This document shows, one piece after another, positions 1-64,000 of a stretch of 64,000 bases of DNA. The first letter of the stretch is position 1; each line of letters opens with the position of its first letter. Source of the DNA: Desulfofustis sp. PB-SRB1 (GTDB lineage Bacteria; Desulfobacterota; Desulfobulbia; Desulfobulbales; Desulfocapsaceae); NCBI GenBank assembly GCA_016722945.1, contig JAEQMT010000038.1, forward strand, positions 1 to 64,000, written 5' to 3'. Under the pieces are notes generated by a model that saw nothing but the letters and a program-made list of their open reading frames with translations, had not been told where the DNA came from and did not search any database. The position numbers and the translations under genes are program-made.

Positions 1-96
1 ATGGGTGGGATGCGGTGTGCTGGTATGAGGTCCGGGCAGCATGCCGGCAAGTCTGAGTACCTTCATCAAACACTGTACCCGTTTACGGTTGACCTG
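1..96 (-). pseudogene. IS3-family OrfB transposase fragment
   Basis: Read on the minus strand, this edge segment encodes VNRKRVQCLMKVLRLAG followed by a PGPHTS-type stretch. This is the conserved region of IS3-family OrfB (the DDE integrase half) that precedes the catalytic core. There is no start codon, and the reading continues past the left edge. It lies directly beside an OrfA-like N-terminus instead of following a complete OrfA, so the element has lost its middle. It is a remnant; whether a complete OrfB continues outside the window cannot be seen. Confidence 0.6.
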
Positions 97-275
97 ATAC
101 CCAGCATCACGCAACGATAAGACCATTCACCATTCTCCTTCTGCCGTAAAAGGGGCGGCGGGTGTGCCCGATATGCCTGGGCAACTTCGTTCGTCGTCTG
201 CACCTTGCGGCTCGCCTCGAGGCCAACCTTCGCCTTGAATGGTGCGGTGTACGTCCTGCGCCTTGTTTCTGTCAT
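66..275 (-). pseudogene. IS3-family OrfA remnant
   Basis: The first ~38 residues (MTETRRRTYTAPFKAKVGLE and onward through a NEVAQAY-like segment) match the start of IS3-family OrfA, the helix-turn-helix protein that is fused to OrfB by programmed frameshifting in active elements. After that the sequence no longer resembles OrfA and runs into OrfB-like sequence, so an internal deletion or rearrangement is likely. OrfA is normally about 90-110 aa with a C-terminal leucine zipper, which is absent here. Non-functional. Confidence 0.6.
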
Positions 276-457
276 TTTTCAGTATCCCCGTTATGGTGAG
301 AAAAACACCTTACATTGCTGTCCCCTGTTTGGGGGTCCACTATCCCGAGCCGCCGCCGGGCATAATCCGGTATGTGCACACGTAGACGCTGCTCTCACAC
401 CTGCCACCGAACTGAGCGCACCACTGGTTATGACTCCCCTCACACCACACGGCATCA

Positions 458-1318
458 TTACTCACGAGTGGCGCCGCGATGTATGGGCATGCCTTGCTCA
501 TGGTGTCTTGTGATCCGGCGCCTTTTCTTCACCGGCGCCCGGTTCCGGGGTGTATCGCTCTGATCAGAAGTTTTTCCCCGCGCCGCGGTTAATCGATAAC
601 TCTCAACATTGAGCTCAAGGATAATGCTATGGTGCACCAGCCGGTCGATGGCCGCGGCCGTCGTCATCGGATCTTTAAAAATCTTTTCCCACTGCGAGAA
701 CGGCAGATTGCTGGTAAGCATCACCGAGGCCCGCTCGTACCGATCGGCAAGCAGGGTAAACAATACTTCCATCTCGTCTCTGCTGTGCTGGATATAGCCG
801 ATATCATCAATCACTATGGCATCGTAACAGCCAAGCTTGTTGATCAGCTTATGCAACTCCAGATCCCGCTTGGCCACCAGCAGCCGCTGCACCAGCAGAC
901 TGCAGGGGATAAAGAGAATCCGTCTGCCCTGTTCAATGAGCTCCCGGGCAATGGCACACAGCAGGTGGGTCTTGCCGCTGCCGGATTGCCGAAGGCAAGC
1001 ACATTCTCATGACGCGCTAAAAATGATCCTTCCAGAAGCACCGGCACCACCGCGTTGACTTTGGCCGGCAGGCGTGAGCGGTCAAACGAGGTGAGATTCT
1101 TTTCCGCCGGCAGTTTCGACTCCCGCAGATATCTGGCGATACGGTTGTGGGTGCTCACATTCGCGGTGTATCAATTCGTTGAGATAGCTCTCATAACTCA
1201 ATGATTCCCGGCGGGCAAGCGCGGCTTCATCCCGGTAGCACGACTTGACCATGCTCAGGTGCAATTGTTTGAGCGAGCGATCGAGCTGTTTGTCTACCGC
1301 CTCAGTACCTGGTTTCAT
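458..1318 (-). pseudogene. istB: IS21-family IstB ATPase, frameshifted
   Basis: IstB is the AAA+ helper ATPase of IS21 transposition. Its pieces appear in order on the minus strand but in different frames: an N-terminal helical segment starting MKPGTEAVDKQ near 1318, the region around the Walker A motif (NVLAFGNPAAARPT, already corrupted from GxxGxGKT), and a C-terminal segment from about 892 with the Walker B strand AIVIDDIGYIQ and a sensor region LTSNLPFSQWEKIF. At least two frameshifts separate them. The start overlaps the end of istA by about four bases, the normal IS21 arrangement. The tail beyond the LELNVESYR motif is plausibly native. Dead gene. Confidence 0.8.
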
Positions 1319-2794
1319 GTGCGCGCCCGGGTATGTGCAAGCAATTGATCGTAGCCGTGCAACGACACGGCGGCGACTTCCACGGAGGGCATCGGAGCTG
1401 GGCGGTACGCTCCTGAAGATGCTTTGCAACAACCGGTGCACTGATCGTGGTGATCATCGAGCAGCGTTTGCAGAACGTCATCACGGCGGCCTCGTTTTCT
1501 CTGGCCGCAAGGTGCAGGATCTGTAAATATTCTCGCGACGCTTTGGTTGCTGCTGCGTACCAAGTGCATCATAGACCATCCGGAAACGGCTGGTGGGAAA
1601 CAGGTCGTCGCGAAAACGATACGCCGCAAACGCACCAGGCTTACGGATCAGCCAGTCGATCATATGTCGGTAGTCGATACGGTGCCGATCAGAGCCACGC
1701 AGGCGGGCGATAGTCTCTAGTGACGCTGGCCGTACCACACTTCGAGCCGTTCGGCATACAGCCGTATGCATACCCGCTCACCCACCAGACGGCTGGGTAC
1801 CGAGTATACTTTGTGCTTTACCCGGATGGTGCTGCTCGGACCAACCCTGACCACGAGCTTCGTACATGAATCCATGCGGGTCGGCGGCAGTGCTTTGAGC
1901 ACTTTCACCTCTTGCCTGAAGCGCTCGGTGCGGCCACTGTTGAGCTGGGAAAACAGCTTCGTGAGAAACTCCTCATAGGCTGCACGAGTGGCAAAGTCGC
2001 GGCTCCCCCGGAGCATCAACGCTTGATCCACCGCATCCTTAAACCGGTAGTGGCGCTGCTCGACATCGCCGTTCTCATGGGCACACCTACTATTGATGCG
2101 CCGTCCGATGAGCCCGTAATGATCTAATAATCCTTGATACATCCGAGTGAATTGCTCGGGATTATCCGGCTTATTGACCGCCGCCGTAAGACGATCAGTT
2201 TGATGCGCCTGGGGAACGCCCCCCAGCGTCCACAAAGCATGTTGCAATCCTCACTGAGGCTCTCGAAGCTCTCGGAAAAACAGATCGTGCCCGTTTCCCA
2301 GTTCGAGTAACTCAACACGTAATGATAAATCAGATGGTTGAACGGCTGGCCGGCGATCGTCACACCCCAGTGAATTCATGCAGGTGAAATCGGATTGGCT
2401 CAAAAGGCCGGGGTGGTGCGTCTGGGGAAAATAGATCTCTTTGCTGGGGCCTTTGGTTGCCCGCCAGAACTTCATCTTACGTTGAAAGGCGTAACTGGCC
2501 GTCACTGAATCTGCCGGGATCACTTCTTTGCAAATGATCAAACAGCGTCTTTGCCTTCAGGCCGGGATTAATCTCCAGAAATCCTTCGACCGCACCCCAT
2601 ACCTCTTCAAAGGGGTCATCCCTGGTGCGCCACTCTCGTACCCGCGCCGCCTTGATTTCACTGGGGAGTGTGTCCAGGGCACGGTATTTCCGTGCCGTTT
2701 TAGGATCCATACCTGCTTGTGCCGCCGCTGTCTCCAGACTGGCATCTTGGTGTAATTCCCTTTTCAATTTCTTCACCTGGTTGTCTGTGATCAT
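1315..2794 (-). pseudogene. istA: IS21-family IstA transposase, multiply frameshifted
   Basis: IstA is the DDE transposase of IS21 elements. The N-terminus near 2794 carries a helix-turn-helix region (QAGMDPKTARKYRA). The integrase core is spread over successive frames (about 2541-2251, 2363-2124 and 2247-1717), with the NSRCAHENGDVEQRH segment containing the third catalytic acidic position. The C-terminal beta-domain (VKHKVYSVPSRLVGE) is followed by two more frames to about 1315. At least five frame changes are needed to read it through, so it cannot make a transposase. Its intact gene order with istB shows a once complete element oriented right to left. Confidence 0.8.
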
Positions 2795-2834
2795 TCAAAT
2801 CCTCCTTCCGTGGATTTGAATAATCTAACCTCGT

Positions 2835-2880
2835 TTAACCGGGAATTTTAATTGTCGTTACTCGGGAATTATAATTGTCG
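2835..2880. repeat. Tandem 23-bp repeats at the IS21 right end
   Basis: Two adjacent 23-bp units differ at only three positions. Both contain CGGGAATT followed by an AATTGTCG tail. They lie just upstream of istA. IS21-family ends typically carry several short copies of a transposase-binding repeat, so these are the likely right-end binding sites of the decayed element. No matching left-end set was recognised below position 458. Confidence 0.55.
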
Positions 2881-3011
2881 CTCATCAGTGGAGGCGACAA
2901 CTACTCTGACACAGGGGGCTATCAACCTGAGTTCCCGGAAAGATATAACGAGGAAGTACAACTAAGCCTATGAAAAAGTGATAAATAAGGACGATTTCCC
3001 TTGCCATTATT

Positions 3012-3039
3012 CTCGTTACATGTATAATAGTGTAACGAG
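3012..3039 (+). promoter_or_regulatory. Inverted repeat around a -10-like box upstream of the transposase
   Basis: CTCGTTACA (3012-3020) and TGTAACGAG (3031-3039) form a perfect 9-bp inverted repeat. The 10-bp loop contains TATAAT, a consensus -10 hexamer. The arm sequence recurs in the inner part of the element's right terminal repeat (CCTCGTTACA at 4654-4663). A protein bound here would cover the promoter, so this may be an autoregulatory transposase-binding site. That role is inference. Confidence 0.5.
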
Positions 3040-3060
3040 GAACAAGGAGGGGAAATCGCC

Positions 3061-4667
3061 ATGGCAGCCATCGTCTATCAAACGAACAAGAAAACAGGTA
3101 TCACCTACGCTTACGAGTCAGTTTCTCACTGGGATAAGCAAAAGCAACAATCCCGGGCAAAGCGCAAATGTATTGGCAGGGTTGATCCGCAAACCCACAA
3201 GATTGTTCCGACCCGGAAAAGAAAGGCACCGACAGTCGAGCCGAAAGGTAAACGAGGACCCGTGCCATCGATCAAGACGACAAGGAGCTTTTTCGGAGCA
3301 ACATACTTGTTTGACCACATTGGCAAACTGATGGGAGTAACCGATGATTTGAAGACCTGTTTTCCGCATTCTTACAAGCACCTACTCTCGATTGCTTACT
3401 ACTTGATCCTTGAAGACAGGAATCCCTTAAGTCGTTTTCCCCACTGGGCGACACTGCATCATCACCGCTGGTGAAGTTATTGCTTCCCAGAGGAGCAGTG
3501 AGCTTTTTGCCTCTATCAGCGAGGAAGCGAGACAACGTTTTTTCAAACTCCAAGGCAAGCGCCAGGTGGAGCGGGAATACCTGGTCTATGACAGCACCTC
3601 TATTTCCAGCTACTCAAAATGTTTGAAGCAGGTGCGTTATGGCAAGAACAAGGACCATGAACATCTTCCCCAGATCAACGTGAGCATGGTATTCGGGCAG
3701 CAGTCGCGTCTGCCGTTTTATTACCGGAAACTCACCGGGAACATTGTTGATGTAAAAACGCTAAAAAAGCTGCTGGGAGACATGAATGCATTGGGATACA
3801 AGAAGATCAAGGTTGTCTTGGATCGGGGCTTTTTCAGTGCCTCTAACGTGAACGAGTTGTACAAGCACCATATGAAGTTTCTCATTGCCGGCAAGCTGTC
3901 GTTGAAAACTGGTGCGAACGCATGTGGATAGCGTGCGGGAGACGATGAGAAATTGGGTTCACTACGATCAAACATACCAACTGTACGCGTATTGCTTGCC
4001 GATTACCTGGAACTATGTTCAGGACCGCCCCTACAAGGCGATACTATCAGAGCGGATCGGTAGAATGTATCTCCACCTGTATTTTTCTCCAGACTTAGCA
4101 CTTGAAAATGAAAAAGCCTTTAACAACCGATTGGCTCAATTGCAGGAAGAACTCGTCAGTGGAACGCGCCACCCGGATCATGAGAAGCAGTATGACAAGT
4201 ATTTTGAGGTAAAAACGACACCGGTACGAGGAACACGAGTAATAGCCAAAGAGGAAACACTGGCAGAGGCAAAACGGTACTATGGCTATTTTGCTCTGTT
4301 GAGCAACGATGTTAAAAACGCGGTGGAGGCGCTTGAGATTTATCGGAACAAAGATCTGGTGGAGAAAGCATTTGAGAATTTGAAGGAGCGACTTAATCTG
4401 CGCAGGCTGGCTGTGTCTTCAGAGCAAAGCTTGGATGGCAAGCTTTTTGTTCAGTTTGTCGCCCTTATTTACCTGTCTTATATCACCAAAAAAATGCAGG
4501 ATGAGAAATTGTTCAAAGACTTTACCATGCATGAAGTTCTGGATGAGTTGGATGTGATTGAATGTTTTGAGCGTCCTGGTAAGCGACTTGAAGTTGGCGA
4601 GATGACGATTCGGCAAAAAGAACTCTATGCTAAGCTAGGCGTCGAGCCGCCTGCCTCGTTACAATAA
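3061..4667 (+). pseudogene. IS1634-type DDE transposase with two frameshifts
   Basis: Three consecutive segments in different frames form one IS4-superfamily transposase of about 530 aa. The first (3061 to ~3460) is the N-terminal region. The second (~3470 to ~3910) contains the first catalytic aspartate (YLVYDSTSISSYS) and the second (VVLDRGFFS). The third (~3912 to 4667) has the C-terminal signature YRNKDLVEKAFENLK with the catalytic glutamate. Frame changes lie near 3455-3475 and 3905-3915. A strong AAGGAGG-type ribosome site precedes the ATG. All three catalytic acids survive, so inactivation looks recent; either indel could also be a sequencing error. Confidence 0.8.
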
Positions 4668-4699
4668 CTCGGGAATTCAGGTTTCAAGATCTATCCTTA

Positions 4700-4840
4700 A
4701 AGAAATTGCACAATGGTCGTTTCATCCGACCTCTTTGTTGCCAAAAAATGTTAACTCTAAAATATTTGGTAAATGTACGCAGTGAAATTTTTCTAGCGCC
4801 TCAATCTTGAACGACAATTCTCATTCTTTAAAGTTTTCCA
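4700..4840. repeat. ~140-bp palindromic repeat, family 2, diverged copy
   Basis: This AT-rich stretch resembles the element at 26342-26482. Shared blocks include the CGACCTCTTTGTTGC-like segment (CAACCTCTTCGTTGC there), GTGAAATTTTTCTAGCGCC, and ATCTTGAACGACAATTCTC. It is the most diverged of the recognisable copies and its outer ends are poorly conserved. It sits between the IS1634-type element and a broken membrane gene. No gene is visible in it. Confidence 0.5.
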
Positions 4841-4922
4841 CTGTAATTTCACTTTCATAAATTTTATTAATTTTATAGTTAAAGTATAAGGCAGTAAAAA
4901 AGAAAGTAAAAAATCCGTGAAA

Positions 4923-5335
4923 TCATGTCACACTACCCTTAGTTGAGCTTAAAAGATTGTGAATTCTTTTTCTCGCCATAAATGCCAAAATAATAGTAAA
5001 AAGGCCAAAAACTCTATCTAATTGATCACTGATTATCGAAATAATATGAGTTTCATCAAGCATGATATATGGGATAATTAGAATAACTGAACTATATGCT
5101 AATATCAACAAAACATAAACGAAGCTTACTGACAATCTATATCCTTCATCCAGATAGTTATTTAGAATTATTGTTTGCCTTTTTATGTAGTGGGCAAGAT
5201 AGATTCCTAAAGTAATGAATGATAAAAAAATAAAAGCAAAGTACTTTGCTTCTTTAGGTCAGAGATGACTGAAATATTTTGAGGATCGATTGCTAGATTA
5301 GCTTGCGGTGCTGCGTAAATGTTATCTTCTGTCAT
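4923..5335 (-). pseudogene. Small membrane protein gene broken by one frameshift
   Basis: From an ATG at 5335 the minus strand reads MTEDNIYAAPQANLAID, a start of the xxNPYxAPxAxL type that precedes several small bacterial membrane-protein families. After about 30 residues the frame must shift, near 5250-5260, to continue as AKYFAFIFLSFITLGIYLAH and on to the end. The restored product would be about 137 aa, with perhaps three hydrophobic segments and a basic tail. Function is unknown. The single indel means it is probably not made, unless the indel is a sequencing error. G+C is low by eye compared with the rest of the window, in keeping with an acquired region. Confidence 0.55.
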
Positions 5336-5372
5336 AAACATTCTCCATAGCTTATTGTACAAGTTGGATGGC

Positions 5373-5561
5373 TCAACTGCGGTCCGAACCGCTGGTAATT
5401 GAAAGCTCTAATCCATGTTCGTTATGATCAACAAACAACCGTGTACCATCCGTGAATTCGATCCCGACTTCTTTCTCACGGTGACGCCATACCGTTTTAA
5501 CAGTTTTCCCTTTGAGTAATTTTTCAGTATGTTTCACTTCCTTTTCAATATCTGTGTTCAT
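5373..5561 (-). CDS. Hypothetical 62-aa protein
   Basis: A short, strongly charged protein (MNTDIEKEVKHTEKLLKGK...) with a central beta-rich stretch (VKTVWRHREKEVGIEF) and no membrane segment or signal. I do not recognise the family. Codon usage looks natural and no larger gene competes on the other strand. It lies between the broken membrane gene and the restriction-modification set, transcribed in the same direction. The remaining bases from 5562 to 5725 show no gene. Confidence 0.45.
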   Translation of the reverse strand: MNTDIEKEVKHTEKLLKGKTVKTVWRHREKEVGIEFTDGTRLFVDHNEHGLELSITSGSDRS

Positions 5562-5725
5562 TATGTTAACTTTATCTTGCTGTTAAGGAATTCATCGGAT
5601 GGATCGAATAGAAGGCTTCAAAAGTGCTTTTAAGTTCTTGCCAGTGGTGTCCCAGAGTCAGCATTGCCAAGATAGAATAAAATTGTAAATGCGTGAGGAG
5701 CGAACTTTATAACGATAGCCGCATA

Positions 5726-6316
5726 TCAGATGGTTTCCAGGTAAGCGACAACCTCTTTCTCAATTTGTTCTGCTGTTTCCTCACGTTCCTGGCATTTATG
5801 CGCCCATGAACGTCCTGGATGCAAAGTATCCCATCGGGATCTAAATTGTTGATACCGTCCTTTTCCGGGGTCGTGATTTCCAAATCCATCTACTACTTTG
5901 TTCCAGATCGGCGAAAACTTCGCGATCAGGAGCGCTTCGCCAAGTGGTATCCATATGTCATCCACGACAAGATAGCGACATTGAAAACTTCTGATATCCA
6001 AATTTGAAGCCTGTTTGATGCTTTCCGTATGTTCCTTTAGACGCCTATAAAGGGCTAGTCCTGGATCTATGTTTAAGCCGAAATTGCCCTTTCGAGCGCC
6101 TGGCGGAACAGCCTTTCCCACGTAAATTGGGATTTCATTTACGCCAAGGCGTTGGTAAGGCTGATGATCCCCGACATAGTAAATGGCATAAATACCAGCT
6201 CCAATGAATTGCTCGATTTTTTCGAGGTGTATTTTACCACGTTCCAATAAGGCATCCGCGACACTGGCACCCAGATTATTTTTGTCCAATGGATTATATG
6301 GGATTTCGTTCTTCAT
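5726..6316 (-). CDS. Eco29kI-like GIY-YIG type II restriction endonuclease
   Basis: A 196-aa cytoplasmic nuclease that should cut double-stranded DNA unless it is methylated by its partner. The GIY-YIG fold is visible: GIY at residues 41-43 and IYVGK at 64-68 separated by a loop, then RLKEH with R92 and H96, then E127 in PLGEALLIAKF and N139 in SPIWNKV. The R-x3-H and E-x11-N spacings fit the Eco29kI family, whose known members recognise CCGCGG; the specificity here is inferred only. The gene overlaps the downstream end of the methylase gene by four bases, so all three modification/restriction genes are probably co-transcribed, with nuclease last. Confidence 0.8.
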   Translation of the reverse strand: MKNEIPYNPLDKNNLGASVADALLERGKIHLEKIEQFIGAGIYAIYYVGDHQPYQRLGVNEIPIYVGKAVPPGARKGNFGLNIDPGLALYRRLKEHTESIKQASNLDIRSFQCRYLVVDDIWIPLGEALLIAKFSPIWNKVVDGFGNHDPGKGRYQQFRSRWDTLHPGRSWAHKCQEREETAEQIEKEVVAYLETI

Positions 6317-7530
6317 ACGGCAATATTCGATATCTTTCGTCTCATTTCCGACTCCTTGGCCTTTAGCAACTGACCCGCCACACTCGCGCCAACAATGCGA
6401 GCCAGGACTAAAGGTACGGCATTCCCAAGCTGTCTCATGGTTTCAGTCCATGAACCATGAAATTTATAACCGTCCGGAAACGTTTGTAGACGTGCTGATT
6501 CCCTGATGGTAAAGTATCGGACAGATCCATCTAAATCCACCATCATATTTTCTCCACCCGGCACGCCATGGTCCCCTGCCTTCAGCGTCTTGGCTGGAAA
6601 ATCCATCGGACTGCCGGTATGCCCCGGATAGACTCTGGCACCTGCCTGAAAAATATGGTCATGATAAAAATGATTGTTGGCCTCTTTTGATAATGGGTAC
6701 GGCAAATCATGAAGCGCATCTCTTACCGTCTTCCAAGGCTTGAGTGGTGGTGTAAAAAGGTTTGTTTGTTTGAATTTACGAACCCTTTTGGCGTACCGAG
6801 CCGGAATTTCGGGACGTTGCTTGCGGGAAATTTCGTGACGTTCCCAGTAATCGCCGGATAACCATTGCTCTTTCAACAGAGAATCGAAGGAATGCGTTTC
6901 TTCGGGGAAAGACCATTCTTGGTTTAGATCGCTTCGAAAGCCAACTATGAAAACTCTCTCGCGGTTTTGTGGTACACCATAATTGGCCGCATTCAATAGG
7001 CGCGCAATTACATTGTAGGCCAATCCATCTTCTCTCCCACTTGTTTTCCGGCGTTCAAGCCTTGCCAAATGTCCCAGCCAGTCTTCGTCCTTATTTCTCA
7101 CGATTCCGGGGTAGGATAATTGGAGCATTATATATTGAAAATAGTTTGCAAAAGATGTTCTTGAAATGCCCTTCACATTCTCAAAGATGAAAGCTCTCGG
7201 GGCCAGTTTTCGAACTGCCTCAACGGCAATGGGAAACATGTCTCTTCTATCCCTAAACGCTTTATGCTTTCCACCCAATGAGAAAGGTTGACAAGGAGGA
7301 CCCCCTGAAACCAAATCAATTTCCGAGGCAATTGAGGAAAAATCAAATTGTCTTGCGTCTCCCTCGAATATATTCCAATCCTTTACCAAAGGATATCCAC
7401 GTGATTTGTTTTCCCTTAGGGTGTCGCAGGCCCATTTGTCCCATTCAATTACCGTTTCAGGTTCAAATCCAGACAGACCTAATCCCATGCCCAGGCCTCC
7501 AGCGCCGGCAAAAAGCTCAACCGATTTCAT
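6313..7530 (-). CDS. C5-cytosine DNA methyltransferase
   Basis: A 405-aa Dcm/HhaI-type enzyme that transfers a methyl group from SAM to C5 of cytosine in the recognition site, protecting host DNA from the adjacent nuclease. Motif I is LFAGAGGLG (residues 6-14), motif IV GGPPCQPFS with catalytic C80, motif VI FENV, motif VIII QNRERVF, motif IX RESARLQTFPDGY and motif X QLGNAVP. The target-recognition region lies between motifs VIII and IX. The gene overlaps vsr upstream and the nuclease gene downstream by four bases each (ATGA-type junctions), indicating translational coupling. All motifs are intact, so it should be active. Confidence 0.93.
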   Translation of the reverse strand: MKSVELFAGAGGLGMGLGLSGFEPETVIEWDKWACDTLRENKSRGYPLVKDWNIFEGDARQFDFSSIASEIDLVSGGPPCQPFSLGGKHKAFRDRRDMFPIAVEAVRKLAPRAFIFENVKGISRTSFANYFQYIMLQLSYPGIVRNKDEDWLGHLARLERRKTSGREDGLAYNVIARLLNAANYGVPQNRERVFIVGFRSDLNQEWSFPEETHSFDSLLKEQWLSGDYWERHEISRKQRPEIPARYAKRVRKFKQTNLFTPPLKPWKTVRDALHDLPYPLSKEANNHFYHDHIFQAGARVYPGHTGSPMDFPAKTLKAGDHGVPGGENMMVDLDGSVRYFTIRESARLQTFPDGYKFHGSWTETMRQLGNAVPLVLARIVGASVAGQLLKAKESEMRRKISNIAV

Positions 7531-7949
7531 TTTTCTTTCTCTCCTAAGAATTCGGTTATACGTTTTTCTAACTTATCCGTATTTTGAAGCTCACATTCCC
7601 AAATGACAAGAAATTTCCACCCCATCAATCTAAGTTTCTCTTGATTTATCTTGTCACGCTCCTTGTTCCCTTCCAGCTTCGGCAACCAAAAAGTGCGCTT
7701 CGAGCGTGGTTGGCGGTATTGTCGACAACCGTGCTGGTGCCAAAAGCAACCATGAACAAAAACTACCTTTTTTCTAGGCCGAAAAACTAAATCAGGGTGA
7801 CCCGGCAAATCTTTCGAATGTAGGCGGTATCGATACCCCATTCCGTGAATCAGCCTTCTCACAATCATTTCCGGTTTCGTATCGGCGTTTCGGATGAGAG
7901 ACATACGTTCGCTTCTCTCCGCCGGTGTTAGCGGGTCATAGCTTTGCAT
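7527..7949 (-). CDS. vsr: Very short patch repair endonuclease Vsr
   Basis: Vsr nicks next to T:G mismatches made when 5-methylcytosine deaminates, and so repairs the mutagenic side effect of the neighbouring methylase. The 140-aa product has the family signatures RSERMSLIRNADTKPE, LPGHPDLVFRPRKKVVFVHG, and the zinc-site segment CFWHQHGC. I chose the ATG at 7949 (MQSYDPLTP...) because GGAG lies eight bases upstream; an in-frame ATG at 8003 lacks a ribosome site and would add 18 residues not typical of the family. First gene of the R-M operon, overlapping the methylase by four bases. Confidence 0.9.
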   Translation of the reverse strand: MQSYDPLTPAERSERMSLIRNADTKPEMIVRRLIHGMGYRYRLHSKDLPGHPDLVFRPRKKVVFVHGCFWHQHGCRQYRQPRSKRTFWLPKLEGNKERDKINQEKLRLMGWKFLVIWECELQNTDKLEKRITEFLGEKEK

Positions 7950-8491
7950 GATCCTATCTCCAACACCTAACACTTGAGTTGACGTGCCAACTGGGTTAAT
8001 CATGGCAGTGGCAACTGCTGATTATTTGGGCGTTCCGCATGTCCAACGATTGGTTTTCGCGGCGCAGCTGAGCAAACCGATCATTGGGTCACGGCAACAC
8101 GTCCTTTTGCGGCACGGAGCGGCGTAAACCACTTATTACCTGCGTTATGCCCTGATAACATAATAAATGAGTTAATGATGCAATTTTCCTTGATAATTGC
8201 ATGTGCTCTTGGGTTGTTACAATCAGCACCGGCCTATTCTTCAATGCCCCATTATAACTCCAACAACCCTACAGGATATGGTTCGGCGGAGCAAGCAGAA
8301 ACTCTTTGATGGAGTGGTTGCATATATATGCATTAGCCACTGCTTCCGGGAACCTTGAAAATGGTCAAACGGCGCAAAAGACAGAAAAGGCGGTCACGCA
8401 TGCACCCATGCATCGCGTAACCGCCTGACTATATTCAGAACTCTTTACTTCTGGGAAGTTTAGGTGACACTCAAGTTAGCTTTTTAACAAA
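7950..8491. other. Gene-free spacer between vsr and the 730-aa transposase
   Basis: No convincing gene is seen. It must hold the promoter of the R-M operon. A short stretch at 8348-8369 (GGGAACCTTGAAAATGG) matches the outer end of the family 2 repeat at 26342, so a fragment of that element is present. A hairpin follows at 8388-8426. The left end of the transposase-bearing element should lie in roughly 8430-8491, but no inverted-repeat partner was found. Confidence 0.4.
8388..8426. repeat. Imperfect hairpin
   Basis: AGGCGGT (8388-8394) pairs with ACCGCCT (8420-8426), with further interior pairing of ACGC and GCGT and of TGC/GCA around a short loop. It lies just beyond the stop codon of the transposase gene (minus strand). 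There is no clear T run on either strand, so it may be an element end structure or a weak terminator. Confidence 0.4.
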
Positions 8492-10684
8492 CTAATTTCC
8501 CCTTTCATAGACAAGCCGCATTCCGGTTCCGGGATAAATCATCTCAGAATCGTTGAGCTGATCAAAGAGACCTTGCAATGATCTATTAGCTGCTGGTCTA
8601 GACGCGGAGTGAACCCGTATTCGAAGTATTTTATTATCAACATCAGGAAAGATATCCGCTTCGGTCATAAACAAATCCTGGAGCAATCGTCTGGCTGCCG
8701 GTGTATCTACGGTAGGCCCTTTCAACATAGTAGCCATTGCAGTCTCCGCTCGGTATGCGATCATTTTAACCGTATCCAGCAGCCGCTTACGGCCGGGAAC
8801 TAATTGCTGGAATGCTTCAGTCCCTTCAAGGGCATCCCAGGTGATATAGTGTGGTGTTTTTTTGAGTTTGGCTTTGCGTTCCCCAATCTCATGCTCAAGA
8901 TGCTGAATTTGCTCCAACAGATCAGCTTTTTTTCGTATCCAATTGCGGTATCTTTTGGTGTCTTCTGCAGCCTTTGGATGTATCGTCATTTCGGCAAAAC
9001 GAGCCTGACGGTATCGAAGTTTACTTACCAGAGAATGTTTCTGTTTCGTCAAATCCCTCCAGGTCGGATTGATCACTTTTTCATCAGTGGGTAAATCGTC
9101 GACGCCATATTCCGCAAGCAGGTCTATGGCAAAGTGACGCATCATGTAACCGAAGAAGTTTTCCTGACACCACCGGCTAAACATCTGCGCCGCTAGCTGT
9201 ATATGTGGTAAGGCATAGGCCGTACTGATCAGGCTGGTTTGGTGACCGGAATCGGTCAACTTTCGAACCTCACGCATCCAAACGGCATCTTTGCCGGAGC
9301 CGACCAGGCTTCCCATTTCTGCAAGACGCATAGTGAGTGTTTCTCCTTGCGGCATGGTAACCTCTTGCTCATCAAACCATTCTTCCGGCCATGCACCGCC
9401 GGGGAATTTGTGATAGGTAATGCAGCTGATCCTGTATTCTCGCCACATGCGCTTAAAAAAGGCGGGACTGTATCCTTCACGGTCAAAAACAATGGTGATC
9501 CTGCCGAGGTGGGGATCTGCTTCTCGTTCCTCCGGGCTGGGCTGCCCAGGAACATCCCGCAACAGGCGGGGGATAATATCGCTTTCCAAAGTCGTGAGCA
9601 TCCCCGGGTCGACAGTCTTTTCCACAACAAAGAAAGGATTGCCGACGGCATCGTTGACCCAGTAATCACAAACACCGCGAAGACAAAGACGGTCTCGGGA
9701 TACGTATTTTCTCGGTAATTTTGTTTTGTTGCCATGATATACCCGCACATGGCCGTCAATATAAAGTGTGCCGGCAGCTTCGGGGTCGGCCTCCATCCAC
9801 TGCCGGCTGAGATGTGCACCCCATTTTTCAGCCGAATCATCCAGACTGAGTTGGTCCAATTTCTCTCGTAGACAGCGAACCTCCGGTACACGATCCAGCC
9901 CGACCAACTTGCCGAACTCCCCGGGAGAATATCCACGCAGTTGCTCAACTGTTTTGATCCGGCACAACGACATAAAAGCGAGTAACAAAAGAATATGTAC
10001 GCTGCGATAATATCCTTTTACCTCACCCAGCAGGGATTGAGCACCTTGAAGCAGACCGTTTGCAAGCAGTGCGGGAAGGCCGCAAAGAACTCCACCTTTA
10101 GGCACATCCAGGCAGGGCTCAAAACGGATAATTGCTCCGCTACTTTCCCCAAAGGCAGCAGCGAGACGATCATCTACTCTGGTACAGGCTGTCCCCAATT
10201 GCTCCGCGGCTTTGGTATCTAACGTATCACGGGATGATTTGGTTGAAACTGCAGGTGCGGGGGTGGGTTCTTTGAGCCGCCCGTCATTTATTGCTTTTCG
10301 GAGAGTGTCATATTTCACCCCAAGTTCTTTGGCGACTTCTGATCTGCTGTGGTGTTCGTCTAGTAACGATTGTGCCTTCGCAAGAACAGGCGGAGTGAGT
10401 ACTGTCCCGCCTTGGCGGGCTGGACGAGGCTTGAAAAAACCTTCCACTCCTTCTTGACGAAGTTTGTTGACGGCTCGGATTACGTTTCTTTTAGGTACTC
10501 CGAAGGTTCGTATGATATCGACTTGCCGGCATCCTCCTGATTCAATAAGCTGGGCAGTAACGAGCCTGAACATACGTCGGTCATCAGCTCGATGTGAATA
10601 AACAGGGTGACCTCCCAAAAAATAGGTCCACTGCTGATCATCACGCCAAACTCCGACACGGCTGTTGATTTCTGTAGCGCCCAT
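8492..10684 (-). CDS. Putative 730-aa DDE-type transposase, family unassigned
   Basis: A long, intact protein with two N-terminal helix-turn-helix-like segments (RQVDIIRTFGVPKRNVIRAV near residues 53-72, and SEVAKELGVKYDTLRKAI near 114-131). A catalytic region follows with candidate acids in TLYIDGHVRVYHG, TIVFDREGYSPAFF and RWCQENFFGYMMRH. The last resembles the E-containing C-terminal signature of IS4-like transposases. The C-terminal third is rich in charged helices (IRKKADLLEQIQHLEHEIGE). Length well exceeds ordinary IS transposases. It stands alone close to tRNA-Arg and next to the R-M genes. I could not define terminal repeats, so the element boundaries remain open. The family assignment is inference. 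Confidence 0.6.
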   Translation of the reverse strand: MGATEINSRVGVWRDDQQWTYFLGGHPVYSHRADDRRMFRLVTAQLIESGGCRQVDIIRTFGVPKRNVIRAVNKLRQEGVEGFFKPRPARQGGTVLTPPVLAKAQSLLDEHHSRSEVAKELGVKYDTLRKAINDGRLKEPTPAPAVSTKSSRDTLDTKAAEQLGTACTRVDDRLAAAFGESSGAIIRFEPCLDVPKGGVLCGLPALLANGLLQGAQSLLGEVKGYYRSVHILLLLAFMSLCRIKTVEQLRGYSPGEFGKLVGLDRVPEVRCLREKLDQLSLDDSAEKWGAHLSRQWMEADPEAAGTLYIDGHVRVYHGNKTKLPRKYVSRDRLCLRGVCDYWVNDAVGNPFFVVEKTVDPGMLTTLESDIIPRLLRDVPGQPSPEEREADPHLGRITIVFDREGYSPAFFKRMWREYRISCITYHKFPGGAWPEEWFDEQEVTMPQGETLTMRLAEMGSLVGSGKDAVWMREVRKLTDSGHQTSLISTAYALPHIQLAAQMFSRWCQENFFGYMMRHFAIDLLAEYGVDDLPTDEKVINPTWRDLTKQKHSLVSKLRYRQARFAEMTIHPKAAEDTKRYRNWIRKKADLLEQIQHLEHEIGERKAKLKKTPHYITWDALEGTEAFQQLVPGRKRLLDTVKMIAYRAETAMATMLKGPTVDTPAARRLLQDLFMTEADIFPDVDNKILRIRVHSASRPAANRSLQGLFDQLNDSEMIYPGTGMRLVYERGN

Positions 10685-10892
10685 CGGAATACATGGTAAA
10701 ATAATTTGCTGTTTCGTGGCACCTTCCTCCTCTTTGTTTTTTGGTAATTTCTATGAGAAAGGTGCCATTTTTCTTTTCCTTGGGCAAGTGTTTAGGTTCT
10801 GAGATTGTTCGGTGTTTTTCCCTTTGCATTTAAGGCAGTTGAGTCATAAACCCTGATATTAGGTTCAGAGCCCAGATCAAGAGTCCTGATAT

Positions 10893-10969
<77 letters not shown>

Positions 10970-11140
10970 GTGCGTATAACGGTAATGGGAAGCTCACCAC
11001 TTCCGGCGCTATCTTACCAAAAAAGGGGGTTCAATCAATGATATTCGTAATGTCTCTGAGTTGGCCGGTGCGGAGCCAGGGGGCATCGGCGAGACGGTGC
11101 ACCCAAGTGGCGAAGAAGTGTGATGCGAGAAATTGTTCGC

Positions 11141-13483
11141 TCAGCGTTGCTCCTCATCTTCTGATACCCGTTTCCAGACCGGCCCGTTGGCCGTGTCGAT
11201 CACCGCGATGCCACGTTCGGCAAGCTCGTTGCGGGCATGATCGGCGGTCTGCCAGTCCTGCTCGACGCGGGCTTTTTCGCGAAGTTGGATGAGGGCATCG
11301 ATCTCCGGCTCCAGCGGGCAGCCCTGCAACTTAAAAATGTTGAGTACCTGATTGAGGTGTTTGAGCCGTTCCAGGATATAGTTTTTCTGATCCCGGTCCA
11401 GATGGTTCATCTGCAGGATGGGATTGGTCTTCTTGATAAAGGTATAGAGCGCCGCCATCGCCTGAGAGACGTTGAGATCATCGTCCAGGGCGGCGAAAAA
11501 CTGTTTTTCCATGGCCGACACATAGGCGGCGATCTGGGGGTGCGGCCGGCCCGGCGGCAGGCACAGGAGTTTGCAGGTAAATTCATCAAACCTGTTGAGC
11601 GCGGTGCGCACCGTCTGCAACCGCCGCAACGAAAAGTTGATGGGCTTGCGGTAATGCACCGAGAGCAGTAGAAAGCGAACCTCTCTGCCGGTGAATCCCA
11701 GGGCCAGCAGATCTTTGAGGGTAACCGCATTGCCGTTTTCGGAACTCATTTTCTTGCCGTCCACCAGCAGCAGCTCCGAATGCAGCCAGTAATTGGCCAG
11801 CGGTTTGCCGGTGAGCGCCTCGGCAATGGCAACCTCGTTTTCATGGTGGGGAAAAATCAGATCACGGCTGGCGGTATGAATGTCGAGGGTCTCACCTAAG
11901 AAACCGGTGGCCATGGTGGAGCACTCCACATGCCAGCTGGGCCGGACATTGCCCCAGTCGGTTTCATAGAAAATGCCGTTTTTGAGCTCAGCCAGCGTTG
12001 AACGCTTGAGCAGGGTAAAATCGCGCGGGTTGTCCTTTTCGTAATTATCCAGATCTACCGTCTTGCCCACCTGAATCTTAGACAGATCAATGCCCGAAAG
12101 CCTGCCGTAACGGGGAAATTTTGAGATATCAAAATAGATGGAGCCGTGCTTCTCATAGGCAAACCCCTTGTGCAGCAGCTGGTGGGCGATTTCGATCATC
12201 TCGCCGACATGCTCGGAGGCCTTGGGATAGGCGGTCGCCGGTTTGACCCCCAGAGTCTGCATATCAGAGTGAAACGAGTCGATAAAGCGGCCGGTAAATT
12301 CGGCCAGCGGCTGTCCGGCCCGCTGGGCGCCCTGGATGGTATTGTCATCAAGATCGGTAAAATTCATATAGGAGGCAACGTCAAAGCCGCGCGCCTCCAG
12401 GAAACGGATGATCAGATCGGCGACCACGAAGCGGCGACAGTGGGAGAGATTGGCCGGCTCATACGCGGTGGGCCCGCACGCGTAAAAGGTGATCTTTCTC
12501 TCATCCCGGGGAGTGAAAACCTCTTTTTTCTTGGTAATGGTGTTGAAAAACCGGATCGGCGGCTGTTTCTCCTCGGTGACCGACTGACCCTCGTTAAACA
12601 GCACGGTGCTGAGATATCGTTCCCCGCCATCGGGCAACAGGGTGACGATGAGGCCCTCGGTCAACCCATGAGCGTACTTGAGGGCGGCGTGCATGGCCGC
12701 GCCACTGCTCATCCCCACCATAATGCCTTCGTGGCGGGCCAGGGCGCGGGCGGTGGTGAAGGCGTCGTCATCTTCGATGGGAACGATGTGGTCGGGCCGG
12801 GATTTATCGAATATGCCGGGTTTGTAGGACTCCTTCATGTTCTTGAGGCCCTGAATGTGGTGGCCCATGAGCGGCTCCACCGCGATAACCTGAACATGGG
12901 GTTGAAACTCCCTGAACCAGGCGCATAAGCCCATCACCGTTCCGGAGGTGCCGAGGGTCGCCACCACATGGGTTACCGCCCCCTCGGTCTGGGCCCATAT
13001 TTCCGGGGCGGTGGCGTGGTAATGGGCCTGCCAGTTGGCCTCGTTGTTGAACTGATCGGTAAGAAAGTAGCGATCGGGGTATTCCAGAGCCAGGGCATAA
13101 CATTTTTCAATGGCCCCGTCGGTGGCCCGGGCGGCGGGGGTGAGCAGGATTTCGGCGCCATACGCCTGCATGATCCGGCGCCGCTCAATGGAAGCGGATT
13201 CGGGCATTACCAGGGTGCAGCGATACCCCTTGGCGGCGCACACCATGGCCAGACCGATACCGGTGTTGCCGCTGGTCGCCTCCAGGACGATTTTATCGCG
13301 GGTGAGGGTGCCGTCGCGTTCGCCCGCTTCGATCATCGACAACGAGATGCGCTCCTTCACCGATCCGCCGGGATTGCGCGATTCGATCTTGCCCACCATG
13401 GTTACCGCTTTGTTCGTGTTGAGCCGGTTAATCCGCACCAGCGGGGTATTGCCGATAACGGAGAGGATATCGGGGTAAATCAT
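11141..13483 (-). CDS. Fused cysteine synthase / divergent cysteinyl-tRNA synthetase
   Basis: A 780-aa two-domain protein. Residues 1 to ~300 are a fold-type II PLP enzyme of the CysK/CysM family (GNTPLVRI, NPGGSVKER with PLP lysine K43, TSGNTGIG, GTSGTVMG) that would make cysteine from an activated serine. Residues ~310-780 are class I cysteinyl-tRNA synthetase. The zinc-site residues are kept (C336, C521 in WHVECSTM, H546 and E550 in FPHHENE), but HIGH reads NLSH (345-348) and KMSKS reads KMSSE (578-582). Start chosen at the ATG with AAGGA eight bases upstream; an in-frame start at 13522 adds 13 unlikely residues. Downstream of dciA by five bases, so co-transcribed. Making cysteine and charging tRNA in one chain suggests substrate channelling, but the altered motifs leave synthetase activity open. 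Confidence 0.88.
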   Translation of the reverse strand: MIYPDILSVIGNTPLVRINRLNTNKAVTMVGKIESRNPGGSVKERISLSMIEAGERDGTLTRDKIVLEATSGNTGIGLAMVCAAKGYRCTLVMPESASIERRRIMQAYGAEILLTPAARATDGAIEKCYALALEYPDRYFLTDQFNNEANWQAHYHATAPEIWAQTEGAVTHVVATLGTSGTVMGLCAWFREFQPHVQVIAVEPLMGHHIQGLKNMKESYKPGIFDKSRPDHIVPIEDDDAFTTARALARHEGIMVGMSSGAAMHAALKYAHGLTEGLIVTLLPDGGERYLSTVLFNEGQSVTEEKQPPIRFFNTITKKKEVFTPRDERKITFYACGPTAYEPANLSHCRRFVVADLIIRFLEARGFDVASYMNFTDLDDNTIQGAQRAGQPLAEFTGRFIDSFHSDMQTLGVKPATAYPKASEHVGEMIEIAHQLLHKGFAYEKHGSIYFDISKFPRYGRLSGIDLSKIQVGKTVDLDNYEKDNPRDFTLLKRSTLAELKNGIFYETDWGNVRPSWHVECSTMATGFLGETLDIHTASRDLIFPHHENEVAIAEALTGKPLANYWLHSELLLVDGKKMSSENGNAVTLKDLLALGFTGREVRFLLLSVHYRKPINFSLRRLQTVRTALNRFDEFTCKLLCLPPGRPHPQIAAYVSAMEKQFFAALDDDLNVSQAMAALYTFIKKTNPILQMNHLDRDQKNYILERLKHLNQVLNIFKLQGCPLEPEIDALIQLREKARVEQDWQTADHARNELAERGIAVIDTANGPVWKRVSEDEEQR

Positions 13484-13488
13484 GGGTG

Positions 13489-13959
13489 CTATCCTTGCCG
13501 GGACAATTGCGAGGCCAGCCACAAACGGGTCAGCATTGCCCGCATGGACTCATTTTCAATAGCCGCCACCATATTAGAAAATCGCTCAATCTGCTCCGGC
13601 GGCAGGGGTTTTAAGTGTTCGTCGAGGTTGGTTTTTTTGTCTGGTGCAAAAGGCTTCTCCGCCACCATGAAACGCAAATCGCTGAAACTGTGGCCACATC
13701 GGTTGATCCGCACCAGCAGCTCTGGTTTGCGATAGTGCATAAGCTGCATCCAGGCGGAGTTTTCCACCTCCAGCCATAACACCGAACCCGCCACCCTGCG
13801 TGGCCGGACATGGTGTGCCACATCGGGCTCCATCACCACCTCCCAACACTGGAAAATGCGATATTTATCCAGCTTTTTGCGCCACCCCTTGGCATCGATG
13901 AGCCCCGGCAAACATGCGGCTAATGGCGAGGTTTCCTGCTTTTTTCGTGAACGGTGCAT
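13489..13959 (-). CDS. dciA: DciA-like (DUF721) replicative helicase loader
   Basis: A 156-aa basic protein of the DUF721 family. Members called DciA assist loading of the DnaB helicase in the many bacteria that lack DnaC/DnaI. The domain signature is visible in the middle: YRIFQCWEVVMEPDVAHHV, then VLWLEVENSAWMQLMHYRK and LLVRIN. The C-terminal tail is helical and of unknown role. I prefer the ATG at 13959 because GGAG lies nine bases upstream; a GTG at 13995 is possible. It is followed after five bases by the cysteine synthase/CysRS fusion. Confidence 0.75.
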   Translation of the reverse strand: MHRSRKKQETSPLAACLPGLIDAKGWRKKLDKYRIFQCWEVVMEPDVAHHVRPRRVAGSVLWLEVENSAWMQLMHYRKPELLVRINRCGHSFSDLRFMVAEKPFAPDKKTNLDEHLKPLPPEQIERFSNMVAAIENESMRAMLTRLWLASQLSRQG

Positions 13960-14025
13960 AGCATTGGTCTCCACGGACTCTTGTAACGCGTTCACCTAGC
14001 CATGGCAAGCACACCACCATAAAAA

Positions 14026-14057
14026 AAGCCCGCTTACCTCGAGAGGTAAGCGGGCTT
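14026..14057 (-). terminator. Rho-independent terminator of glnA
   Basis: AAGCCCGCTTACCTC (14026-14040) and its exact complement (14043-14057) form a 15-bp stem with a two-base loop. On the minus strand the stem is followed by a run of seven T, just after the glnA stop codon. It separates glnA from dciA. Confidence 0.9.
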
Positions 14058-14086
14058 GCTCCGCCGGGAGGGGTTGGCAGAAGCAC

Positions 14087-15418
14087 CTAGTAGACTCTGA
14101 GGTATTTATCGAGCTCCCATTCGGTAACGACGCAGCGATACTCGTCCCACTCGGCCTCCTTGGCCTCCACATATTTTGTGAAAATATGCTCTCCAAGGGT
14201 CTCTTTCGACAATGGATTCGCCTTGAACTCATCAATGGCTTCACTGAGGCTGCCGGGCAGTACGGTGATACCCTCGGCCGCCATGGTAGCGCCGTCCATC
14301 TCGAAGATATCTTTGTCCACCGGCGGCGGCGCCGTCAGATCGTTTTTGATCCCGTCAAGCCCGGCATTGAGCATCATGGCAAGGGCGAGATAGGGGTTGG
14401 TGCTGGGATCGGGGCAACGCACCTCAGTTCTCGTGGAAAGTCCGCGGGCCGCCGGAATGCGCACCAGGGCGGAACGGTTGGAGGCCGACCAGGCAGCGTA
14501 GACCGGCGCCTCATAGCCGGGAACCAGCCGCTTGTAAGAGTTGACCAGCGGGTTGGTTACCGCCACGAAACTGCGGGCATTTTTGAGAACACCGGCAATA
14601 TACTTATAGGCCACACTGGAAAGCTGCAGATCGCCGCCTTCATCAAAAAAGGCGTTGGTGCCGTCCAGGTTAAAGAGTGACTGGTTGGTATGCATACCGG
14701 AACCGTTGATTCCGAAGATCGGCTTGGGCATGAAGGTGGCGTGCAGGCCGTACTTGGCGGCAATCGATTTAACCGCCCACTTAAAGGTAACGATGTTGTC
14801 GGCGGCGCCCAGTGCATCGGCATACTTGAAGTTTATTTCATGCTGCCCCTCGGCCACCTCATGGTGGGACGCCTCGATCTCGAAATTCATCATCTCCAGG
14901 GTCTCGATGATCTCACGCCGGCAGTCATTGGCCTTGTCTTCGGGATCGAGCGAGAAGTATCCGGCCACATCCTGGGTCATGGTGGACGGCATCCCGTCCT
15001 CGTCATACTCAAAGAGGAAGAATTCCGCTTCAGCGCCGACGTTCATGGTATAGCCCATATCACGGGCCTCGGCCAACACCCGCTGCAGGTTCACCCGCGG
15101 GCACCCCTCAAACGGGGTCACCCCGTCGGACTTGTAGACATCACACACCAACCGGGCCGCGGCCACCCCCTGTTTGTTACGCCAGGGCAGTACCACAAAG
15201 GTGGAATAGTCGGGCTTGAGGTACATGTCCGATTCGTTGATGCGGACAAATCCGTCAATGGATGAGCCGTCAAACATGATTTTACCGTCCAGCGCCTTTT
15301 CGATCTGGCTGCGCGGAATCGCCACGTTTTTCATAAAGCCGAAAATATCGACGAACTGCAGACGGAAGAAATGAATGTTTTCTTCCTGAATGGTTTTCAT
15401 GATGTCGTCTCTGGTCAT
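14087..15418 (-). CDS. glnA: Type I glutamine synthetase, short GSI-alpha form
   Basis: A 443-aa enzyme that joins ammonia to glutamate using ATP, the main ammonium assimilation step. Signatures: [22 protein letters not shown], the metal/substrate segment [20 protein letters not shown] and the C-terminal [10 protein letters not shown]. At the place where adenylylated enzymes have NLYDLP, this protein has DIFEMD: no tyrosine. So GlnE-type adenylylation is not expected; feedback or GlnR/PII-type control is more likely. Start chosen at the ATG at 15418 with GGAG nine bases upstream; upstream in-frame codons to 15475 are probably untranslated leader. Last gene of the glnB-glnD-glnA block, with its own leader and terminator. 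Confidence 0.95.
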
Positions 15419-15543
15419 CTCCTTCTTCTCCTTGCTTATTGTTAGATTGAAATACCACACCTGATTGTAATGCAAACCAGCACTACACCCATTAACAACT
15501 CATTACAAATAACGCAAGCGTAAAATTCAAAAAAGTATATATA

Positions 15544-15557
15544 TTACAAAATTGTTA
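15544..15557. promoter_or_regulatory. Candidate operator upstream of glnA
   Basis: TTACAAAATTGTTA is a near-palindrome differing at two positions from the perfect TTACAATATTGTAA upstream of glnB. It overlaps the glnD stop codon and lies about 125 bp before the glnA start, in an AT-rich leader with further partial half-sites (CATTACAAAT near 15502, TGTAATG near 15465). A regulator binding both is inferred. No sigma-54 -24/-12 pattern could be fitted. Confidence 0.4.
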
Positions 15558-18137
15558 TATCGTGATGGTTTCGTCGGCCACGACCTGAAGCAGGATATCC
15601 CGGATTTTTCTCTGCGCCGTGGGCTGTTCTAGGCGCTCCCCCCCCGCATCAAGCACGTAGAAGACATCGATCAACTGCTCCACCTCGGTGGCGATAAGCG
15701 CCTTGTGGATATGTATACCCATATCGGCAAGGGTTTGGGTGATTCGATAGAGCTGACCGGGGAAATCGGCGGCATATACCTCGATGACGCTGTATTGGGA
15801 AGATGACTCGTTGTCAATTACCACCTCGGTCTTGTATGCACCCGTCAACTCGGAGTGGTGGCCATAATCACGCGCCAGTTTTTCGTGAAGCCGGTAACCA
15901 AGCCCCAGCCGATGGTTCACCGCCAAGTCAAGATCAGCCTCGATGGCCCGCCAGTCATATTCTTCAAAGAGCCGCCCGTTGACCGGCCGCACATCAAGCA
16001 TATCAACAGCGGTGCCGTCCGGCCAGGTGAAGATCTTGGCGTTGATTGCAATGAGATTGTGCAGGGTGAGCACGCCGCATATTTTTGCCAGCAACCCCTG
16101 CTTATCCGGCGCCATTACCAGCACCGACCATGTTTCACCATCCGCCACCGCCCGCAGCAGCGACTTCTGCCTGATGCGCCGATGTTCATCACGATGGTAG
16201 CGAAGATGAGTGACGATAGTGGCGGGATCAAAAGAACTCAGATAATCATCCGGCAGCAGTCTCACCGCTATCTTCAGATCATTTTCATCGCCAAGCTCGG
16301 CAAGCAGCGTGGTGCGCATCAGTTCAGCGTCAACTGCCACTTGATCACCTGCTGCCGGTTCGGCTGCGGCGAGATGCTCCGGCTGAGAGAATATCGCCGC
16401 CACTTTCGTGTAGAACTCATCGATAAGTTGTGATTTCCAGGCGGACCAGGCGGAGGGTCCGGTTGCCCGGGAATCGGCCACGGAAAGCAGGTAGAGCATC
16501 GCCAACCGCTCTTCATCACCGATAATCGCACCACATTGAGCGATAAAGTCGCCATCGCCCAGATCACGCCTGAGTGCATTTTCCGGAACGAAGAGGTGAT
16601 AGCGGATACAAAAGCTCAGCAGTTCGCTCTCACTTTCAGAAAAGCCCATCCGCCTTCCAGCCTCCTCGGCCAGTTTGGCCCCGTATTCGGAGTGATCATG
16701 TCCTGAACGTTTGCCAATATCGTGGAGCAGGGCGGCGAGAAAGAGCGGTCGTCTGGCCGTTACCTTTTCATAGACATCGGCTCGTTCCCGGACCACCTGA
16801 TGCAGGCTCTCCACCGCCTGGAGAAGATGCTGATCGACGGTGAAGACGTGGTAGATGTCATGCTGAGCCAGGGCTTTTATCCGGGCAAACTCCGGGATAT
16901 AAGCCTCCAGCAGACCGGTATCGTTGAGCGCCTCCAATACCGGCAGCACTTCGACGCTTTCGAGCAAAACCGAGAAAAAAGCCCGCGCCATCCGGGGCGA
17001 AGCGCGCACCTTGGCGGTGATCAGCCCACGATGCTCACTCACCCTCGCCATCGTCCGGTAATGTGGCGCCAGACCGGTATGGGCGGCGGCCCGAAACACC
17101 CGCATCAACACATAGGGGCGAGCGCGAATCTGCTCTGTTGTGGCAATAAGATGGATCCGATTACCACGTATCTCGATACCCTTCTCAAAAGGCCGGGAAG
17201 GCGCCCGCACATCACTAGTCAAACCGACAACTTCCTGGGCGCGTTCAAAAAGCAGATCGGTGGTTACCGTGCTGGTTCGCAGATAGCCGTAGACATCGCG
17301 CATAAAGTGCTCCACCGCCAGCACCTGACCATCGTTGCGATAACCAAATGCTTCGGCAATCTCTTCCTGCAGCTCAAAAAACAGCTGGTCATTCTTGCGA
17401 CCGCTCACGTAGTGCAACCTGTTTCGCACCCGCACCAGCATATCGTGGGCCTCACGAAAGCGTTGGCCTTCGGCGGGAAGCAACATCCCGGCGCCAATCA
17501 GGGCATCGATGTCGGTAAGCCCGAAGACGGCGGTTGCCGCCCACAGGGTTGATTGAATATCGCGCATGCCGCCCCGCGACTCCTTGATGTTGGGCTCCAG
17601 CATGTACCCGTGATTGCCGAATTTGGCCCGCCGCACGCGGGCGTGTTCGACCAGTTGACCAACGAACTGGGATCTCCTGCCGTCAATAAATCGGCCTCGG
17701 AACTCAGCCATCAGCTCAGCAAAGAGCGGACGCGAGCCGGCCACCAACCGGCCGTCGAGCAGGGCCACCTGAAAAATGAAATCACCCTCGGCATGGCTCA
17801 GCGATTCGGCTATCGTGCGTACTCCGTGGCCGATCTCATAGCCGGTATCCCACAAGGGGTACAAGATAGCATCGGCAACCCTCTGAACCTCATCGGCCAA
17901 CCGCTCCTGATAGAGGATCATCACATCGATGTCGGAATAGGGAAAGAGCTCGCGCCGCCCGTATCCTCCCAACGCAACCACGGCAAGATCGGTGTTTTTG
18001 GTGGCACATGTCAGCGCCTCACAACACTCGACGATAAAATCATCCACGAGGTCGCTGTGCCGGGCGAGCAGCGCCGTCCCGCTCAGCCCGTCGGCCCAGA
18101 GCTGCTCCAGGGTCTGACGTTGGGTAGTAAGTGCCAT
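15555..18137 (-). CDS. glnD: PII uridylyltransferase / uridylyl-removing enzyme GlnD
   Basis: An 860-aa nitrogen sensor that attaches UMP to PII (GlnB) when glutamine is low and removes it when glutamine is high. Domains in order: nucleotidyltransferase with GGYGRRELFPYSDIDVM (residues ~57-73), linker helices, HD phosphohydrolase with ALLHDIGKRSGHDHSEYG in the middle, and two C-terminal ACT domains (TWSVLVMAPDKQGLLAKI and SVIEVYAADFPGQLYRI) that bind glutamine. Length matches the family. It sits 33 bases after glnB, its direct substrate, in the same operon. All catalytic motifs are intact. Confidence 0.95.
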   Translation of the reverse strand: MALTTQRQTLEQLWADGLSGTALLARHSDLVDDFIVECCEALTCATKNTDLAVVALGGYGRRELFPYSDIDVMILYQERLADEVQRVADAILYPLWDTGYEIGHGVRTIAESLSHAEGDFIFQVALLDGRLVAGSRPLFAELMAEFRGRFIDGRRSQFVGQLVEHARVRRAKFGNHGYMLEPNIKESRGGMRDIQSTLWAATAVFGLTDIDALIGAGMLLPAEGQRFREAHDMLVRVRNRLHYVSGRKNDQLFFELQEEIAEAFGYRNDGQVLAVEHFMRDVYGYLRTSTVTTDLLFERAQEVVGLTSDVRAPSRPFEKGIEIRGNRIHLIATTEQIRARPYVLMRVFRAAAHTGLAPHYRTMARVSEHRGLITAKVRASPRMARAFFSVLLESVEVLPVLEALNDTGLLEAYIPEFARIKALAQHDIYHVFTVDQHLLQAVESLHQVVRERADVYEKVTARRPLFLAALLHDIGKRSGHDHSEYGAKLAEEAGRRMGFSESESELLSFCIRYHLFVPENALRRDLGDGDFIAQCGAIIGDEERLAMLYLLSVADSRATGPSAWSAWKSQLIDEFYTKVAAIFSQPEHLAAAEPAAGDQVAVDAELMRTTLLAELGDENDLKIAVRLLPDDYLSSFDPATIVTHLRYHRDEHRRIRQKSLLRAVADGETWSVLVMAPDKQGLLAKICGVLTLHNLIAINAKIFTWPDGTAVDMLDVRPVNGRLFEEYDWRAIEADLDLAVNHRLGLGYRLHEKLARDYGHHSELTGAYKTEVVIDNESSSQYSVIEVYAADFPGQLYRITQTLADMGIHIHKALIATEVEQLIDVFYVLDAGGERLEQPTAQRKIRDILLQVVADETITI

Positions 18138-18170
18138 GGCTTCTTATTGGGTGTATCGATTACCGGTTTT

Positions 18171-18578
<408 letters not shown>

Positions 18579-18685
18579 TTACAGTATTTCGGTAATATAA
18601 CAAGATAGACAAACATGGCAACACCATTTTAGTGGTTTTGCGACCATTTCCGGGGGCCTCACCGATAATCTCAGACGGTTACACT

Positions 18686-18820
18686 TGATGAACTCGTAAA
18701 AACCTTGAATTTGCTTGCTGCCGTCATTCCCGCGAAAGCGGGAATCCAGTAATTTCAAATGATTATGGGTTTTGGCCCAACTCCACAATGACCGTAATTG
18801 GGTTTTTTACGACGCCATCA
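18686..18820. repeat. 135-bp palindromic repeat, family 1, copy 1
   Basis: It starts TGATGAACTCGTAAAAACC and ends GGTTTTTTACGACGCCATCA, so the ends are imperfect inverted repeats. The interior has the strong hairpin ATTCCCGCGAAAGCGGGAAT. It lies between the divergent glnB and efflux genes. The spacer from 18501 to 18965 otherwise holds only the glnB promoter and the leader of the efflux operon; small open frames across the repeat are not genes. Confidence 0.85.
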
Positions 18821-18965
18821 GGCTTGCAGGCTGCCGCTGAGGAGGCGGAAAGGGCGAGACTGGACAATTACGCGGCGGTGCGTATTCTTCTGGTGTCCGA
18901 TTTTTTCCAAACCGAATCTTGCCTATCGAGTCACCACCCGATCCAGAGTCAACCGTGAGGGCCAC

Positions 18966-20393
18966 ATGCAACACCACTCCATGCAACAGATCCGAGCAGT
19001 TCCGTGCAGCGGACTCCTTTCTACTGCCGGTATGCTCATCTTCTGTTGTATGGCGCTATCTTTTACCGGTTGCTCCGTCCACACCGTCGACCCGAATCCC
19101 GAGCCGCCACTAGCCGTTCAGCCTGTCTTTCCCAGCACCACCGAGATCCAGGATTTTAAAGAGCCAACGACTGAGGCCTGGTGGATGGCTTTTTCCGATC
19201 CACAGCTCAACGAGTTGATAAAGCGCGGCTTTGCCCAAAACTATTCTATTCAAGAGGCTGTTGCCCGACTTGACCAGGCGAGGGCGCTGACTGTTCAGTC
19301 CCGTGCGGCACGGCTCCCCCAGGTCGATATCGTCGGCGAATCGGGACAGCGCTGGTTTGAGGGAGGAGAAGAGCGGCGTCTCAACTGGGCAGGTGTTGAA
19401 TTCACCTGGGAGGTCGATATTTTCAACCGCCTCGGTTCACAGGCCCTTGCCCGACAGAGCGAGCAACAGGCCCGCCGGGAGGAGGTAGAAGCCGTCCGTT
19501 TGCGGCTGAGTGCCGAGATCGCCGAGGCATACTTCGACGCCGTAGGATGGCACTTGCAACTGGCCCTGCTGAACAACCAGATTGCCACCGATCTCGATCT
19601 TCTGGAACTCACCCAGCTGCGATTCGACAGTGGTTTGACCGCCTCGGTGGATGTGCTTCAGCAATCAAGCCAGCTGGCCGAAGCGCAAAGTCTGGTACCG
19701 CCGGTGGAAGGGGCGCTGCGCGTATCTGAAAACCGGCTGGATGTTCTTTTGGGAGAATCCCCCGATGGCCGCGACCGGGTACCGGCATCCTCATCGTTTG
19801 TCGATATCGGGGCCCTGCCCTTCGTCGGCGTACCGGCCGATCTGCTCCTTGACCGCCCGGATCTGCGTGCTCTTCGGAGTGAACTGGTGGCCGCGGATGC
19901 CGAGATCGGGGCGGCCATTGCCGATCGATTTCCTCAAATTACCCTGGATGGTTCGTTTCTCTACGAAGACGGTCTGGAACCTGGCGGGGTGGTCTTTTCA
20001 CTGGTCGGCACCTTCATTCAGCCATTGATCGACTGGGGTGCACGCAAGGCCGAAGTTGAGCGTAACCAGGCCCTGTACGTTGAGCGGCTGGCACGGTTTA
20101 CCCAGACATTTCTGGAAGCGGTGGAAGATGTGGAAAACTCACTCTATCTGGAGCGACAGCAGCGCGAATTTCTCAAGCGGCTGGAGCGCAGAAGAGCGTT
20201 TCTTGAAGAGACCCTGGAAAAAACAACTGAACGATACACCGGCGGCCTTACCGATTTTCTGCCCGTACTGGCGGCTGTAAATGAATTGCAGCGCCTGGAA
20301 AGAGTCATCGTCCAGCAGGAACGAGCCCTGCTGAGCTTTCGCATTCAACTGCATCGTGCCCTTGGCGGCAGCCTCGGTTCCGAGCAGACTTAG
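18966..20393 (+). CDS. Outer-membrane efflux lipoprotein (NodT/OprM type)
   Basis: A 475-aa TolC-family channel that spans the outer membrane and periplasm and accepts substrates from the RND pump encoded two genes downstream. The N-terminus has a hydrophobic signal ending in the lipobox LSFTGC, so it is lipid-anchored. Two repeated coiled-coil OEP domains follow (starting near WWMAFSDPQLNELI, and near ADRFPQITLDGSF). Start chosen at 18966, where GAGG lies five bases upstream and the signal peptide follows at once; an open frame reaching back to 18798 runs into the repeat. The fusion-protein gene begins six bases after its stop, so the three genes form an operon. Confidence 0.9.
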   Translation: MQHHSMQQIRAVPCSGLLSTAGMLIFCCMALSFTGCSVHTVDPNPEPPLAVQPVFPSTTEIQDFKEPTTEAWWMAFSDPQLNELIKRGFAQNYSIQEAVARLDQARALTVQSRAARLPQVDIVGESGQRWFEGGEERRLNWAGVEFTWEVDIFNRLGSQALARQSEQQARREEVEAVRLRLSAEIAEAYFDAVGWHLQLALLNNQIATDLDLLELTQLRFDSGLTASVDVLQQSSQLAEAQSLVPPVEGALRVSENRLDVLLGESPDGRDRVPASSSFVDIGALPFVGVPADLLLDRPDLRALRSELVAADAEIGAAIADRFPQITLDGSFLYEDGLEPGGVVFSLVGTFIQPLIDWGARKAEVERNQALYVERLARFTQTFLEAVEDVENSLYLERQQREFLKRLERRRAFLEETLEKTTERYTGGLTDFLPVLAAVNELQRLERVIVQQERALLSFRIQLHRALGGSLGSEQT

Positions 20394-20399
20394 TGCGCC

Positions 20400-21503
20400 A
20401 TGAGAAAACTACATATGAACATATACCTGGACATGTCCCGGCGCTGTCTCTGGACCCTTCTTCTGACCCTCCTTACACCGTTGCCAGGGTTTGCCGGTCA
20501 GCCGGCAACCGTTATTGCGGCGGCAGCACGGCTGGAAACGCTTTCCGATGATATTGAACTGCTCGGCACCCTGCGGGCAAATGAGACGGTTGAAATATCG
20601 GCTACCGTTGCCGATACGATCACCCTTATCCATTTTGACGATGGTCAGTTTGTCGAAAAGGGAAAAATTCTGGCGGAAATGACCAGCACCGAGGAGCATG
20701 CCCTACTCGAGGAAGAGATCTCCAATCTTGCCGAAGCTGAGAAACAATTCAACAGGGTTGCACCATTGGTGGAACGGGGGGCCGCTTCACAGTCTCTTCT
20801 CGACCAGCGCCAAAAAGAACTCGCCGCCGCTCGGGCCCGCCTTAAAGCAATTGAGTCACGGTTGCGCGACCGGTTGATCATCGCCCCGTTCAGCGGGGTG
20901 GTGGGACTGCGCTCCATCAGCGTGGGCGCCCTGGTGGCGCCGGGCGATGTCATCACCACCCTGGATGACATCAGCGTTATGAAGCTTGACTTCAGCGTTC
21001 CCGCGGTCAAGTTGACACTCCTCAGAACCGGCGCACCCATCGAGGCCCGTTCCGCCGCATTTGGCGAAAAGGTATTTACCGGCATCATTTCCGGCATCGA
21101 CAGCAGAATAGACCCGATTACCCGCTCCATCGTTGTCCGGGCAACAATCGACAACCCTGATGGACTGTTAAAACCGGGGTTGCTGATGCGTGTTACGCTG
21201 CGTGGTGAAACGCGTCAGGCCGTCACCATAGCCGAAGAGGCCCTGGTGCCCACCGGCCGGTCAAATATGGTATTTGTGGTTGATAATTCTCAACCCTCAC
21301 CAGTTGTCCGTCAGCAGGAAGTGCAGATTGGCTCCAGAATGTTCGGCCGGGTGGAAATCGTCTCCGGACTTGACGGCGGCGAATTGGTGGTGACCCACGG
21401 CACAACCAGGGTTCGCCCCGGTCAAGATGTCGCCGTCCTGCGGGAGGACGGCAACGAGCCGCTGAGCGACATCCTCAACGGTGCGGTTGTGGAGATGAGA
21501 TAA
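20400..21503 (+). CDS. RND efflux periplasmic membrane-fusion protein
   Basis: A 367-aa HlyD/AcrA-type adaptor linking the inner-membrane pump to the outer-membrane channel. It has a short N-terminal signal region (LWTLLLTLLTPLPGFA), a barrel/lipoyl half (VEISATVADTITLIHFDDGQ), a helical hairpin rich in A, E and R (residues ~100-145), the second lipoyl half (IIAPFSGVVGLRSISVGALV) and a beta-barrel with the DPITRSIVVRA signature. There is no lipobox, so it is probably held by its signal anchor or is periplasmic. It ends directly against the start of the pump gene. Confidence 0.92.
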   Translation: MRKLHMNIYLDMSRRCLWTLLLTLLTPLPGFAGQPATVIAAAARLETLSDDIELLGTLRANETVEISATVADTITLIHFDDGQFVEKGKILAEMTSTEEHALLEEEISNLAEAEKQFNRVAPLVERGAASQSLLDQRQKELAAARARLKAIESRLRDRLIIAPFSGVVGLRSISVGALVAPGDVITTLDDISVMKLDFSVPAVKLTLLRTGAPIEARSAAFGEKVFTGIISGIDSRIDPITRSIVVRATIDNPDGLLKPGLLMRVTLRGETRQAVTIAEEALVPTGRSNMVFVVDNSQPSPVVRQQEVQIGSRMFGRVEIVSGLDGGELVVTHGTTRVRPGQDVAVLREDGNEPLSDILNGAVVEMR

Positions 21504-24500
21504 ATGATCCTCTCCGACACCTCCGTCAAGCGGCCGGTGTTCGCCACCGTCCTCTCTCTGCTGCTGGTAGTGTTTGGCCTGGTGGCCTTTTCCCGGCTGC
21601 CGCTCAGAGAATACCCGGATATCGATCCGCCGGTGGTCACCATCGACACCATCTATCCCGGCGCCGGCGCCAACGTAGTTGAGACCCAGATTACCCAGAT
21701 TATCGAAGAACGCATCGCCGGTATCGAAGGCATCCGCTTCATCGAATCATCCAGTGTCGATGGCCGTTCGCAGGTAAGCGTGGAATTTTCCACCAGCCGG
21801 GACATCGACGGGGCGGCAAACGATATTCGCGATCGTGTATCGGCCATCATCGACGACCTGCCGCAGGAGGCTGATCCACCGGAAATTCAGAAAGTGGACG
21901 GTAACGATGACGTGATCATGTGGCTCAATCTGGTCAGCGATCGCCTCAGTGTGCCGGAACTAACCGACTACGCAGACCGGTATCTCGTTGACCGGTTTGC
22001 CGTGCTTGACGGAGTTTCACGGGTACGGATCGGCGGCGGCCAGAGTTTTGCCATACGGATATGGCTCGATCGCGTCAACCTCGCCGCCAGAAACCTTACC
22101 GTGGCTGATGTAGAGGCAGCTCTGCGGGCGGAAAACCTGGAAGTACCGGCGGGAACCATCGAATCGGCCACCAGAAGTTTCACCGTGCGCCTCAACCGCT
22201 CCTTTCAAAATGCCGAGGATTTCTCACAGCTTGCCCTGAAACAAAGTGAAAACGGCTATCTGGTGAGGCTTGGCGACATCGCCCGGGTGGAACGCGGCAC
22301 CGAAGAGGACCGCACCTTTTTCCGAGGCAACGGCGAGGCAATGGTAGGCCTGGGCATTATCAAGCAGTCCACCGCCAACACCATCGATGTTGCGCGCGGC
22401 GCCAAGCAGGAGATGATGCGCCTCAATACGAGCCTGCCCGAGGGCATGCAGATCAAACAGAGCTTCGACACCTCGGTTTTCATCGAAGAGGCAATTAACG
22501 AAGTGTACAAGACCCTGGCCATCGCCATCGCCCTGGTCACTATTACGATTTTTTTATTTCTGGCCGACATCCGCGCCACCCTGGTCCCGGCGATTACCGT
22601 ACCGGTATCGATCATCGCTTCGTTTATCGCGCTGAGCGTCTTCGGCTTTTCCGTCAACCTGTTAACCTTGCTGGCGTTGGTGCTGGCCATCGGGTTGCTG
22701 GTGGATGACGGCATCGTAGTGCTGGAAAACATCCATCGACGCATCGATGAATACGGCGAGACTCCGCTTGTGGCCGCCTATTACGGAACTCGTCAGGTCG
22801 CCTTTGCGGTGGTGGCAACAACCCTTGTGCTGGTTTCGGTGTTCGTTCCCATCGCCTTTCTGCAGGGCGATGTGGGCCGGCTGTTTGCCGAATTTGCCCT
22901 GACCATGGCGGCAGCGGTCTGCTTCTCCAGCCTGGTGGCACTCAGCCTCTCGCCAATGCTCGCGGCCAACCTACTTACTCGGAAGAAAACAGGATCCATC
23001 CACATTCCCCGTATCGACCGGTTCTACCGATGGATACGCAGAAGCTACCGCAAAGCCTTGAAGACTGCCCTGCGGGTGCCCCTTCTTATTCTCGGCCTCT
23101 ACGTACTCAGCCTGGCTTGCGCTGCCCTGCTCTACAAGACGATTCCCACCGAATACGCCCCCAAGGAGGATCGCGGCGCCTTTTTCGTGCTGGTAAACGG
23201 GCCGGAAGGAGCGACCTATGCCTACATGGAGGAGTATATGGATGAGATTGAGCGGCGCATGATGCCGCTGGTTAAGAGCGGCGAGGTAACCCGGCTGCTC
23301 GTTCGGGCGCCGCGCAGCTTCGGAAACTACGAGAGCTTCAATTCCGGCATCGTCATTGTGGTGCTTAACTCTTGGCACAGCAGACGTCCGGCCTGGGATA
23401 TCATGGCCGAGGTACGCGGTCTCGTCGCCGGACTGCCGGGCGTTCGGGCCTTTCCCGTTATGCGTCAGGGTTTCGGCGCCTCCATTCAAAAACCGCTGCA
23501 GTTCGTGATTGGCGGCGGCACCTATGAGGAACTGGCGCAGTGGCGTGATATTCTGGTGGAAAAAATCGAGGCCGACAACCCCGGCCTGCAGGGGCTCGAC
23601 TGGGATTACAAAGAGACCAAACCGCAGATCAAGGTTACCATAGACTACGACCGGGCAGCGGAATTGGGAGTGACTATCGGCACCATCGGCAGAACCCTGG
23701 AGACAATGCTCGGCTCTCGAAGAGTCACCACCTTTATCGAAGATGGCCAGCAATACGACGTAATTCTTGAGGCGGAGCGCGACCTGCAGCGTACCCCGAA
23801 CGATCTCAAGGCGCTCTATGTGAGATCAGAGCGAAGCGACGCCCTGATTCCCCTGGCCAATCTGGTCAGCCTGGAGGAATTCGCCGATTCCAGTTCACTG
23901 AATCGTTACAACCGGGTAAGGGCCATCACCCTGCAGGCAAATCTAGACGATGGACTCATCTTGGGCGACGCCCTGGAATACATGGAAAATCTGGTGCGCG
24001 AACATCTCCCTGAACAGGTTATTATCGACTACAAAGGAATATCGCGGGATTACGTCAACTCTTCACAGTCGGTGATGTTCGTCTTCCTGCTGGGAGTCGT
24101 CGTTGTCTTTCTGGTGCTTGCCGCCCAATTTGAGAGCTGGATACATCCCCTTGTCATTATGCTGAGCGTCCCGCTGGCCCTTGCCGGAGGGTTGCTCGGG
24201 CTCTATCTGAGCGGCAATACCCTGAATCTTTACAGCCAGATTGGTCTGGTCATGCTGGTCGGCCTTGCCGCCAAAAACGGAATTCTCATCGTCGAGTTCA
24301 TCAACCAGCTTCGCAATCGAGGTCTCTCTTTCTATCATGCCATCCTCTCGGCATCGGAGATCCGGTTGCGGCCCATCGTAATGACCGGTATCACCACCGC
24401 CGCCGGTTCGGTGCCGCTTATTCTCTCCTCCGGCGCCGGCGCCGAAACGCGCATGGTGATTGGGGTCGTGGTGCTGGCGGGTGTTTTATCGGCAACCCTG

Positions 24501-24641
24501 TTCACCCTCTTCGTGGTGCCGGTGGCCTACAGCGTGCTGGCAAAAAAATCCAGTATGCCCGGATCGGTCAGTCGCCGTCTTGCCCGGCAGCTAGAGCAGC
24601 ACCAGCGCGCCAAGGGCGGTAGCCAACCCGGCGCAGAGTAG
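21504..24641 (+). CDS. RND multidrug efflux pump, inner-membrane permease
   Basis: A 1045-aa AcrB/MexB-type proton-driven exporter. It opens with the canonical MILSDTSVKRPVFATV, has two sets of six membrane helices each following a large periplasmic loop, and keeps the proton-relay pair in LLVDDGIVVLENI (helix 4). The second half has the matching VMLVGLAAKNGILIVEFIN. Length is normal. Substrates cannot be told from sequence. Its 3' end overlaps the 3' end of the convergent membrane-protein gene by 51 bases, so both are unlikely to be transcribed heavily at once without interference. Confidence 0.95.
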   Translation: MILSDTSVKRPVFATVLSLLLVVFGLVAFSRLPLREYPDIDPPVVTIDTIYPGAGANVVETQITQIIEERIAGIEGIRFIESSSVDGRSQVSVEFSTSRDIDGAANDIRDRVSAIIDDLPQEADPPEIQKVDGNDDVIMWLNLVSDRLSVPELTDYADRYLVDRFAVLDGVSRVRIGGGQSFAIRIWLDRVNLAARNLTVADVEAALRAENLEVPAGTIESATRSFTVRLNRSFQNAEDFSQLALKQSENGYLVRLGDIARVERGTEEDRTFFRGNGEAMVGLGIIKQSTANTIDVARGAKQEMMRLNTSLPEGMQIKQSFDTSVFIEEAINEVYKTLAIAIALVTITIFLFLADIRATLVPAITVPVSIIASFIALSVFGFSVNLLTLLALVLAIGLLVDDGIVVLENIHRRIDEYGETPLVAAYYGTRQVAFAVVATTLVLVSVFVPIAFLQGDVGRLFAEFALTMAAAVCFSSLVALSLSPMLAANLLTRKKTGSIHIPRIDRFYRWIRRSYRKALKTALRVPLLILGLYVLSLACAALLYKTIPTEYAPKEDRGAFFVLVNGPEGATYAYMEEYMDEIERRMMPLVKSGEVTRLLVRAPRSFGNYESFNSGIVIVVLNSWHSRRPAWDIMAEVRGLVAGLPGVRAFPVMRQGFGASIQKPLQFVIGGGTYEELAQWRDILVEKIEADNPGLQGLDWDYKETKPQIKVTIDYDRAAELGVTIGTIGRTLETMLGSRRVTTFIEDGQQYDVILEAERDLQRTPNDLKALYVRSERSDALIPLANLVSLEEFADSSSLNRYNRVRAITLQANLDDGLILGDALEYMENLVREHLPEQVIIDYKGISRDYVNSSQSVMFVFLLGVVVVFLVLAAQFESWIHPLVIMLSVPLALAGGLLGLYLSGNTLNLYSQIGLVMLVGLAAKNGILIVEFINQLRNRGLSFYHAILSASEIRLRPIVMTGITTAAGSVPLILSSGAGAETRMVIGVVVLAGVLSATLFTLFVVPVAYSVLAKKSSMPGSVSRRLARQLEQHQRAKGGSQPGAE

Positions 24642-25454
24642 CAGGGCGGGACGCTCGGCCCGGCTGAGTTTGAGAATTTCCGGCGCCCTGAGACCCATAA
24701 CGGCAAGGAAACAAAGCGCGATCATCGGCAGGGCGGGCAGGTAAATACCCAGTTCGCGTGCGGCAAAAATCGTTACCAGCAAACCGAAAATGGCGACGGG
24801 AACATAACCGGCGCCAAGCCGGGGGATCAGATTGTCATCAAGGCTGAATTTTGCCGCCGCCGCGGAGAGCATGACGATGATGATCCAGTCGGCAACCCCG
24901 AACACCGGCATCAGAGACGAATGATACGGCAGCGGCAATTTGATCAGAAGAAAATCAACCGTCGGCGTCAATGTCGGCTCGGGGCTTGTGTAGTGCATCG
25001 CCAGGGTTTCGGTAAGCTCCTTTGAGATACCACGAAAGACGCTGTAGATATCAACCAGAGACATCACAAAACAGAGCGGAACAAGCTCGGCGGCACGTTT
25101 CAGCGGCATCACCAGCCAGTGCCCGAGCAGACAGGCAAAAAACAGCAGGTTCGCCGTGTGCAGGGCATCAAGCGCGATGGAACGTACCCCTAGGTGACGT
25201 ACCGCTATATAGGAGACGGCAAATATCATCCCGGCAGCAGCCAACAGGCAGAGACGGTGCGCCAGGTGGTAGCGCAGTGACGGTTCGAGATACAATTGAT
25301 AGCGGTGCGACAGCGCCGTCATAATCAGCAGTGAGCCGACGATGAAAAGCGAAGAAAAGGCGCCGACCGCGGCCGGCGGAACCCATCTGCCCACTGCCAG
25401 CATCAGCAGGCTTGCGGCGATCCAGGCTGTATAGAAGGTTATAACGGTGGACAT
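24591..25454 (-). CDS. Integral membrane protein of unknown function
   Basis: A ~287-aa protein with about eight hydrophobic segments (for example TFYTAWIAASLLMLAVG, AAVGAFSSLFIVGSLLIM, LCLLAAAGMIFAVSYIAV, LLLCAGLATALGALVLL) and a soluble loop in the second half (ELTETLAMHYTSPEPTLTPT). I do not recognise the family. I start it at the ATG at 25454 because the upstream part of the frame lies antiparallel-free but in another frame over the hydrolase gene and is not protein-like. It follows the histone-deacetylase-like gene by ~45 bases and probably shares its transcript. The start is uncertain. Confidence 0.6.
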   Translation of the reverse strand: MSTVITFYTAWIAASLLMLAVGRWVPPAAVGAFSSLFIVGSLLIMTALSHRYQLYLEPSLRYHLAHRLCLLAAAGMIFAVSYIAVRHLGVRSIALDALHTANLLFFACLLGHWLVMPLKRAAELVPLCFVMSLVDIYSVFRGISKELTETLAMHYTSPEPTLTPTVDFLLIKLPLPYHSSLMPVFGVADWIIIVMLSAAAAKFSLDDNLIPRLGAGYVPVAIFGLLVTIFAARELGIYLPALPMIALCFLAVMGLRAPEILKLSRAERPALLLCAGLATALGALVLL

Positions 25455-25497
25455 AGACAGATAGTTGGCGGGTACCAACGAAACGATGAGGCCGTGG

Positions 25498-26244
25498 CTA
25501 TGTTCCCCGCAGACCGGTAATAAAGGCACGGACATTGGCCCCGAGAACGTTGTGGTTATATCCTCCCTCCAGGATACCGTAGCAACCGCCGCTGTTTCGC
25601 CGGGCGGCGGCCCGAACCATGGCGCCCATTGCCTGGTAGTCTTCGGTATAGAGCAGTCCGCCCCAATCATTGATATGGTGGTCGAACCCTGCTGAAACGG
25701 CAATGACATCGGCGCTGGTACCGGCCAGTGCTGTCTCCACCTCGTCGAGGTATGCATCCCGACTCTGGGACTTTGGGTTGAGAATCTCAACCCACGGCTC
25801 ATCGCCGAGGATATTGACGTTGCCATCACCGTAGTGAAGATCAAAGTCCAGAACAAAGGCCCGGTCCACCAGATTTGATCGTTTCAAGTGATAGAGCGAT
25901 ACCGCCATATTGTTGAAATAGCAAAAGCCCCAGCAGCTGCCTGCTGAAGCGTGGTGGCCAGGTGGACTGATCAGGGCGAAGCTGGGTTCATCCATCCCGG
26001 TTTTGGCCGCGCCAATGGCGCCGCCCGCGGCCAATGCGGCAATCTCGTACAGGCCGATGCGGCGCACCTGTTCCAGATGATTTCTGGTATGTGCGGCCAA
26101 CAGTTCTTCCTCGGACGGTGGAAAACAATCGGCGAACTCGACATAGGGGCCGATTGCCTGGACAATTGCCTCCATCCGGCCCGATTCGGCGGCCGGATCA
26201 GAGGTATACTCCTGGTAAAAAAGCGGGTCAAAATAGATTTTCAT
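25498..26244 (-). CDS. Histone-deacetylase-family hydrolase
   Basis: A 248-aa zinc-dependent amidohydrolase of the HDAC/acetoin-utilisation/acetylpolyamine superfamily. Visible active-site motifs: SPPGHHAS with the paired histidines, FVLDFDLHYGDGN with the D-x-H zinc ligands, SAGFDHH with the third ligand region, and a C-terminal LEGGYN. It is shorter than AcuC (about 380 aa). The substrate is probably a small acetylated amine or a protein lysine; it cannot be named. I use the ATG at 26244 with GGAG seven bases upstream. It heads a two-gene unit with the membrane protein. Confidence 0.85.
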   Translation of the reverse strand: MKIYFDPLFYQEYTSDPAAESGRMEAIVQAIGPYVEFADCFPPSEEELLAAHTRNHLEQVRRIGLYEIAALAAGGAIGAAKTGMDEPSFALISPPGHHASAGSCWGFCYFNNMAVSLYHLKRSNLVDRAFVLDFDLHYGDGNVNILGDEPWVEILNPKSQSRDAYLDEVETALAGTSADVIAVSAGFDHHINDWGGLLYTEDYQAMGAMVRAAARRNSGGCYGILEGGYNHNVLGANVRAFITGLRGT

Positions 26245-26341
26245 TGCGCGCCTCCAATCATTTCTCACCGATGGTAAGACACCCTTTTCAGAGATATGAA
26301 AATAGTGATACTATAGATGAGAAACTGAACAGACAACATAA

Positions 26342-26482
26342 GGGAACCTTGAAAAATGGCCTTTTCGCCCAACCTCTTCGTTGCGCGAAAAATTTTATCC
26401 TCGGAATATTAGGTATATGCCTGTGGTAAAATTTTTCTCGCGCCTTGATCTTGAACGAAAATTCTCATTTTGCAAGGCTCCC
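26342..26482. repeat. ~141-bp palindromic repeat, family 2, best copy
   Basis: Outer arms GGGAACCTTGAAAAATG (26342-26358) and the complement of GGGAGCCTTGCAAAATG (26466-26482) pair. Inner arms GCGCGAAAAATTTTA and TAAAATTTTTCTCGCGC pair again around a short centre with GGAATATTAGG. The whole element can fold into a long hairpin. Diverged copies lie at 4700-4840 and 54945-55025, and an end fragment at 8348. It fills the spacer between the HDAC-like gene and mtnA. Confidence 0.75.
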
Positions 26483-26510
26483 ATAAACCATCACACCTTC
26501 ATATCATTAC

Positions 26511-27608
26511 ATGAAAATCAACGGCACCCACTATCGTACCATCTGGGTCGACCCCGATAACCGCCGCCGGATCAAGGTCATCGACCAGCGGCTGCTGCCC
26601 CACCAGTTTATCATTAATGAGCTCGTCACGGTAGAAGAGACGGCCGGGGCAATCAGTGACATGGTGGTGCGTGGCGCCGGGCTCATCGGGGCAACCGCCG
26701 CTTACGGCATGTATCTCGCCGCCCTGGCCGCCCACCCAAAAAGGCTAACCGAAGATATGGCAAGGGCCGCCGCCCTGCTGACCGCAACCCGGCCCACCGC
26801 GCGCAATCTGGCCTGGGCGGTGGAGCGGGTGCAGGCCGCGGTAGCCGGAATGACTGATCCGGCCGTCATTCAGCAGCGCACCTTTGCAACAGCCACCGCC
26901 GTCGCTGATGAAGACGCCGGATTTTGCCGGCGAATCGGTGAGCACGGCGCCCAACTGATCAAACATATCGCCGCGCGCAAAAGCGGCGGACGGGTGAATA
27001 TTCTCACCCATTGCAATGCCGGCTGGCTTGCCTTCGTCGACTACGGCAGTGCCACCGCGCCCATCTACGCGGCCCGCGACGAGGGCATCGATATCCACGT
27101 CTGGGTGGACGAGACCAGACCGTGGAATCAGGGCGCCCGGCTCACCTGCTGGGAGCTGGCGCATGAAAACATTGCCCACACCCTGATTACCGACAATGCC
27201 GGCGGCCACCTCATGCAGCAGGGCCTGGTGGATATGGTGATTGTCGGTTCCGATCGCACCACCCACACCGGCGACGTGGCCAACAAAATCGGCACCTATC
27301 TCAAGGCACTGGCGGCCAAAGACAACATGGTGCCTTTCTACGTTGCTCTACCCTCTTCGACCATTGACTGGGAGATCGATCGGGGCAAGGACATTCCCAT
27401 CGAAGAGCGCTCCGGCACCGAAATCACCCAGATTACCGGCCCCGACGATGCGGGCATATTACACACGGTGCATCTCTGCGCCCCCGGCACGGCAGCACTG
27501 AATTACGGCTTCGACATCACCCCGGCGCGACTGGTTACCGGCCTGATTACCGAGCGCGGGGTGGTGGCACCGGAGAAACAAGCCATTGCCAGGTTATTTG
27601 GCCGCTAG
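26511..27608 (+). CDS. mtnA: S-methyl-5-thioribose-1-phosphate isomerase-like protein
   Basis: A 365-aa member of the MtnA/eIF2B-like isomerase family, which converts methylthioribose-1-phosphate to methylthioribulose-1-phosphate in methionine salvage. Key features: MVVRGAGLIGATAAYG (family VRGAPAIG), the catalytic cysteine in ILTHCNAGW, NQGARLTCWEL, ITDNAGGHLM and GSDRTTHTGDVANKIGTY with the catalytic aspartate. The GAGLIG variant is unusual, so a related ribose-1-phosphate isomerase activity is possible. No mtnP, mtnK or mtnB neighbours; it stands alone between a repeat and the convergent manC. Confidence 0.8.
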   Translation: MKINGTHYRTIWVDPDNRRRIKVIDQRLLPHQFIINELVTVEETAGAISDMVVRGAGLIGATAAYGMYLAALAAHPKRLTEDMARAAALLTATRPTARNLAWAVERVQAAVAGMTDPAVIQQRTFATATAVADEDAGFCRRIGEHGAQLIKHIAARKSGGRVNILTHCNAGWLAFVDYGSATAPIYAARDEGIDIHVWVDETRPWNQGARLTCWELAHENIAHTLITDNAGGHLMQQGLVDMVIVGSDRTTHTGDVANKIGTYLKALAAKDNMVPFYVALPSSTIDWEIDRGKDIPIEERSGTEITQITGPDDAGILHTVHLCAPGTAALNYGFDITPARLVTGLITERGVVAPEKQAIARLFGR

Positions 27609-27615
27609 AAAAAGC

Positions 27616-29028
27616 TCATCCATTCTTTTCCCGGCCATAGTCATCTTCGAAACGGACGATATCGTCTTCGCCCAGATAGCTGCCGATCTGCACCTCGATC
27701 AATTCCAGGGGGATGACACCGGGGTTTTCCAGCCGGTGGGTGGTGCCGGCGGCCACGTAGACCGACTCATTTTCATGCAGGATGATTTCTTTTTCTCCCT
27801 TGACGATTCGGGCAGTACCGCTGACCACCACCCAATGCTCGTTGCGGTGGTGGTGCATCTGCAATGAGAGCTTTTTCGCCGGCGCCACGCTGATCCGTTT
27901 GATCTGGTAGCGATCTTCTTTTTCCAGCACCGTATAAGACCCCCATGGCCGGTACTGGGTACGATGGTGGCGATACGCATCGCGGTTGCCTTTTTTGAGG
28001 GTTGTAACCAGCTGCTTGACGTCCTGGGCACGATCAAGAGGAGCAACCAATACCGCGTCGGCAGTCTCCACCACGAGGGTGTCCTCCAGTCCCACTGCCG
28101 CCACCAGCCTGTCTTCGGCGCGGAGCAGACACCGGCTAACATCCTCACTGACCACATCCCCCACATTCACGTTGTCCCGGTCGTCTTTATCCAGCACCTG
28201 GTACAGCGCCTGCCAGGAGCCGATATCGCTCCACCCCAGATCGGCACTCACCACCGCGGCATGGCTGGTTTTTTCCATCACCGCGTAATCGATGGACTCA
28301 GCCGGGCAGCGCCGCATCGCCTCACCGCCGAACCGGTAAAAGCAACCGTCCCGGCTGCCGTCTCGCACCGCATCCGCCATGGTGGCAAGGATATCGGGGG
28401 CATGTTGTTTACATTGGTCCTGCATGGTGGCAAGGCTGAAGGTGAACATACCGCTATTCCAGAAGTAGTTCCCCGCCCGCAGATACTGCTCGGCCCGCGC
28501 ACGGCTAGGTTTCTCGGTAAACGAGGCGACCTGATCGCCTTCACCCCGCTCGATATACCCGTAGCCGGTCTCGGCCCAGGCCGGTGGGATGCCGAAGGTG
28601 ACGATAGAGCCTTCACCGGCGAGAACAGCCGCCTTGGCGGCGGCACCGATAAATGACTCGGTATCGGTGATGAGATGATCGGCGGGCAGCACCATCACTA
28701 TCTGCTCGGCGCCCGCGCCCATAGAGCTCAGATATTCAACCGCTCCGGCAATGGCGGGTGCGGTATTGCGGCCCAGCGGTTCGAGCAGGATGGTGAACTC
28801 AGCAAAGCCAAGTTCTTCCACCTGGCTCTTGGTAATGAAACGATGCTCTTCGCCCACCACGATGAGAGGGGCCGGCATGACACCGCCTACCCGCATCAGG
28901 GTGTTCTGCAGCAGTGAAAGATGGTTCGTCAGCCGCAGCAGCTGCTTGGGGTAGAGTTCACGTGACAGCGGCCACAATCGTGAACCGGCACCGCCGGCGA
29001 GGATAATTGGTTGAATGGGTAGGGTCAT
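27616..29028 (-). CDS. manC: Mannose-1-P guanylyltransferase / mannose-6-P isomerase
   Basis: A 470-aa bifunctional type II PMI-GMP enzyme that makes GDP-mannose for surface polysaccharides. The N-terminal nucleotidyltransferase has IILAGGAGSRLWPLSRELYP followed by PKQLL and the FTEKPSRARAEQYL segment. The C-terminal cupin carries the isomerase (LSLQMHHHRNEHWVVVSGTA, metal-binding histidines and glutamate). Length is normal. It lies 49 bases downstream of manB in the same direction, giving fructose-6-P to GDP-mannose in two proteins. Confidence 0.94.
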   Translation of the reverse strand: MTLPIQPIILAGGAGSRLWPLSRELYPKQLLRLTNHLSLLQNTLMRVGGVMPAPLIVVGEEHRFITKSQVEELGFAEFTILLEPLGRNTAPAIAGAVEYLSSMGAGAEQIVMVLPADHLITDTESFIGAAAKAAVLAGEGSIVTFGIPPAWAETGYGYIERGEGDQVASFTEKPSRARAEQYLRAGNYFWNSGMFTFSLATMQDQCKQHAPDILATMADAVRDGSRDGCFYRFGGEAMRRCPAESIDYAVMEKTSHAAVVSADLGWSDIGSWQALYQVLDKDDRDNVNVGDVVSEDVSRCLLRAEDRLVAAVGLEDTLVVETADAVLVAPLDRAQDVKQLVTTLKKGNRDAYRHHRTQYRPWGSYTVLEKEDRYQIKRISVAPAKKLSLQMHHHRNEHWVVVSGTARIVKGEKEIILHENESVYVAAGTTHRLENPGVIPLELIEVQIGSYLGEDDIVRFEDDYGREKNG

Positions 29029-29077
29029 GTGTGTGAATCTCGATTAAAAGGAAATTTTTCGTTGCCGGCGATTGTTT

Positions 29078-30445
29078 CTACACCGCCTTGATAAGCGCCG
29101 TCAATTCGGCGGTTTTTTCTTGCAGCAGCGCAACATCGCCTCTGGTTTCAATATTGAGCCGAAGCAGCGGCTCCGTGGTCGATGCACGCACGTTAAAACG
29201 AAACGAGGGATAGGCAACACTGAGGCCGTCGACCCTGCTCATTGCTCCATCGCGATAATGCTCAGCCAGCGTGGCTAACACCGTCCCCGGGTCGGCGACC
29301 GCCATATTTATTTCACCTGAAGCGGGATAGGCACGGCGGCGGTGGTTGATCAGTTCGGAGAGGTTCGTATCCGCCGCGCTCAGCAATGAACTGACGAGCA
29401 ACCAGGGAATCATCCCGGAATCACAATAGCCAAATGAGCGAAAATAATGATGGCCGGACATCTCGCCGCCATATAGACTATTTTCCCGGCGCATATGTTC
29501 TTTTATCAGGGCATGCCCGGCTTTGGTCTCCCGCGCCACTCCCCCGGCCCGGGCCACACAATCCTGGGTGTTCCAGACAAGCCGGGCATCATGTAAAATC
29601 GTCTGGCCCGGGTGATCGGCCAGCAGGGTTTCAGCCAGTAAGCCGACGATATAGTAGCTCTCGATAAATTCGCCCTGCTCGTCCCAGAAAAAACAGCGAT
29701 CGAAGTCACCATCCCAGGCAATACCCATATCGGCACCGCTTTTGCGCACCATGGCGGACGTCTCAGCCCGGTTTGCAGCCAGCAGCGGATTGGGCACCCC
29801 GTGCGGGAAGGAGCCGTCCGGCTGGTGGTGCATGCGGATAACGGTAAACGGCAGCTTCTCGGCAAGCAGATCGACAATAGCGCCGGCACAACCGTTGCCG
29901 CTGTTGGCCACGATCGTAAGTGGCCGCAGTGATGCGGGATTTACATAACTCAAAAGATGGTCGATGTAGGACTCCCGGGTCTGGACGACACGCCGCCTGC
30001 CGGCTGGCTCAAGCACGGGCAATTCCTTCCCGCGGACAAGCTCTCCCAGGCGGGCAAGGCCACTCTGGGCGGTCACCGGCACCGCTCCTCTGGTCACCAG
30101 CTTAAAGCCGTTTTCATCGGCGGGATTATGGCTGGCGGTAATCATTATACCACCATCAACGCCCGAATCCGCCATGCTGAAAGCGGCATGATATACCTCT
30201 TCGGTGCCGACCAGCCCAAGGTGCAGCACCTCGACGCCGCCTTCAACAAGGCCGGCCGCCGCCGCCTCGGCCAGCTCCGGGCTGGTGAGCCGGCAGTCGT
30301 GGCCGATCACCACCGCACGGGGGGTAAACAGATGGGCAAACCCCCGCCCGATACGGTGCGCCAGGGCGGTATCGAGCTGGTCGGGAACGCGTCCACGAAT
30401 ATCGTAGGACTTAAAGCAGGATGGAGGAGTGGGTTCGTTTTTCAT
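29078..30445 (-). CDS. manB: Phosphomannomutase / phosphoglucomutase
   Basis: A 455-aa alpha-D-phosphohexomutase that interconverts mannose-6-P and mannose-1-P (and often the glucose forms). Motifs in order: YDIRGRVP, the phosphoserine loop IMITASHNPADENG, the metal loop AWDGDFDRCFF, the sugar-specificity loop YGGEMSGHHYF and the phosphate-binding loop RASTTEPLLRL. Divergent from rmlA across a ~100-bp AT-rich promoter region and followed by manC. Confidence 0.94.
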   Translation of the reverse strand: MKNEPTPPSCFKSYDIRGRVPDQLDTALAHRIGRGFAHLFTPRAVVIGHDCRLTSPELAEAAAAGLVEGGVEVLHLGLVGTEEVYHAAFSMADSGVDGGIMITASHNPADENGFKLVTRGAVPVTAQSGLARLGELVRGKELPVLEPAGRRRVVQTRESYIDHLLSYVNPASLRPLTIVANSGNGCAGAIVDLLAEKLPFTVIRMHHQPDGSFPHGVPNPLLAANRAETSAMVRKSGADMGIAWDGDFDRCFFWDEQGEFIESYYIVGLLAETLLADHPGQTILHDARLVWNTQDCVARAGGVARETKAGHALIKEHMRRENSLYGGEMSGHHYFRSFGYCDSGMIPWLLVSSLLSAADTNLSELINHRRRAYPASGEINMAVADPGTVLATLAEHYRDGAMSRVDGLSVAYPSFRFNVRASTTEPLLRLNIETRGDVALLQEKTAELTALIKAV

Positions 30446-30546
30446 GTTAATTTTAACCGATCTTGGTATAGTCCCCGGCTCTTTAGGATCATGGCACCAA
30501 CCTTATTAACCACAATTTTTCGGGTTTTAACCCTATTTACACATCA

Positions 30547-31437
30547 ATGAAAGGCATTATTCTGGCCGGCGGCTCCGGCACCAGGCTTTATCCACTTACC
30601 AAGGTAATCAGTAAACAGCTCATCCCCGTCTATGACAAGCCGATGGTCTACTATCCGCTCTCGGTTCTCATGCTGGCTGGTATCAGAGAAATTCTCATCA
30701 TTTCCACCCCGCACCATCTCCCCTATTTTCAGGAACTTTTCGGTGACGGATCACACCTTGGCCTTGCTATCAGCTATGCCGAGCAGCCCCGGCCGGAGGG
30801 TCTCGCCCAGGCGTTTGTCATCGGCGGCGATTTCATCGGCTCTGATCCGGTCTGTCTGATCCTTGGCGACAACATCTTCTTCGGGCCGGGGTTCACCGCA
30901 CTGCTCAAACAGAGCGCCAAACTCACCAGCGGCGGCCTTATCTTCGGATATCTGGTCAAAGATCCGAAGCGCTACGGGGTGGTGGAATTTGATGAGTCGT
31001 TCAGGGTGGTATCAATCGAGGAAAAGCCGACCGCGCCGAAATCGCGCTATGCCGTGCCCGGGCTCTATTTTTATGATGCCGACGTGGTCGATATTGCCGC
31101 CGGGATCAAACCTTCACATCGTGGCGAGTTGGAGATCACCGACGTCAACCTGGCCTATCTGCGTCGCGGTGATCTGAAAGTACAGCCCCTTGGCCGCGGC
31201 TTCTGCTGGCTGGACACCGGCACCCACGAATCCATGCAGCAGGCAGCCAGCTACGTCCAGGCGGTGCAGGAACGGCAGGGACTGAAAATAGCCTGCATCG
31301 AAGAGATTGCCTACCAGCTTGGCTACATTGACCGAGAACAATTAGAACGGCTTGCCGCCGACATGCTCAAGAATCAATATGGCCAGTATATTATGGAACT
31401 ACTCAGGGAAGACAGCGAACCCCCGCGGGGCATGTAA
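30547..31437 (+). CDS. rmlA: Glucose-1-phosphate thymidylyltransferase
   Basis: A 296-aa enzyme making dTDP-glucose from glucose-1-P and dTTP, the first step of dTDP-rhamnose synthesis. It starts [20 protein letters not shown] with the nucleotide-binding loop and [17 protein letters not shown], and keeps [12 protein letters not shown] and [17 protein letters not shown]. Full length. Its stop codon overlaps the rmlD start (ATGTAATGA), so the two are coupled. rmlB and rmlC are not in the window. Confidence 0.95.
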
Positions 31438-32321
31438 TGAAGATACTTATCGTCGGCAGCGGCGGCCAGCTCGGCCTTGACTGCACAATCGTTTTAGCGG
31501 AGCATCACGAGGTCGCCGGGGTCGACGTACCCCAGATAGATATCGGCGATGGCGCCTCCATAGCGCGGGTACTTGCCGAAACCGAGCCGGAGTTGATCAT
31601 CAACTGTGCCGCCTACACGGCGGTGGATGGCTGCGAAACCAACCAGGAGACCGCCTATCGGATCAACGGCGAAGGTCCCCGCCTGCTGGCCGAGGCTGCC
31701 GTGGAGCGTGGCTGCCGGTTGATCCATATCTCCACCGATTACGTATTTGACGGTATGCGGCCGGTTCCTCAGCCCTACCTCGAGCATGACCCGGTGAACC
31801 CGCTCTCGGTGTACGGCAAGAGCAAGCTCATGGGCGAACAAGGTGTCGCCGAAACCGCTCCGGACAGCCTCATTCTGCGAACCGCCTGGCTCTATTCGGC
31901 GCATGGCGCCAACTTTTTGAAAACCATGCTGCGCCTGGCCTTGAGCGATCCGAAACGAAACTTCACCATAGTCGACGATCAATACGGTTCACTGACCTGG
32001 TCGCACACCCTTGCCCGCCAGATCGAACGAATCCTTGATACTGATCTAACCGGTATCGTCCACACCACCTCGCAGGGGTATTCTACCTGGTACGAGGCGG
32101 CCTGCTATTTTCTTGGTCAGATGGAAGTCCCGCACGCCTTCGTGCCTTGTACCACCCGGGACTACCCTACCCCGGCCCACAGACCGGCCAACTCAATTCT
32201 CCAGAACGCGGTATTGGAGAAGGCGAACTGCTCGGTCTTCGAGCATTGGCAGGACGATGTCGACCGCATTGTCGCCGCCCATGGCTCTGAGCTTATCCGG
32301 CAGGCAAAAGCGCTGCTTTAA
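31437..32321 (+). CDS. rmlD: dTDP-4-dehydrorhamnose reductase
   Basis: A 294-aa short-chain dehydrogenase that performs the last step to dTDP-L-rhamnose. N-terminal NAD(P)-binding loop LIVGSGGQLGLDC (G-x-x-G-x-L-G form), INCAAYTAVDGCETNQETAY, the catalytic YGKSKLMGEQ (Y-x3-K) after STDYVFDG, and LRTAWLYSAHGANF are all typical. Coupled to rmlA. The downstream spacer holds a palindromic repeat that may end the transcript. Confidence 0.95.
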   Translation: MKILIVGSGGQLGLDCTIVLAEHHEVAGVDVPQIDIGDGASIARVLAETEPELIINCAAYTAVDGCETNQETAYRINGEGPRLLAEAAVERGCRLIHISTDYVFDGMRPVPQPYLEHDPVNPLSVYGKSKLMGEQGVAETAPDSLILRTAWLYSAHGANFLKTMLRLALSDPKRNFTIVDDQYGSLTWSHTLARQIERILDTDLTGIVHTTSQGYSTWYEAACYFLGQMEVPHAFVPCTTRDYPTPAHRPANSILQNAVLEKANCSVFEHWQDDVDRIVAAHGSELIRQAKALL

Positions 32322-32326
32322 TGAGA

Positions 32327-32489
32327 TGATGGCGTCGTAAAAACTTCGCTCTACGTCGTCGTGGGATCATTTTGACTTCTCGACGTACTACCTGTACGCC
32401 TGCGAGATCAAAATGACCACCACTCCTAGTAGAACTGTGTTTTTACTTAGCCATCTTAAACTGCTAGAATGAGTTTTACGAGTTCATCA
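32327..32489. repeat. Palindromic repeat, family 1, copy with different interior
   Basis: The ends TGATGGCGTCGTAAAAAC and GTTTTACGAGTTCATCA match family 1, but the interior differs. It contains another strong inverted repeat, GATCATTTTGAC...CGTAC and GTACG...GAGATCAAAATGA, instead of the CCCGCGAAAGCGGG hairpin. It fills the spacer between convergent rmlD and the PilZ gene. Confidence 0.7.
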
Positions 32490-32504
32490 TGAGATAAGCG
32501 GCGT

Positions 32505-32897
32505 TCAGGAACATGCCCCGGTTGTCTCATTGCGGGGTTCAGTAAGACCAAGTTCAGCCATCACCACCTCAATGTGTTTTACGGTGGCCGGAAGTGGCTT
32601 CGTATCCACAAAGCCGGCAACGTAAAAATTTGGATTGACGTCAGGTCGGCACCACCGGCACAACGCCTCTATCTTTATTTCCGAGGCGCCACCCACCTCA
32701 TAGGGCAGCGATATCCGCATGCGGACAGTGGTGCCGGGTGTTGCCGGTTTGCTCATTACCAGCATCAAGCCACCGGGAGCGATGTTGACCACATGCCCAT
32801 ACAGGATGGTGCCGCCGGATTCAAATACCCGCAGATAGGTGCGTAATTGTCGCCGCACCGTGCCGCGTCGTTCGGTTGGTGGATTACTCTTACCCAT
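32505..32897 (-). CDS. PilZ-domain protein
   Basis: A 130-aa cytoplasmic protein with a single PilZ fold, the usual bacterial receptor for cyclic di-GMP. The arginine motif RRQLR (residues ~15-19) and the downstream strand VVNIAPGGLMLVM (consensus D/N-x-S-x-x-G, here N-I-A-P-G-G) are recognisable. Loss of the serine may weaken ligand binding. C-terminal helix rich in V and E. It follows UPF0280 by nine bases, so the two are co-transcribed. The process it controls is unknown; the nearby polysaccharide genes are on other transcripts. Confidence 0.75.
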   Translation of the reverse strand: MGKSNPPTERRGTVRRQLRTYLRVFESGGTILYGHVVNIAPGGLMLVMSKPATPGTTVRMRISLPYEVGGASEIKIEALCRWCRPDVNPNFYVAGFVDTKPLPATVKHIEVVMAELGLTEPRNETTGACS

Positions 32898-32906
32898 ATC
32901 TCTTTC

Positions 32907-33677
32907 TCACAGGGGAACCAGTTCTATCGAACCCGCCGCACCCAGGGATTCACCGCAGATCACCACGGTTGCCTTAACCGCATCGAATTGCCTGGCAACC
33001 GTAAGGACCTGTTCCGTCGCCTTCTGATTCTGGGTACTTTTCGCTTCATTGCCCAGACGGGTGGCAAAGGCATCGGCCAGCGCCGCCGTCTCGGCAACCA
33101 CGCTGACCGCATCGGCCCGGCCAAAACTGGTGGAATGCCCCACCGTAGCCGAGGAGGTGCAGACACCCGCCGGCAGGAGATCGGCTGCAAGCTTCATACC
33201 CACCTTTCCGCTCAACGGAGATAATGCCGCAAAGATTCCCACCGTACACGTCTTGTTTCGATGAATGAACAGATCCCCTCCATTTTCAACGATAACCTCA
33301 TCACTGCCTCCGTCAACCAGACCCTGGCCCACATAGTCAGCGATCGCCCCGGCCACCGCCGCCATCGGTCCGACCCCGGCCTGATCGGCGGCGGCCAGCA
33401 TGGCGCGGATTATCGGCGGAGCAAGCGGGTCAGGCGGCAGGGGGGCGAGGGCCGAGAAAAAATGGGGATGTGCCACCGCATACCCCTCCACCTGCAAACG
33501 AAATCGCGTCGCCAGTTCCGCCACCTGCCTGGTGACGTCCCTGGCTGCCAGGATGTGCAGATCGGTCTCCCGCAGCCGAAAAAAAGACGAGATAAGCTCA
33601 ACGGTATCCGCCTGTTCCCGGTAGATGCGGCTCCGATAACGGGTCGGCGATTTATGGCGGCGTGATGTTTTACTCAC
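32907..33677 (-). CDS. UPF0280 / ApbE-like family protein
   Basis: A 256-aa protein of the UPF0280 family, related in fold to the FAD-binding ApbE/FMN transferases. Recognised by YREQADTVELISSFFRLRETDL, the glycine-rich PMAAVAGAIADYVGQGL, DEVIVENGGDLFI and a final TSSATVGHSTSFGRAD. The FMN-transferase chemistry of ApbE is not proven for this family. First gene of a two-gene unit with the PilZ protein. The basic N-terminus (KTSRRHKSPTRYRSRIYR) is not a signal peptide. Confidence 0.8.
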   Translation of the reverse strand: MSKTSRRHKSPTRYRSRIYREQADTVELISSFFRLRETDLHILAARDVTRQVAELATRFRLQVEGYAVAHPHFFSALAPLPPDPLAPPIIRAMLAAADQAGVGPMAAVAGAIADYVGQGLVDGGSDEVIVENGGDLFIHRNKTCTVGIFAALSPLSGKVGMKLAADLLPAGVCTSSATVGHSTSFGRADAVSVVAETAALADAFATRLGNEAKSTQNQKATEQVLTVARQFDAVKATVVICGESLGAAGSIELVPL

Positions 33678-33811
33678 GGGCTGCCGACGAAACCATGTTC
33701 CGCTTCCTTCTTACCTTTTTTCATCCAGGTAAGTGAAGTATCATAGAGGGTGCGCTTCTATTACCAGCAAAGAGGATTGAGAAAAAGAGTATTTTAAAGG
33801 TTCACCTGCAA

Positions 33812-33973
33812 TGATGAACACATAAAAACCTTGAATTTGCTTGCAAACGTCATTCCCGCCCTCGATTACACCCTTCAAGGGCAGGCTTCAGCGGGAATCC
33901 AGTATTTTCGAATGATTATGGATTTCGGTTCAACTCCACAATGACCGTAATTGGGATTTTTACGAAGCCATCA
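33812..33973. repeat. Palindromic repeat, family 1, copy with insertion
   Basis: It begins TGATGAACACATAAAAACC and ends GGATTTTTACGAAGCCATCA. The central CCCGC...GCGGG hairpin is interrupted by about 30 extra bases (CCTCGATTACACCCTTCAAG and following). It fills the spacer 33678-33977, ends five bases before the glycosyltransferase start, and so must contain or abut that gene's promoter and leader. Confidence 0.8.
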
Positions 33974-33977
33974 TGCA

Positions 33978-34607
33978 ATGACGATGAACATGGACGAAAT
34001 CGTGGCCATGTTGACCCGGTACCCTACCCCCGGGCAGGCCAAGACCAGGCTCATCGAGGCCCTTGGTCCGGCCGGCGCCGCCGGGATGCACCGCCTGCTT
34101 ACCGAACGGGTGCTTGCCGCCGTCAACTCACCCTCACGGCCCGCCCCGGAAATATGGTACACCGGCGCCAGCCGTAAGGAGATGTTCGACTGGCTGGGCG
34201 ACCAATACCGCTTTCATCGACAAAAAGAGGGTGATCTCGGCGAAAAAATGGGCGATGCCCTTGCCTGCCATCTGGGACGCGGGAACATGTGCTGTCTGAT
34301 CGGCGCCGACAGCCCGGGACTGGACAATGGCATTATCGATCAGGCATTCTCCTCGCTGGGCCGGGTAGACGTGGTGCTCGGGCCCAGCTATGACGGGGGA
34401 TACTATCTCATTGGCGCCGCTGCCGGGCTCGACACCTCCTTTGTCGCTTCTCTTTTTTCCGGAGTAAGCTGGGGAAGCGACACCGTCCTGGCGGAAACAA
34501 TCACCCGGATCAGAAGGGGTGACAAATCATATCATCTGCTGCCCCATCTCCATGACATCGACACCCCTGAAGACCTCCGACATCTCCATCATTATCGCCG
34601 CCCTTAA
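33978..34607 (+). CDS. DUF2064 / TIGR04282-type glycosyltransferase
   Basis: A 209-aa GT-A-fold nucleotidyl/glycosyl transferase of the DUF2064 group, often paired with the next gene and tentatively linked to arsenosugar synthesis. Motifs: LTRYPTPGQAKTRL at the start, then KEGDLGEKMGDAL, CLIGADSPGLD and VLGPSYDGGYYLIG. I begin at 33978; ATGs at 33984 and 33990 are equally plausible because all lie before the first motif. Its 3' end overlaps the next gene by 56 bases in another frame, so the pair is one unit. Confidence 0.82.
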   Translation: MTMNMDEIVAMLTRYPTPGQAKTRLIEALGPAGAAGMHRLLTERVLAAVNSPSRPAPEIWYTGASRKEMFDWLGDQYRFHRQKEGDLGEKMGDALACHLGRGNMCCLIGADSPGLDNGIIDQAFSSLGRVDVVLGPSYDGGYYLIGAAAGLDTSFVASLFSGVSWGSDTVLAETITRIRRGDKSYHLLPHLHDIDTPEDLRHLHHYRRP

Positions 34608-35262
34608 CGAGGCCGACAACATTTCTCCCCTGGCAGCCTCGTGTGCCGACCATGACGGTGAGATTATTCTGGTGGACGGCGGTAGTACCGACGACACCGT
34701 AGCGCTGGCCCAAAACCATGGCTTTATGACCCTTGCCGGGGTGCGGGGTCGGGCCGCTCAGATGAATCACGGCGCCGCCCATGCCGCCGGCGCCATCCTC
34801 CTGTTTATGCATGCCGACACCCGGCTTCCGGAGAATTTTGCCGCCCCGCTATTGAGTAATCTCAACCGTCCTGATACCGCACTCTGCGCGTTTTCCCTGG
34901 CAATTGACGGCGCATCTCCGCTGCTCAGGCTGATTGGTTGGGGCGCCACCCTGCGCAGCCGGTGGCTGCAGCTTCCCTACGGCGACCAGTGTCTGGCGAT
35001 TCGGGCGCCATTGTTCAACAGGCTCGGCGGCTTTGCCGATATGGCGATCATGGAAGACTACGAATTCGTCAGACGCGCGGCCCGGCTGGGAGCGGTCGTC
35101 ACCCTGCCGCAGCGGGCGCGCACCTCGGCACGACGCTGGCACAGGGTGGGGATTTTACGAACAACAATCATCAACCAGCTAGTGGTTATCGGCTATAACA
35201 TGGGGGTGTCGACGGATAAGCTGGCTTTACTCTACCGGCGCGGGCTGATCGGGAAAAAATGA
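34552..35262 (+). CDS. Family 2 glycosyltransferase (TIGR04283 type)
   Basis: A 236-aa glycosyltransferase with ISIIIAALNEADNISPL at the N-terminus, the DGGSTDDT metal/nucleotide site, LFMHADTRLP, the acceptor-site PYGDQCLAIR and the C-terminal RTSARRWHRVGILRT. No membrane anchor except a weak hydrophobic helix near the end. Partner of the DUF2064 protein; the pair is seen together in many genomes and named for a proposed arsenosugar pathway, which nothing here tests. Start at the ATG at 34552. Its end overlaps the convergent cvpA-like gene by 36 bases. Confidence 0.85.
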   Translation: MTSTPLKTSDISIIIAALNEADNISPLAASCADHDGEIILVDGGSTDDTVALAQNHGFMTLAGVRGRAAQMNHGAAHAAGAILLFMHADTRLPENFAAPLLSNLNRPDTALCAFSLAIDGASPLLRLIGWGATLRSRWLQLPYGDQCLAIRAPLFNRLGGFADMAIMEDYEFVRRAARLGAVVTLPQRARTSARRWHRVGILRTTIINQLVVIGYNMGVSTDKLALLYRRGLIGKK

Positions 35263-35880
35263 GTCTTCCCGGGAACTGGTGGACGTTTGCTCTCCCGGTT
35301 CATCGGCCGGCTGTTCATCGAGGCCGGGACTCTGCTCGAAGAGCGGAATCTGATCCAGGCCGATGGCGGGCTGGACACGGCGCATGGCCTCCCGGATATC
35401 CTCGTCTTTGATCAGCGCCCGAGCCTGTTCACTCAACTCGTGCAGGGTTGGACAGGTCCGGCATTGATCCAGTATATCATTTTCAGGAGCAATAAAGGAG
35501 CCGATCAGCAGATGAATCAGCACCACGATAATCACCCCCTGAACTGCCCCCACCACACCGCCGACAATCCTGTCGAACCAGCCCGCCACAATAATCTGCA
35601 TTACCTTTCGCAGGGCAAGCCCAAGCAATGAGCAGGCCACAAACGTGACAATAAAGAGCAGCAGATAGGCACTGAGAAACACCACCTTGGGGTTGTCGGA
35701 GAGATCACGAAGAAACGGAAGCAGTTGGTCATGATAGCGGCTTGCCACCAGGAAACCGGCCACCAGGGAGATAAGTGGAACGACCTGACGGAGCATGCCC
35801 AGCCACAGTCCACGCAGCGCCATTGCGGCAACAATACCGATGACCACCACATCATATGGGTTTAGCTGAGTAGTCTCCAT
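35227..35880 (-). CDS. CvpA-family membrane protein
   Basis: A 217-aa inner-membrane protein with four hydrophobic helices in the first ~150 residues (YDVVVIGIVAAMALRGL, VVPLISLVAGFLVASRY, VVFLSAYLLLFIVTFVACS, VVGAVQGVIIVVLIHLLIG) and an acidic, proline-rich tail. CvpA was named for colicin V production and also affects envelope stress tolerance; the molecular function is unknown. The ATG at 35880 has AAGAGG a few bases upstream and begins METTQLNPYD; the open frame back to 35961 is probably leader. Confidence 0.85.
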   Translation of the reverse strand: METTQLNPYDVVVIGIVAAMALRGLWLGMLRQVVPLISLVAGFLVASRYHDQLLPFLRDLSDNPKVVFLSAYLLLFIVTFVACSLLGLALRKVMQIIVAGWFDRIVGGVVGAVQGVIIVVLIHLLIGSFIAPENDILDQCRTCPTLHELSEQARALIKDEDIREAMRRVQPAIGLDQIPLFEQSPGLDEQPADEPGEQTSTSSREDSFFPDQPAPVE

Positions 35881-35992
35881 ATTGACCTCTTGCTTATCGT
35901 CGCGGGACGCTTTACCGTAGCAGATGGTTCCATGTGATAGCAAAACGACCTGAATTTGCAAAGAAAAATCACCCTACTACACATATCATCCG

Positions 35993-36763
35993 ATGTCACC
36001 CAGCCAAACTCCCGTACTTGCCAACCCTGCCTTCACAAAACAGCTTTCCGCCCTGGCGGCTACCGAAATCTTCATGGCGGAGATGGATATCGAACAGCTT
36101 CGAAATGGCGCCGAAGCGGATTTTTGCATCACATGGCTGAACGCCAGCGAACAGATTCAATTTGATCGATTCTCCTTCGAGAAAAGGCGGCTTGAATGGC
36201 TCGCCGGGCGGGTCAGCGCCAAACGGGCATTTGTGGAACTGTACCGCCATACCAGAAAAGAAGATATCTCCCCGGATGAACTGGTCATCGAGGCGACGAT
36301 GTCTGGAAAACCCGTCTTGCACACGGAAAAACATAAAGAAGTATTCAAAGATGTAGACTTTTCCATCTCGCACTCCCATGACAAGGCGATTTGTCTGGCC
36401 TGCCGCAGCCGTTGCGGCATTGATCTGCAGTATCTTTCCAACACCCTGTTCAAGGTAAAATACCGGTTCTGCAACGATGTCGAGACCGCCATGCTGTTTG
36501 ACATCGACGCCGATGAGATCCGCCATCTCGGCCACCTGTGGAGCGCCAAGGAATCCATCCGCAAATGTCTGAGCGTTCGCTCCCTGCTTGGCTTCAGCGA
36601 GATAAACCTGGTTCGGGTCACCCAGCATGATGTGGTTTATTGCCTGCTGTTTCGCCTGGACAAGCCGATTGTGGGCAACGGTTTCATATCGGCCGTTACC
36701 ACCATTGTCGACAACTACTCCCTGGCCGCCTGTGTGATCGGATCTGACCGGCTCCATGCCTGA
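35993..36763 (+). CDS. 4'-phosphopantetheinyl transferase (Sfp type)
   Basis: A 256-aa enzyme that moves phosphopantetheine from CoA onto a serine of acyl or peptidyl carrier proteins. Recognised by FEKRRLEWLAGRVSAKRA (residues 62-79), MSGKPVL, FSISHSHDKAICLA, GIDLQ (142-146) and LWSAKESIRKCL (182-193). In most homologues the fourth motif is GxDxE; here the metal-binding glutamate is replaced by glutamine, while the KES glutamate remains. No polyketide or peptide synthase is nearby, so its carrier is unknown. It overlaps mutM by eight bases. Confidence 0.85.
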   Translation: MSPSQTPVLANPAFTKQLSALAATEIFMAEMDIEQLRNGAEADFCITWLNASEQIQFDRFSFEKRRLEWLAGRVSAKRAFVELYRHTRKEDISPDELVIEATMSGKPVLHTEKHKEVFKDVDFSISHSHDKAICLACRSRCGIDLQYLSNTLFKVKYRFCNDVETAMLFDIDADEIRHLGHLWSAKESIRKCLSVRSLLGFSEINLVRVTQHDVVYCLLFRLDKPIVGNGFISAVTTIVDNYSLAACVIGSDRLHA

Positions 36764-37586
36764 ACTGCCCGAAGTTGAAGTGGTGCGGCGCGGCCTCAGC
36801 GACCGCATTGCTGGAAACACCATTACGGAGGTTAGCGCCGGCGATGTTTCACTGCGCCGTCCCATACCGCTTCACGCCATGCGCCACTACACAATCGGCG
36901 CTACTATTGAGCAGGTGCGGCGGCGGGCCAAATACCTGCTGATCGATCTGGACAACGGCGCCGTGCTTATCATTCACCTGGGCATGACCGGCAAACTGGG
37001 ACTGTTTGCCGGCACCACCGCTCCGCTTCGTCACGATCATATCTCCTGGATCTTTGCTGACGGCCGTCACCTGCGATTTAATGACAGCCGCCGATTCGGC
37101 GCCATCTACCTGCTGCATGGAGAAAACGTGGCGCAACAGGAACGCGATTTCTTTTCCGCAGCCGGGGTCGAGCCGTTCAGCGATCAATTCGATGGTCGCT
37201 ACCTGCGCAAACGGGCTAAAAACCGGATTGTGCCCGTTAAAAATTTCATCATGGACGGACGTATCGTATCGGGGGTCGGCAATATCTACGCCAACGAAAG
37301 CCTCTTTCTCGCCGGCATTCGGCCAACGCGGCCAGCCGGGTCAATCAGCCTGGTGCGCTGGCAGCGTTTGGCCGATGCAATCAGAGTGGTGTTAGCCGAG
37401 GCTATTTCACAGGGCGGCTCAACGATCAGCAATTTTTTGGGCGTTGACGGCGACGGCGGGTATTTCCAGCTGGCCTTCTGTGTTTACGGAAAAGCCGGCC
37501 ACCCGTGCCCGCATTGCACCCGCCCCATCAAAAGAATTGTCCTGGCCGGCCGGGCAACCTACTACTGCACACGGTGTCAGCGGTGA
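36756..37586 (+). CDS. mutM: Formamidopyrimidine-DNA glycosylase
   Basis: A 276-aa base-excision repair enzyme that removes 8-oxoguanine and ring-opened purines and nicks the abasic site. The N-terminus MPELPEVEVVRRGL has the catalytic proline (P2) and glutamate (E3). MTGKLGLF carries the beta-hairpin lysine, IMDGRIVSGVGNIYANE the DNA-binding helix, and the C-terminal zinc finger has four cysteines (PCPHC and YYCTRC). Full length. Translationally coupled to the phosphopantetheinyl transferase gene by an eight-base overlap. Confidence 0.95.
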   Translation: MPELPEVEVVRRGLSDRIAGNTITEVSAGDVSLRRPIPLHAMRHYTIGATIEQVRRRAKYLLIDLDNGAVLIIHLGMTGKLGLFAGTTAPLRHDHISWIFADGRHLRFNDSRRFGAIYLLHGENVAQQERDFFSAAGVEPFSDQFDGRYLRKRAKNRIVPVKNFIMDGRIVSGVGNIYANESLFLAGIRPTRPAGSISLVRWQRLADAIRVVLAEAISQGGSTISNFLGVDGDGGYFQLAFCVYGKAGHPCPHCTRPIKRIVLAGRATYYCTRCQR

Positions 37587-37611
37587 GCCGTGGCACATTA
37601 CTTTTCTTCTT

Positions 37612-37908
37612 ATGGACTGGTATCGCATACATGTGAGCCCTGAACAGCTTGAGTTTGGTTTCGCCGACATTATCCGGGCGGAGATGGAGGAAATCTGGCT
37701 CGCCCGGGGAGCACCGGAAGGATTTTCGCTGTGGCGCTCATCCAGCGAAGATGGGGTTGATCTCTATCTCTCACCGGTTGCCGGGGCCTGCGGTGCACTG
37801 CTCAACGCCCGCTTTAACGCCGTGCACTGCGAACAGCCGCCCCTTGATGAACTGGAGTTTCTGCTCGGCCATGTGCTGTATGGCGATCACGGCGCCCAGG
37901 AAAAATGA
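37612..37908 (+). CDS. Hypothetical 98-aa protein
   Basis: A small soluble protein starting MDWYRIHVSPEQLEFGFADI, with no cysteine pairs, signal or membrane helix that I can see apart from two isolated cysteines. I do not recognise the family. It starts 26 bases after mutM in the same direction and ends 95 bases before eno, so it may be read with either. No good ribosome site precedes the ATG, which lowers confidence. Confidence 0.5.
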   Translation: MDWYRIHVSPEQLEFGFADIIRAEMEEIWLARGAPEGFSLWRSSSEDGVDLYLSPVAGACGALLNARFNAVHCEQPPLDELEFLLGHVLYGDHGAQEK

Positions 37909-38003
37909 TGGCTACTGAAAAGGACGGGTTGCCTTGTTAAGCCACTGTTGGTACAAATCAGACTTCACATAATTGATTTCCCATTAGCCATTGGAGGCCC
38001 CAT

Positions 38004-39281
38004 ATGACGGCACGAATCTCTTCCATAGAGGCCCTTGAAATTCTTGACTCACGAGGCAACCCGACCATCAGGGCCTTTGTCGGCCTGGACGACGGCACCA
38101 GGGCGACCGCCTCGGTTCCCTCCGGCGCCAGTACCGGCGAAAACGAGGCCATCGAACTGCGCGACCACAACACCGGACGGTACAACGGAAAAGGGGTGCG
38201 TACCGCCGCCGATAATGTGGAAAAAATCATCGCGCCCGAACTTATCGGGTTGCCGGCCGATCATCAGGCCACCATCGACCGGCTGATGATCGACCTGGAT
38301 GGCACCGAGAATAAGGCCGCTCTCGGCGCCAACGCCATCCTGGGCGTCTCCATGGCGGTGGCCCGGGCCGCCGCTCAGTCCATCGGTATCCCGCTTTACC
38401 GCTATCTGGGCGGCAGCGGCGCCTGTCGGCTGCCGGTACCGATGATGAATATTCTCAACGGCGGCGAACATGCCGACAATAGTGTTGATTTCCAGGAATT
38501 CATGGCCATGCCCATTGGTTTTGATCGATTCTCCGATGGGTTGCGGGCGGTTGCCGAAGTCTTTCACGCCTTGAAAAAGATCCTCAACAGCAAAAACCTG
38601 GCCACCGGCGTCGGTGATGAGGGCGGGTTCGCCCCGAATCTCGGCTCTAACGAGGAGGCGGTGGAAATTATCATGGAAGCAATCACCGCGGCGGGTTACC
38701 AGACGGGCACCGACATTGCCCTTGCCCTGGACAGTGCCGCCAGCTCATTTTCACCCGATCTCAAATCGACCTATGAGCTCACGTGGTCCGGTGGCGGCAC
38801 CCTGACCAGCGCTGAAATGGTGGCGATGGTAAAGAAATGGGTGGATGCGTATCCCATCATCTCCTGGGAAGACCCGCTGGCGGAAGGCGACTGGGACGGT
38901 TTTGCCGCCCTTACCGGGCAGGTGGGCGAGCGTCTGCAGGTTGTCGGCGATGACGTCTTTGTCACCAACACCCGCTACATTCAGCAGGGCATCGACTGGA
39001 AAACGGCGAACTCGGTGCTTATCAAGCTCAATCAGATCGGTACCGTAACCGAGACCATGGAGGCCATCCGGATGTGCCGCGATGCCGGCTGGACCTATGT
39101 TATCTCACACCGCTCGGGAGAGACCGAAGACACCTTTATTGCTGACTTCGCGGTGGCCATGGACGGCGGCCAGATCAAGACCGGATCGGCTTCGCGCAGT
39201 GATCGCATCGCCAAATATAACCGGCTGCTGGAGATTGAACGTGAGCTTGGCCGCGAGGCCCGCCACTATTGGAAACGATAA
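38004..39281 (+). CDS. eno: Enolase
   Basis: A 425-aa glycolytic enzyme interconverting 2-phosphoglycerate and phosphoenolpyruvate. Signatures: [27 protein letters not shown], the magnesium ligands in ALDSAASSF and [11 protein letters not shown] and in [22 protein letters not shown], and the catalytic region [17 protein letters not shown] followed by [17 protein letters not shown]. Full length. GGAGG lies upstream of the ATG. A rho-independent-like hairpin follows the stop. Confidence 0.97.
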
Positions 39282-39299
39282 GGTGAAGCGAATGATGCG

Positions 39300-39322
39300 A
39301 ATCCGCGCCAGATGCGCGGATT
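39300..39322 (+). terminator. Hairpin terminator after eno
   Basis: AATCCGCGC (39300-39308) pairs exactly with GCGCGGATT (39314-39322) across a five-base loop. It is followed by TGCTTTTACC, a short T-rich tail. It begins 18 bases after the eno stop codon. The T tract is short, so termination may be partial. Confidence 0.65.
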
Positions 39323-39364
39323 TGCTTTTACCCGTTTTATAAAACAGACCCCCACCCCCTAACC

Positions 39365-39559
39365 GTGGAACCCAAAATGGATGACCATGCCCCCCTCGAC
39401 CCGGAACGGATTCTGCCGGAACGCATGAGCGTACTGCGCTCCCTGCCGGTGGACATCAAACAACAGCTCAGCGGCAAAGAAGCCCGCGCCTTCCTCTACG
39501 GCGAAGAACTGCCCGATGAACTGCTGGAAAAACTCAAGGATTACATCATGAAAGAGTAA
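39365..39559 (+). CDS. Hypothetical 64-aa protein
   Basis: A small acidic, mostly helical protein (DPERILPERMSVLRSLPVDI, then EARAFLYGEELPDELLEKL) with no signal or membrane segment. An alternative ATG lies four codons downstream. I do not know the family. It follows eno after the hairpin terminator. The antisense frame over this span (39359-39766) is not protein-like. From 39560 to 39793 I see no gene. Confidence 0.5.
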   Translation: MEPKMDDHAPLDPERILPERMSVLRSLPVDIKQQLSGKEARAFLYGEELPDELLEKLKDYIMKE

Positions 39560-39793
39560 TCCGGGGATTCCGGAAGGTGGAAAACCATTCTTGCCGTCTA
39601 CAATGTGCCCGTTTTCATGGTTGAATAAATAAAACGTGGAAAAGGTGGTCGTGCTTGAGACGGGATGATTAAGTATTAGTTCCCGCGGGACAGGCGTGGC
39701 TGAAGATTGTGCGACAGTGGCAGCTAACCAGGCCGCCGCGTTGTCGGGAGCATGCGGGGTATACAAGATGCGAACCGCAATGTGATTGCGAGA

Positions 39794-39958
39794 TCAGTCA
39801 TCGGCGGGCCGGGGCGCCACCGTATCATTACTATTCTCTCCGGCTGTCCCGTTCTCCTCGGCTTTGAGCTTCTTCCTGGCCTCCTTTTTTTTCTTTTTCT
39901 GCTGCCGTTCCAGTTCCTTCAGCCGTTTTTCCTGCTTGTAGTTTATCCGTTTGCTCAC
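39794..39958 (-). CDS. Tiny Lys/Arg-rich basic protein (GTG start)
   Basis: Reading the minus strand from a GTG at 39958 gives a 54-aa protein starting MSKRINYKQEKRLKELERQQ, followed by a run of lysines and an acidic, disordered tail ending RPADD. GAGG lies seven bases upstream of the GTG. Composition suggests nucleic-acid or ribosome binding, or a long charged helix; the function is unknown. It lies downstream of the cold-shock gene in the same direction, beyond that gene's terminator. The plus-strand frame over the same bases is an unlikely leucine/phenylalanine-rich shadow. Confidence 0.6.
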   Translation of the reverse strand: MSKRINYKQEKRLKELERQQKKKKKEARKKLKAEENGTAGENSNDTVAPRPADD

Positions 39959-40000
39959 AACAATCCCTCATCTCATCTCAGGTTGCCGGGTGACGTTCAA

Positions 40001-40030
40001 CAATGAACCCCGCACTGGCGGGGTTCATTG
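40001..40030 (-). terminator. Hairpin terminator after the cold-shock gene
   Basis: CAATGAACCCCGC (40001-40013) and its exact complement (40018-40030) form a 13-bp stem with a four-base loop, 14 bases beyond the csp stop codon on the minus strand. No long T run follows (TTGAACGTC), so it could be a terminator or an mRNA-stabilising 3' structure. Confidence 0.65.
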
Positions 40031-40043
40031 TACAACCGCTTGT

Positions 40044-40247
40044 TTAGCGCAGTGTCTTGACGTTTTCAGCCGCCAGACCTTTGGCGCCGTCCACGACATC
40101 GAAACTGACCCGCTCACCTTCCTGCAGCGACTTGAACCCCTCAGCCTGAATCGCTGAATGATGGACAAACACGTCTTTACCGCCATCCTGCTCGATAAAT
40201 CCAAAGCCCTTAGAATCATTGAACCATTTTACCGTTCCTTCTGCCAT
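40044..40247 (-). CDS. Cold-shock protein, CspA family
   Basis: A 67-aa single-stranded nucleic-acid chaperone (five-stranded barrel). It starts [20 protein letters not shown] with RNP1 (KGFGFI) and has RNP2 (DVFVHH), ending AENVKTLR. Start fixed by GAGGAG seven bases before the ATG at 40247; an in-frame extension to 40286 is leader. It is part of a group with a DEAD-box helicase and an RRM protein, all minus strand, which fits RNA unfolding at low temperature. Confidence 0.93.
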
Positions 40248-40263
40248 GTTCCTGCTCCTCTTA

Positions 40264-40311
40264 AAGTGGTGCGCACCGCGCACCATTTGGTGATTTGCCC
40301 CGATACGGGGC
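40264..40311 (-). promoter_or_regulatory. Structured 5' leader of the cold-shock gene
   Basis: Just upstream of the csp ribosome site, the minus strand contains GCCCCG-TAT-CGGGGC (40297-40311) and a second GC-rich hairpin, GGTGCGC...GCGCACC (about 40268-40284). Cold-shock genes often carry long folding leaders that control translation with temperature. Whether this leader does so is inference, and the first hairpin could instead serve rhlE termination. Confidence 0.35.
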
Positions 40312-40371
40312 TATTGGTGTATATGACGAACTCACCAGATGAGTCCGCGGTGTACATACCCGGCAGTGTCT

Positions 40372-41613
40372 TCATAGGCCAAAAACCTGACGCTTACCGG
40401 GCTTGTTACTTCGTGGTCGTGATGATCTCCCGGCTCTGGCGCCGCGGCCGGGCCGCTCATCACTGCCAGAAAATCCATGTGTCTCGGCGTGCAGCCGGGA
40501 GTTAACCGGGGTGTTTCGGCGGCTCATCCGGCCATCGAGGGATTGTTCGATCAAGCGGATGAGGCGATTGTCTTCGCGGGTGCCGAAGCTCAGGGCGTCC
40601 CCGGTGCATGATGCCCTGCCGGTACGTCCGGTGCGATGAATGTACGCTTCGGCGGTATCCGGCAGATCAAAATTAACAACATGAGAGATGGCTCTTACGT
40701 CAATCCCCCGGGCGGCGATGTCGGTGGCCACCAGGACCTTGTATTCACCGCGTTTGAATCCATCCAGCGCCTGCTGCCGTTTACTCTGCGATAAATTGCC
40801 CTGCAGAGAGGTTGCCTTAAATCCCGATTGTGCCAGCTTTCTGGCCAGGCTCTTGGCCCGATGCTTGGTGCGGGTAAAAACCAGGGTGGCGTCCATCGCC
40901 TCACTGGTGAGCAGGTGCATCAGCAGCCCGGCCTTGTGGCCCTGCTCCACGGTGTAGAGGCAATGTGAAACAGATGAAACCGGCCGGCTTGCATTGATCT
41001 GCACGGTCTCCGGCCGATTGAGAATATCTTCGGCCAGATGCCTGATTTCACCGGGCATGGTAGCGGAGAAGACCAGGTTTTGCCGGGTGGCGGGCAGCGC
41101 CCGGAGGATGCGCCTGATATCGGGCAGAAAGCCTTTATCAAACATGTGGTCGGCCTCGTCAAGGATCAGGGTGTCAACACTCTTGAGATCGATTGCCCCA
41201 TCGTTGAGGATGTCCAGCAGTCGGCCCGGGCACGCCACGACAATGTCAACGCCGGCGCTGATTCTGTTTATCTGACCCTGCTTGCCGACACCGCCGTAGA
41301 CGGCGATACTGCGCAGCCGGGTATGGCGAATAATCTGCCGGGTGAATTCGTTTATCTGTTCCGCCAGTTCTCTGGTGGGGGCAATAATCAGGGCGCGGAC
41401 GGTGCCCCTGCCCGGAGTGCGCAAAAGATGCTGCACCGTCGGCAGAATAAAGGCCGCCGTCTTGCCGGTGCCGGTCTGAGCCAGCCCGAGAAGGTCCCGA
41501 CGGGCGAGCAGTGGAGGAATAGCCTCTTGCTGGATAGGGGTGGGTTCAGTGAATCCACACTGCCGGATAGCGGTGGCAATGGGTGTGGTAAAAGAAAAAT
41601 CGCTAAATTTCAT
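40372..41613 (-). CDS. rhlE: DEAD-box RNA helicase, RhlE type
   Basis: A 413-aa ATP-dependent RNA helicase. Q motif FTEPTPIQQEAIP, motif I AQTGTGKT, motif Ia APTRELAEQ, motif II LDEADHMFDKG, motif III SAT, then IV-VI including ATDIAARGIDV and HRTGRTGRA. A basic, glycine/arginine-rich disordered tail (GRGARAGRSSRPRSNKPGK) likely binds RNA. RhlE-type proteins act in ribosome assembly and RNA turnover, often at low temperature. Same strand as csp and the RRM gene. The 180-bp spacer upstream (41614-41795) holds no gene. Confidence 0.93.
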   Translation of the reverse strand: MKFSDFSFTTPIATAIRQCGFTEPTPIQQEAIPPLLARRDLLGLAQTGTGKTAAFILPTVQHLLRTPGRGTVRALIIAPTRELAEQINEFTRQIIRHTRLRSIAVYGGVGKQGQINRISAGVDIVVACPGRLLDILNDGAIDLKSVDTLILDEADHMFDKGFLPDIRRILRALPATRQNLVFSATMPGEIRHLAEDILNRPETVQINASRPVSSVSHCLYTVEQGHKAGLLMHLLTSEAMDATLVFTRTKHRAKSLARKLAQSGFKATSLQGNLSQSKRQQALDGFKRGEYKVLVATDIAARGIDVRAISHVVNFDLPDTAEAYIHRTGRTGRASCTGDALSFGTREDNRLIRLIEQSLDGRMSRRNTPVNSRLHAETHGFSGSDERPGRGARAGRSSRPRSNKPGKRQVFGL

Positions 41614-41795
41614 TCATGCTCCTGCAATCAACGGACACCGCCGCACCATCAATATGATGGCACAACGCCGGTATACCAGTGCGATCGGCGACAATTGTTT
41701 GCGAATTGGGTGATTGTGGAAGTGGTTTCGCCTGCGTGCGGCGTGACGTAAGTCGCCTGACAATCGTCAAGGAGGCGACCTGGCAGGATACTATT

Positions 41796-42062
41796 CTACC
41801 GATGTCTCCGGCCTTTTTTGGCCTTCGGCTTTGCCTCGTTGCAGACAAGGGTACTGTGATTGTAGACGGTGCCGTTGAGTCCCTCCATCACCTTATGCCC
41901 CTCTGAACGGTTGGACATCTCGACAAAGCCAAACCCTTTTGATTTACCGGTAAATTGATCAACGATCAGCTTGGCGCTCACCACCTCGCCGTGCGGCTCG
42001 CACAACTGGGCAAGTTCTGTCTCGGTGATGTTATACGGGAGGCTGCCGAGAAAAAGTTTCAT
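41796..42062 (-). CDS. RRM-type RNA-binding protein
   Basis: An 88-aa protein with one RNA-recognition motif: RNP2 KLFLGSLPY at the start and RNP1 KGFGFVEM in the middle, followed by a lysine-rich tail (KPKAKKGRRHR). Bacterial RRM proteins of this size are often cold-induced. The ATG at 42062 has AGGGG six bases upstream; an extension to 42104 is unlikely. Transcribed ahead of rhlE in the same direction. Confidence 0.92.
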   Translation of the reverse strand: MKLFLGSLPYNITETELAQLCEPHGEVVSAKLIVDQFTGKSKGFGFVEMSNRSEGHKVMEGLNGTVYNHSTLVCNEAKPKAKKGRRHR

Positions 42063-42418
42063 ACGTATCCCCTGAGGTTGTAGCAAGAACTTTTCAGGTA
42101 TCAAAGGATACGGTAGCGGAGACGCTGGATATCAAAAAAGAAAATGCTGAGTGAATGCTAAGACGGCAATGATACACCACTACTTGGCAAAACGCAAGTG
42201 CTATACGCGGAGAATTGTGATTTTAACCGAAACAATGCCACCTGTATGGTGAAATTGTCGATGTCCGCGGCACATCAACTCATCATCTCCTGAACGCCAC
42301 CGTTCCGCGACACCCCGGTGTTACGATTTGCCAAGATCCCGTAGAAAAGACAAGTAACAGCGGAAAGGACGTCCAATTGTCAGGGAAAAGGGCCGCCAGA
42401 GGCACTTTCAAGCAATAA
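42063..42418. other. 356-bp spacer upstream of the RRM gene
   Basis: No gene is visible. It should contain the promoter and a leader for the RRM gene on the minus strand and the 3' region of the thioredoxin-like gene. Only short inverted repeats are seen (CACC-TGTAT-GGTG near 42239). The length of the leader is consistent with cold-shock-type regulation, but nothing specific was identified. Confidence 0.35.
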
Positions 42419-43021
42419 CTACAAAGAGGAAGTGTCCTGTTGTGTTCCAAAATAATCGGGCTCATTACCCGGCTTCCACTTGATGTTGCACCCCATGCTC
42501 GGTTTCTGCTCATCTGAAATTGGCCCACCGGCCACCAGTGCATCGACGGCCGCACTCAAATCAGCACCGGTTACCTCCACCTCGTTGCCGGGCCGGGCAT
42601 CGTCAAACTGACCGCGGTAGACAAGTCGTTTGCTTTTGTCAAACAGGAAAAAATCGGGGGTACAGGCCGCTCGATACGCCTTGGCCACGCGCTGATCCCC
42701 ATCAACCAGATAGGCGAAAGGGTAGTCGTAAAGGCGGGCCTCCTCGGCCATCTGGGACGGGCCGTCATCAGGATACGCATCGGCATTGTTGCTGTTGATT
42801 GCATACACCTGTATACCCTGCTGCTGATAGCGACGGCAGTTCTGGGCGAGTCGCTCCCGGATATGTTTCACATATGGGCAATGGTTGCACATAAAGATAA
42901 CCAAAAGGCCGGCATCGATGTGTTTCTCAGCCAGATCGTGCCGCGTACCGTCGGCGCTCTTCAGGTTGAATGATGGGGCAGCGGTGCCCAGTTCCAGCAT
43001 GGTTGAAGGGGTAAGGGCCAT
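42419..43021 (-). CDS. Thioredoxin-like / peroxiredoxin-like protein
   Basis: A 200-aa cytoplasmic thioredoxin-fold protein of the AhpC/TSA-like group. It opens with GTAAPSFNLKSADG, then VIFMCNHCPYVKHI, where CNHC is the redox pair, INSNNADAYPDDGP, and ACTPDFFLFD with the cis-proline. Several cysteines follow (YRAAC, MGCN). It is probably a thiol reductase or peroxidase; the exact partner is unknown. GGGAGG lies seven bases before the ATG. Divergent from the Kef pair. Confidence 0.85.
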   Translation of the reverse strand: MALTPSTMLELGTAAPSFNLKSADGTRHDLAEKHIDAGLLVIFMCNHCPYVKHIRERLAQNCRRYQQQGIQVYAINSNNADAYPDDGPSQMAEEARLYDYPFAYLVDGDQRVAKAYRAACTPDFFLFDKSKRLVYRGQFDDARPGNEVEVTGADLSAAVDALVAGGPISDEQKPSMGCNIKWKPGNEPDYFGTQQDTSSL

Positions 43022-43132
43022 GATACATCCTCCCGTGGATATCTTTTTTCACTATGAACCTTCGTAGCATGATATAGTAAGGCAGCATATCCTGTTTACC
43101 AACCTCCATTCGTTTCCATTTTACACTCCGCC

Positions 43133-43741
43133 ATGAACAAAATCCTCATTCTGTTTGCCCACCCGGCCTTCAAACGCTCCACCATCAACGCCGCGCTGCG
43201 GGATGGTATCGAGGGAGAGGACGGGATCACTATTCACGATTTATACGGCGCCTATCCCGACTTTTTCATCGATGTCGATTATGAACAGAGACTGTGCGAG
43301 GCCCATGACATCATCATCTTCCAGCACCCGTTCTACTGGTACTCAACTCCCGCCATCCTCAAGGAGTGGCTGGATCTGGTGTTGGAGCATGGCTGGGCCT
43401 ATGGCTCACAGGGCAACGCTCTGGCCGGCAAATACACCCTGCAGGCGATTACCGCCGGAGGCGATGGCGCCTCGTATCGCACCGGAGGCACCAACGGCCA
43501 CACCATCGGCGAACTCATCTCACCATACCGAGCCACCGCCTCGTTGTGCGGGATGCACTGGCTGCCTCCTTTTGTGGTGCTTGGCGTGCACCGGGGACTT
43601 CCCGGGGTAATTGTCAACGGCCATGTCGAACGGTACCGGCAGGCCATTATTGCGCTGCGCGACGGTCGGGTGAATTACCAAGAAGCGGCCCGCCACGAAT
43701 ATTTGAACAGTAACCTCAAAGCCATCATCAGGGAGCCATAG
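43133..43741 (+). CDS. KefF/KefG-like NAD(P)H oxidoreductase, K+ efflux ancillary
   Basis: A 202-aa flavodoxin-fold quinone oxidoreductase of the MdaB/KefF/KefG family. Signatures: [20 protein letters not shown] (FMN phosphate site), [20 protein letters not shown] and [20 protein letters not shown]. KefF and KefG bind to and activate Kef potassium efflux channels during electrophile stress. The gene ends two bases before the Kef-type transporter, so the two form an operon. It is intact. Confidence 0.9.
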
Positions 43742-43743
43742 CC

Positions 43744-45597
43744 GTGGAACATTTTCTGCTGCAACTCTTCATTTTTCTGATCGCCGCCACCATTGCCGTC
43801 CCCCTGGCCCGTACCTGCCGGCTCGGCTCGGTTCTTGGCTATCTTATCGCCGGTATCGTTATCGGCCCGTTTGGTCTCTCGCTGATTGCCGAAACCGAAG
43901 AGATCATGCACTTTACCGAATTCGGGGTGGTGATGATGCTCTTTCTGGTGGGCCTCGAACTCAAGCCGTCGCTGCTCTGGCAGATGCGCACCCCGATTCT
44001 CGGTATCGGCGGTTCACAGGTGTTTTTCAGCACCGTGCTGATCACCCTGATCGGGATATTGTTTATCCCCTGGCAACAGGCGCTGGCCATCGGCCTCACT
44101 CTGGCGCTTTCCTCCACCGCCATCGTCCTGCAGACCCTGCGGGAAAAAGGGCTGCTCAACACCGGGCCGGGTCGCTCCATTTTTTCGGTGCTTCTTTTTC
44201 AGGATCTGGCCGTCATCCCCATCCTGGCCGTCTTACCGCTGCTGGCCGTCGCAGGCGTCCATGGCGAAGCGCATCACGGCGCCTTTTTCGATCTGACCGC
44301 GTTGCCCGGCTATGCGCGGCTGCTGGTGGTGCTGGTTGCCATCGGCTTTATCTACATTCTCGGCAGATACATCTCGCGGCCGCTGTTTCGCCGGATCGCC
44401 GCCACCCGTATGCGGGAAATTTTCGTCGCCGCCGCCCTGGCCCTGGTCATCGGGATCTCCCTGCTGATGATCGCCGTCGGTCTCTCCCCCGCTTTGGGTG
44501 CATTTCTGGCCGGGGTAGTGCTGGCCGACAGCGAATACCGGCATGAACTGGAGAGTGATATCGAACCCTTCAAGGGATTGTTGCTGGGCATCTTTTTCAT
44601 ATCCATCGGGGCAAGCCTCAATTTCACCCTGATCGGCGAGCAGATCTGGCTGATCGAGGGAATCGTGCTGGGATTGGTGGCGGGCAAATTCGCAGTGCTG
44701 TTTCTGGTCAGCGTCGTCTTCAAAATGCCCAAGGCGGAGCGCTGGCTGTTTGGTATCGCCCTGTGCCAGGGTGGTGAGTTTGCCTTTGTCCTGTTTCAGT
44801 TTGCCCGGGTTAACGGAGTGCTGCCGCAGCCCCTTACCGAAACCCTGATTTCAGCGGTGGCGCTGTCCATGTTTATCGCCCCGCTACTCTTTCTGGTATA
44901 TGAGCGATTCATCGGTCCACGTATTTCACACGCTGCCCTGAGCCGTGAACATGATCATATCGACGGCCACGACCACAGCGTGATTCTCGCCGGATTTGGC
45001 AAACTGGGCACCGATCTTGGCCGTTTCCTGATTTCAGCGGGCATTAAGCCGGTTATTCTCGATCACAACGAGACCAGCGTCGAACTGCTGCGTAACTTCG
45101 GCTTCGAGGTCTATTACGGCGACGCCACCCGGCTGGACCTGCTGGAATCAGCCGGCGCCGCCGAGGCCACTCTGATCATTATCTGCCTGGGCGAGCATGA
45201 GCCTGCCCGGCAACTCGTCACCCTGGTGCGCAAGCACTATCCCCATCTCAAGATCGCGGTGGCCGCCGAAGACCGGCGGGCGGTCTACGAGTTCATGGAT
45301 CTGGGGGTTGTCACCATGCGCCGCAAGACCTTCGACAGCGCCCTTGCCCTGGGACAAGACGCCTTGCAATTGCTGGGCTATGACCGCTATGAGGCCTACC
45401 GGCTGATGCGCCTGTTCCGCAAAAAAGATGAAGACACCCTGCCGGAGCTCTATCGCATTTTCACCGAGGACCGGGACAGCTACATATCCATGTACCGGCA
45501 ACACAACCATGAACTGGCCGAGTTAATGGTAAAAGACCAGCAGACCGATATGGATGAGCTGGACAAGGCGTGGGCCGGCGGCAACCCGCATGAATAG
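43744..45597 (+). CDS. Kef-type K+/H+ efflux antiporter (CPA2) with TrkA-N domain
   Basis: A 617-aa inner-membrane transporter. About twelve helices (residues 1-385) include the CPA2 signature [11 protein letters not shown] and [11 protein letters not shown] and the [10 protein letters not shown] helix. A cytoplasmic RCK/TrkA-N domain follows ([20 protein letters not shown], residues ~415-560) that binds NAD(H) or glutathione adducts. In E. coli, KefB/KefC acidify the cell to protect it from electrophiles. Start is a GTG. Together with the preceding KefF/G-like protein this looks like a complete gated efflux system. The C-terminus is acidic. Confidence 0.92.
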
Positions 45598-45669
45598 CAC
45601 CGGTACCGTGGTTAAGTGGTCCAGAGTCGCGCACCGTTGCGCGGCAAATAAACATGAAAATAAGAATCA

Positions 45670-45804
45670 TGATGAATTCGTAAAAACCCTGATATTACTT
45701 GTTTTCGTCATTCCCGCGAAAGCGGGAATCCAGTAATTTCAAGCTGTTATAAATTCCGAGTCAGCTCCACCATGGCAGTAATAGATGTTTTTACGACTCC
45801 ATCA
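45670..45804. repeat. 135-bp palindromic repeat, family 1
   Basis: It begins TGATGAATTCGTAAAAACC, has the central hairpin ATTCCCGCGAAAGCGGGAAT and ends GTTTTTACGACTCCATCA. Same length and orientation as the copy at 18686. It follows the Kef operon. A small GCGC...GCGC hairpin precedes it near 45629-45643. Confidence 0.85.
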
Positions 45805-45894
45805 ACCTCAATGATGATGAAATATATGAAAAGATAAAAAAAGTAGTATTTACTATGGTTCAACAAAACACATTAATCCTATAACAATGCACTT

Positions 45895-45989
45895 CATGGA
45901 AAATCCAGGGCTGGGCACATTTGGGATATAGCATTAGGCTTCAAATTATCAGTTGTTTTAACATTCAATGGAAGCCCTGGTTTCCCATG
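45895..45989. repeat. Long inverted repeat upstream of the serine hydrolases
   Basis: CATGGAAAATCCAGGGCT (45895-45912) pairs with AGCCCTGGTTTCCCATG (45973-45989) with one mismatch and one bulged base, around a 60-bp AT-rich loop. The loop probably holds the promoter of the tandem hydrolases, since their first start lies 35 bp beyond. It may be a small mobile-element scar or a regulatory structure. The rest of the spacer 45598-46023 shows no gene. Confidence 0.5.
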
Positions 45990-46023
45990 AGCACGACGTT
46001 CACTAATAAAAAGGAAGGTACAT

Positions 46024-47250
46024 ATGAAATATTCCAAGCATGTCCTCGCAACCATCCTCCTCTTTTCAGGTACACTCTGTTATGGTCAAGGTGAAGACTT
46101 TACCTACCATCCTCAGTTCGAAGACCAGATGGGCACAGAGGCTCCCGAGGCGCGGAATCTGACGGAGGCTAACGCAACCGCGGCAGGTGGTGCAGTCTAT
46201 GCGAACCGCAATGCCTCCGAATTTAGCACCGTGGCCTATAATTGGGCGCCGTCAACAACCCCGCTGCACTTCGCAAGAGGGCCTGTCCCGCCGATGTCTG
46301 CCGCAGACCGTGCCCATCTCGAGAGTACTCACACAGACGGATTCATTGTCGTAAAAGACGGAATCATTGTGCGTGAGTATTATGCGAAAGGTATGCACCC
46401 CACGACGAAGCATTCCATACACTCCACGGGCAAAAGTTGGACATCCGCCATTTGGCATAAGGTTTTGCTGCCGGTCATGGACAAGACCGTGGGCGAACTC
46501 ATGCCTGAACTTGCCGAATCGATCTATGGAGACCAAACGGTCAGGTCTGTCGTGGATATGCGTGTTCCAGTCAAATGGTCGGAGGATTATGGCGATCCTC
46601 AGAGCCCGGTGGTACTCTCATTTCCCGCGGTTGGTCTTGAATACAAGAATCCAACATACGAAACCGTTGCATTCGTTAAAGGACTTCAACTCAATCCAAA
46701 GCTCAAAGATGGCGATTGGTACTATGTGAGCGGCAACACCAACGTCATGGGACTGCTTGGCCCAAAGCTCGCTGATGTCCATGCTTACGAAGGTACAAGG
46801 CAGTTTCTCGAAGCGATTGGCATGGAGTATATCTCGGGGAGTGCCGCCAACTTACACGGGCAGTATGATGCGGGAGGTGGTCAATACATGACGCTTCGGG
46901 ATGCAGTGAAACTGTCCTATGCAATGGCAAATGGCGGCAAAATTGCCGATCGACAAGTTCTTTCCTTGGACTACATCAACGACGTGTTTGATGCCGGCGA
47001 AGACAAGATGACCGTCTGGGAGAAGGGCCCCTACGGCAAAGCGCTGCCTGGAATCAAGTTCTACTCAAACCAATGGTATGTTGTTGACGACAATATTGCG
47101 GTGGGGATTGGTTCCTACGGGCAGTATCTTGCATTTAACCGCGCCACAGGGGTGTCTATCGCCAAGTTTTCTACCTACCACACAGGTCAGAACTTCGCTC
47201 AAGGTGTTCCCGATCTCGCTTGGATCATCAAACAGGCAAGAACGCTCTGA
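46024..47250 (+). CDS. Secreted serine hydrolase, beta-lactamase/S12 type, tandem copy 1
   Basis: A 408-aa exported protein with signal peptide MKYSKHVLATILLFSGTLCY. The active-site S-x-x-K is in HSTGKSW (S134, K137), and the second motif is YVSGN near residue 234. GGGQYMTLRDAVKLSYAMANGG and a C-terminal AVGIGSYGQYLAFNRATG are typical of the 6-aminohexanoate-dimer-hydrolase/esterase branch rather than true beta-lactamases. Substrate unknown (esters, amides or peptidoglycan peptides). GGAAGG precedes the ATG. Very similar to the next gene. G+C is lower than in the neighbouring Kef operon by eye, so it may have been acquired. Confidence 0.85.
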   Translation: MKYSKHVLATILLFSGTLCYGQGEDFTYHPQFEDQMGTEAPEARNLTEANATAAGGAVYANRNASEFSTVAYNWAPSTTPLHFARGPVPPMSAADRAHLESTHTDGFIVVKDGIIVREYYAKGMHPTTKHSIHSTGKSWTSAIWHKVLLPVMDKTVGELMPELAESIYGDQTVRSVVDMRVPVKWSEDYGDPQSPVVLSFPAVGLEYKNPTYETVAFVKGLQLNPKLKDGDWYYVSGNTNVMGLLGPKLADVHAYEGTRQFLEAIGMEYISGSAANLHGQYDAGGGQYMTLRDAVKLSYAMANGGKIADRQVLSLDYINDVFDAGEDKMTVWEKGPYGKALPGIKFYSNQWYVVDDNIAVGIGSYGQYLAFNRATGVSIAKFSTYHTGQNFAQGVPDLAWIIKQARTL

Positions 47251-47339
47251 ATCGAGTACGGAACCGGAAATGAAATACTTAGAATCCAACACAAAAGAGA
47301 AAAAACAACCTATGTAGACTCAAAAAAAAAGGTACACAT

Positions 47340-48566
47340 GTGAAATACTCCAAGCATATCCTCGCAACCATCCTCCTCTTTTCAGGAACACTCTGTTACG
47401 GCCAAGGTGAAGACTTCACCTACCATCGTCAGTTCGAAGACCAGATGGGCACAGAGGCCCCCGAGGTGGAGAATCTGAGCGAGGCTATAGCAACAGCGGC
47501 AGATGGTGCAGTCTATGCGAACCGCAATGCCTCCGAATTTAGCACCGTGGCCTACAATTGGGCACCGTCAACAACCCCGCTGCACTTCGCAAGAGGGCCT
47601 GTCCCGCCGATGTCTGCCGCAGACCGTGCCCATCTCGAGAGCACGCATACAGACGGTTTCATCGTCGTAAAAGACGGAATCATTGTGCGTGAGTATTATG
47701 CGAAAGGCATGCACCCCACGACGAAGCATAAGATCCACTCCACGGGAAAGAATTGGACGTCGGCGATCTGGCACGACGTTTTGCTGCCGGTCATGGACAA
47801 GACCGTAGGCGAACTCATGCCTGAACTTGCCGAATCGATCTATGGAGACCAAACGGTCAGGGCTGTGGTGGACATGCGGGTTCCCGTCTATTGGGGGGAG
47901 GATTTTAACGATCCCGAAAGCCCGGTGGTGCTGGGGTTTGCTGCTACAGGCCTGGAATACAAAAACCCGACCTACGACGTTGTTGCCTTTCTCAATGGAC
48001 TCAAAAGAAATCCTGAGCTCGAGAACGGTGACTGGTATTATGTGAGTTCCAATACCAACGTGATGGGTCTGCTGGGACCAAAACTCGCTGGTGTCCATGC
48101 CTACGAAGGAATACGAAGATTTGTAGAGGCGATTGGAATGGAACATATTTCCGGCAGCGTTGCGAACCTTCACGGCCAATACGGGGCCAGTGGTGATCAG
48201 TACATGACGCTTCGGGATGCGGTCAAACTGCCGTTCGTTATGGCCAATAACGGTCGTGCGGGAGACCGTCAGGTTTTATCGGAAGCTTACATCCAGGACG
48301 TGTTCAGTGCCGATGAAGAAAAACGGAGCGCTTGGTCGAAGGGCCCTTACGCGAAGCCCATGTCTGAGTTCAAGTTTTACTCAAACCAGTGGTATGTAGT
48401 GGACGACAATATTGCGGTGGGGATTGGTTCCTACGGACAGTTTATTGCATTTAACCGCGCCACAGGGGTGGCTATCGCCAAATTCTCCACCTATCACACT
48501 AGCTCTAACTCTAATCAAGGTATTCCTGATCTCGCTTGGATCATCAAACAGGTGAGGACGCTCTGA
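47340..48566 (+). CDS. Secreted serine hydrolase, beta-lactamase/S12 type, tandem copy 2
   Basis: A 408-aa paralogue of the preceding gene, with the same length. The first ~135 residues are nearly identical; later parts differ more, giving by eye about four of five residues identical overall. S-x-x-K is kept (HSTGKNW) and so is YVSSN. The start is GTG (ACATGTGAAATAC) with AAGG upstream; the ATG just before it is out of frame. Both genes end in the same ACGCTCTGAATCGAGTACGG, so the duplication unit includes the 3' flank. Divergence in the middle of the protein could alter substrate choice. Confidence 0.85.
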   Translation: MKYSKHILATILLFSGTLCYGQGEDFTYHRQFEDQMGTEAPEVENLSEAIATAADGAVYANRNASEFSTVAYNWAPSTTPLHFARGPVPPMSAADRAHLESTHTDGFIVVKDGIIVREYYAKGMHPTTKHKIHSTGKNWTSAIWHDVLLPVMDKTVGELMPELAESIYGDQTVRAVVDMRVPVYWGEDFNDPESPVVLGFAATGLEYKNPTYDVVAFLNGLKRNPELENGDWYYVSSNTNVMGLLGPKLAGVHAYEGIRRFVEAIGMEHISGSVANLHGQYGASGDQYMTLRDAVKLPFVMANNGRAGDRQVLSEAYIQDVFSADEEKRSAWSKGPYAKPMSEFKFYSNQWYVVDDNIAVGIGSYGQFIAFNRATGVAIAKFSTYHTSSNSNQGIPDLAWIIKQVRTL

Positions 48567-48682
48567 ATCGAGTACGGAACCGGAAGTAAACAAGACGCTG
48601 GGACACCGGCAGGCGGTGGCTTAGCGGAAAAAAATATATTGAGAATTAACTAAATGACAAAAACCAGAGAGGACCTATTAAT

Positions 48683-49987
48683 ATGAATAAATTAATAATT
48701 GGCCTATCCATAATAGCTGCTACGCAGGTATTCGCCGCGAGCCCCAATGATGAGGCGAAGAGCCTTCAGGCGCAACAACCACCCTTGACGTGGGCTGAAC
48801 TGGGTCTGATGCGGGGCTTCCCACCCCCAGCCGACAAATTGGTGACGCGCAAGAACTGGCAGAACCCGCCCTTCAATCGCTGGGCTTTTCAACACATGGA
48901 TCAGGTGCTTCGTACTGCACACCTTAGCCGTGGTTCAGGCCCGATTGCCGAACTTCCTCTGGAACTCCGCGATATTTCACGCCTGACATTCAAGACGAAA
49001 AAGGGGGAGCACAGCTCAGTAAACGAGATGTTGAATTCCACTTACACGGATAGTTTCATCGTCCTTAAGGACGGTAGGATCGCTTTCGAGGCCTACTTCA
49101 ATGGAATGTCACGCGACAAGCGGCATATCATTCAATCAACTTCCAAGTCACTCACGGGATCAGCCGCAACCATTTTAATTCATGAGGGGCGACTCGATCC
49201 AAACGCCCTCGTGACGAAATACATCCCAGAGCTGGCTGATAGCGCGTATGGGGATGTGACGGTTCGCCAGGTCCTCGACATGTCAAACTCAATAGTTTGG
49301 CGGGAAGAGTACACCGACCCAAACTCGGAAATCAAGCGTTTCGAGCAGGCCAACCTGTGGGAGGATTACACGGAAATCGCTAAAAAGGGCACATATGCAT
49401 TTTTACAGACGCTGAAGAAGGATGAGCACGATCACGGTGTGAAATTCCACTATGCCACTGGCAACACCGACGTCGTTGGGTGGCTGATTGAACGGGCGTC
49501 AGGTCAACGGTTTACTGAGTTCTTCACGCAGCGCGTCTGGTCACAGCTTGGCGCTGAGCATGACGCCAGCATCTCGGTTGACATCAACGGATTCGGCGCC
49601 GGTAGCGGCGGTTTTGCTATGACGACTCGGGACTTTGCCCGATTTGGCGAGATGATGCGGAACAACGGCCAGCTTGCTGGAAGGCAGATCTTGCCATCCG
49701 GCCAGGTGATCGACACCGTCCTAAATGGCAACAACGACCAGTTCAAAGATACAAAATATGCGAAGATTTTCAATTCTCCTAATGGCTTCTACCGCAACCA
49801 GTGGTGGATGACGGGCAACAAACACGGCTGCTACTTCGCGGTAGGGGTCTATGGCCAGCTTCTTTGGATAGATCCAACGGCCGGTGTTGTCATCGCCAAG
49901 TTTTCAAGTTGGCCCGATGCGGTGGATGTCGAAAAGGGCGGCGACACCCTCCTGATGTTAGAGGCGATAGCAGCGGCTCTCGAGTAA
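48683..49987 (+). CDS. Secreted serine hydrolase, beta-lactamase/S12 type, distant paralogue
   Basis: A 434-aa exported protein (signal MNKLIIGLSIIAATQVFA). It has the clearest S12 motifs of the three: IIQSTSKSLTGSAA with S152 and K155, FHYATGNTDVVGWLIERASG with the YxxGN motif, and GSGGFAMTTRDFARFGEMM. The C-terminus FAVGVYGQLLWIDPTAGVVIAKFSS is shared with copies 1 and 2. Only distantly similar in sequence to those, so it is not part of the recent duplication. Likely the same class of periplasmic or secreted hydrolase. Confidence 0.85.
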   Translation: MNKLIIGLSIIAATQVFAASPNDEAKSLQAQQPPLTWAELGLMRGFPPPADKLVTRKNWQNPPFNRWAFQHMDQVLRTAHLSRGSGPIAELPLELRDISRLTFKTKKGEHSSVNEMLNSTYTDSFIVLKDGRIAFEAYFNGMSRDKRHIIQSTSKSLTGSAATILIHEGRLDPNALVTKYIPELADSAYGDVTVRQVLDMSNSIVWREEYTDPNSEIKRFEQANLWEDYTEIAKKGTYAFLQTLKKDEHDHGVKFHYATGNTDVVGWLIERASGQRFTEFFTQRVWSQLGAEHDASISVDINGFGAGSGGFAMTTRDFARFGEMMRNNGQLAGRQILPSGQVIDTVLNGNNDQFKDTKYAKIFNSPNGFYRNQWWMTGNKHGCYFAVGVYGQLLWIDPTAGVVIAKFSSWPDAVDVEKGGDTLLMLEAIAAALE

Positions 49988-50050
49988 TTGTGCTGTTTCC
50001 ACTGGAAAAGCACACCAATCCGTGAACCGACCAAGCGAAACAAGACGGTG

Positions 50051-50078
50051 CAGGCAAGGTCGCTCCGCTCCTTGCCTG
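50051..50078. repeat. Hairpin downstream of the third hydrolase
   Basis: CAGGCAAGG (50051-50059) pairs exactly with CCTTGCCTG (50070-50078), with extra pairing inside the loop. It lies 64 bases after the hydrolase stop codon and lacks a T run. It may stabilise the 3' end of the transcript. The surrounding spacer 49988-50434 otherwise holds only a signal-peptide remnant. Confidence 0.4.
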
Positions 50079-50162
50079 ACCCCGGACCTTTGCTTAAGGA
50101 ATCACATCATGCCATTTTGTAAGTCGAAGAAAGACTCCTCGGATAAACTATAGGAGTTCATC

Positions 50163-50222
50163 ATGAAACGCACTCGATATCTACTCGCAACCATCCTCCT
50201 CTTCTCAGGCACACTCTGTTAG
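50163..50222 (+). pseudogene. Orphan signal-peptide remnant of the tandem hydrolase family
   Basis: The codons here read MKRTRYLLATILLFSGTLC and then stop (TAG). The segment LATILLFSGTLC is identical to residues 8-19 of both tandem hydrolases at 46024 and 47340. Their next codon, TAT (tyrosine), is TAG here, and homology ends. A short leader-like ATG frame of 14 codons precedes it. So a third copy existed at this place and was truncated, or the signal region alone was copied. Confidence 0.75.
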
Positions 50223-50434
50223 AGCCACGGACGTATTGGTTCAATTAATCGATGACCTGTTTCCAGACTCTTGCCGCGACCGCGGCTGGTCACTTCTCTG
50301 ACCCTGTCCTTGAAACGCTTGAGGCTTTATACCACCGTTTTCTCTCTTCGCCCTTCTCCAACGAAATTGCTGCGACATTGAGTTCATCGAGCTACTTCCC
50401 CAAGTTAGGTTTGCGGTTAATGGGCGCTGAGTGT

Positions 50435-51703
50435 TTACCGCTCGACGAGGTGTTTGCCGGTGGAGCTACACGAACTATCGAGGTAGGTTTTGATATAATC
50501 GCTGAACCGTTCATGAAGATCATCAACTTCAATGCCGATCTCAGAGAGTGAGTGCTGAAATGTATACCGCTTGGACTGCTGGAGTACCGGGGTATTTTTG
50601 ATATCCCCTGAAAGCTCCCATCCCATCCAGCTATAAATTTTTTCCAGAGTAGCAATCGGTTTGTCAGTCACCTCCCGATAGCTTAGGTCAAGAATGCGGT
50701 TGTCGCTGAGCCCGAGCCGCGAGCGCTTGGCTGTCAATTCATTCAGGGTATTCTGCCACCGTGAAATCACCTGATGGATAAGAGGCTCCCGCGCCCGCGT
50801 GATACTAAACGAACTTTGCATCGTTGCCGTCAAACCAATCAACGATGGCAAAAACTCCGCGGGGTCTCGGTTGATCTGAACTAGCCTGGCATCAGGATAA
50901 ACCCGCAGCAATGACTCCAGCGAGAGTAAGTGAGCCGGCGCCTTTAACACCCAACGTTTAACCGGACGACCAAATTGCAAGTGTTGCAGGAATTTCTTAT
51001 GCCAACGATAAGCCTGAGTGTTATCGAGCTTTTCCTGCTGCGCTTGAAATTGCGGCAGCCGGTACACTGAGTCAAAGCGAATACTTTGAAACGCATAGCT
51101 CATGATCACAATGTCCTCCTGCGGCGATCTGGCTGCCAGGCGGTGCTTGCCGTGAAGGTTTCCGGTCAGACGATGGAAAAACCACAGCCCACGTGCCGCT
51201 TTACCAATGTTTGCTCTATCCGTTCGAGCATTGCTCCCGGGTCGCGGAAAAGGGCACATAATTTCCCAGTTGCGTGGTGCCCGGTTCGCCGCGTCAAGCG
51301 CCAGCAAACCGTGCAAATATGTGGTTGCTGCCCGCGGCAGGCCGATGATGATCAGCGGCTGCTCAATCGGCTCTTCATGTATCTCAGGATAGCTGGTAAG
51401 CTGCTCTTGCAAACGCAAACGCCCGCTCAAAAGGTTCAGTACGTCTCTTTTTGCCGCTGCTACGCCACATACGTTTAGTTCCGCTTCTTTCCGGAATGCT
51501 TCAATCAGTGAATGATAATGCGGTAGAAACTCAGGGTCGCCAAAATCATCCAAACCGCTAGCCTTTGAGGCCAATTCGAGCAGGTTTTCAGACGATTCAC
51601 TAAACCTGGGCCGCAGGCGTGCCGGCAATCGCGCAGTTGACTTTTTGACCACCTGCAGACCGGCGGTAACGGCAGAATTGGTTAATCTATTGAGGTTCAA
51701 CAT
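50435..51703 (-). CDS. PAPS-dependent sulfotransferase family protein (A)
   Basis: A 422-aa protein of the Sulfotransfer_3 type that would move a sulfuryl group from PAPS to a hydroxyl or amine. The 5'-phosphosulfate loop is QPLIIIGLPRAATTYLHGLL (residues 115-134) and the 3'-phosphate region RLVQINRDPAEFLPSLIGL. RSPQEDIVIMSYAF and RWVLKAPAHLLSLESLL are shared with other bacterial family members. No signal peptide, so cytoplasmic. It lies in the same direction as the aminotransferase gene upstream of it, separated by ~630 bp with a repeat. The substrate is unknown; proximity to hopanoid genes suggests a lipid or polyol hydroxyl. Confidence 0.8.
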   Translation of the reverse strand: MLNLNRLTNSAVTAGLQVVKKSTARLPARLRPRFSESSENLLELASKASGLDDFGDPEFLPHYHSLIEAFRKEAELNVCGVAAAKRDVLNLLSGRLRLQEQLTSYPEIHEEPIEQPLIIIGLPRAATTYLHGLLALDAANRAPRNWEIMCPFPRPGSNARTDRANIGKAARGLWFFHRLTGNLHGKHRLAARSPQEDIVIMSYAFQSIRFDSVYRLPQFQAQQEKLDNTQAYRWHKKFLQHLQFGRPVKRWVLKAPAHLLSLESLLRVYPDARLVQINRDPAEFLPSLIGLTATMQSSFSITRAREPLIHQVISRWQNTLNELTAKRSRLGLSDNRILDLSYREVTDKPIATLEKIYSWMGWELSGDIKNTPVLQQSKRYTFQHSLSEIGIEVDDLHERFSDYIKTYLDSSCSSTGKHLVER

Positions 51704-51803
51704 GAAAGCATGGTGCTATCGACGACAACAGGTGCCGCCGACTATTATCTAGCATCCCACGAGGGGCTAAGTGGTTGAAAATTATTGTGCCATTTTTAAT
51801 AGT

Positions 51804-51938
51804 TGATAAACTCGTAAAAACCTCTATTACCGTTATGGTGGAGTTGACCCGAAATCCATAATCAATTGAAATTACTGGATTCCCGCTTTCGCGGGAATGA
51901 CGAAAGCAAGCAATTTCAAGGTTTTTACGACGCCATCA
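51804..51938. repeat. 135-bp palindromic repeat, family 1, inverted copy
   Basis: TGATAAACTCGTAAAAACC at one end and GGTTTTTACGACGCCATCA at the other, with CTGGATTCCCGCTTTCGCGG in the centre: the interior is reversed relative to copies at 18686 and 45670. It lies between sulfotransferase A and the aminotransferase and probably separates their transcripts. Confidence 0.85.
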
Positions 51939-52333
51939 ATAGTTGCCTGCTTCAATTTTCTTCATTGTGATGGCAAAAGTCCACTTCTCAGGAATTACAT
52001 AAACGCTGAAAAGTTAGAATCTCTTAAAAATCTACGCGATTCAATCAATGAATACATCCCCCAATCCGGGGTATTGTGGGGTGTAATAGGGGGTGTTTTA
52101 AAACCCTGATGGAGCTCCCTAGGTAGAGTTGTATGAAGCTCGCTGATTCGTTGCGTGAGGTGGTAGAAGCCTGCGCATCTCATGTCGATTGCCTGATGCT
52201 GCACGGCGCCGTCATGGTGGTTGTTCGCACGTCGTGAAAAAGGGGGCATCGCAGTGCTCTCCAACCACCTGATCCTTGACGCCTCAAAGCCACAAAGAGA
52301 AGCAGGATAGGCCGGATGAGGCTTGACCGAACA
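51939..52333. other. Gene-free spacer before the aminotransferase stop
   Basis: Two short open frames cross here on opposite strands, but neither has a ribosome site or a recognisable family. Short clusters of G and C runs (CCCCCAATCCGGGG, TAGGGGGTG) are present. It is probably decayed sequence, perhaps left by the event that placed sulfotransferase A here. I see nothing else in it. Confidence 0.35.
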
Positions 52334-53734
52334 CTAGCGCGACGTGACGGAAAACTTCACCAGACGACTGGCTGTCGTCCAGGCAGGCCCGAGAAACCGG
52401 TGACAGGCCTCTAACACGGAACCGAAGGCCTCGAGGAAATAGGATGTGTCCTGGTCGGAAATTGTCAGTGGGGGCAGCAATTTGATAATATCCATGTTAT
52501 GGCCTGCCACCTGCGTGAGAATCCGGTAATCATCCATCAACGGCATGATAATTGACTGCGGGAAAAGACCGCCGTCAGCGGCATGAATGAGCTTCCAGGA
52601 AGACTTAAGTCCGAAAGATTTCGGCTGACACAGTTCAATGCCAATCATCAGTCCACGTCCTCGTACTTCTTTAACGAGCTCAAACCTCTCGGCCATTGCC
52701 CGCAGACCTGAAAGTAACGCAGCGCCTTGTTTGGCGGCATTTTCAGGTAGCCTTTCAGATTCGAGGATGTCCAGGGTCGCCAGTCCGCAAGCCATGGCCA
52801 ACCCTCCCTGACCAAAAGTCGAGGAATGGACAACGCAGCGGTCAAGGCTGGAAAAGACACGATGGTAGATCTCATCGCGCATCAGAACCGCGCCCACCGG
52901 CACCATCCCGCCGGAAAGCGATTTTGAAACCAGTAACAAGTCAGGCTTCAGCCCTTCAATATCATGAAACGCAAACATCTTCCCGGTGCGGCCCATACCT
53001 GTCTGCACTTCGTCAAGCACCACATACGCACCAAATTTTCGGCATAAATCCTGGGTAGCGAGCAGGTATTCATCGGTCGCCGGGAAAACACCCTTGCCCT
53101 GGATCGGTTCAACAAAAATCGCTGCCACATCCCCTTTGGCAAGTTCCTTTTCCATCACTTCAAGGTCCCCGAAAGGAATACAGTCCACGCCCGGAAGAAA
53201 AGAACCAAATCCCTCGCGAAAGCTGTTACACCCATTCATGGATAGTGAACCATAGCTCAGGCCATGAAAGGCCCGGTCAAAGTAGAGGATACGCTGCCGT
53301 CCAGTTGCACAGCGAACAAACTTCATGGCGGCCTCGGTACACTCCGCACCGGAGTTGGTGAATTGCACTTTCGATAAATGCGGGGCAAAACCGAGCAGCC
53401 TTTCGGCGAGCAAACCGGGCAGAAGCGAAGCCCCTAACTGCACTTTCCAGGGATCAAGCAAGTCAAGATAATCCTGGATCGTCTTGCCAATGACGGGGTG
53501 ATTTCGCCCGATGTTGAAGACTCCATAGGCTGAGAGAAAATCAAGATAACGATTACCGGCGGAATCCCAGAGATAGGCGCCCTCGGCGCGCACGTATTGC
53601 CTGTCGAAACCGATCGTGCGCAACACTTTCATCAGTTTGGGGTTGACGAATTTTTCGAACAGGTCAAACTGTTCGCTCCGCCGGTCTTGCACCAGCTTTT
53701 TCAGGTCAAATTTTTGAGTTTCTGTTATGTTCAT
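52334..53734 (-). CDS. Class III PLP aminotransferase, HpnO candidate
   Basis: A 466-aa aminotransferase of the ornithine/acetylornithine type. LWDSAGNRYLDFLSAYGV, QFTNSGAECTEAAMKF (phosphate site), FDRAFHGLSYGSLS, YVVLDEVQTGMGRTG and the PLP lysine in LLLVSKSLSGGMVPVG are all present. HpnO, the enzyme that converts a C35 hopanoid intermediate to aminobacteriohopanetriol, belongs to this class. The gene starts 87 bp from a divergent sulfotransferase that leads into hpnL and hpnN. Context therefore supports HpnO, but sequence alone does not exclude an amino-acid transaminase. Confidence 0.8.
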   Translation of the reverse strand: MNITETQKFDLKKLVQDRRSEQFDLFEKFVNPKLMKVLRTIGFDRQYVRAEGAYLWDSAGNRYLDFLSAYGVFNIGRNHPVIGKTIQDYLDLLDPWKVQLGASLLPGLLAERLLGFAPHLSKVQFTNSGAECTEAAMKFVRCATGRQRILYFDRAFHGLSYGSLSMNGCNSFREGFGSFLPGVDCIPFGDLEVMEKELAKGDVAAIFVEPIQGKGVFPATDEYLLATQDLCRKFGAYVVLDEVQTGMGRTGKMFAFHDIEGLKPDLLLVSKSLSGGMVPVGAVLMRDEIYHRVFSSLDRCVVHSSTFGQGGLAMACGLATLDILESERLPENAAKQGAALLSGLRAMAERFELVKEVRGRGLMIGIELCQPKSFGLKSSWKLIHAADGGLFPQSIIMPLMDDYRILTQVAGHNMDIIKLLPPLTISDQDTSYFLEAFGSVLEACHRFLGPAWTTASRLVKFSVTSR

Positions 53735-53821
53735 GATGATTATCCAGAACTAAAAACGAATGAATGAACACCAGATACAATACGTCAAGAGCACGTAACG
53801 TGCAAGGATCAGACGAATTCG

Positions 53822-54922
53822 ATGCCTGATCTGAAACATCCCTTGATGGGGGCAAACATTGCTACCCTTTTTGCCTCCATGCGCACCTATGGAGGGGTAG
53901 ATAGAAAATACTGGCCGTACGCGGCTTGTTTTGCCGGAGCAGCGGTTGCTCGTCTGCCTTTCACCCTGCTTGAACGCATTAGTGCGGCCAATCTCAAACA
54001 AGAGGAGGATGAGGGTTGTAGACCAATCTTTATCGTCGGACACTGGCGCTCGGGAACGACCCACCTGCACAACCTGCTGGCCTGCTCACCGGAGTTTGGC
54101 ATTATTACCCCATTGGCCTCCGGTCTCCCATGGGAGTTGTTAACCCTGGCCAGGTGGCTGCAACCGCTGCTGACCAGGTCGCTGCCGGAAAACCGGGGGG
54201 TCGACAACGTTGCCGTAACGATTGATTCTCCACAGGAAGATGAGATACCGCTGGCCAGTATGCAATTGCTTTCAGTCTTCCACGCCCTTTACTACCCCGG
54301 GAACTTTCGGCGAATTTTCGAAAAAACGGTGTTTTTCGAAGGTGCCACCGAAACGGAAGTTGCTCACTGGCGTCAGAGCATGCTCTATTTTTTCGGCAAA
54401 GTCAGAAAGCATCAAAACGGCAAAGTCCCGTTAATAAAAAATCCAGCCCACACCGCCCGGGTGAGACACCTGCTGAAGATTTGGCCGCGGGCACGCTTCA
54501 TTCATATCTATCGCAACCCATACACCGTATATCAATCGACGCTTCACTACTACCGGAAGCTCTTGCCGGAGCTCTCACTGCAGACATTCGCCTGGCAAGA
54601 CATTCAGGAAACAGTGCTTCACTGTTACCCTCGATTACTGGACCGTTTTTATTCAGATGTCGAAGGACTGCCGGCAGACAGGGTGATAGAAATTCGCTTT
54701 GAAGATCTGGAAGAAAACCCGTTAGACGCCATTGAGGAAATCATGCATATCTTCCAACTCGGGTCGCGGCATGAAACACGTAAAAATATTACCGCATATC
54801 TTGAGCGGATAAAAGATTACCGCAAAAACAAGTTGCACTACTCGGCCCAGAACCTCGGGCTGGTCCGCACCCATTGGGGCGCGTATCTGCGCCGGTGGAA
54901 TTATCAAATACCCACATGGTGA
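53822..54922 (+). CDS. PAPS-dependent sulfotransferase family protein (B)
   Basis: A 366-aa cytoplasmic sulfotransferase, only distantly related to protein A. The PAPS loop is PIFIVGHWRSGTTHLHNLL (residues 68-86), and the 3'-phosphate site FIHIYRNPYTVYQSTLHYY (R-N-P-x3-V-x2-S). The SPQEDEIPLASM block and IKNPAHTARVRHLLKIWP mirror the SPQED and LKAPAH blocks of protein A. The N-terminus has a short amphipathic stretch (LPFTLLERISAANL) that may touch membranes. Divergent from the aminotransferase and followed by hpnL 140 bp downstream. The acceptor is unknown; a hopanoid polyol or amino-hopanoid is the working idea. Confidence 0.82.
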   Translation: MPDLKHPLMGANIATLFASMRTYGGVDRKYWPYAACFAGAAVARLPFTLLERISAANLKQEEDEGCRPIFIVGHWRSGTTHLHNLLACSPEFGIITPLASGLPWELLTLARWLQPLLTRSLPENRGVDNVAVTIDSPQEDEIPLASMQLLSVFHALYYPGNFRRIFEKTVFFEGATETEVAHWRQSMLYFFGKVRKHQNGKVPLIKNPAHTARVRHLLKIWPRARFIHIYRNPYTVYQSTLHYYRKLLPELSLQTFAWQDIQETVLHCYPRLLDRFYSDVEGLPADRVIEIRFEDLEENPLDAIEEIMHIFQLGSRHETRKNITAYLERIKDYRKNKLHYSAQNLGLVRTHWGAYLRRWNYQIPTW

Positions 54923-54944
54923 TGATGTTGGGGAAACGTTTGGG

Positions 54945-55025
54945 CCACGAAATATGACTCCGGCCCGCGGTGAAATTTCTCGCACGCTTGATCGTGAACG
55001 AACATTCTCATTTTTCAAAGCCCCC
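54945..55025. repeat. Partial family 2 repeat joined to a family 1 end
   Basis: GGTGAAATTTCTCGCACGC, TTGATCGTGAACGAACATTC and CATTTTTCAAAGCCCCC match the right half of the element at 26342-26482. The left half is weak. Directly after it, TTACGAGTTCATCA (55026-55039) is the outer end of a family 1 repeat. The two families are thus fused in one spacer, just before hpnL. Confidence 0.55.
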
Positions 55026-55063
55026 TTACGAGTTCATCATTTATTGCAAGACCAGCACCGTTT

Positions 55064-56032
55064 ATGAACACTATTCGATCTGTATCAATAATTTTTGGAG
55101 TGGCCGGTTTGTGTCTGATCTTCTGGCTGCTGCACAAAGAAGGGGTCAGCACCATCGGTGCTGTTTTTTCTCTGGTCGGGATAAACATTATCTGGATGGT
55201 TCTCTACCGCGTCGTTCCCATCGTTATCGATGGTGCCGGGTGGAGGCTGCTCTTCAGCGGCGGGGCACGACCCGGCCTTAGGCTGGTATCCATGGCCCGG
55301 TGGCTTGGTGAATCGGTTAACACCCTGCTTCCCGTGGGGCAGGTTGGCGGCCATTTCGTCAGGGCTCGAGTTGTTGCCGAGCGTTACACGGGAAAAGATG
55401 ACCCAAGCGCCACGGTAACGGTGGATTTCACGATCGGTCTGTGGACCCAGATAATTTTTATTATCATCGGTCTGGGGCTCCTCGTCGCAAACACCGGGCA
55501 GTACCGCGATATGGCGAGTATGATCTACGGCGTGAGCGTAGCAATTCTAGCGGTCGGCGGTTTCGTACTCGTGCAAAAAGGTGGGTTGTTCTCCTTCGGG
55601 GCCAGAGGACTCGGCTTATTTCTTGGCGCCGGCCGCACCGAAGGCATGGGTAACAGGGCTCTGGAGCTTGATCAAAAAATCAGGGAACTGTACGCCCGCA
55701 GGCGCGATTGTTTACACGCCGGTTTCTGGCGTTTGATCGGCTGGATGGCGAAATCGGGGGAAAACTGGATTTTTTTTTATTTCGCCGGAGTCGAGGTTAA
55801 TCTTCAGACGATACTTATTCTCGAGAGCCTGAGCGGCGCCCTGCGCAGCGCCGCCTTTTTCGTACCGGGCGGTCTTGGCGTGCAAGATGGCGGATTGGTG
55901 GTTATCGGATCTCTTCTTGGCCTTGATTCAGCCAGTGTAATGGCACTGGCTGTTGCCAAGAGATTGAGAGAACTCCTGATCGGGGTACCGGGGATAGTAT
56001 GGTGGATACGTCTTGAGGGCGCCCGAAGATGA
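55064..56032 (+). CDS. hpnL: HpnL-family membrane protein (hopanoid-associated)
   Basis: A 322-aa integral membrane protein of the UPF0104/flippase-like superfamily, with about eight helices (SIIFGVAGLCLIFWLL, IGAVFSLVGINIIWMVLY, QIIFIIIGLGLLVANTG and others). The motif GQVGGHFVRARVVAER and the C-terminal FFVPGGLGVQDGGLVVIG followed by AKRLRELLIGVPG are typical of the hopanoid-linked HpnL group. The role is not settled; lipid flipping or hopanoid localisation is proposed. It overlaps hpnN by four bases (ATGA). Confidence 0.85.
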   Translation: MNTIRSVSIIFGVAGLCLIFWLLHKEGVSTIGAVFSLVGINIIWMVLYRVVPIVIDGAGWRLLFSGGARPGLRLVSMARWLGESVNTLLPVGQVGGHFVRARVVAERYTGKDDPSATVTVDFTIGLWTQIIFIIIGLGLLVANTGQYRDMASMIYGVSVAILAVGGFVLVQKGGLFSFGARGLGLFLGAGRTEGMGNRALELDQKIRELYARRRDCLHAGFWRLIGWMAKSGENWIFFYFAGVEVNLQTILILESLSGALRSAAFFVPGGLGVQDGGLVVIGSLLGLDSASVMALAVAKRLRELLIGVPGIVWWIRLEGARR

Positions 56033-58713
56033 GAGGCTTCAAAAATATGAGACACTCAGAACCATACCTGCCATCATGGTGGATAGCATGGGTTCTGAAT
56101 CATTCCGCCGGGTTTCTCACGGCGATGGTTCTGGTGACCATAGTCGTGGTATATTTTACCGTCACCAATTTCAAGATAAACGCGGATCTCGCCGACATGG
56201 TCGCCGACGATCTCCTCTTTCGGCAGATCGCCAAAGCCTATCAAGCCGAATTTCCAGAACTGGTCAATCCGCTGGTAGTGGTAATCGAAGGTGACATTGC
56301 CGAGCAGGTACGCGAAGTCAGACAACAACTCGGCAGACGTCTCGAAGAGCATCCCGACGCCTTCACATCCGTTTACATGCCGGGCGGCGGAGAGTTTTTC
56401 GATACCAACGGGCTTCTCTATCTGAGCGTTGAGGAGTTAGAGGAATATGGAGATGTTATCGCCGGAATACAGCCGTTTCTGGCAATGCTGGCCGATGATA
56501 TTTCACTGCCTCGCCTTTTTTCCGTGCTTGCATCCATCGTGGAAAACGAAGACGCTCAGATGGCCGGCAGCGGAGACTTGACACGTTTGCTCAATGCCCT
56601 TCGCGTCAGCTTTGATGCCGCGCGAGCAGGACGCATCGAGCCTGTCTCATGGCAAAACCTTATCCGCGACAACGACACCGCCAGGAGCACTTTCACCCAA
56701 TTAATTATCGTCCAGGCCGCCGCCGGCACGGGTACCGCGAATCCATACAAGCGGGAAATCAGTCTTATTCGAAGTCTGGCAGCCGATCTCGAGATACCTC
56801 AGTATTTTGAGGTTACCATCGGCATCACCGGTAACCCCGCGATAAATTACGAGGATCTGCGCAGCGTTCGCGTCGACATCGGTTTTGCATCGGCCCTCTC
56901 ACTGCTGCTTGTCGGCATAACCCTTTACTGCGGCCTCGGGTCGCTCAGGCTGGTGACCATCAGCCTGGCGACCCTGACCATTGGCCTTGCCTGGAGCGTC
57001 GGATTCGCGATCCTGCTGGTGGGCAGGCTCAACATGATCTCGGTAACCTTCATCGTACTGTTTATCGGGCTGGGCATCGATTATGCCATCCAGATAACCC
57101 TGCGCTACCTCGAATTCCTAGATGCCGGCCATACTCGCACGGAGGCGATTAAATCGGCGGTTACAAAAACCGGCAATGCCTTGATCATCTGTTCCATTTC
57201 AACCGCCATTGGCTTTTACGCCTTCGTTCCCACCGACTATGTCGGCGCCTCGGAACTGGGTCTGATTTCCGGAACGGCCATGCTGATAATTCTTTTTATC
57301 AGCGTTTCGGTACTCCCGGCCATGCTTAATCTGTTTGCTCCCAGAAACAGTAAAGCCGCGCCGGTGCGGATCGGCGCCTTTCTCCCCTCGCTACTGCGCC
57401 GCTACAGCCGCGTTATCCTCAGTGGCGCCGTCATCATGGGAGTGTGGTCGGCACTCCTTCTGCCTCATTTTACCTTTGACACCAACCCCCTCAATCTCTC
57501 AGACCCGAAGTCAGAAGCGGTGCGCACCGCCATGCGCCTTTTCGCCGACAATCGAAATTCACTATGGACCATTAGCGTGGTGACGGATTCCAGAGAGCAC
57601 GCGCAAAAGCTGGCTGGAAAACTTGAAGAACTCCCCGAGGTTGATTTAGCCTTGACCCTTGATGATTTTATTCCAGCCGACCAGGACATCAAACTTGATC
57701 AGATTGAATACATCGCGCTGAGCTTACCGGAATTCTCTGATGACATTTCGGCCCGATCCCGAAATGTGCCGGATGAGACCAGAGCCGCACTGGAAAAACT
57801 GAGCGAGGTGCTGATAGCCCTGAAGGTCGATGACAACGGCGATACGTCCATGCAGTCGGCGGCACACCTTCTTGCCGAATCAATCGACAGGTTTCTGGAA
57901 CCCCCCACCGGCCGACAAGATTATGCCCGACTGAACGAGGCCCTGATCCCCAATCTGAAGGTTCTGACCCGGACTTTACAACAGCAGACGGGGGCCGACC
58001 AGATCGGCACCGACCAATTGCCGCAAAACCTGTACCGGCAATATGTTTCGGCAAACGGCCGCTATCGAATCCAGGTGTTTCCAAAAGATGATCTGCGTGA
58101 TCCGGCCGCCCTGCGGCAATTTGTTACGGCGTTGCAAGATGTTGCGCCGCGCGCCACCGGCCAGCCGGTAAATATCCTGGGATCAGCCGATACGATCTAC
58201 ACCGCCTTCACCAGCGCCCTGATCACCGCTATCGTTCTGATTGCTTTGTTTTTGCTGGCGATAACACGTCGACCACTCGAGGTTGTCCTTGTTCTCGCGC
58301 CGCTCATCCTGGGAATTGGCTATGCCATGGCGGCAACGGTGCTGCTGAACATACCGTTAAATTTCGCCAACATCATCGCAATTCCTCTATTGCTGGGCAT
58401 CGGTGTCGATTATAGCCTGCATGTTCTGCACCGGTTGAAAGAGGAGGGAAGTGGTGATAACTCCGGCCGCTCTCCCTTCGGAGTTCTCACCACCAGCACA
58501 GCCCGCGGTATCCTTTTTAGCGGGCTGACGACGGTTATGAGTTTTGGCTCGCTGTCGTTTATCGGACATGCCGGCACAGCGAGCATGGGCAAGCTTTTAA
58601 CGATCAGCGTGCTAACGATGATTTTCTGCACGCTTGTTGTATTGCCCGCTTTTCTCGAGCAGTTTGAAAGGCTGTTTGACCGGCTCCGCTCACCTGCCGC
58701 CATAAACCGCTGA
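56029..58713 (+). CDS. hpnN: HpnN, MMPL/RND-type hopanoid transporter
   Basis: An 894-aa inner-membrane RND/MMPL protein. One N-terminal helix (AGFLTAMVLVTIVVVYF) and a periplasmic domain precede a block of helices with FIVLFIGLGIDYAIQITLRY. A second periplasmic domain and helix block follow, with IAIPLLLGIGVDYSLHVLHR. The paired GxGxDY motifs carry the proton-coupled aspartates. HpnN moves hopanoids to the outer membrane in other bacteria. Coupled to hpnL; it ends four bases from the convergent hpnM. Length agrees with the family. Confidence 0.92.
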   Translation: MRGFKNMRHSEPYLPSWWIAWVLNHSAGFLTAMVLVTIVVVYFTVTNFKINADLADMVADDLLFRQIAKAYQAEFPELVNPLVVVIEGDIAEQVREVRQQLGRRLEEHPDAFTSVYMPGGGEFFDTNGLLYLSVEELEEYGDVIAGIQPFLAMLADDISLPRLFSVLASIVENEDAQMAGSGDLTRLLNALRVSFDAARAGRIEPVSWQNLIRDNDTARSTFTQLIIVQAAAGTGTANPYKREISLIRSLAADLEIPQYFEVTIGITGNPAINYEDLRSVRVDIGFASALSLLLVGITLYCGLGSLRLVTISLATLTIGLAWSVGFAILLVGRLNMISVTFIVLFIGLGIDYAIQITLRYLEFLDAGHTRTEAIKSAVTKTGNALIICSISTAIGFYAFVPTDYVGASELGLISGTAMLIILFISVSVLPAMLNLFAPRNSKAAPVRIGAFLPSLLRRYSRVILSGAVIMGVWSALLLPHFTFDTNPLNLSDPKSEAVRTAMRLFADNRNSLWTISVVTDSREHAQKLAGKLEELPEVDLALTLDDFIPADQDIKLDQIEYIALSLPEFSDDISARSRNVPDETRAALEKLSEVLIALKVDDNGDTSMQSAAHLLAESIDRFLEPPTGRQDYARLNEALIPNLKVLTRTLQQQTGADQIGTDQLPQNLYRQYVSANGRYRIQVFPKDDLRDPAALRQFVTALQDVAPRATGQPVNILGSADTIYTAFTSALITAIVLIALFLLAITRRPLEVVLVLAPLILGIGYAMAATVLLNIPLNFANIIAIPLLLGIGVDYSLHVLHRLKEEGSGDNSGRSPFGVLTTSTARGILFSGLTTVMSFGSLSFIGHAGTASMGKLLTISVLTMIFCTLVVLPAFLEQFERLFDRLRSPAAINR

Positions 58714-58717
58714 ATCA

Positions 58718-59368
58718 TTATTCCTCGTCACGGAGCCCCTGAATCTTTTCATCCAGGTTACGCAGCAGCCCTTGCGGCCCCTCTGCTTTCAGGACTGCTT
58801 TGATCTGCGCACGGGACTGCGATAGCTGGCTTACGCCACCGATCTGAATATCGATAATCCGCCACCGATCCGAAGCATTCACCAGGATGTAGTGGAAGGT
58901 GGTGGATTTTTTATCGTTTTCCAGGGTGCTCGTTACCCGCCGATACTTCTCTCGATATATCTCGGTCGTATCAATCGTAAAGCGATGATTGTTGTACTTA
59001 TCAAAGCGAGCCACATAGGTGCCCACCGACCACTCAATATACTTTTCCAGTAGCGCGGCGCGCTCGGCCTCATCCATTTCCAGCCAGTAACTCCCAGATG
59101 ATTTTCGCAGCATGAATAAGAAATAAAAGGCGTTCCGCATGACCGGTTCAAGAATCTCGTAACGTTGTTCAAAAGTGAGTTCCGAGGAACGTTTCATGAT
59201 CTCCAGCAAGGCCGCATTGGTCTCCCGGATGACGGTTTCAACCGGATTCGCCGTCACCGGCTCGGCTGTTGCGGAGTATGGACTGGCACCGCAGCACAAC
59301 AGCAGAATAGTGAACCACACTGTTCTCAATAGCCATGCTGGGCAGAGCCGGAATGCGGGACAACTCAT
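58718..59368 (-). CDS. hpnM: HpnM, periplasmic MlaC/Ttg2D-like hopanoid protein
   Basis: A 216-aa exported protein. Its signal is LLRTVWFTILLLCCGASPYS, ending near the TAEP junction. The mature part is the MlaC/Ttg2D lipid-carrier fold (EQRYEILEPVMRNAFYFLFM, YIEWSVGTYVARFDKYNNH, DRWRIIDIQIGGVSQLSQSR). Such proteins ferry phospholipids or hopanoids across the periplasm. Convergent with hpnN, with which it presumably works; usually the two are co-directional, so local order has been rearranged. Divergent from ispH across a ~200-bp AT-rich promoter region. Confidence 0.85.
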   Translation of the reverse strand: MSCPAFRLCPAWLLRTVWFTILLLCCGASPYSATAEPVTANPVETVIRETNAALLEIMKRSSELTFEQRYEILEPVMRNAFYFLFMLRKSSGSYWLEMDEAERAALLEKYIEWSVGTYVARFDKYNNHRFTIDTTEIYREKYRRVTSTLENDKKSTTFHYILVNASDRWRIIDIQIGGVSQLSQSRAQIKAVLKAEGPQGLLRNLDEKIQGLRDEE

Positions 59369-59566
59369 AGTATGATGATTAAACCTTTGGCGGGGTTGGA
59401 AAAGATCTGCCTATGTTTGTTATTGTGGGACCTCCCGCTTCGCTGCCTTTCAAAAGGGTGCGCCTAACGGGTAATACTTTACTTTAACTTTTCTACATTG
59501 TAGGGTATAGTTAATATTTAATCTAAACATTTTTTCAAGAGTTCACTGTTTTTCGAGTACATCCGT

Positions 59567-60496
59567 GTGAAAGTCCTTCTTGCCAATCCCCGCGGTTTCT
59601 GCGCCGGGGTAAAACGGGCCATCGCTATCGTTGAAGAGTCCTTAAAAAAATACGGCGCCCCGGTTTACGTCTTGCACGAAATTGTCCATAACACCCATGT
59701 CGTAAACACACTCGCCGAAAAAGGTGCGCTGTTTGTGGAGACGCTGGAAGAAATACCGCCCGGTTCAGTGACCATTTTCAGCGCCCATGGAGTTTCCAAG
59801 GCCGTTGAGGAAAAGGCGGCAGAGCTGGCTCTAAACACCATAGATGCCACGTGTCCGCTGGTGCAAAAGGTGCATCGCCGGGTCGCCCGACTGAGCGAAG
59901 AAGGATTTGACGTGCTCATCATCGGTCATAAAAATCATCCGGAAATTGAAGGGACATGCGGACGCGCCACCGGACGGATTCACGTGATTTCACGATCCGA
60001 AGATGTGCACCAACTGCCGATCGATAACACCTCACGGGTCGGATATGTCACTCAGACAACCCTGAGTATGGATGACGCGGCCGAAATCATCACCCTCTTC
60101 AAGAAGAGGTTTCCCGATATAAACGCACCTGCCCACACCGACATTTGTTATGCCACTCAGAACCGTCAGCTAGCGGTACGCAGCCTCGCCCCTCAGGTAG
60201 ATCTTTTTCTCGTGGTGGGTTCGAAAAACAGCTCCAATTCCAATAGACTGCGTGAAGTCGCTGAAAAAAACGGGACCACGGCATATCTCATCGACAGTGT
60301 CAAAGACATTGATCCCGTCTGGCTTTCAGGCGCGGAGGTTATTGGCGTGACGGCGGGTGCATCGGCGCCGGAATCGCTGGTGGAAGAGGTTGTGGTATGG
60401 CTGCGGCAAAGATGTGACATCAGCATGGAAGAAATAGATGGGATCACCGAACATACCCTGTTCACCTTCCCTGATCTCGTTGAAATTGCAAAATGA
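59567..60496 (+). CDS. ispH: HMBDP reductase IspH
   Basis: A 309-aa iron-sulfur enzyme that makes IPP and DMAPP in the last step of the MEP pathway, supplying the C5 units of squalene and hopanoids. The three cluster cysteines are C12 (RGFCAGVKRA), C96 (IDATCPLVQKVH) and C194 (DICYATQNRQ); the catalytic glutamate lies in HPEIEGTCG (E126). SAHGVSK and SSNSNRLRE are conserved. The start is GTG. It leads a run with DUF116 and hpnH, so precursor supply is tied to hopanoid side-chain synthesis. Confidence 0.95.
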   Translation: MKVLLANPRGFCAGVKRAIAIVEESLKKYGAPVYVLHEIVHNTHVVNTLAEKGALFVETLEEIPPGSVTIFSAHGVSKAVEEKAAELALNTIDATCPLVQKVHRRVARLSEEGFDVLIIGHKNHPEIEGTCGRATGRIHVISRSEDVHQLPIDNTSRVGYVTQTTLSMDDAAEIITLFKKRFPDINAPAHTDICYATQNRQLAVRSLAPQVDLFLVVGSKNSSNSNRLREVAEKNGTTAYLIDSVKDIDPVWLSGAEVIGVTAGASAPESLVEEVVVWLRQRCDISMEEIDGITEHTLFTFPDLVEIAK

Positions 60497-60508
60497 CAAG
60501 CGATACCT

Positions 60509-61378
60509 ATGAAGCCGCTCGATCTCACCACCTTAGACACGTTTGACCTTGAGGACCGCCAAGTAGGCAAAGCCAAAAAACGGCTGTTCGTCGGCCTGGT
60601 CGTGGGAGCGGGCGCCGGTGTCGTGGCCTTTCTGTTTACGACCCTTATCCTTCCACTGGTAGGCCTCAAATCGCTGCATCCGTGGGCGCCCTATATCTTT
60701 ACCATCGGCGTTTTGGGAATGGCGCTGGTGGTAATCTGGGCGACCCTTGGCCTTGTGCTCAACATCATGTTCGGCCATTCTCTGCTGTTTTTCAGCAAAA
60801 TCAGGGGATTAACCATCAAACTCTATCTACCGCTCGTGGTACTGGTGGGAAAATCCCTTGGTATATCAAAGGACCGGGTCCGCTCGTCGTTTGTCAAGGT
60901 CAACAATGACCTGGTGAGCATATCCACCAAGAAATATAAGCCGGAAGAGTTGCTGATGCTGATGCCGCATTGTTTACAGAACTCGCGGTGCAAAATGCGC
61001 CTTACCTATTCGATGGACAACTGTAAACGCTGCGGGCTCTGCCCCATTGATGAGCTGCTCACTATCAGCGAGGAGTATGGTATTCACCTGGCGGTTGCCA
61101 CCGGCGGTACGATTGCCAGAAGAATCGTCGTCCAGAGGCGGCCGAAAATGATCATCGCGGTAGCCTGTGAGCGTGACTTGGCAAGCGGCATTCAGGATAC
61201 CTATCCAATCCCCGTATACGGCGTGCTCAACGCCCGCCCCCATGGTCCTTGTCTTGACACCACGGTTGCCAAGGCAGGCCTTGAGGCCGCCATACACAAG
61301 TTTATGGACCCCGCCTTCTTACCCGGCGGCCAAGACGCCGACATGAAGCAGCAGGCGTCGGTGGCGAGCGCCGCATAA
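60509..61378 (+). CDS. DUF116 membrane protein with cysteine cluster
   Basis: A 289-aa protein with two or three N-terminal helices (FVGLVVGAGAGVVAFLFTTL, YIFTIGVLGMALVVIWATL) and a cytoplasmic C-terminal domain of the DUF116 type. Seven cysteines stand out: C155, C161, the C172-x2-C175-x2-C178 group (NCKRCGLCPI), C220 (AVACERDLASG) and C248 (PHGPCLD). They could bind an iron-sulfur cluster or zinc. The function is unknown. It lies 12 bases after ispH and 48 before hpnH, so a role in isoprenoid or hopanoid metabolism, perhaps electron supply, is inferred. Confidence 0.8.
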   Translation: MKPLDLTTLDTFDLEDRQVGKAKKRLFVGLVVGAGAGVVAFLFTTLILPLVGLKSLHPWAPYIFTIGVLGMALVVIWATLGLVLNIMFGHSLLFFSKIRGLTIKLYLPLVVLVGKSLGISKDRVRSSFVKVNNDLVSISTKKYKPEELLMLMPHCLQNSRCKMRLTYSMDNCKRCGLCPIDELLTISEEYGIHLAVATGGTIARRIVVQRRPKMIIAVACERDLASGIQDTYPIPVYGVLNARPHGPCLDTTVAKAGLEAAIHKFMDPAFLPGGQDADMKQQASVASAA

Positions 61379-61426
61379 TCAGATCTTTCGTCTCTTAGCC
61401 AGCCACAATAATCCGCGTATCAGATC

Positions 61427-62446
61427 ATGGGCATTCCCCTTCTCCAACAACGGCGTATCGGTATGTATATCGCCGGCCAACTGCTCCGTGGCCAATCACG
61501 GTTCCCACTGGTTCTCATGCTTGAACCACTTTTTCGCTGCAACCTCAAGTGTAAGGGTTGCGGCAAGATCAGCCAGCCGCCAGAGATACTGGCCAAACAT
61601 CTCTCCGTCCAGGAATGCGTCGATGCCGCGGAGGAGTGCGGGGCGCCGGTGGTCAGTATTGCCGGAGGAGAACCACTGCTTCACCCTGATATTGAAACGA
61701 TTGTAGAGCAACTAGTCGAACGCAAGCGTTTTGTCTACTTGTGTACCAACAGTTTGCTGCTTGAAAAAAAAATGGAGGGTACGCCCGGATTTCGCCCCAG
61801 CCCTTATCTAAGTTTCAATATCCATTTCGACGGCCTGGCCGAACGCCATGACGCGGCCGTCTGCCTGGAGGGCGCTTTCGAGCGTGCCTCAAAAGCAATT
61901 TCCATGCTGGTTTCGGCCGGTTTTCGGGTGACAACCAACACGACTTTCTTCAAGGGCCAAACCTTTGAAGACGCTGCCGCGCTTTTTGACCATCTCACCT
62001 CGCTGGGAGTGGAAGCAATGACCGTTGCCGCCGGGTTCAATTACGAAAACGCCGCCGACCAGGATAACTTTCTCGGCCGCGAAGGCACCAGAAAACTCTT
62101 CCGCGAGATATTACAGAGAAAAAAACCATCATGGACATTTAACCATTCTGCCATGTACCTCGACTTTCTTGCCGGCAATCAAAACCTGGCCTGCACACCG
62201 TGGGGCAACCCGACCCGAAGCGTGTTGGGGTGGCAACGCCCCTGCTATCTTCTCAATGACGGATATGTATCGAGTTACCGGGAACTCATGGAGGACACTG
62301 ACTGGAGCAATTACGGCCAGGGTAACAACCCCCGCTGCGCGCATTGTATGCTCCACTGCGGGTTCGAGCCCAGCGCCGTGGTTGAGACCATGAGAAAACC
62401 GTGGAAGGCGGCTATGCTTGCTCTGCGTGGTCCGGGACGGAAGTAA
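61427..62446 (+). CDS. hpnH: Adenosyl-hopene transferase HpnH (radical SAM)
   Basis: A 339-aa radical-SAM enzyme that joins the 5'-deoxyadenosyl moiety of SAM to hopene, giving the first C35 hopanoid. The cluster motif is RCNLKCKGCGKI (C38-x3-C42-x2-C45), with the family-typical GCGKI. SIAGGEPLLHPDIE is the SAM-binding GGEP loop. The C-terminal NPRCAHCMLHCGFEPSAV has extra conserved cysteines. Its 3' end overlaps the convergent hpnG by 35 bases. Presence of hpnH predicts extended (C35) hopanoids. Confidence 0.93.
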   Translation: MGIPLLQQRRIGMYIAGQLLRGQSRFPLVLMLEPLFRCNLKCKGCGKISQPPEILAKHLSVQECVDAAEECGAPVVSIAGGEPLLHPDIETIVEQLVERKRFVYLCTNSLLLEKKMEGTPGFRPSPYLSFNIHFDGLAERHDAAVCLEGAFERASKAISMLVSAGFRVTTNTTFFKGQTFEDAAALFDHLTSLGVEAMTVAAGFNYENAADQDNFLGREGTRKLFREILQRKKPSWTFNHSAMYLDFLAGNQNLACTPWGNPTRSVLGWQRPCYLLNDGYVSSYRELMEDTDWSNYGQGNNPRCAHCMLHCGFEPSAVVETMRKPWKAAMLALRGPGRK

Positions 62447-63233
62447 GCCGATTTCTATAAAAATCGTCTAACGGCGCCTGAATTATGGGCCACGTCCTTC
62501 TCAGGGAAGCCATTGCCACGGAAAAATCCCTGGCCACCCGCACGGCGCCGACAATAAGCCATGGATTCTTGAGAACAGCGACGAGCATTCGGAGCGGCCG
62601 ACCGTTTCCTTCAGGATCGACTCCTTTCAGTAACCTCCCGTCAAGGGAGCGTTCGGCGGGATCGCATATTACCCTGACTGAAAAGAAGGGGAGCGATTGG
62701 GCAGCCGCCGCGGCGGCCGCTCCACCGCTTTCCATATCCACCGCGATGGCGCCGGTTGTACCATGCGCCGCCGCTTTTTCAGAAGCAGTGAGCAGCGGTT
62801 TAGCGCTGCACAAAATGGCGCCGCGTCGATAGGTGATACCGCTTACTCGTAGGGCCGTTTCGAGCTTTTCCAGTAATTTCTCATCAGGTAAATATTTGTG
62901 ATACTTGGTATTTTTCCCCGCTACGGACTCAATGATCCGTTCCGCTAAAACGATGGCTCCACGCGGCAGGCCCGGCGCCAGGCCGCCACTGATGCCAATA
63001 CTGCCCACCCCCCAGGCGTCAGCTAAGGCGGTGCCGTGAAACACCCGCTCGCGTCCCATGCCGCACTGGACAGTGCGGATATGGAGGGCTCGCCGGGCCG
63101 CTCGATATTCTTGCGGACCATGCCCAAGTTGGGTATGACGGCCGGCCACATCGGCACCTGCGGTAGACTTGATCGCTTTGGCCTCGGCGGCCAGGGCGGT
63201 GAGCACGACAAGAAGTGAGCGATCAGGTTGCAT
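62412..63233 (-). CDS. hpnG: HpnG, adenosylhopane nucleosidase/phosphorylase
   Basis: A 273-aa member of the nucleoside phosphorylase/nucleosidase fold (as in MTA/SAH nucleosidase) that removes adenine from adenosylhopane, leaving a ribosyl-type hopanoid. It has GMGRERVFHGTALADAWG, GISGGLAPGLPRGAIVLAE, and the substrate-binding IAVDMESGGAAAAA with the M-E pair. Divergent from squalene-hopene cyclase, convergent with hpnH. The unusual opposed arrangement of hpnH and hpnG is noted separately. No strong ribosome site is seen before the ATG at 63233. Confidence 0.88.
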   Translation of the reverse strand: MQPDRSLLVVLTALAAEAKAIKSTAGADVAGRHTQLGHGPQEYRAARRALHIRTVQCGMGRERVFHGTALADAWGVGSIGISGGLAPGLPRGAIVLAERIIESVAGKNTKYHKYLPDEKLLEKLETALRVSGITYRRGAILCSAKPLLTASEKAAAHGTTGAIAVDMESGGAAAAAAAQSLPFFSVRVICDPAERSLDGRLLKGVDPEGNGRPLRMLVAVLKNPWLIVGAVRVARDFSVAMASLRRTWPIIQAPLDDFYRNRLTSVPDHAEQA

Positions 63234-63364
63234 GAATCTGTGAAAAAAGATACCGTGTTTATGCGCTCAGCCACATACCGGGTAAACGCTCTTGTGCTTT
63301 TATCTGTTTTGAATACCATACTCGACCCTACCACTTTTTTCAGCTCTTCCGCACGGCACACAGC

Positions 63365-64000
63365 ATGGACGCTACAACCCTTAATAATGCAATCGAACAA
63401 GCCATTGCCTGGTTGATGGGTGCGCAACACCAGGACGGATATTGGGTGGGTAACCTGCAATCCAACTCCTGCATGGAGGCGGAGTGGGTTCTTGCCATGT
63501 ATATCCTCGGCGTTCTCGCCGATCCCAAATACGATGGGGTCGTCAAAGCAATCCTTCACGACCAGCGGGCCGACGGCTCCTGGGAAATTTATTACGATGC
63601 GCCGGCCGGCGATATCAACGCGACGGTGGAATCGTATGCGGCACTGAGGGTTGCTGGAGTGGACAAAAACAGTGATCCGATGATCAGGGCGAGAGAGTGG
63701 ATTTTTGCTCACGGCGGTCTCGGTGGTGTGCGGGTGTTCACCAAGTATTGGCTGGCCCTCATCGGCGAATGGCCGTGGGATCGTACCCCGGCACTCCCCC
63801 CGGAAATCTTCTTCATCCCGCGCTGGGCGCCGTTTAACATCTACAAGTTCGCCACCTGGGCGCGGGCGACCATGCTGCCCCTGTCGATTCTGACCGCCCG
63901 CCGTCCGGTGCATCGGCTCCCTGATAATTTGCGTATGGATGAGTTGTTTCCCGAAGGCAGGGAACATTTCAACTACCGGTTGCCGCGAAAAAAACGGTGG
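63365..64000 (+). CDS. shc: Squalene-hopene cyclase, 5' part (runs off the window)
   Basis: The first 212 codons of a squalene/hopene cyclase, open to the right edge. The N-terminus MDATLNNAIEQAIAWLMGAQ with QDGYWVGNL, CMEAEWVLAMYILG and the QW-type repeat QRADGSWEIYYDAPAGDIN are the usual start. EWPWDRTPALPPEIFFIP and PFNIYKFATWARATMLPLSI follow. The catalytic DxDD region lies beyond the window. The enzyme cyclises squalene to hopene or hopanol, the founding step for all the hpn genes to its left. It is divergent from hpnG across a ~130-bp promoter region. Confidence 0.95.
   Translation, partial: MDATTLNNAIEQAIAWLMGAQHQDGYWVGNLQSNSCMEAEWVLAMYILGVLADPKYDGVVKAILHDQRADGSWEIYYDAPAGDINATVESYAALRVAGVDKNSDPMIRAREWIFAHGGLGGVRVFTKYWLALIGEWPWDRTPALPPEIFFIPRWAPFNIYKFATWARATMLPLSILTARRPVHRLPDNLRMDELFPEGREHFNYRLPRKKRW

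What the first reader, a model, noticed from the sequence alone, without database searches (positions are those of the whole stretch)
50435..56032. Two sulfotransferases flank an HpnO-like aminotransferase beside hopanoid genes: candidate sulfated amino-hopanoid pathway
Seen: sulfotransferase A, a class III aminotransferase, sulfotransferase B, then hpnL and hpnN, in a stretch of about 8 kb. Known: hpnH/hpnG make the C35 side chain, and an aminotransferase of this class (HpnO) makes aminobacteriohopanetriol. Inference: the two PAPS-dependent enzymes act on the hydroxyls or amine of that side chain, giving a sulfated hopanoid exported by HpnN/HpnL. I know of no described sulfo-hopanoid pathway. 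The two sulfotransferases are diverged from each other, so they may act on different positions.
Basis: partly seen in the sequence, partly recalled or inferred. Interest (0 to 1): 0.75.

Follow-up and report, generated by a model that had tools for sequence, protein, structure and literature searches.

The report
Sulfotransferases built into hopanoid gene clusters
In relatives of sulfate-reducing bacteria, some Nitrospira and Azospirillum brasilense, genes for enzymes that attach sulfate groups sit inside the gene clusters for hopanoids (the bacterial counterparts of cholesterol), which suggests a negatively charged, sulfated hopanoid that we did not find described.

Summary
STA and STB, the only PF13469 sulfotransferases found in this genome, flank an aminotransferase that groups with hopanoid-cluster aminotransferases (HpnO-type), beside hpnL-hpnN-hpnM-ispH-hpnH-hpnG-shc. 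The link recurs in three phyla. In a second Desulfobulbia family a sulfotransferase sits beside hpnL in 7 of 9 hpnN genomes (all 7 whose contigs allow a view). In one Nitrospira family 5 of 147 genomes have hpnN; the same 5 have an STA-like sulfotransferase directly downstream. STB's closest relatives found (41-42%) lie between hpnM and hpnN in 7 of 7 Azospirillum brasilense-group plasmids read, strain Sp7 included. Controls: 0 of 40 and 0 of 33 other hpnN loci. The enzymes fall in three separate groups, so recruitment was probably repeated. Best reading: PAPS-dependent sulfation of the hopanoid side chain, likely on oxygen, before HpnN export. The product is inferred. A published survey found no Rohmer-degradation products in Sp7 despite its genes, and only adenosylhopane by direct analysis; this fits an overlooked product but does not prove it.

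The parts
50435..51703 (-). STA: Sulfotransfer_3 enzyme (422 aa), relative of the sulfotransferase downstream of hpnN in Nitrospira
   Evidence: PF13469 110.6 bits; 35-37% to the Nitrospira STs; PAPS-type motifs GLPRAATT and RDPAEFLPS (motif roles recalled)
52334..53734 (-). HpnO-type class III aminotransferase (466 aa)
   Evidence: PF00202; 48.8% to the AT of a Streptomyces hop cluster; 48-51% to ATs at 11 Pseudomonadota hpnN loci, in one clade with support 99/99
53822..54922 (+). STB: Sulfotransfer_3 enzyme (366 aa), 141 bp upstream of hpnL, same strand
   Evidence: PF13469 117.3 bits; closest relatives found, 41-42%, lie in hopanoid clusters of seven Azospirillum plasmids
55064..56032 (+). 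hpnL
   Evidence: TIGR03476 268.7 bits, over cut-off
56029..58713 (+). hpnN, RND hopanoid transporter
   Evidence: TIGR03480 843.8 bits, over cut-off
58718..59368 (-). hpnM-like (MlaC family)
   Evidence: PF05494; TIGR03481 145.4 bits, under its cut-off of 160.1
59567..60496 (+). ispH
   Evidence: NF002188 444.5 bits, cut-off 420
60509..61378 (+). DUF116 protein, conserved between ispH and hpnH
   Evidence: PF01976 185 bits; 65-70% where aligned over most of its length in f2-family clusters
61427..62446 (+). hpnH, adenosylhopane synthase
   Evidence: TIGR03470 502 bits, over cut-off
62412..63233 (-). hpnG-like phosphorylase
   Evidence: TIGR03468 139.4 bits, under its cut-off of 187.1
63365..64000 (+). 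start of shc (squalene-hopene cyclase); continues past the window to 65365 of the contig
   Evidence: 43% to Streptomyces shc and 70-74% to f2 shc; frame read, start codon chosen by eye

Best explanation
The locus makes a C35 hopanoid carrying a sulfate group. Shc, HpnH and HpnG make ribosylhopane; the HpnO-type aminotransferase can aminate its end to aminobacteriohopanetriol, or it is reduced to bacteriohopanetetrol. One or both PAPS-dependent sulfotransferases then transfer a sulfuryl group to a side-chain hydroxyl (O-sulfation more likely than N-sulfation), and the charged lipid is moved to the outer membrane by HpnN/HpnL/HpnM. Shown by sequence: the gene set, the families, PAPS-type motifs, an APS kinase in the genome, and recurrent linkage to hpnL/hpnM/hpnN in three phyla by three groups of sulfotransferases. 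Inferred: that the acceptor is a hopanoid, which atom is sulfated, the order of steps, and export.
For: (1) STA and STB are the only PF13469 genes found in the genome and both lie beside hpnL-hpnN. (2) f2 family: 9 of 73 genomes have hpnN; in 7 a sulfotransferase is next to hpnL; in 3 of those 7 its other neighbour was checked and is an HpnA-like epimerase. (3) Nitrospira family: hpnN in 5 of 147, ST in the same 5; the five hpnN genes, and a truncated second hpnN copy, each have the ST 107-337 bp downstream; in G192 it is the only PF13469 gene. (4) Azospirillum: 7 of 10 Azospirillum records with an STB relative are the A. brasilense group at 41-42%; in 7 of 7 the ST lies between hpnM and hpnN, with HpnA-like, shc and hpnH close by. 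(5) Controls: 0 of 40 and 0 of 33 hpnN loci. (6) The linked STs fall in three separated groups. (7) In Nitrospira G217 the order hpnM-hpnN-ST-AT repeats the window's STA+AT pair. (8) STB's clade (98/97) holds only STs of hopanoid or crtI-type C30 clusters among the rows used. (9) APS kinase in 10 of 10 genomes tested, in G194 only as short fragments. (10) 7 of 8 f2 rows have a hydrophobic N-terminal stretch (hydropathy 2.4-2.9). (11) A. brasilense Sp7 has hpn genes yet gave no Rohmer products, only adenosylhopane by direct analysis (PMC12583986, passages).
Against: No lipid, enzyme or expression data for a sulfated product. The Sp7 result has the authors' simpler explanation (only adenosylhopane is made). 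Profiles do not give the acceptor of Sulfotransfer_3 enzymes; three Azospirillum relatives and one Palleronia relative of STB sit in crtI clusters instead. G187 (f2) has hpnN and no ST match, though its contig ends just upstream of hpnL; G176's ST is on a separate contig. Nitrospirota loci L138 and L142 have hpnN without an ST. Most hpnN loci elsewhere have none. STA has RAATT where relatives have R[ST]GTT or R[ST]GST, sits on a long branch, and its tie to the Nitrospira STs (90/95) is unresolved. The hydrophobic N-terminus is not seen in STA, STB or the Nitrospira STs (0.8-1.4). Genomes within each group are close relatives, so counts are not independent. Both predicted structures were poor.
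Confidence: 0.65

Rival explanations
1. The sulfotransferases act on another envelope lipid or glycan (for example a glycolipid or a C30 apocarotenoid) that shares regulation or the HpnN/HpnL export route with hopanoids; the hopanoid itself is not sulfated.
For: Some STB relatives (37-40%) lie after a glycosyltransferase in crtI-type clusters. Sulfotransfer_3 enzymes elsewhere lie near polyketide or CysDN genes.
Against: No crt, polyketide or glycosyltransferase gene was seen between the bla genes and shc in the window. In f2 and in the A. brasilense group the ST lies among hpn genes. Three ST groups converge on the same place.
Confidence: 0.17
2. Sulfated amino-hopanoid: aminobacteriohopanetriol is the substrate, sulfated on nitrogen (sulfamate) or on a hydroxyl to give a zwitterion. 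This is a special case of the best explanation.
For: STA and the HpnO-type aminotransferase are neighbours on one strand in the window and again in Nitrospira G217.
Against: f2 genomes G026, G141, G155, G162 and G176 have the ST but no AT match at E <= 1e-60. Four of the five Nitrospira genomes have no AT in the fetched neighbourhood, and the G217 AT frame is interrupted. No AT was seen in the seven Azospirillum clusters.
Confidence: 0.2
3. Hitchhiking: the sulfotransferases sit in a transferred island and have no part in hopanoid chemistry.
For: The bla-to-shc block is bracketed by a 544-bp direct repeat of the kefC end, has GC 0.528 against 0.568 for 12001-45127, and no other f1 genome is among the seven with hpnN.
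Against: The link recurs in another family and two other phyla with STs from different groups; passive carriage does not predict that.
Confidence: 0.08

Closest known systems
Hopanoid (hpn) biosynthetic cluster with HpnO (Rhodopseudomonas palustris TIE-1, Streptomyces)
   Same: shc, hpnH, hpnG-like, hpnL, hpnM-like, hpnN and an aminotransferase that groups with hopanoid-cluster aminotransferases; HpnO forms aminobacteriohopanetriol (PMC12583986, passages; PMC3883690, passages).
   Different: Two sulfotransferases are added; none was found at 33 Pseudomonadota hpnN loci. The Alphaproteobacteria survey PMC12583986, which included A. brasilense Sp7, says no obvious candidate genes near hpn clusters were evident beyond hpnA, hpnB, hpnL and hpnM (passages).
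Sulfotransfer_3 (PF13469) enzymes of crtI-type C30 clusters (Azospirillum oryzae, A. ramasamyi, A. lipoferum, Palleronia)
   Same: STB is 37-40% identical and falls in one clade with them; Palleronia's cluster holds two squalene/phytoene synthase genes.
   Different: Those clusters hold a crtI pair, an acyltransferase and a GT2; the window holds hopanoid genes. No characterised function was found in the calls made.
Sulfotransfer_3 proteins with solved structures 2z6v and 2zq5 (mycobacterial, recalled)
   Same: STA matches both (E 7e-37 and 8e-36); same sequence family.
   Different: Listed only as 'putative uncharacterized protein'; no link to hopanoids was looked for.

Membership tests
PAPS-dependent sulfotransferase (PF13469) | Profile match over the curated cut-off | tested here: met
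   STA 110.6 and STB 117.3 bits, cut-off 27; four f2 and three Nitrospira STs 91-152 bits
PAPS-dependent sulfotransferase (PF13469) | 5'-phosphosulfate loop and 3'-phosphate motif (roles recalled) | tested here: met
   R-x-x-T-T and R-x-P....S columns kept in STA, STB and the f2, Nitrospira and Azospirillum rows aligned; STA has RAATT, less typical
PAPS-dependent sulfotransferase (PF13469) | PAPS supply in the cell | tested here: met
   APS kinase PF01583 over cut-off in 10 of 10 genomes, the window's included (E 2.3e-53); G194 by short fragments only. Azospirillum not tested
PAPS-dependent sulfotransferase (PF13469) | Sulfuryl transfer to a hopanoid | not testable with these tools
   needs an enzyme assay
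HpnO | Class III aminotransferase | tested here: met
   PF00202 282 bits
HpnO | Groups with hopanoid-cluster aminotransferases, apart from acetylornithine/ornithine enzymes | tested here: met
   Clade 99/99 with Streptomyces, Pseudomonadota, Nitrospira and Desulfobacterota hop-linked ATs; one Rhizobium phosphonate-cluster AT also falls inside. Ornithine and acetylornithine models shown (best 25 of 69 families) are all below cut-off; no such enzymes were put in the tree
HpnO | Direct comparison with the genetically characterised HpnO of R. palustris TIE-1 | not tested
HpnO | Makes aminobacteriohopanetriol | not testable with these tools
PigE (prodigiosin aminotransferase) | NF053554 cut-off of 850 bits | tested here: not met
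   405.9 bits
HpnN | TIGR03480 cut-off | tested here: met
   843.8 over 751.85
HpnN | NF052374 (hopanoid transporter HpnN, equivalog) cut-off | tested here: not met
   611.1 against 1100
HpnL | TIGR03476 cut-off | tested here: met
   268.7 over 195.65
HpnM / HpnG | TIGR03481 / TIGR03468 cut-offs | tested here: not met
   145.4 against 160.1; 139.4 against 187.1; best model in both cases, so called -like

The most novel reading that the evidence does not exclude
Sulfated hopanoids exist as a lipid class: anionic bacteriohopanepolyols made in Desulfobulbia, Nitrospira and the Azospirillum brasilense group, with sulfotransferases of three groups recruited to the hopanoid cluster; they have been overlooked, A. 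brasilense Sp7 being a cultured case whose expected side chains are missing from standard analyses. The window's organism, with two sulfotransferases and an HpnO-type enzyme, may make a zwitterionic amino-sulfate form.
Probability: 0.6. Interest if true: 0.87.

Novelty: new variant of a known kind. Interest (0 to 1): 0.78.

Why it matters
Hopanes are major molecular fossils of bacteria (recalled), and the link from gene to head group decides how they are read. A sulfated head group would be a new anionic, sterol-sulfate-like bacterial lipid, expected here in anaerobes of the sulfur cycle, nitrite oxidisers and a plant-associated nitrogen fixer (lifestyles recalled). It could be missed by periodate cleavage, which needs two neighbouring free hydroxyls (PMC12583986, passage), and by positive-mode analysis (inference). 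The idea names genes and exact ions ([M-H]- 625.414 for sulfated bacteriohopanetetrol, 624.430 for sulfated aminotriol), and a cultured strain, Sp7, in which to look.

Tried and rejected
Chance neighbourhood: rejected by recurrence in other genomes.

Aminotransferase as ornithine/acetylornithine or PigE enzyme: rejected (those shown are below cut-off; hopanoid-linked clade). A second aminotransferase group at 33-37% identity in the class (L087, L088, L090-L096) sits in a different neighbourhood with no clear hopanoid hits; in L091 a neighbour matched hpnN weakly (27% over 165 residues). It was set aside.

One single hopanoid-linked sulfotransferase clade: rejected; at least 4 label changes are forced (one Nitrospira copy without hpnN is counted as unlinked). 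A first tree carried one misframed row (f2_G026), corrected. In some searches the A. brasilense row was labelled unlinked because that record has no annotation; on checking this report I read its neighbours, found the hopanoid cluster, read six more records and rebuilt the tree. Because of this I raised the confidence from 0.60 to 0.65, the novel case from 0.55 to 0.60 (its interest from 0.85 to 0.87) and the interest from 0.74 to 0.78, and lowered two rivals (0.20 to 0.17 and 0.10 to 0.08).

My earlier idea that STB's closest relatives act on carotenoids: true only for the next-closest (38-40% Azospirillum, 37% Palleronia).

Structures: AlphaFold models of STB and STA were poor (mean pLDDT 44 and 49), so no fold search was made.

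Fisher values: 5.7e-5 for ST presence against hpnN in the class (6 of 7 against 24 of 185; matches pooled by me) and 1.9e-9 for Nitrospira. The pooled adjacency value (13 of 13 against 0 of 73) used groups chosen after seeing the data and is not used as a test. None corrects for relatedness.

The ST profile was built from 17 STs including STA, STB and four hpn-linked f2 STs, so its scores on those are circular; Pfam was the independent check.

Literature (open PMC papers only): hopanoid + sulfotransferase, 13 papers, all listed; hopanoid + sulfated, 15 of 26 listed; bacteriohopanepolyol + sulfate ester, 0; six phrases such as 'sulfated hopanoid', 0; at least three of five terms, 0; Nitrospira + hopanoid + hpnN, 1; hopanoid/Desulfobulb/hpn, 12 of 128 listed. 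No sulfated hopanoid appeared in the titles and abstract openings listed. Passages were read in PMC12583986, PMC3883690 and PMC5462960; no paper was read whole.
Full report
WHAT IS THERE. The stretch holds, in order, STA (50435-51703, -), a class III aminotransferase (52334-53734, -), STB (53822-54922, +), hpnL and hpnN. Downstream come hpnM-like, ispH, a DUF116 gene, hpnH, hpnG-like and shc; shc runs past the window to 65365 of the contig. STB ends 141 bp before hpnL on the same strand. The aminotransferase and STB start 87 bp apart, divergently. STA lies 630 bp downstream of the aminotransferase on the same strand. STA and STB are the only PF13469 matches in the 4.69-Mb genome.

ORGANISM. 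The class is Desulfobulbia, inferred because relatives found by the hpnN scan carry titles such as 'Desulfobulbaceae bacterium' and are the same contigs as class members of the genome search (L130 = G141:C299, L129 = G187:C54).

THE AMINOTRANSFERASE. It is 48.8% identical over 99% of its length to an aminotransferase in a Streptomyces hopanoid cluster that includes hpnE, shc, hpnH, ispG and dxs. It is 48-51% identical to aminotransferases at 11 Pseudomonadota hpnN loci and groups with them, with support 99/99, apart from a second group of class aminotransferases. One Rhizobium aminotransferase from a phosphonate cluster also falls in that clade. None of the ornithine, acetylornithine or PigE models shown reaches its cut-off. 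I call it HpnO-type; a named, characterised HpnO was not available for comparison.

IS THE SULFOTRANSFERASE LINK REAL? First test, same class. In 192 genomes hpnN was found in 7. Pooling the matches of STB (27 genomes) and STA (26), 6 of those 7 have a sulfotransferase against 24 of the other 185. More telling is position. A wider search of one family (f2) gave hpnN in 9 of 73 genomes. In 7 of the 9 a sulfotransferase lies directly beside hpnL, divergent from it: G026, G155, G141, G342, G343 (cut by the contig end), G344, and G162, whose ST contig carries the start of hpnL. In G176 the ST is on a short contig beside an HpnA-like gene and hpnL is on another. In G187 the contig ends just upstream of hpnL and no ST match was seen. 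In the four genomes checked (G162, G176, G342, G344) the gene on the other side of the ST is an HpnA-like epimerase (298-318 bits, below the cut-off of 367.65), so there the ST lies among hopanoid genes. These STs are PF13469 members but only about 24% identical to STA or STB.

Second test, Nitrospira. The hpnN scan of named genomes returned 17 loci; 8 of 17 show an ST: six of nine Desulfobulbaceae-type loci, the other three ending at hpnL or hpnN, and two Nitrospira loci (L139, L143), where an ST 35-36% identical to STA follows hpnN. Without an ST are L138 and L142 (Nitrospirota), L140 and L141 (contigs end soon after or within hpnN), L144, and L145 (hardly an hpnN). In the family of L139, 147 genomes were searched twice: hpnN (E <= 1e-60) is in 5 and the ST (E <= 1e-20) in the same 5. 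The five hpnN genes, and a truncated second hpnN copy in G293, each have the ST 107-337 bp downstream on the same strand; a seventh ST copy (G329 C4) has no hpnN in its 20 kb. In G192 this ST is the only PF13469 gene. In G217 the next gene is an aminotransferase, 48% and 52% identical to the window's in two pieces, so the STA+AT pair recurs; its frame is interrupted in the assembly.

Third test, Azospirillum. STB's closest relatives found in the plasmid collection are from Azospirillum (10 records, 38-42%). Seven belong to the A. brasilense group (41-42%). In 7 of 7 the ST lies in a hopanoid cluster: HpnA-like (-), hpnM-like (-), ST (+), hpnN (-), shc (+), hpnH (-) (for strain MTCC4038; for six more, Sp7 included). 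HpnH and shc are over their cut-offs; hpnN was identified by 33-34% identity to the window's. An unassigned stretch of about 1.1 kb lies between ST and hpnN. The other three records (A. oryzae, A. ramasamyi, A. lipoferum; 38-40%) and one Palleronia (37%) instead hold crtI, crtI, acyltransferase, GT2 and ST. So this branch of the family is tied to C30 isoprenoids either way.

Controls. Elsewhere in the phylum 66 other hpnN-like places were listed. Of these 40 were read (all 20 over the HpnN cut-off and 20 of 46 below it): 0 have a sulfotransferase; 32 had at least 3 kb on both sides. Of 53 Pseudomonadota places 33 were read: 0 have one; 28 had at least 3 kb on both sides. The link is thus rare in general and concentrated in the groups named.

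SEVERAL RECRUITMENTS. The hopanoid-linked sulfotransferases do not form one clade; at least four label changes are forced by well-supported branches. The f2 enzymes form one clade (100/100). STB groups with the A. brasilense and crtI-cluster enzymes (98/97). STA and the Nitrospira enzymes fall in a third, wider group; they were joined with two others at 90/95, but this is unresolved. Distantly related sulfotransferases at the same locus argue for shared function rather than inheritance.

MECHANISM. The three groups keep the R-x-x-T-T and R-x-P....S motifs (roles recalled), although STA has RAATT. APS kinase is present in 10 of 10 genomes tested, in one only as fragments. Seven of eight f2 rows have a strongly hydrophobic N-terminal stretch, which suits a membrane substrate; STA, STB and the Nitrospira enzymes do not. 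Known steps (PMC12583986, passages): HpnH and HpnG give ribosylhopane, HpnO makes aminobacteriohopanetriol, HpnN moves hopanoids to the outer membrane, and the role of HpnL is not established. I infer that a sulfotransferase acts on the side chain before export. O-sulfation is favoured because most linked clusters read show no aminotransferase.

A CULTURED CASE. The same survey grew A. brasilense Sp7. It reports hpn genes but no Rohmer-degradation products, and by direct UHPLC-HRMS only adenosylhopane; the authors take adenosylhopane as the explanation (passages). Loss of free neighbouring hydroxyls through sulfation would also block that degradation. This is compatible with, not evidence of, a sulfated product.

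ISLAND. The 19.7 kb from just after kefC to just after shc is bracketed by a 544-bp, 91.5% direct repeat of the kefC end. It has GC 0.528 against 0.568 for 12001-45127. No other f1 genome is among the seven with hpnN. The block, with three beta-lactamase-fold proteins, probably arrived as a unit.

LIMITS. No chemistry was seen. The acceptor, the position and the number of sulfates are inferred. Counts within each group are not independent. Both structure predictions were too poor to use. No paper on sulfated hopanoids was found in the searches made, which cover open PMC papers only.

Noticed in passing
window 45128-45671 and contig 65388-65921 (1388-1921 of L078): 544-bp direct repeat (91.5%) of the kefC 3' end brackets the whole bla-to-shc block of 19.7 kb: likely integration or duplication scar of a hopanoid island.
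   Followed up: partly
window 46024-49987: Three beta-lactamase-fold (PF00144) proteins; the first two are tandem duplicates, 82% identical in DNA. The third has a weak match to 3-succinylated cholic acid synthase (52.8 bits, cut-off 800), a possible but unproven hint of acyl transfer to a triterpenoid.
   Followed up: partly
window 18685-18812, 33812-33973, 45670-45806, 51802-51938; contig 70640-70801: Dispersed element of about 130 bp; one copy abuts the kefC repeat and an inverted copy lies between STA and the aminotransferase.
   Followed up: no
window 60509-61378: DUF116 protein conserved between ispH and hpnH in f2 hopanoid clusters; candidate unknown hopanoid or isoprenoid gene.
   Followed up: no
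L080, L234, L240, L294: HpnO-type aminotransferase next to an HpnN-like RND protein in other genomes; in L234, L240 and L294 hpnH is also in the stretch.
   Followed up: no
L117-L125 (other Desulfobulbia): Another sulfotransferase clade of about 370 aa, in most loci beside a protein of about 570 aa and proteins resembling histidine kinases (inferred from shared hits), with no hopanoid genes seen.
   Followed up: no
L253, L262, L264, L265: Sulfotransferases in Azospirillum and Palleronia crtI-type C30 clusters suggest sulfated carotenoids.
   Followed up: partly
L300 10001-11089 (A. brasilense Sp7 plasmid): Sulfotransferase inside the hopanoid cluster of a cultured strain whose expected C35 side chains were not found in a published survey.
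   Followed up: partly
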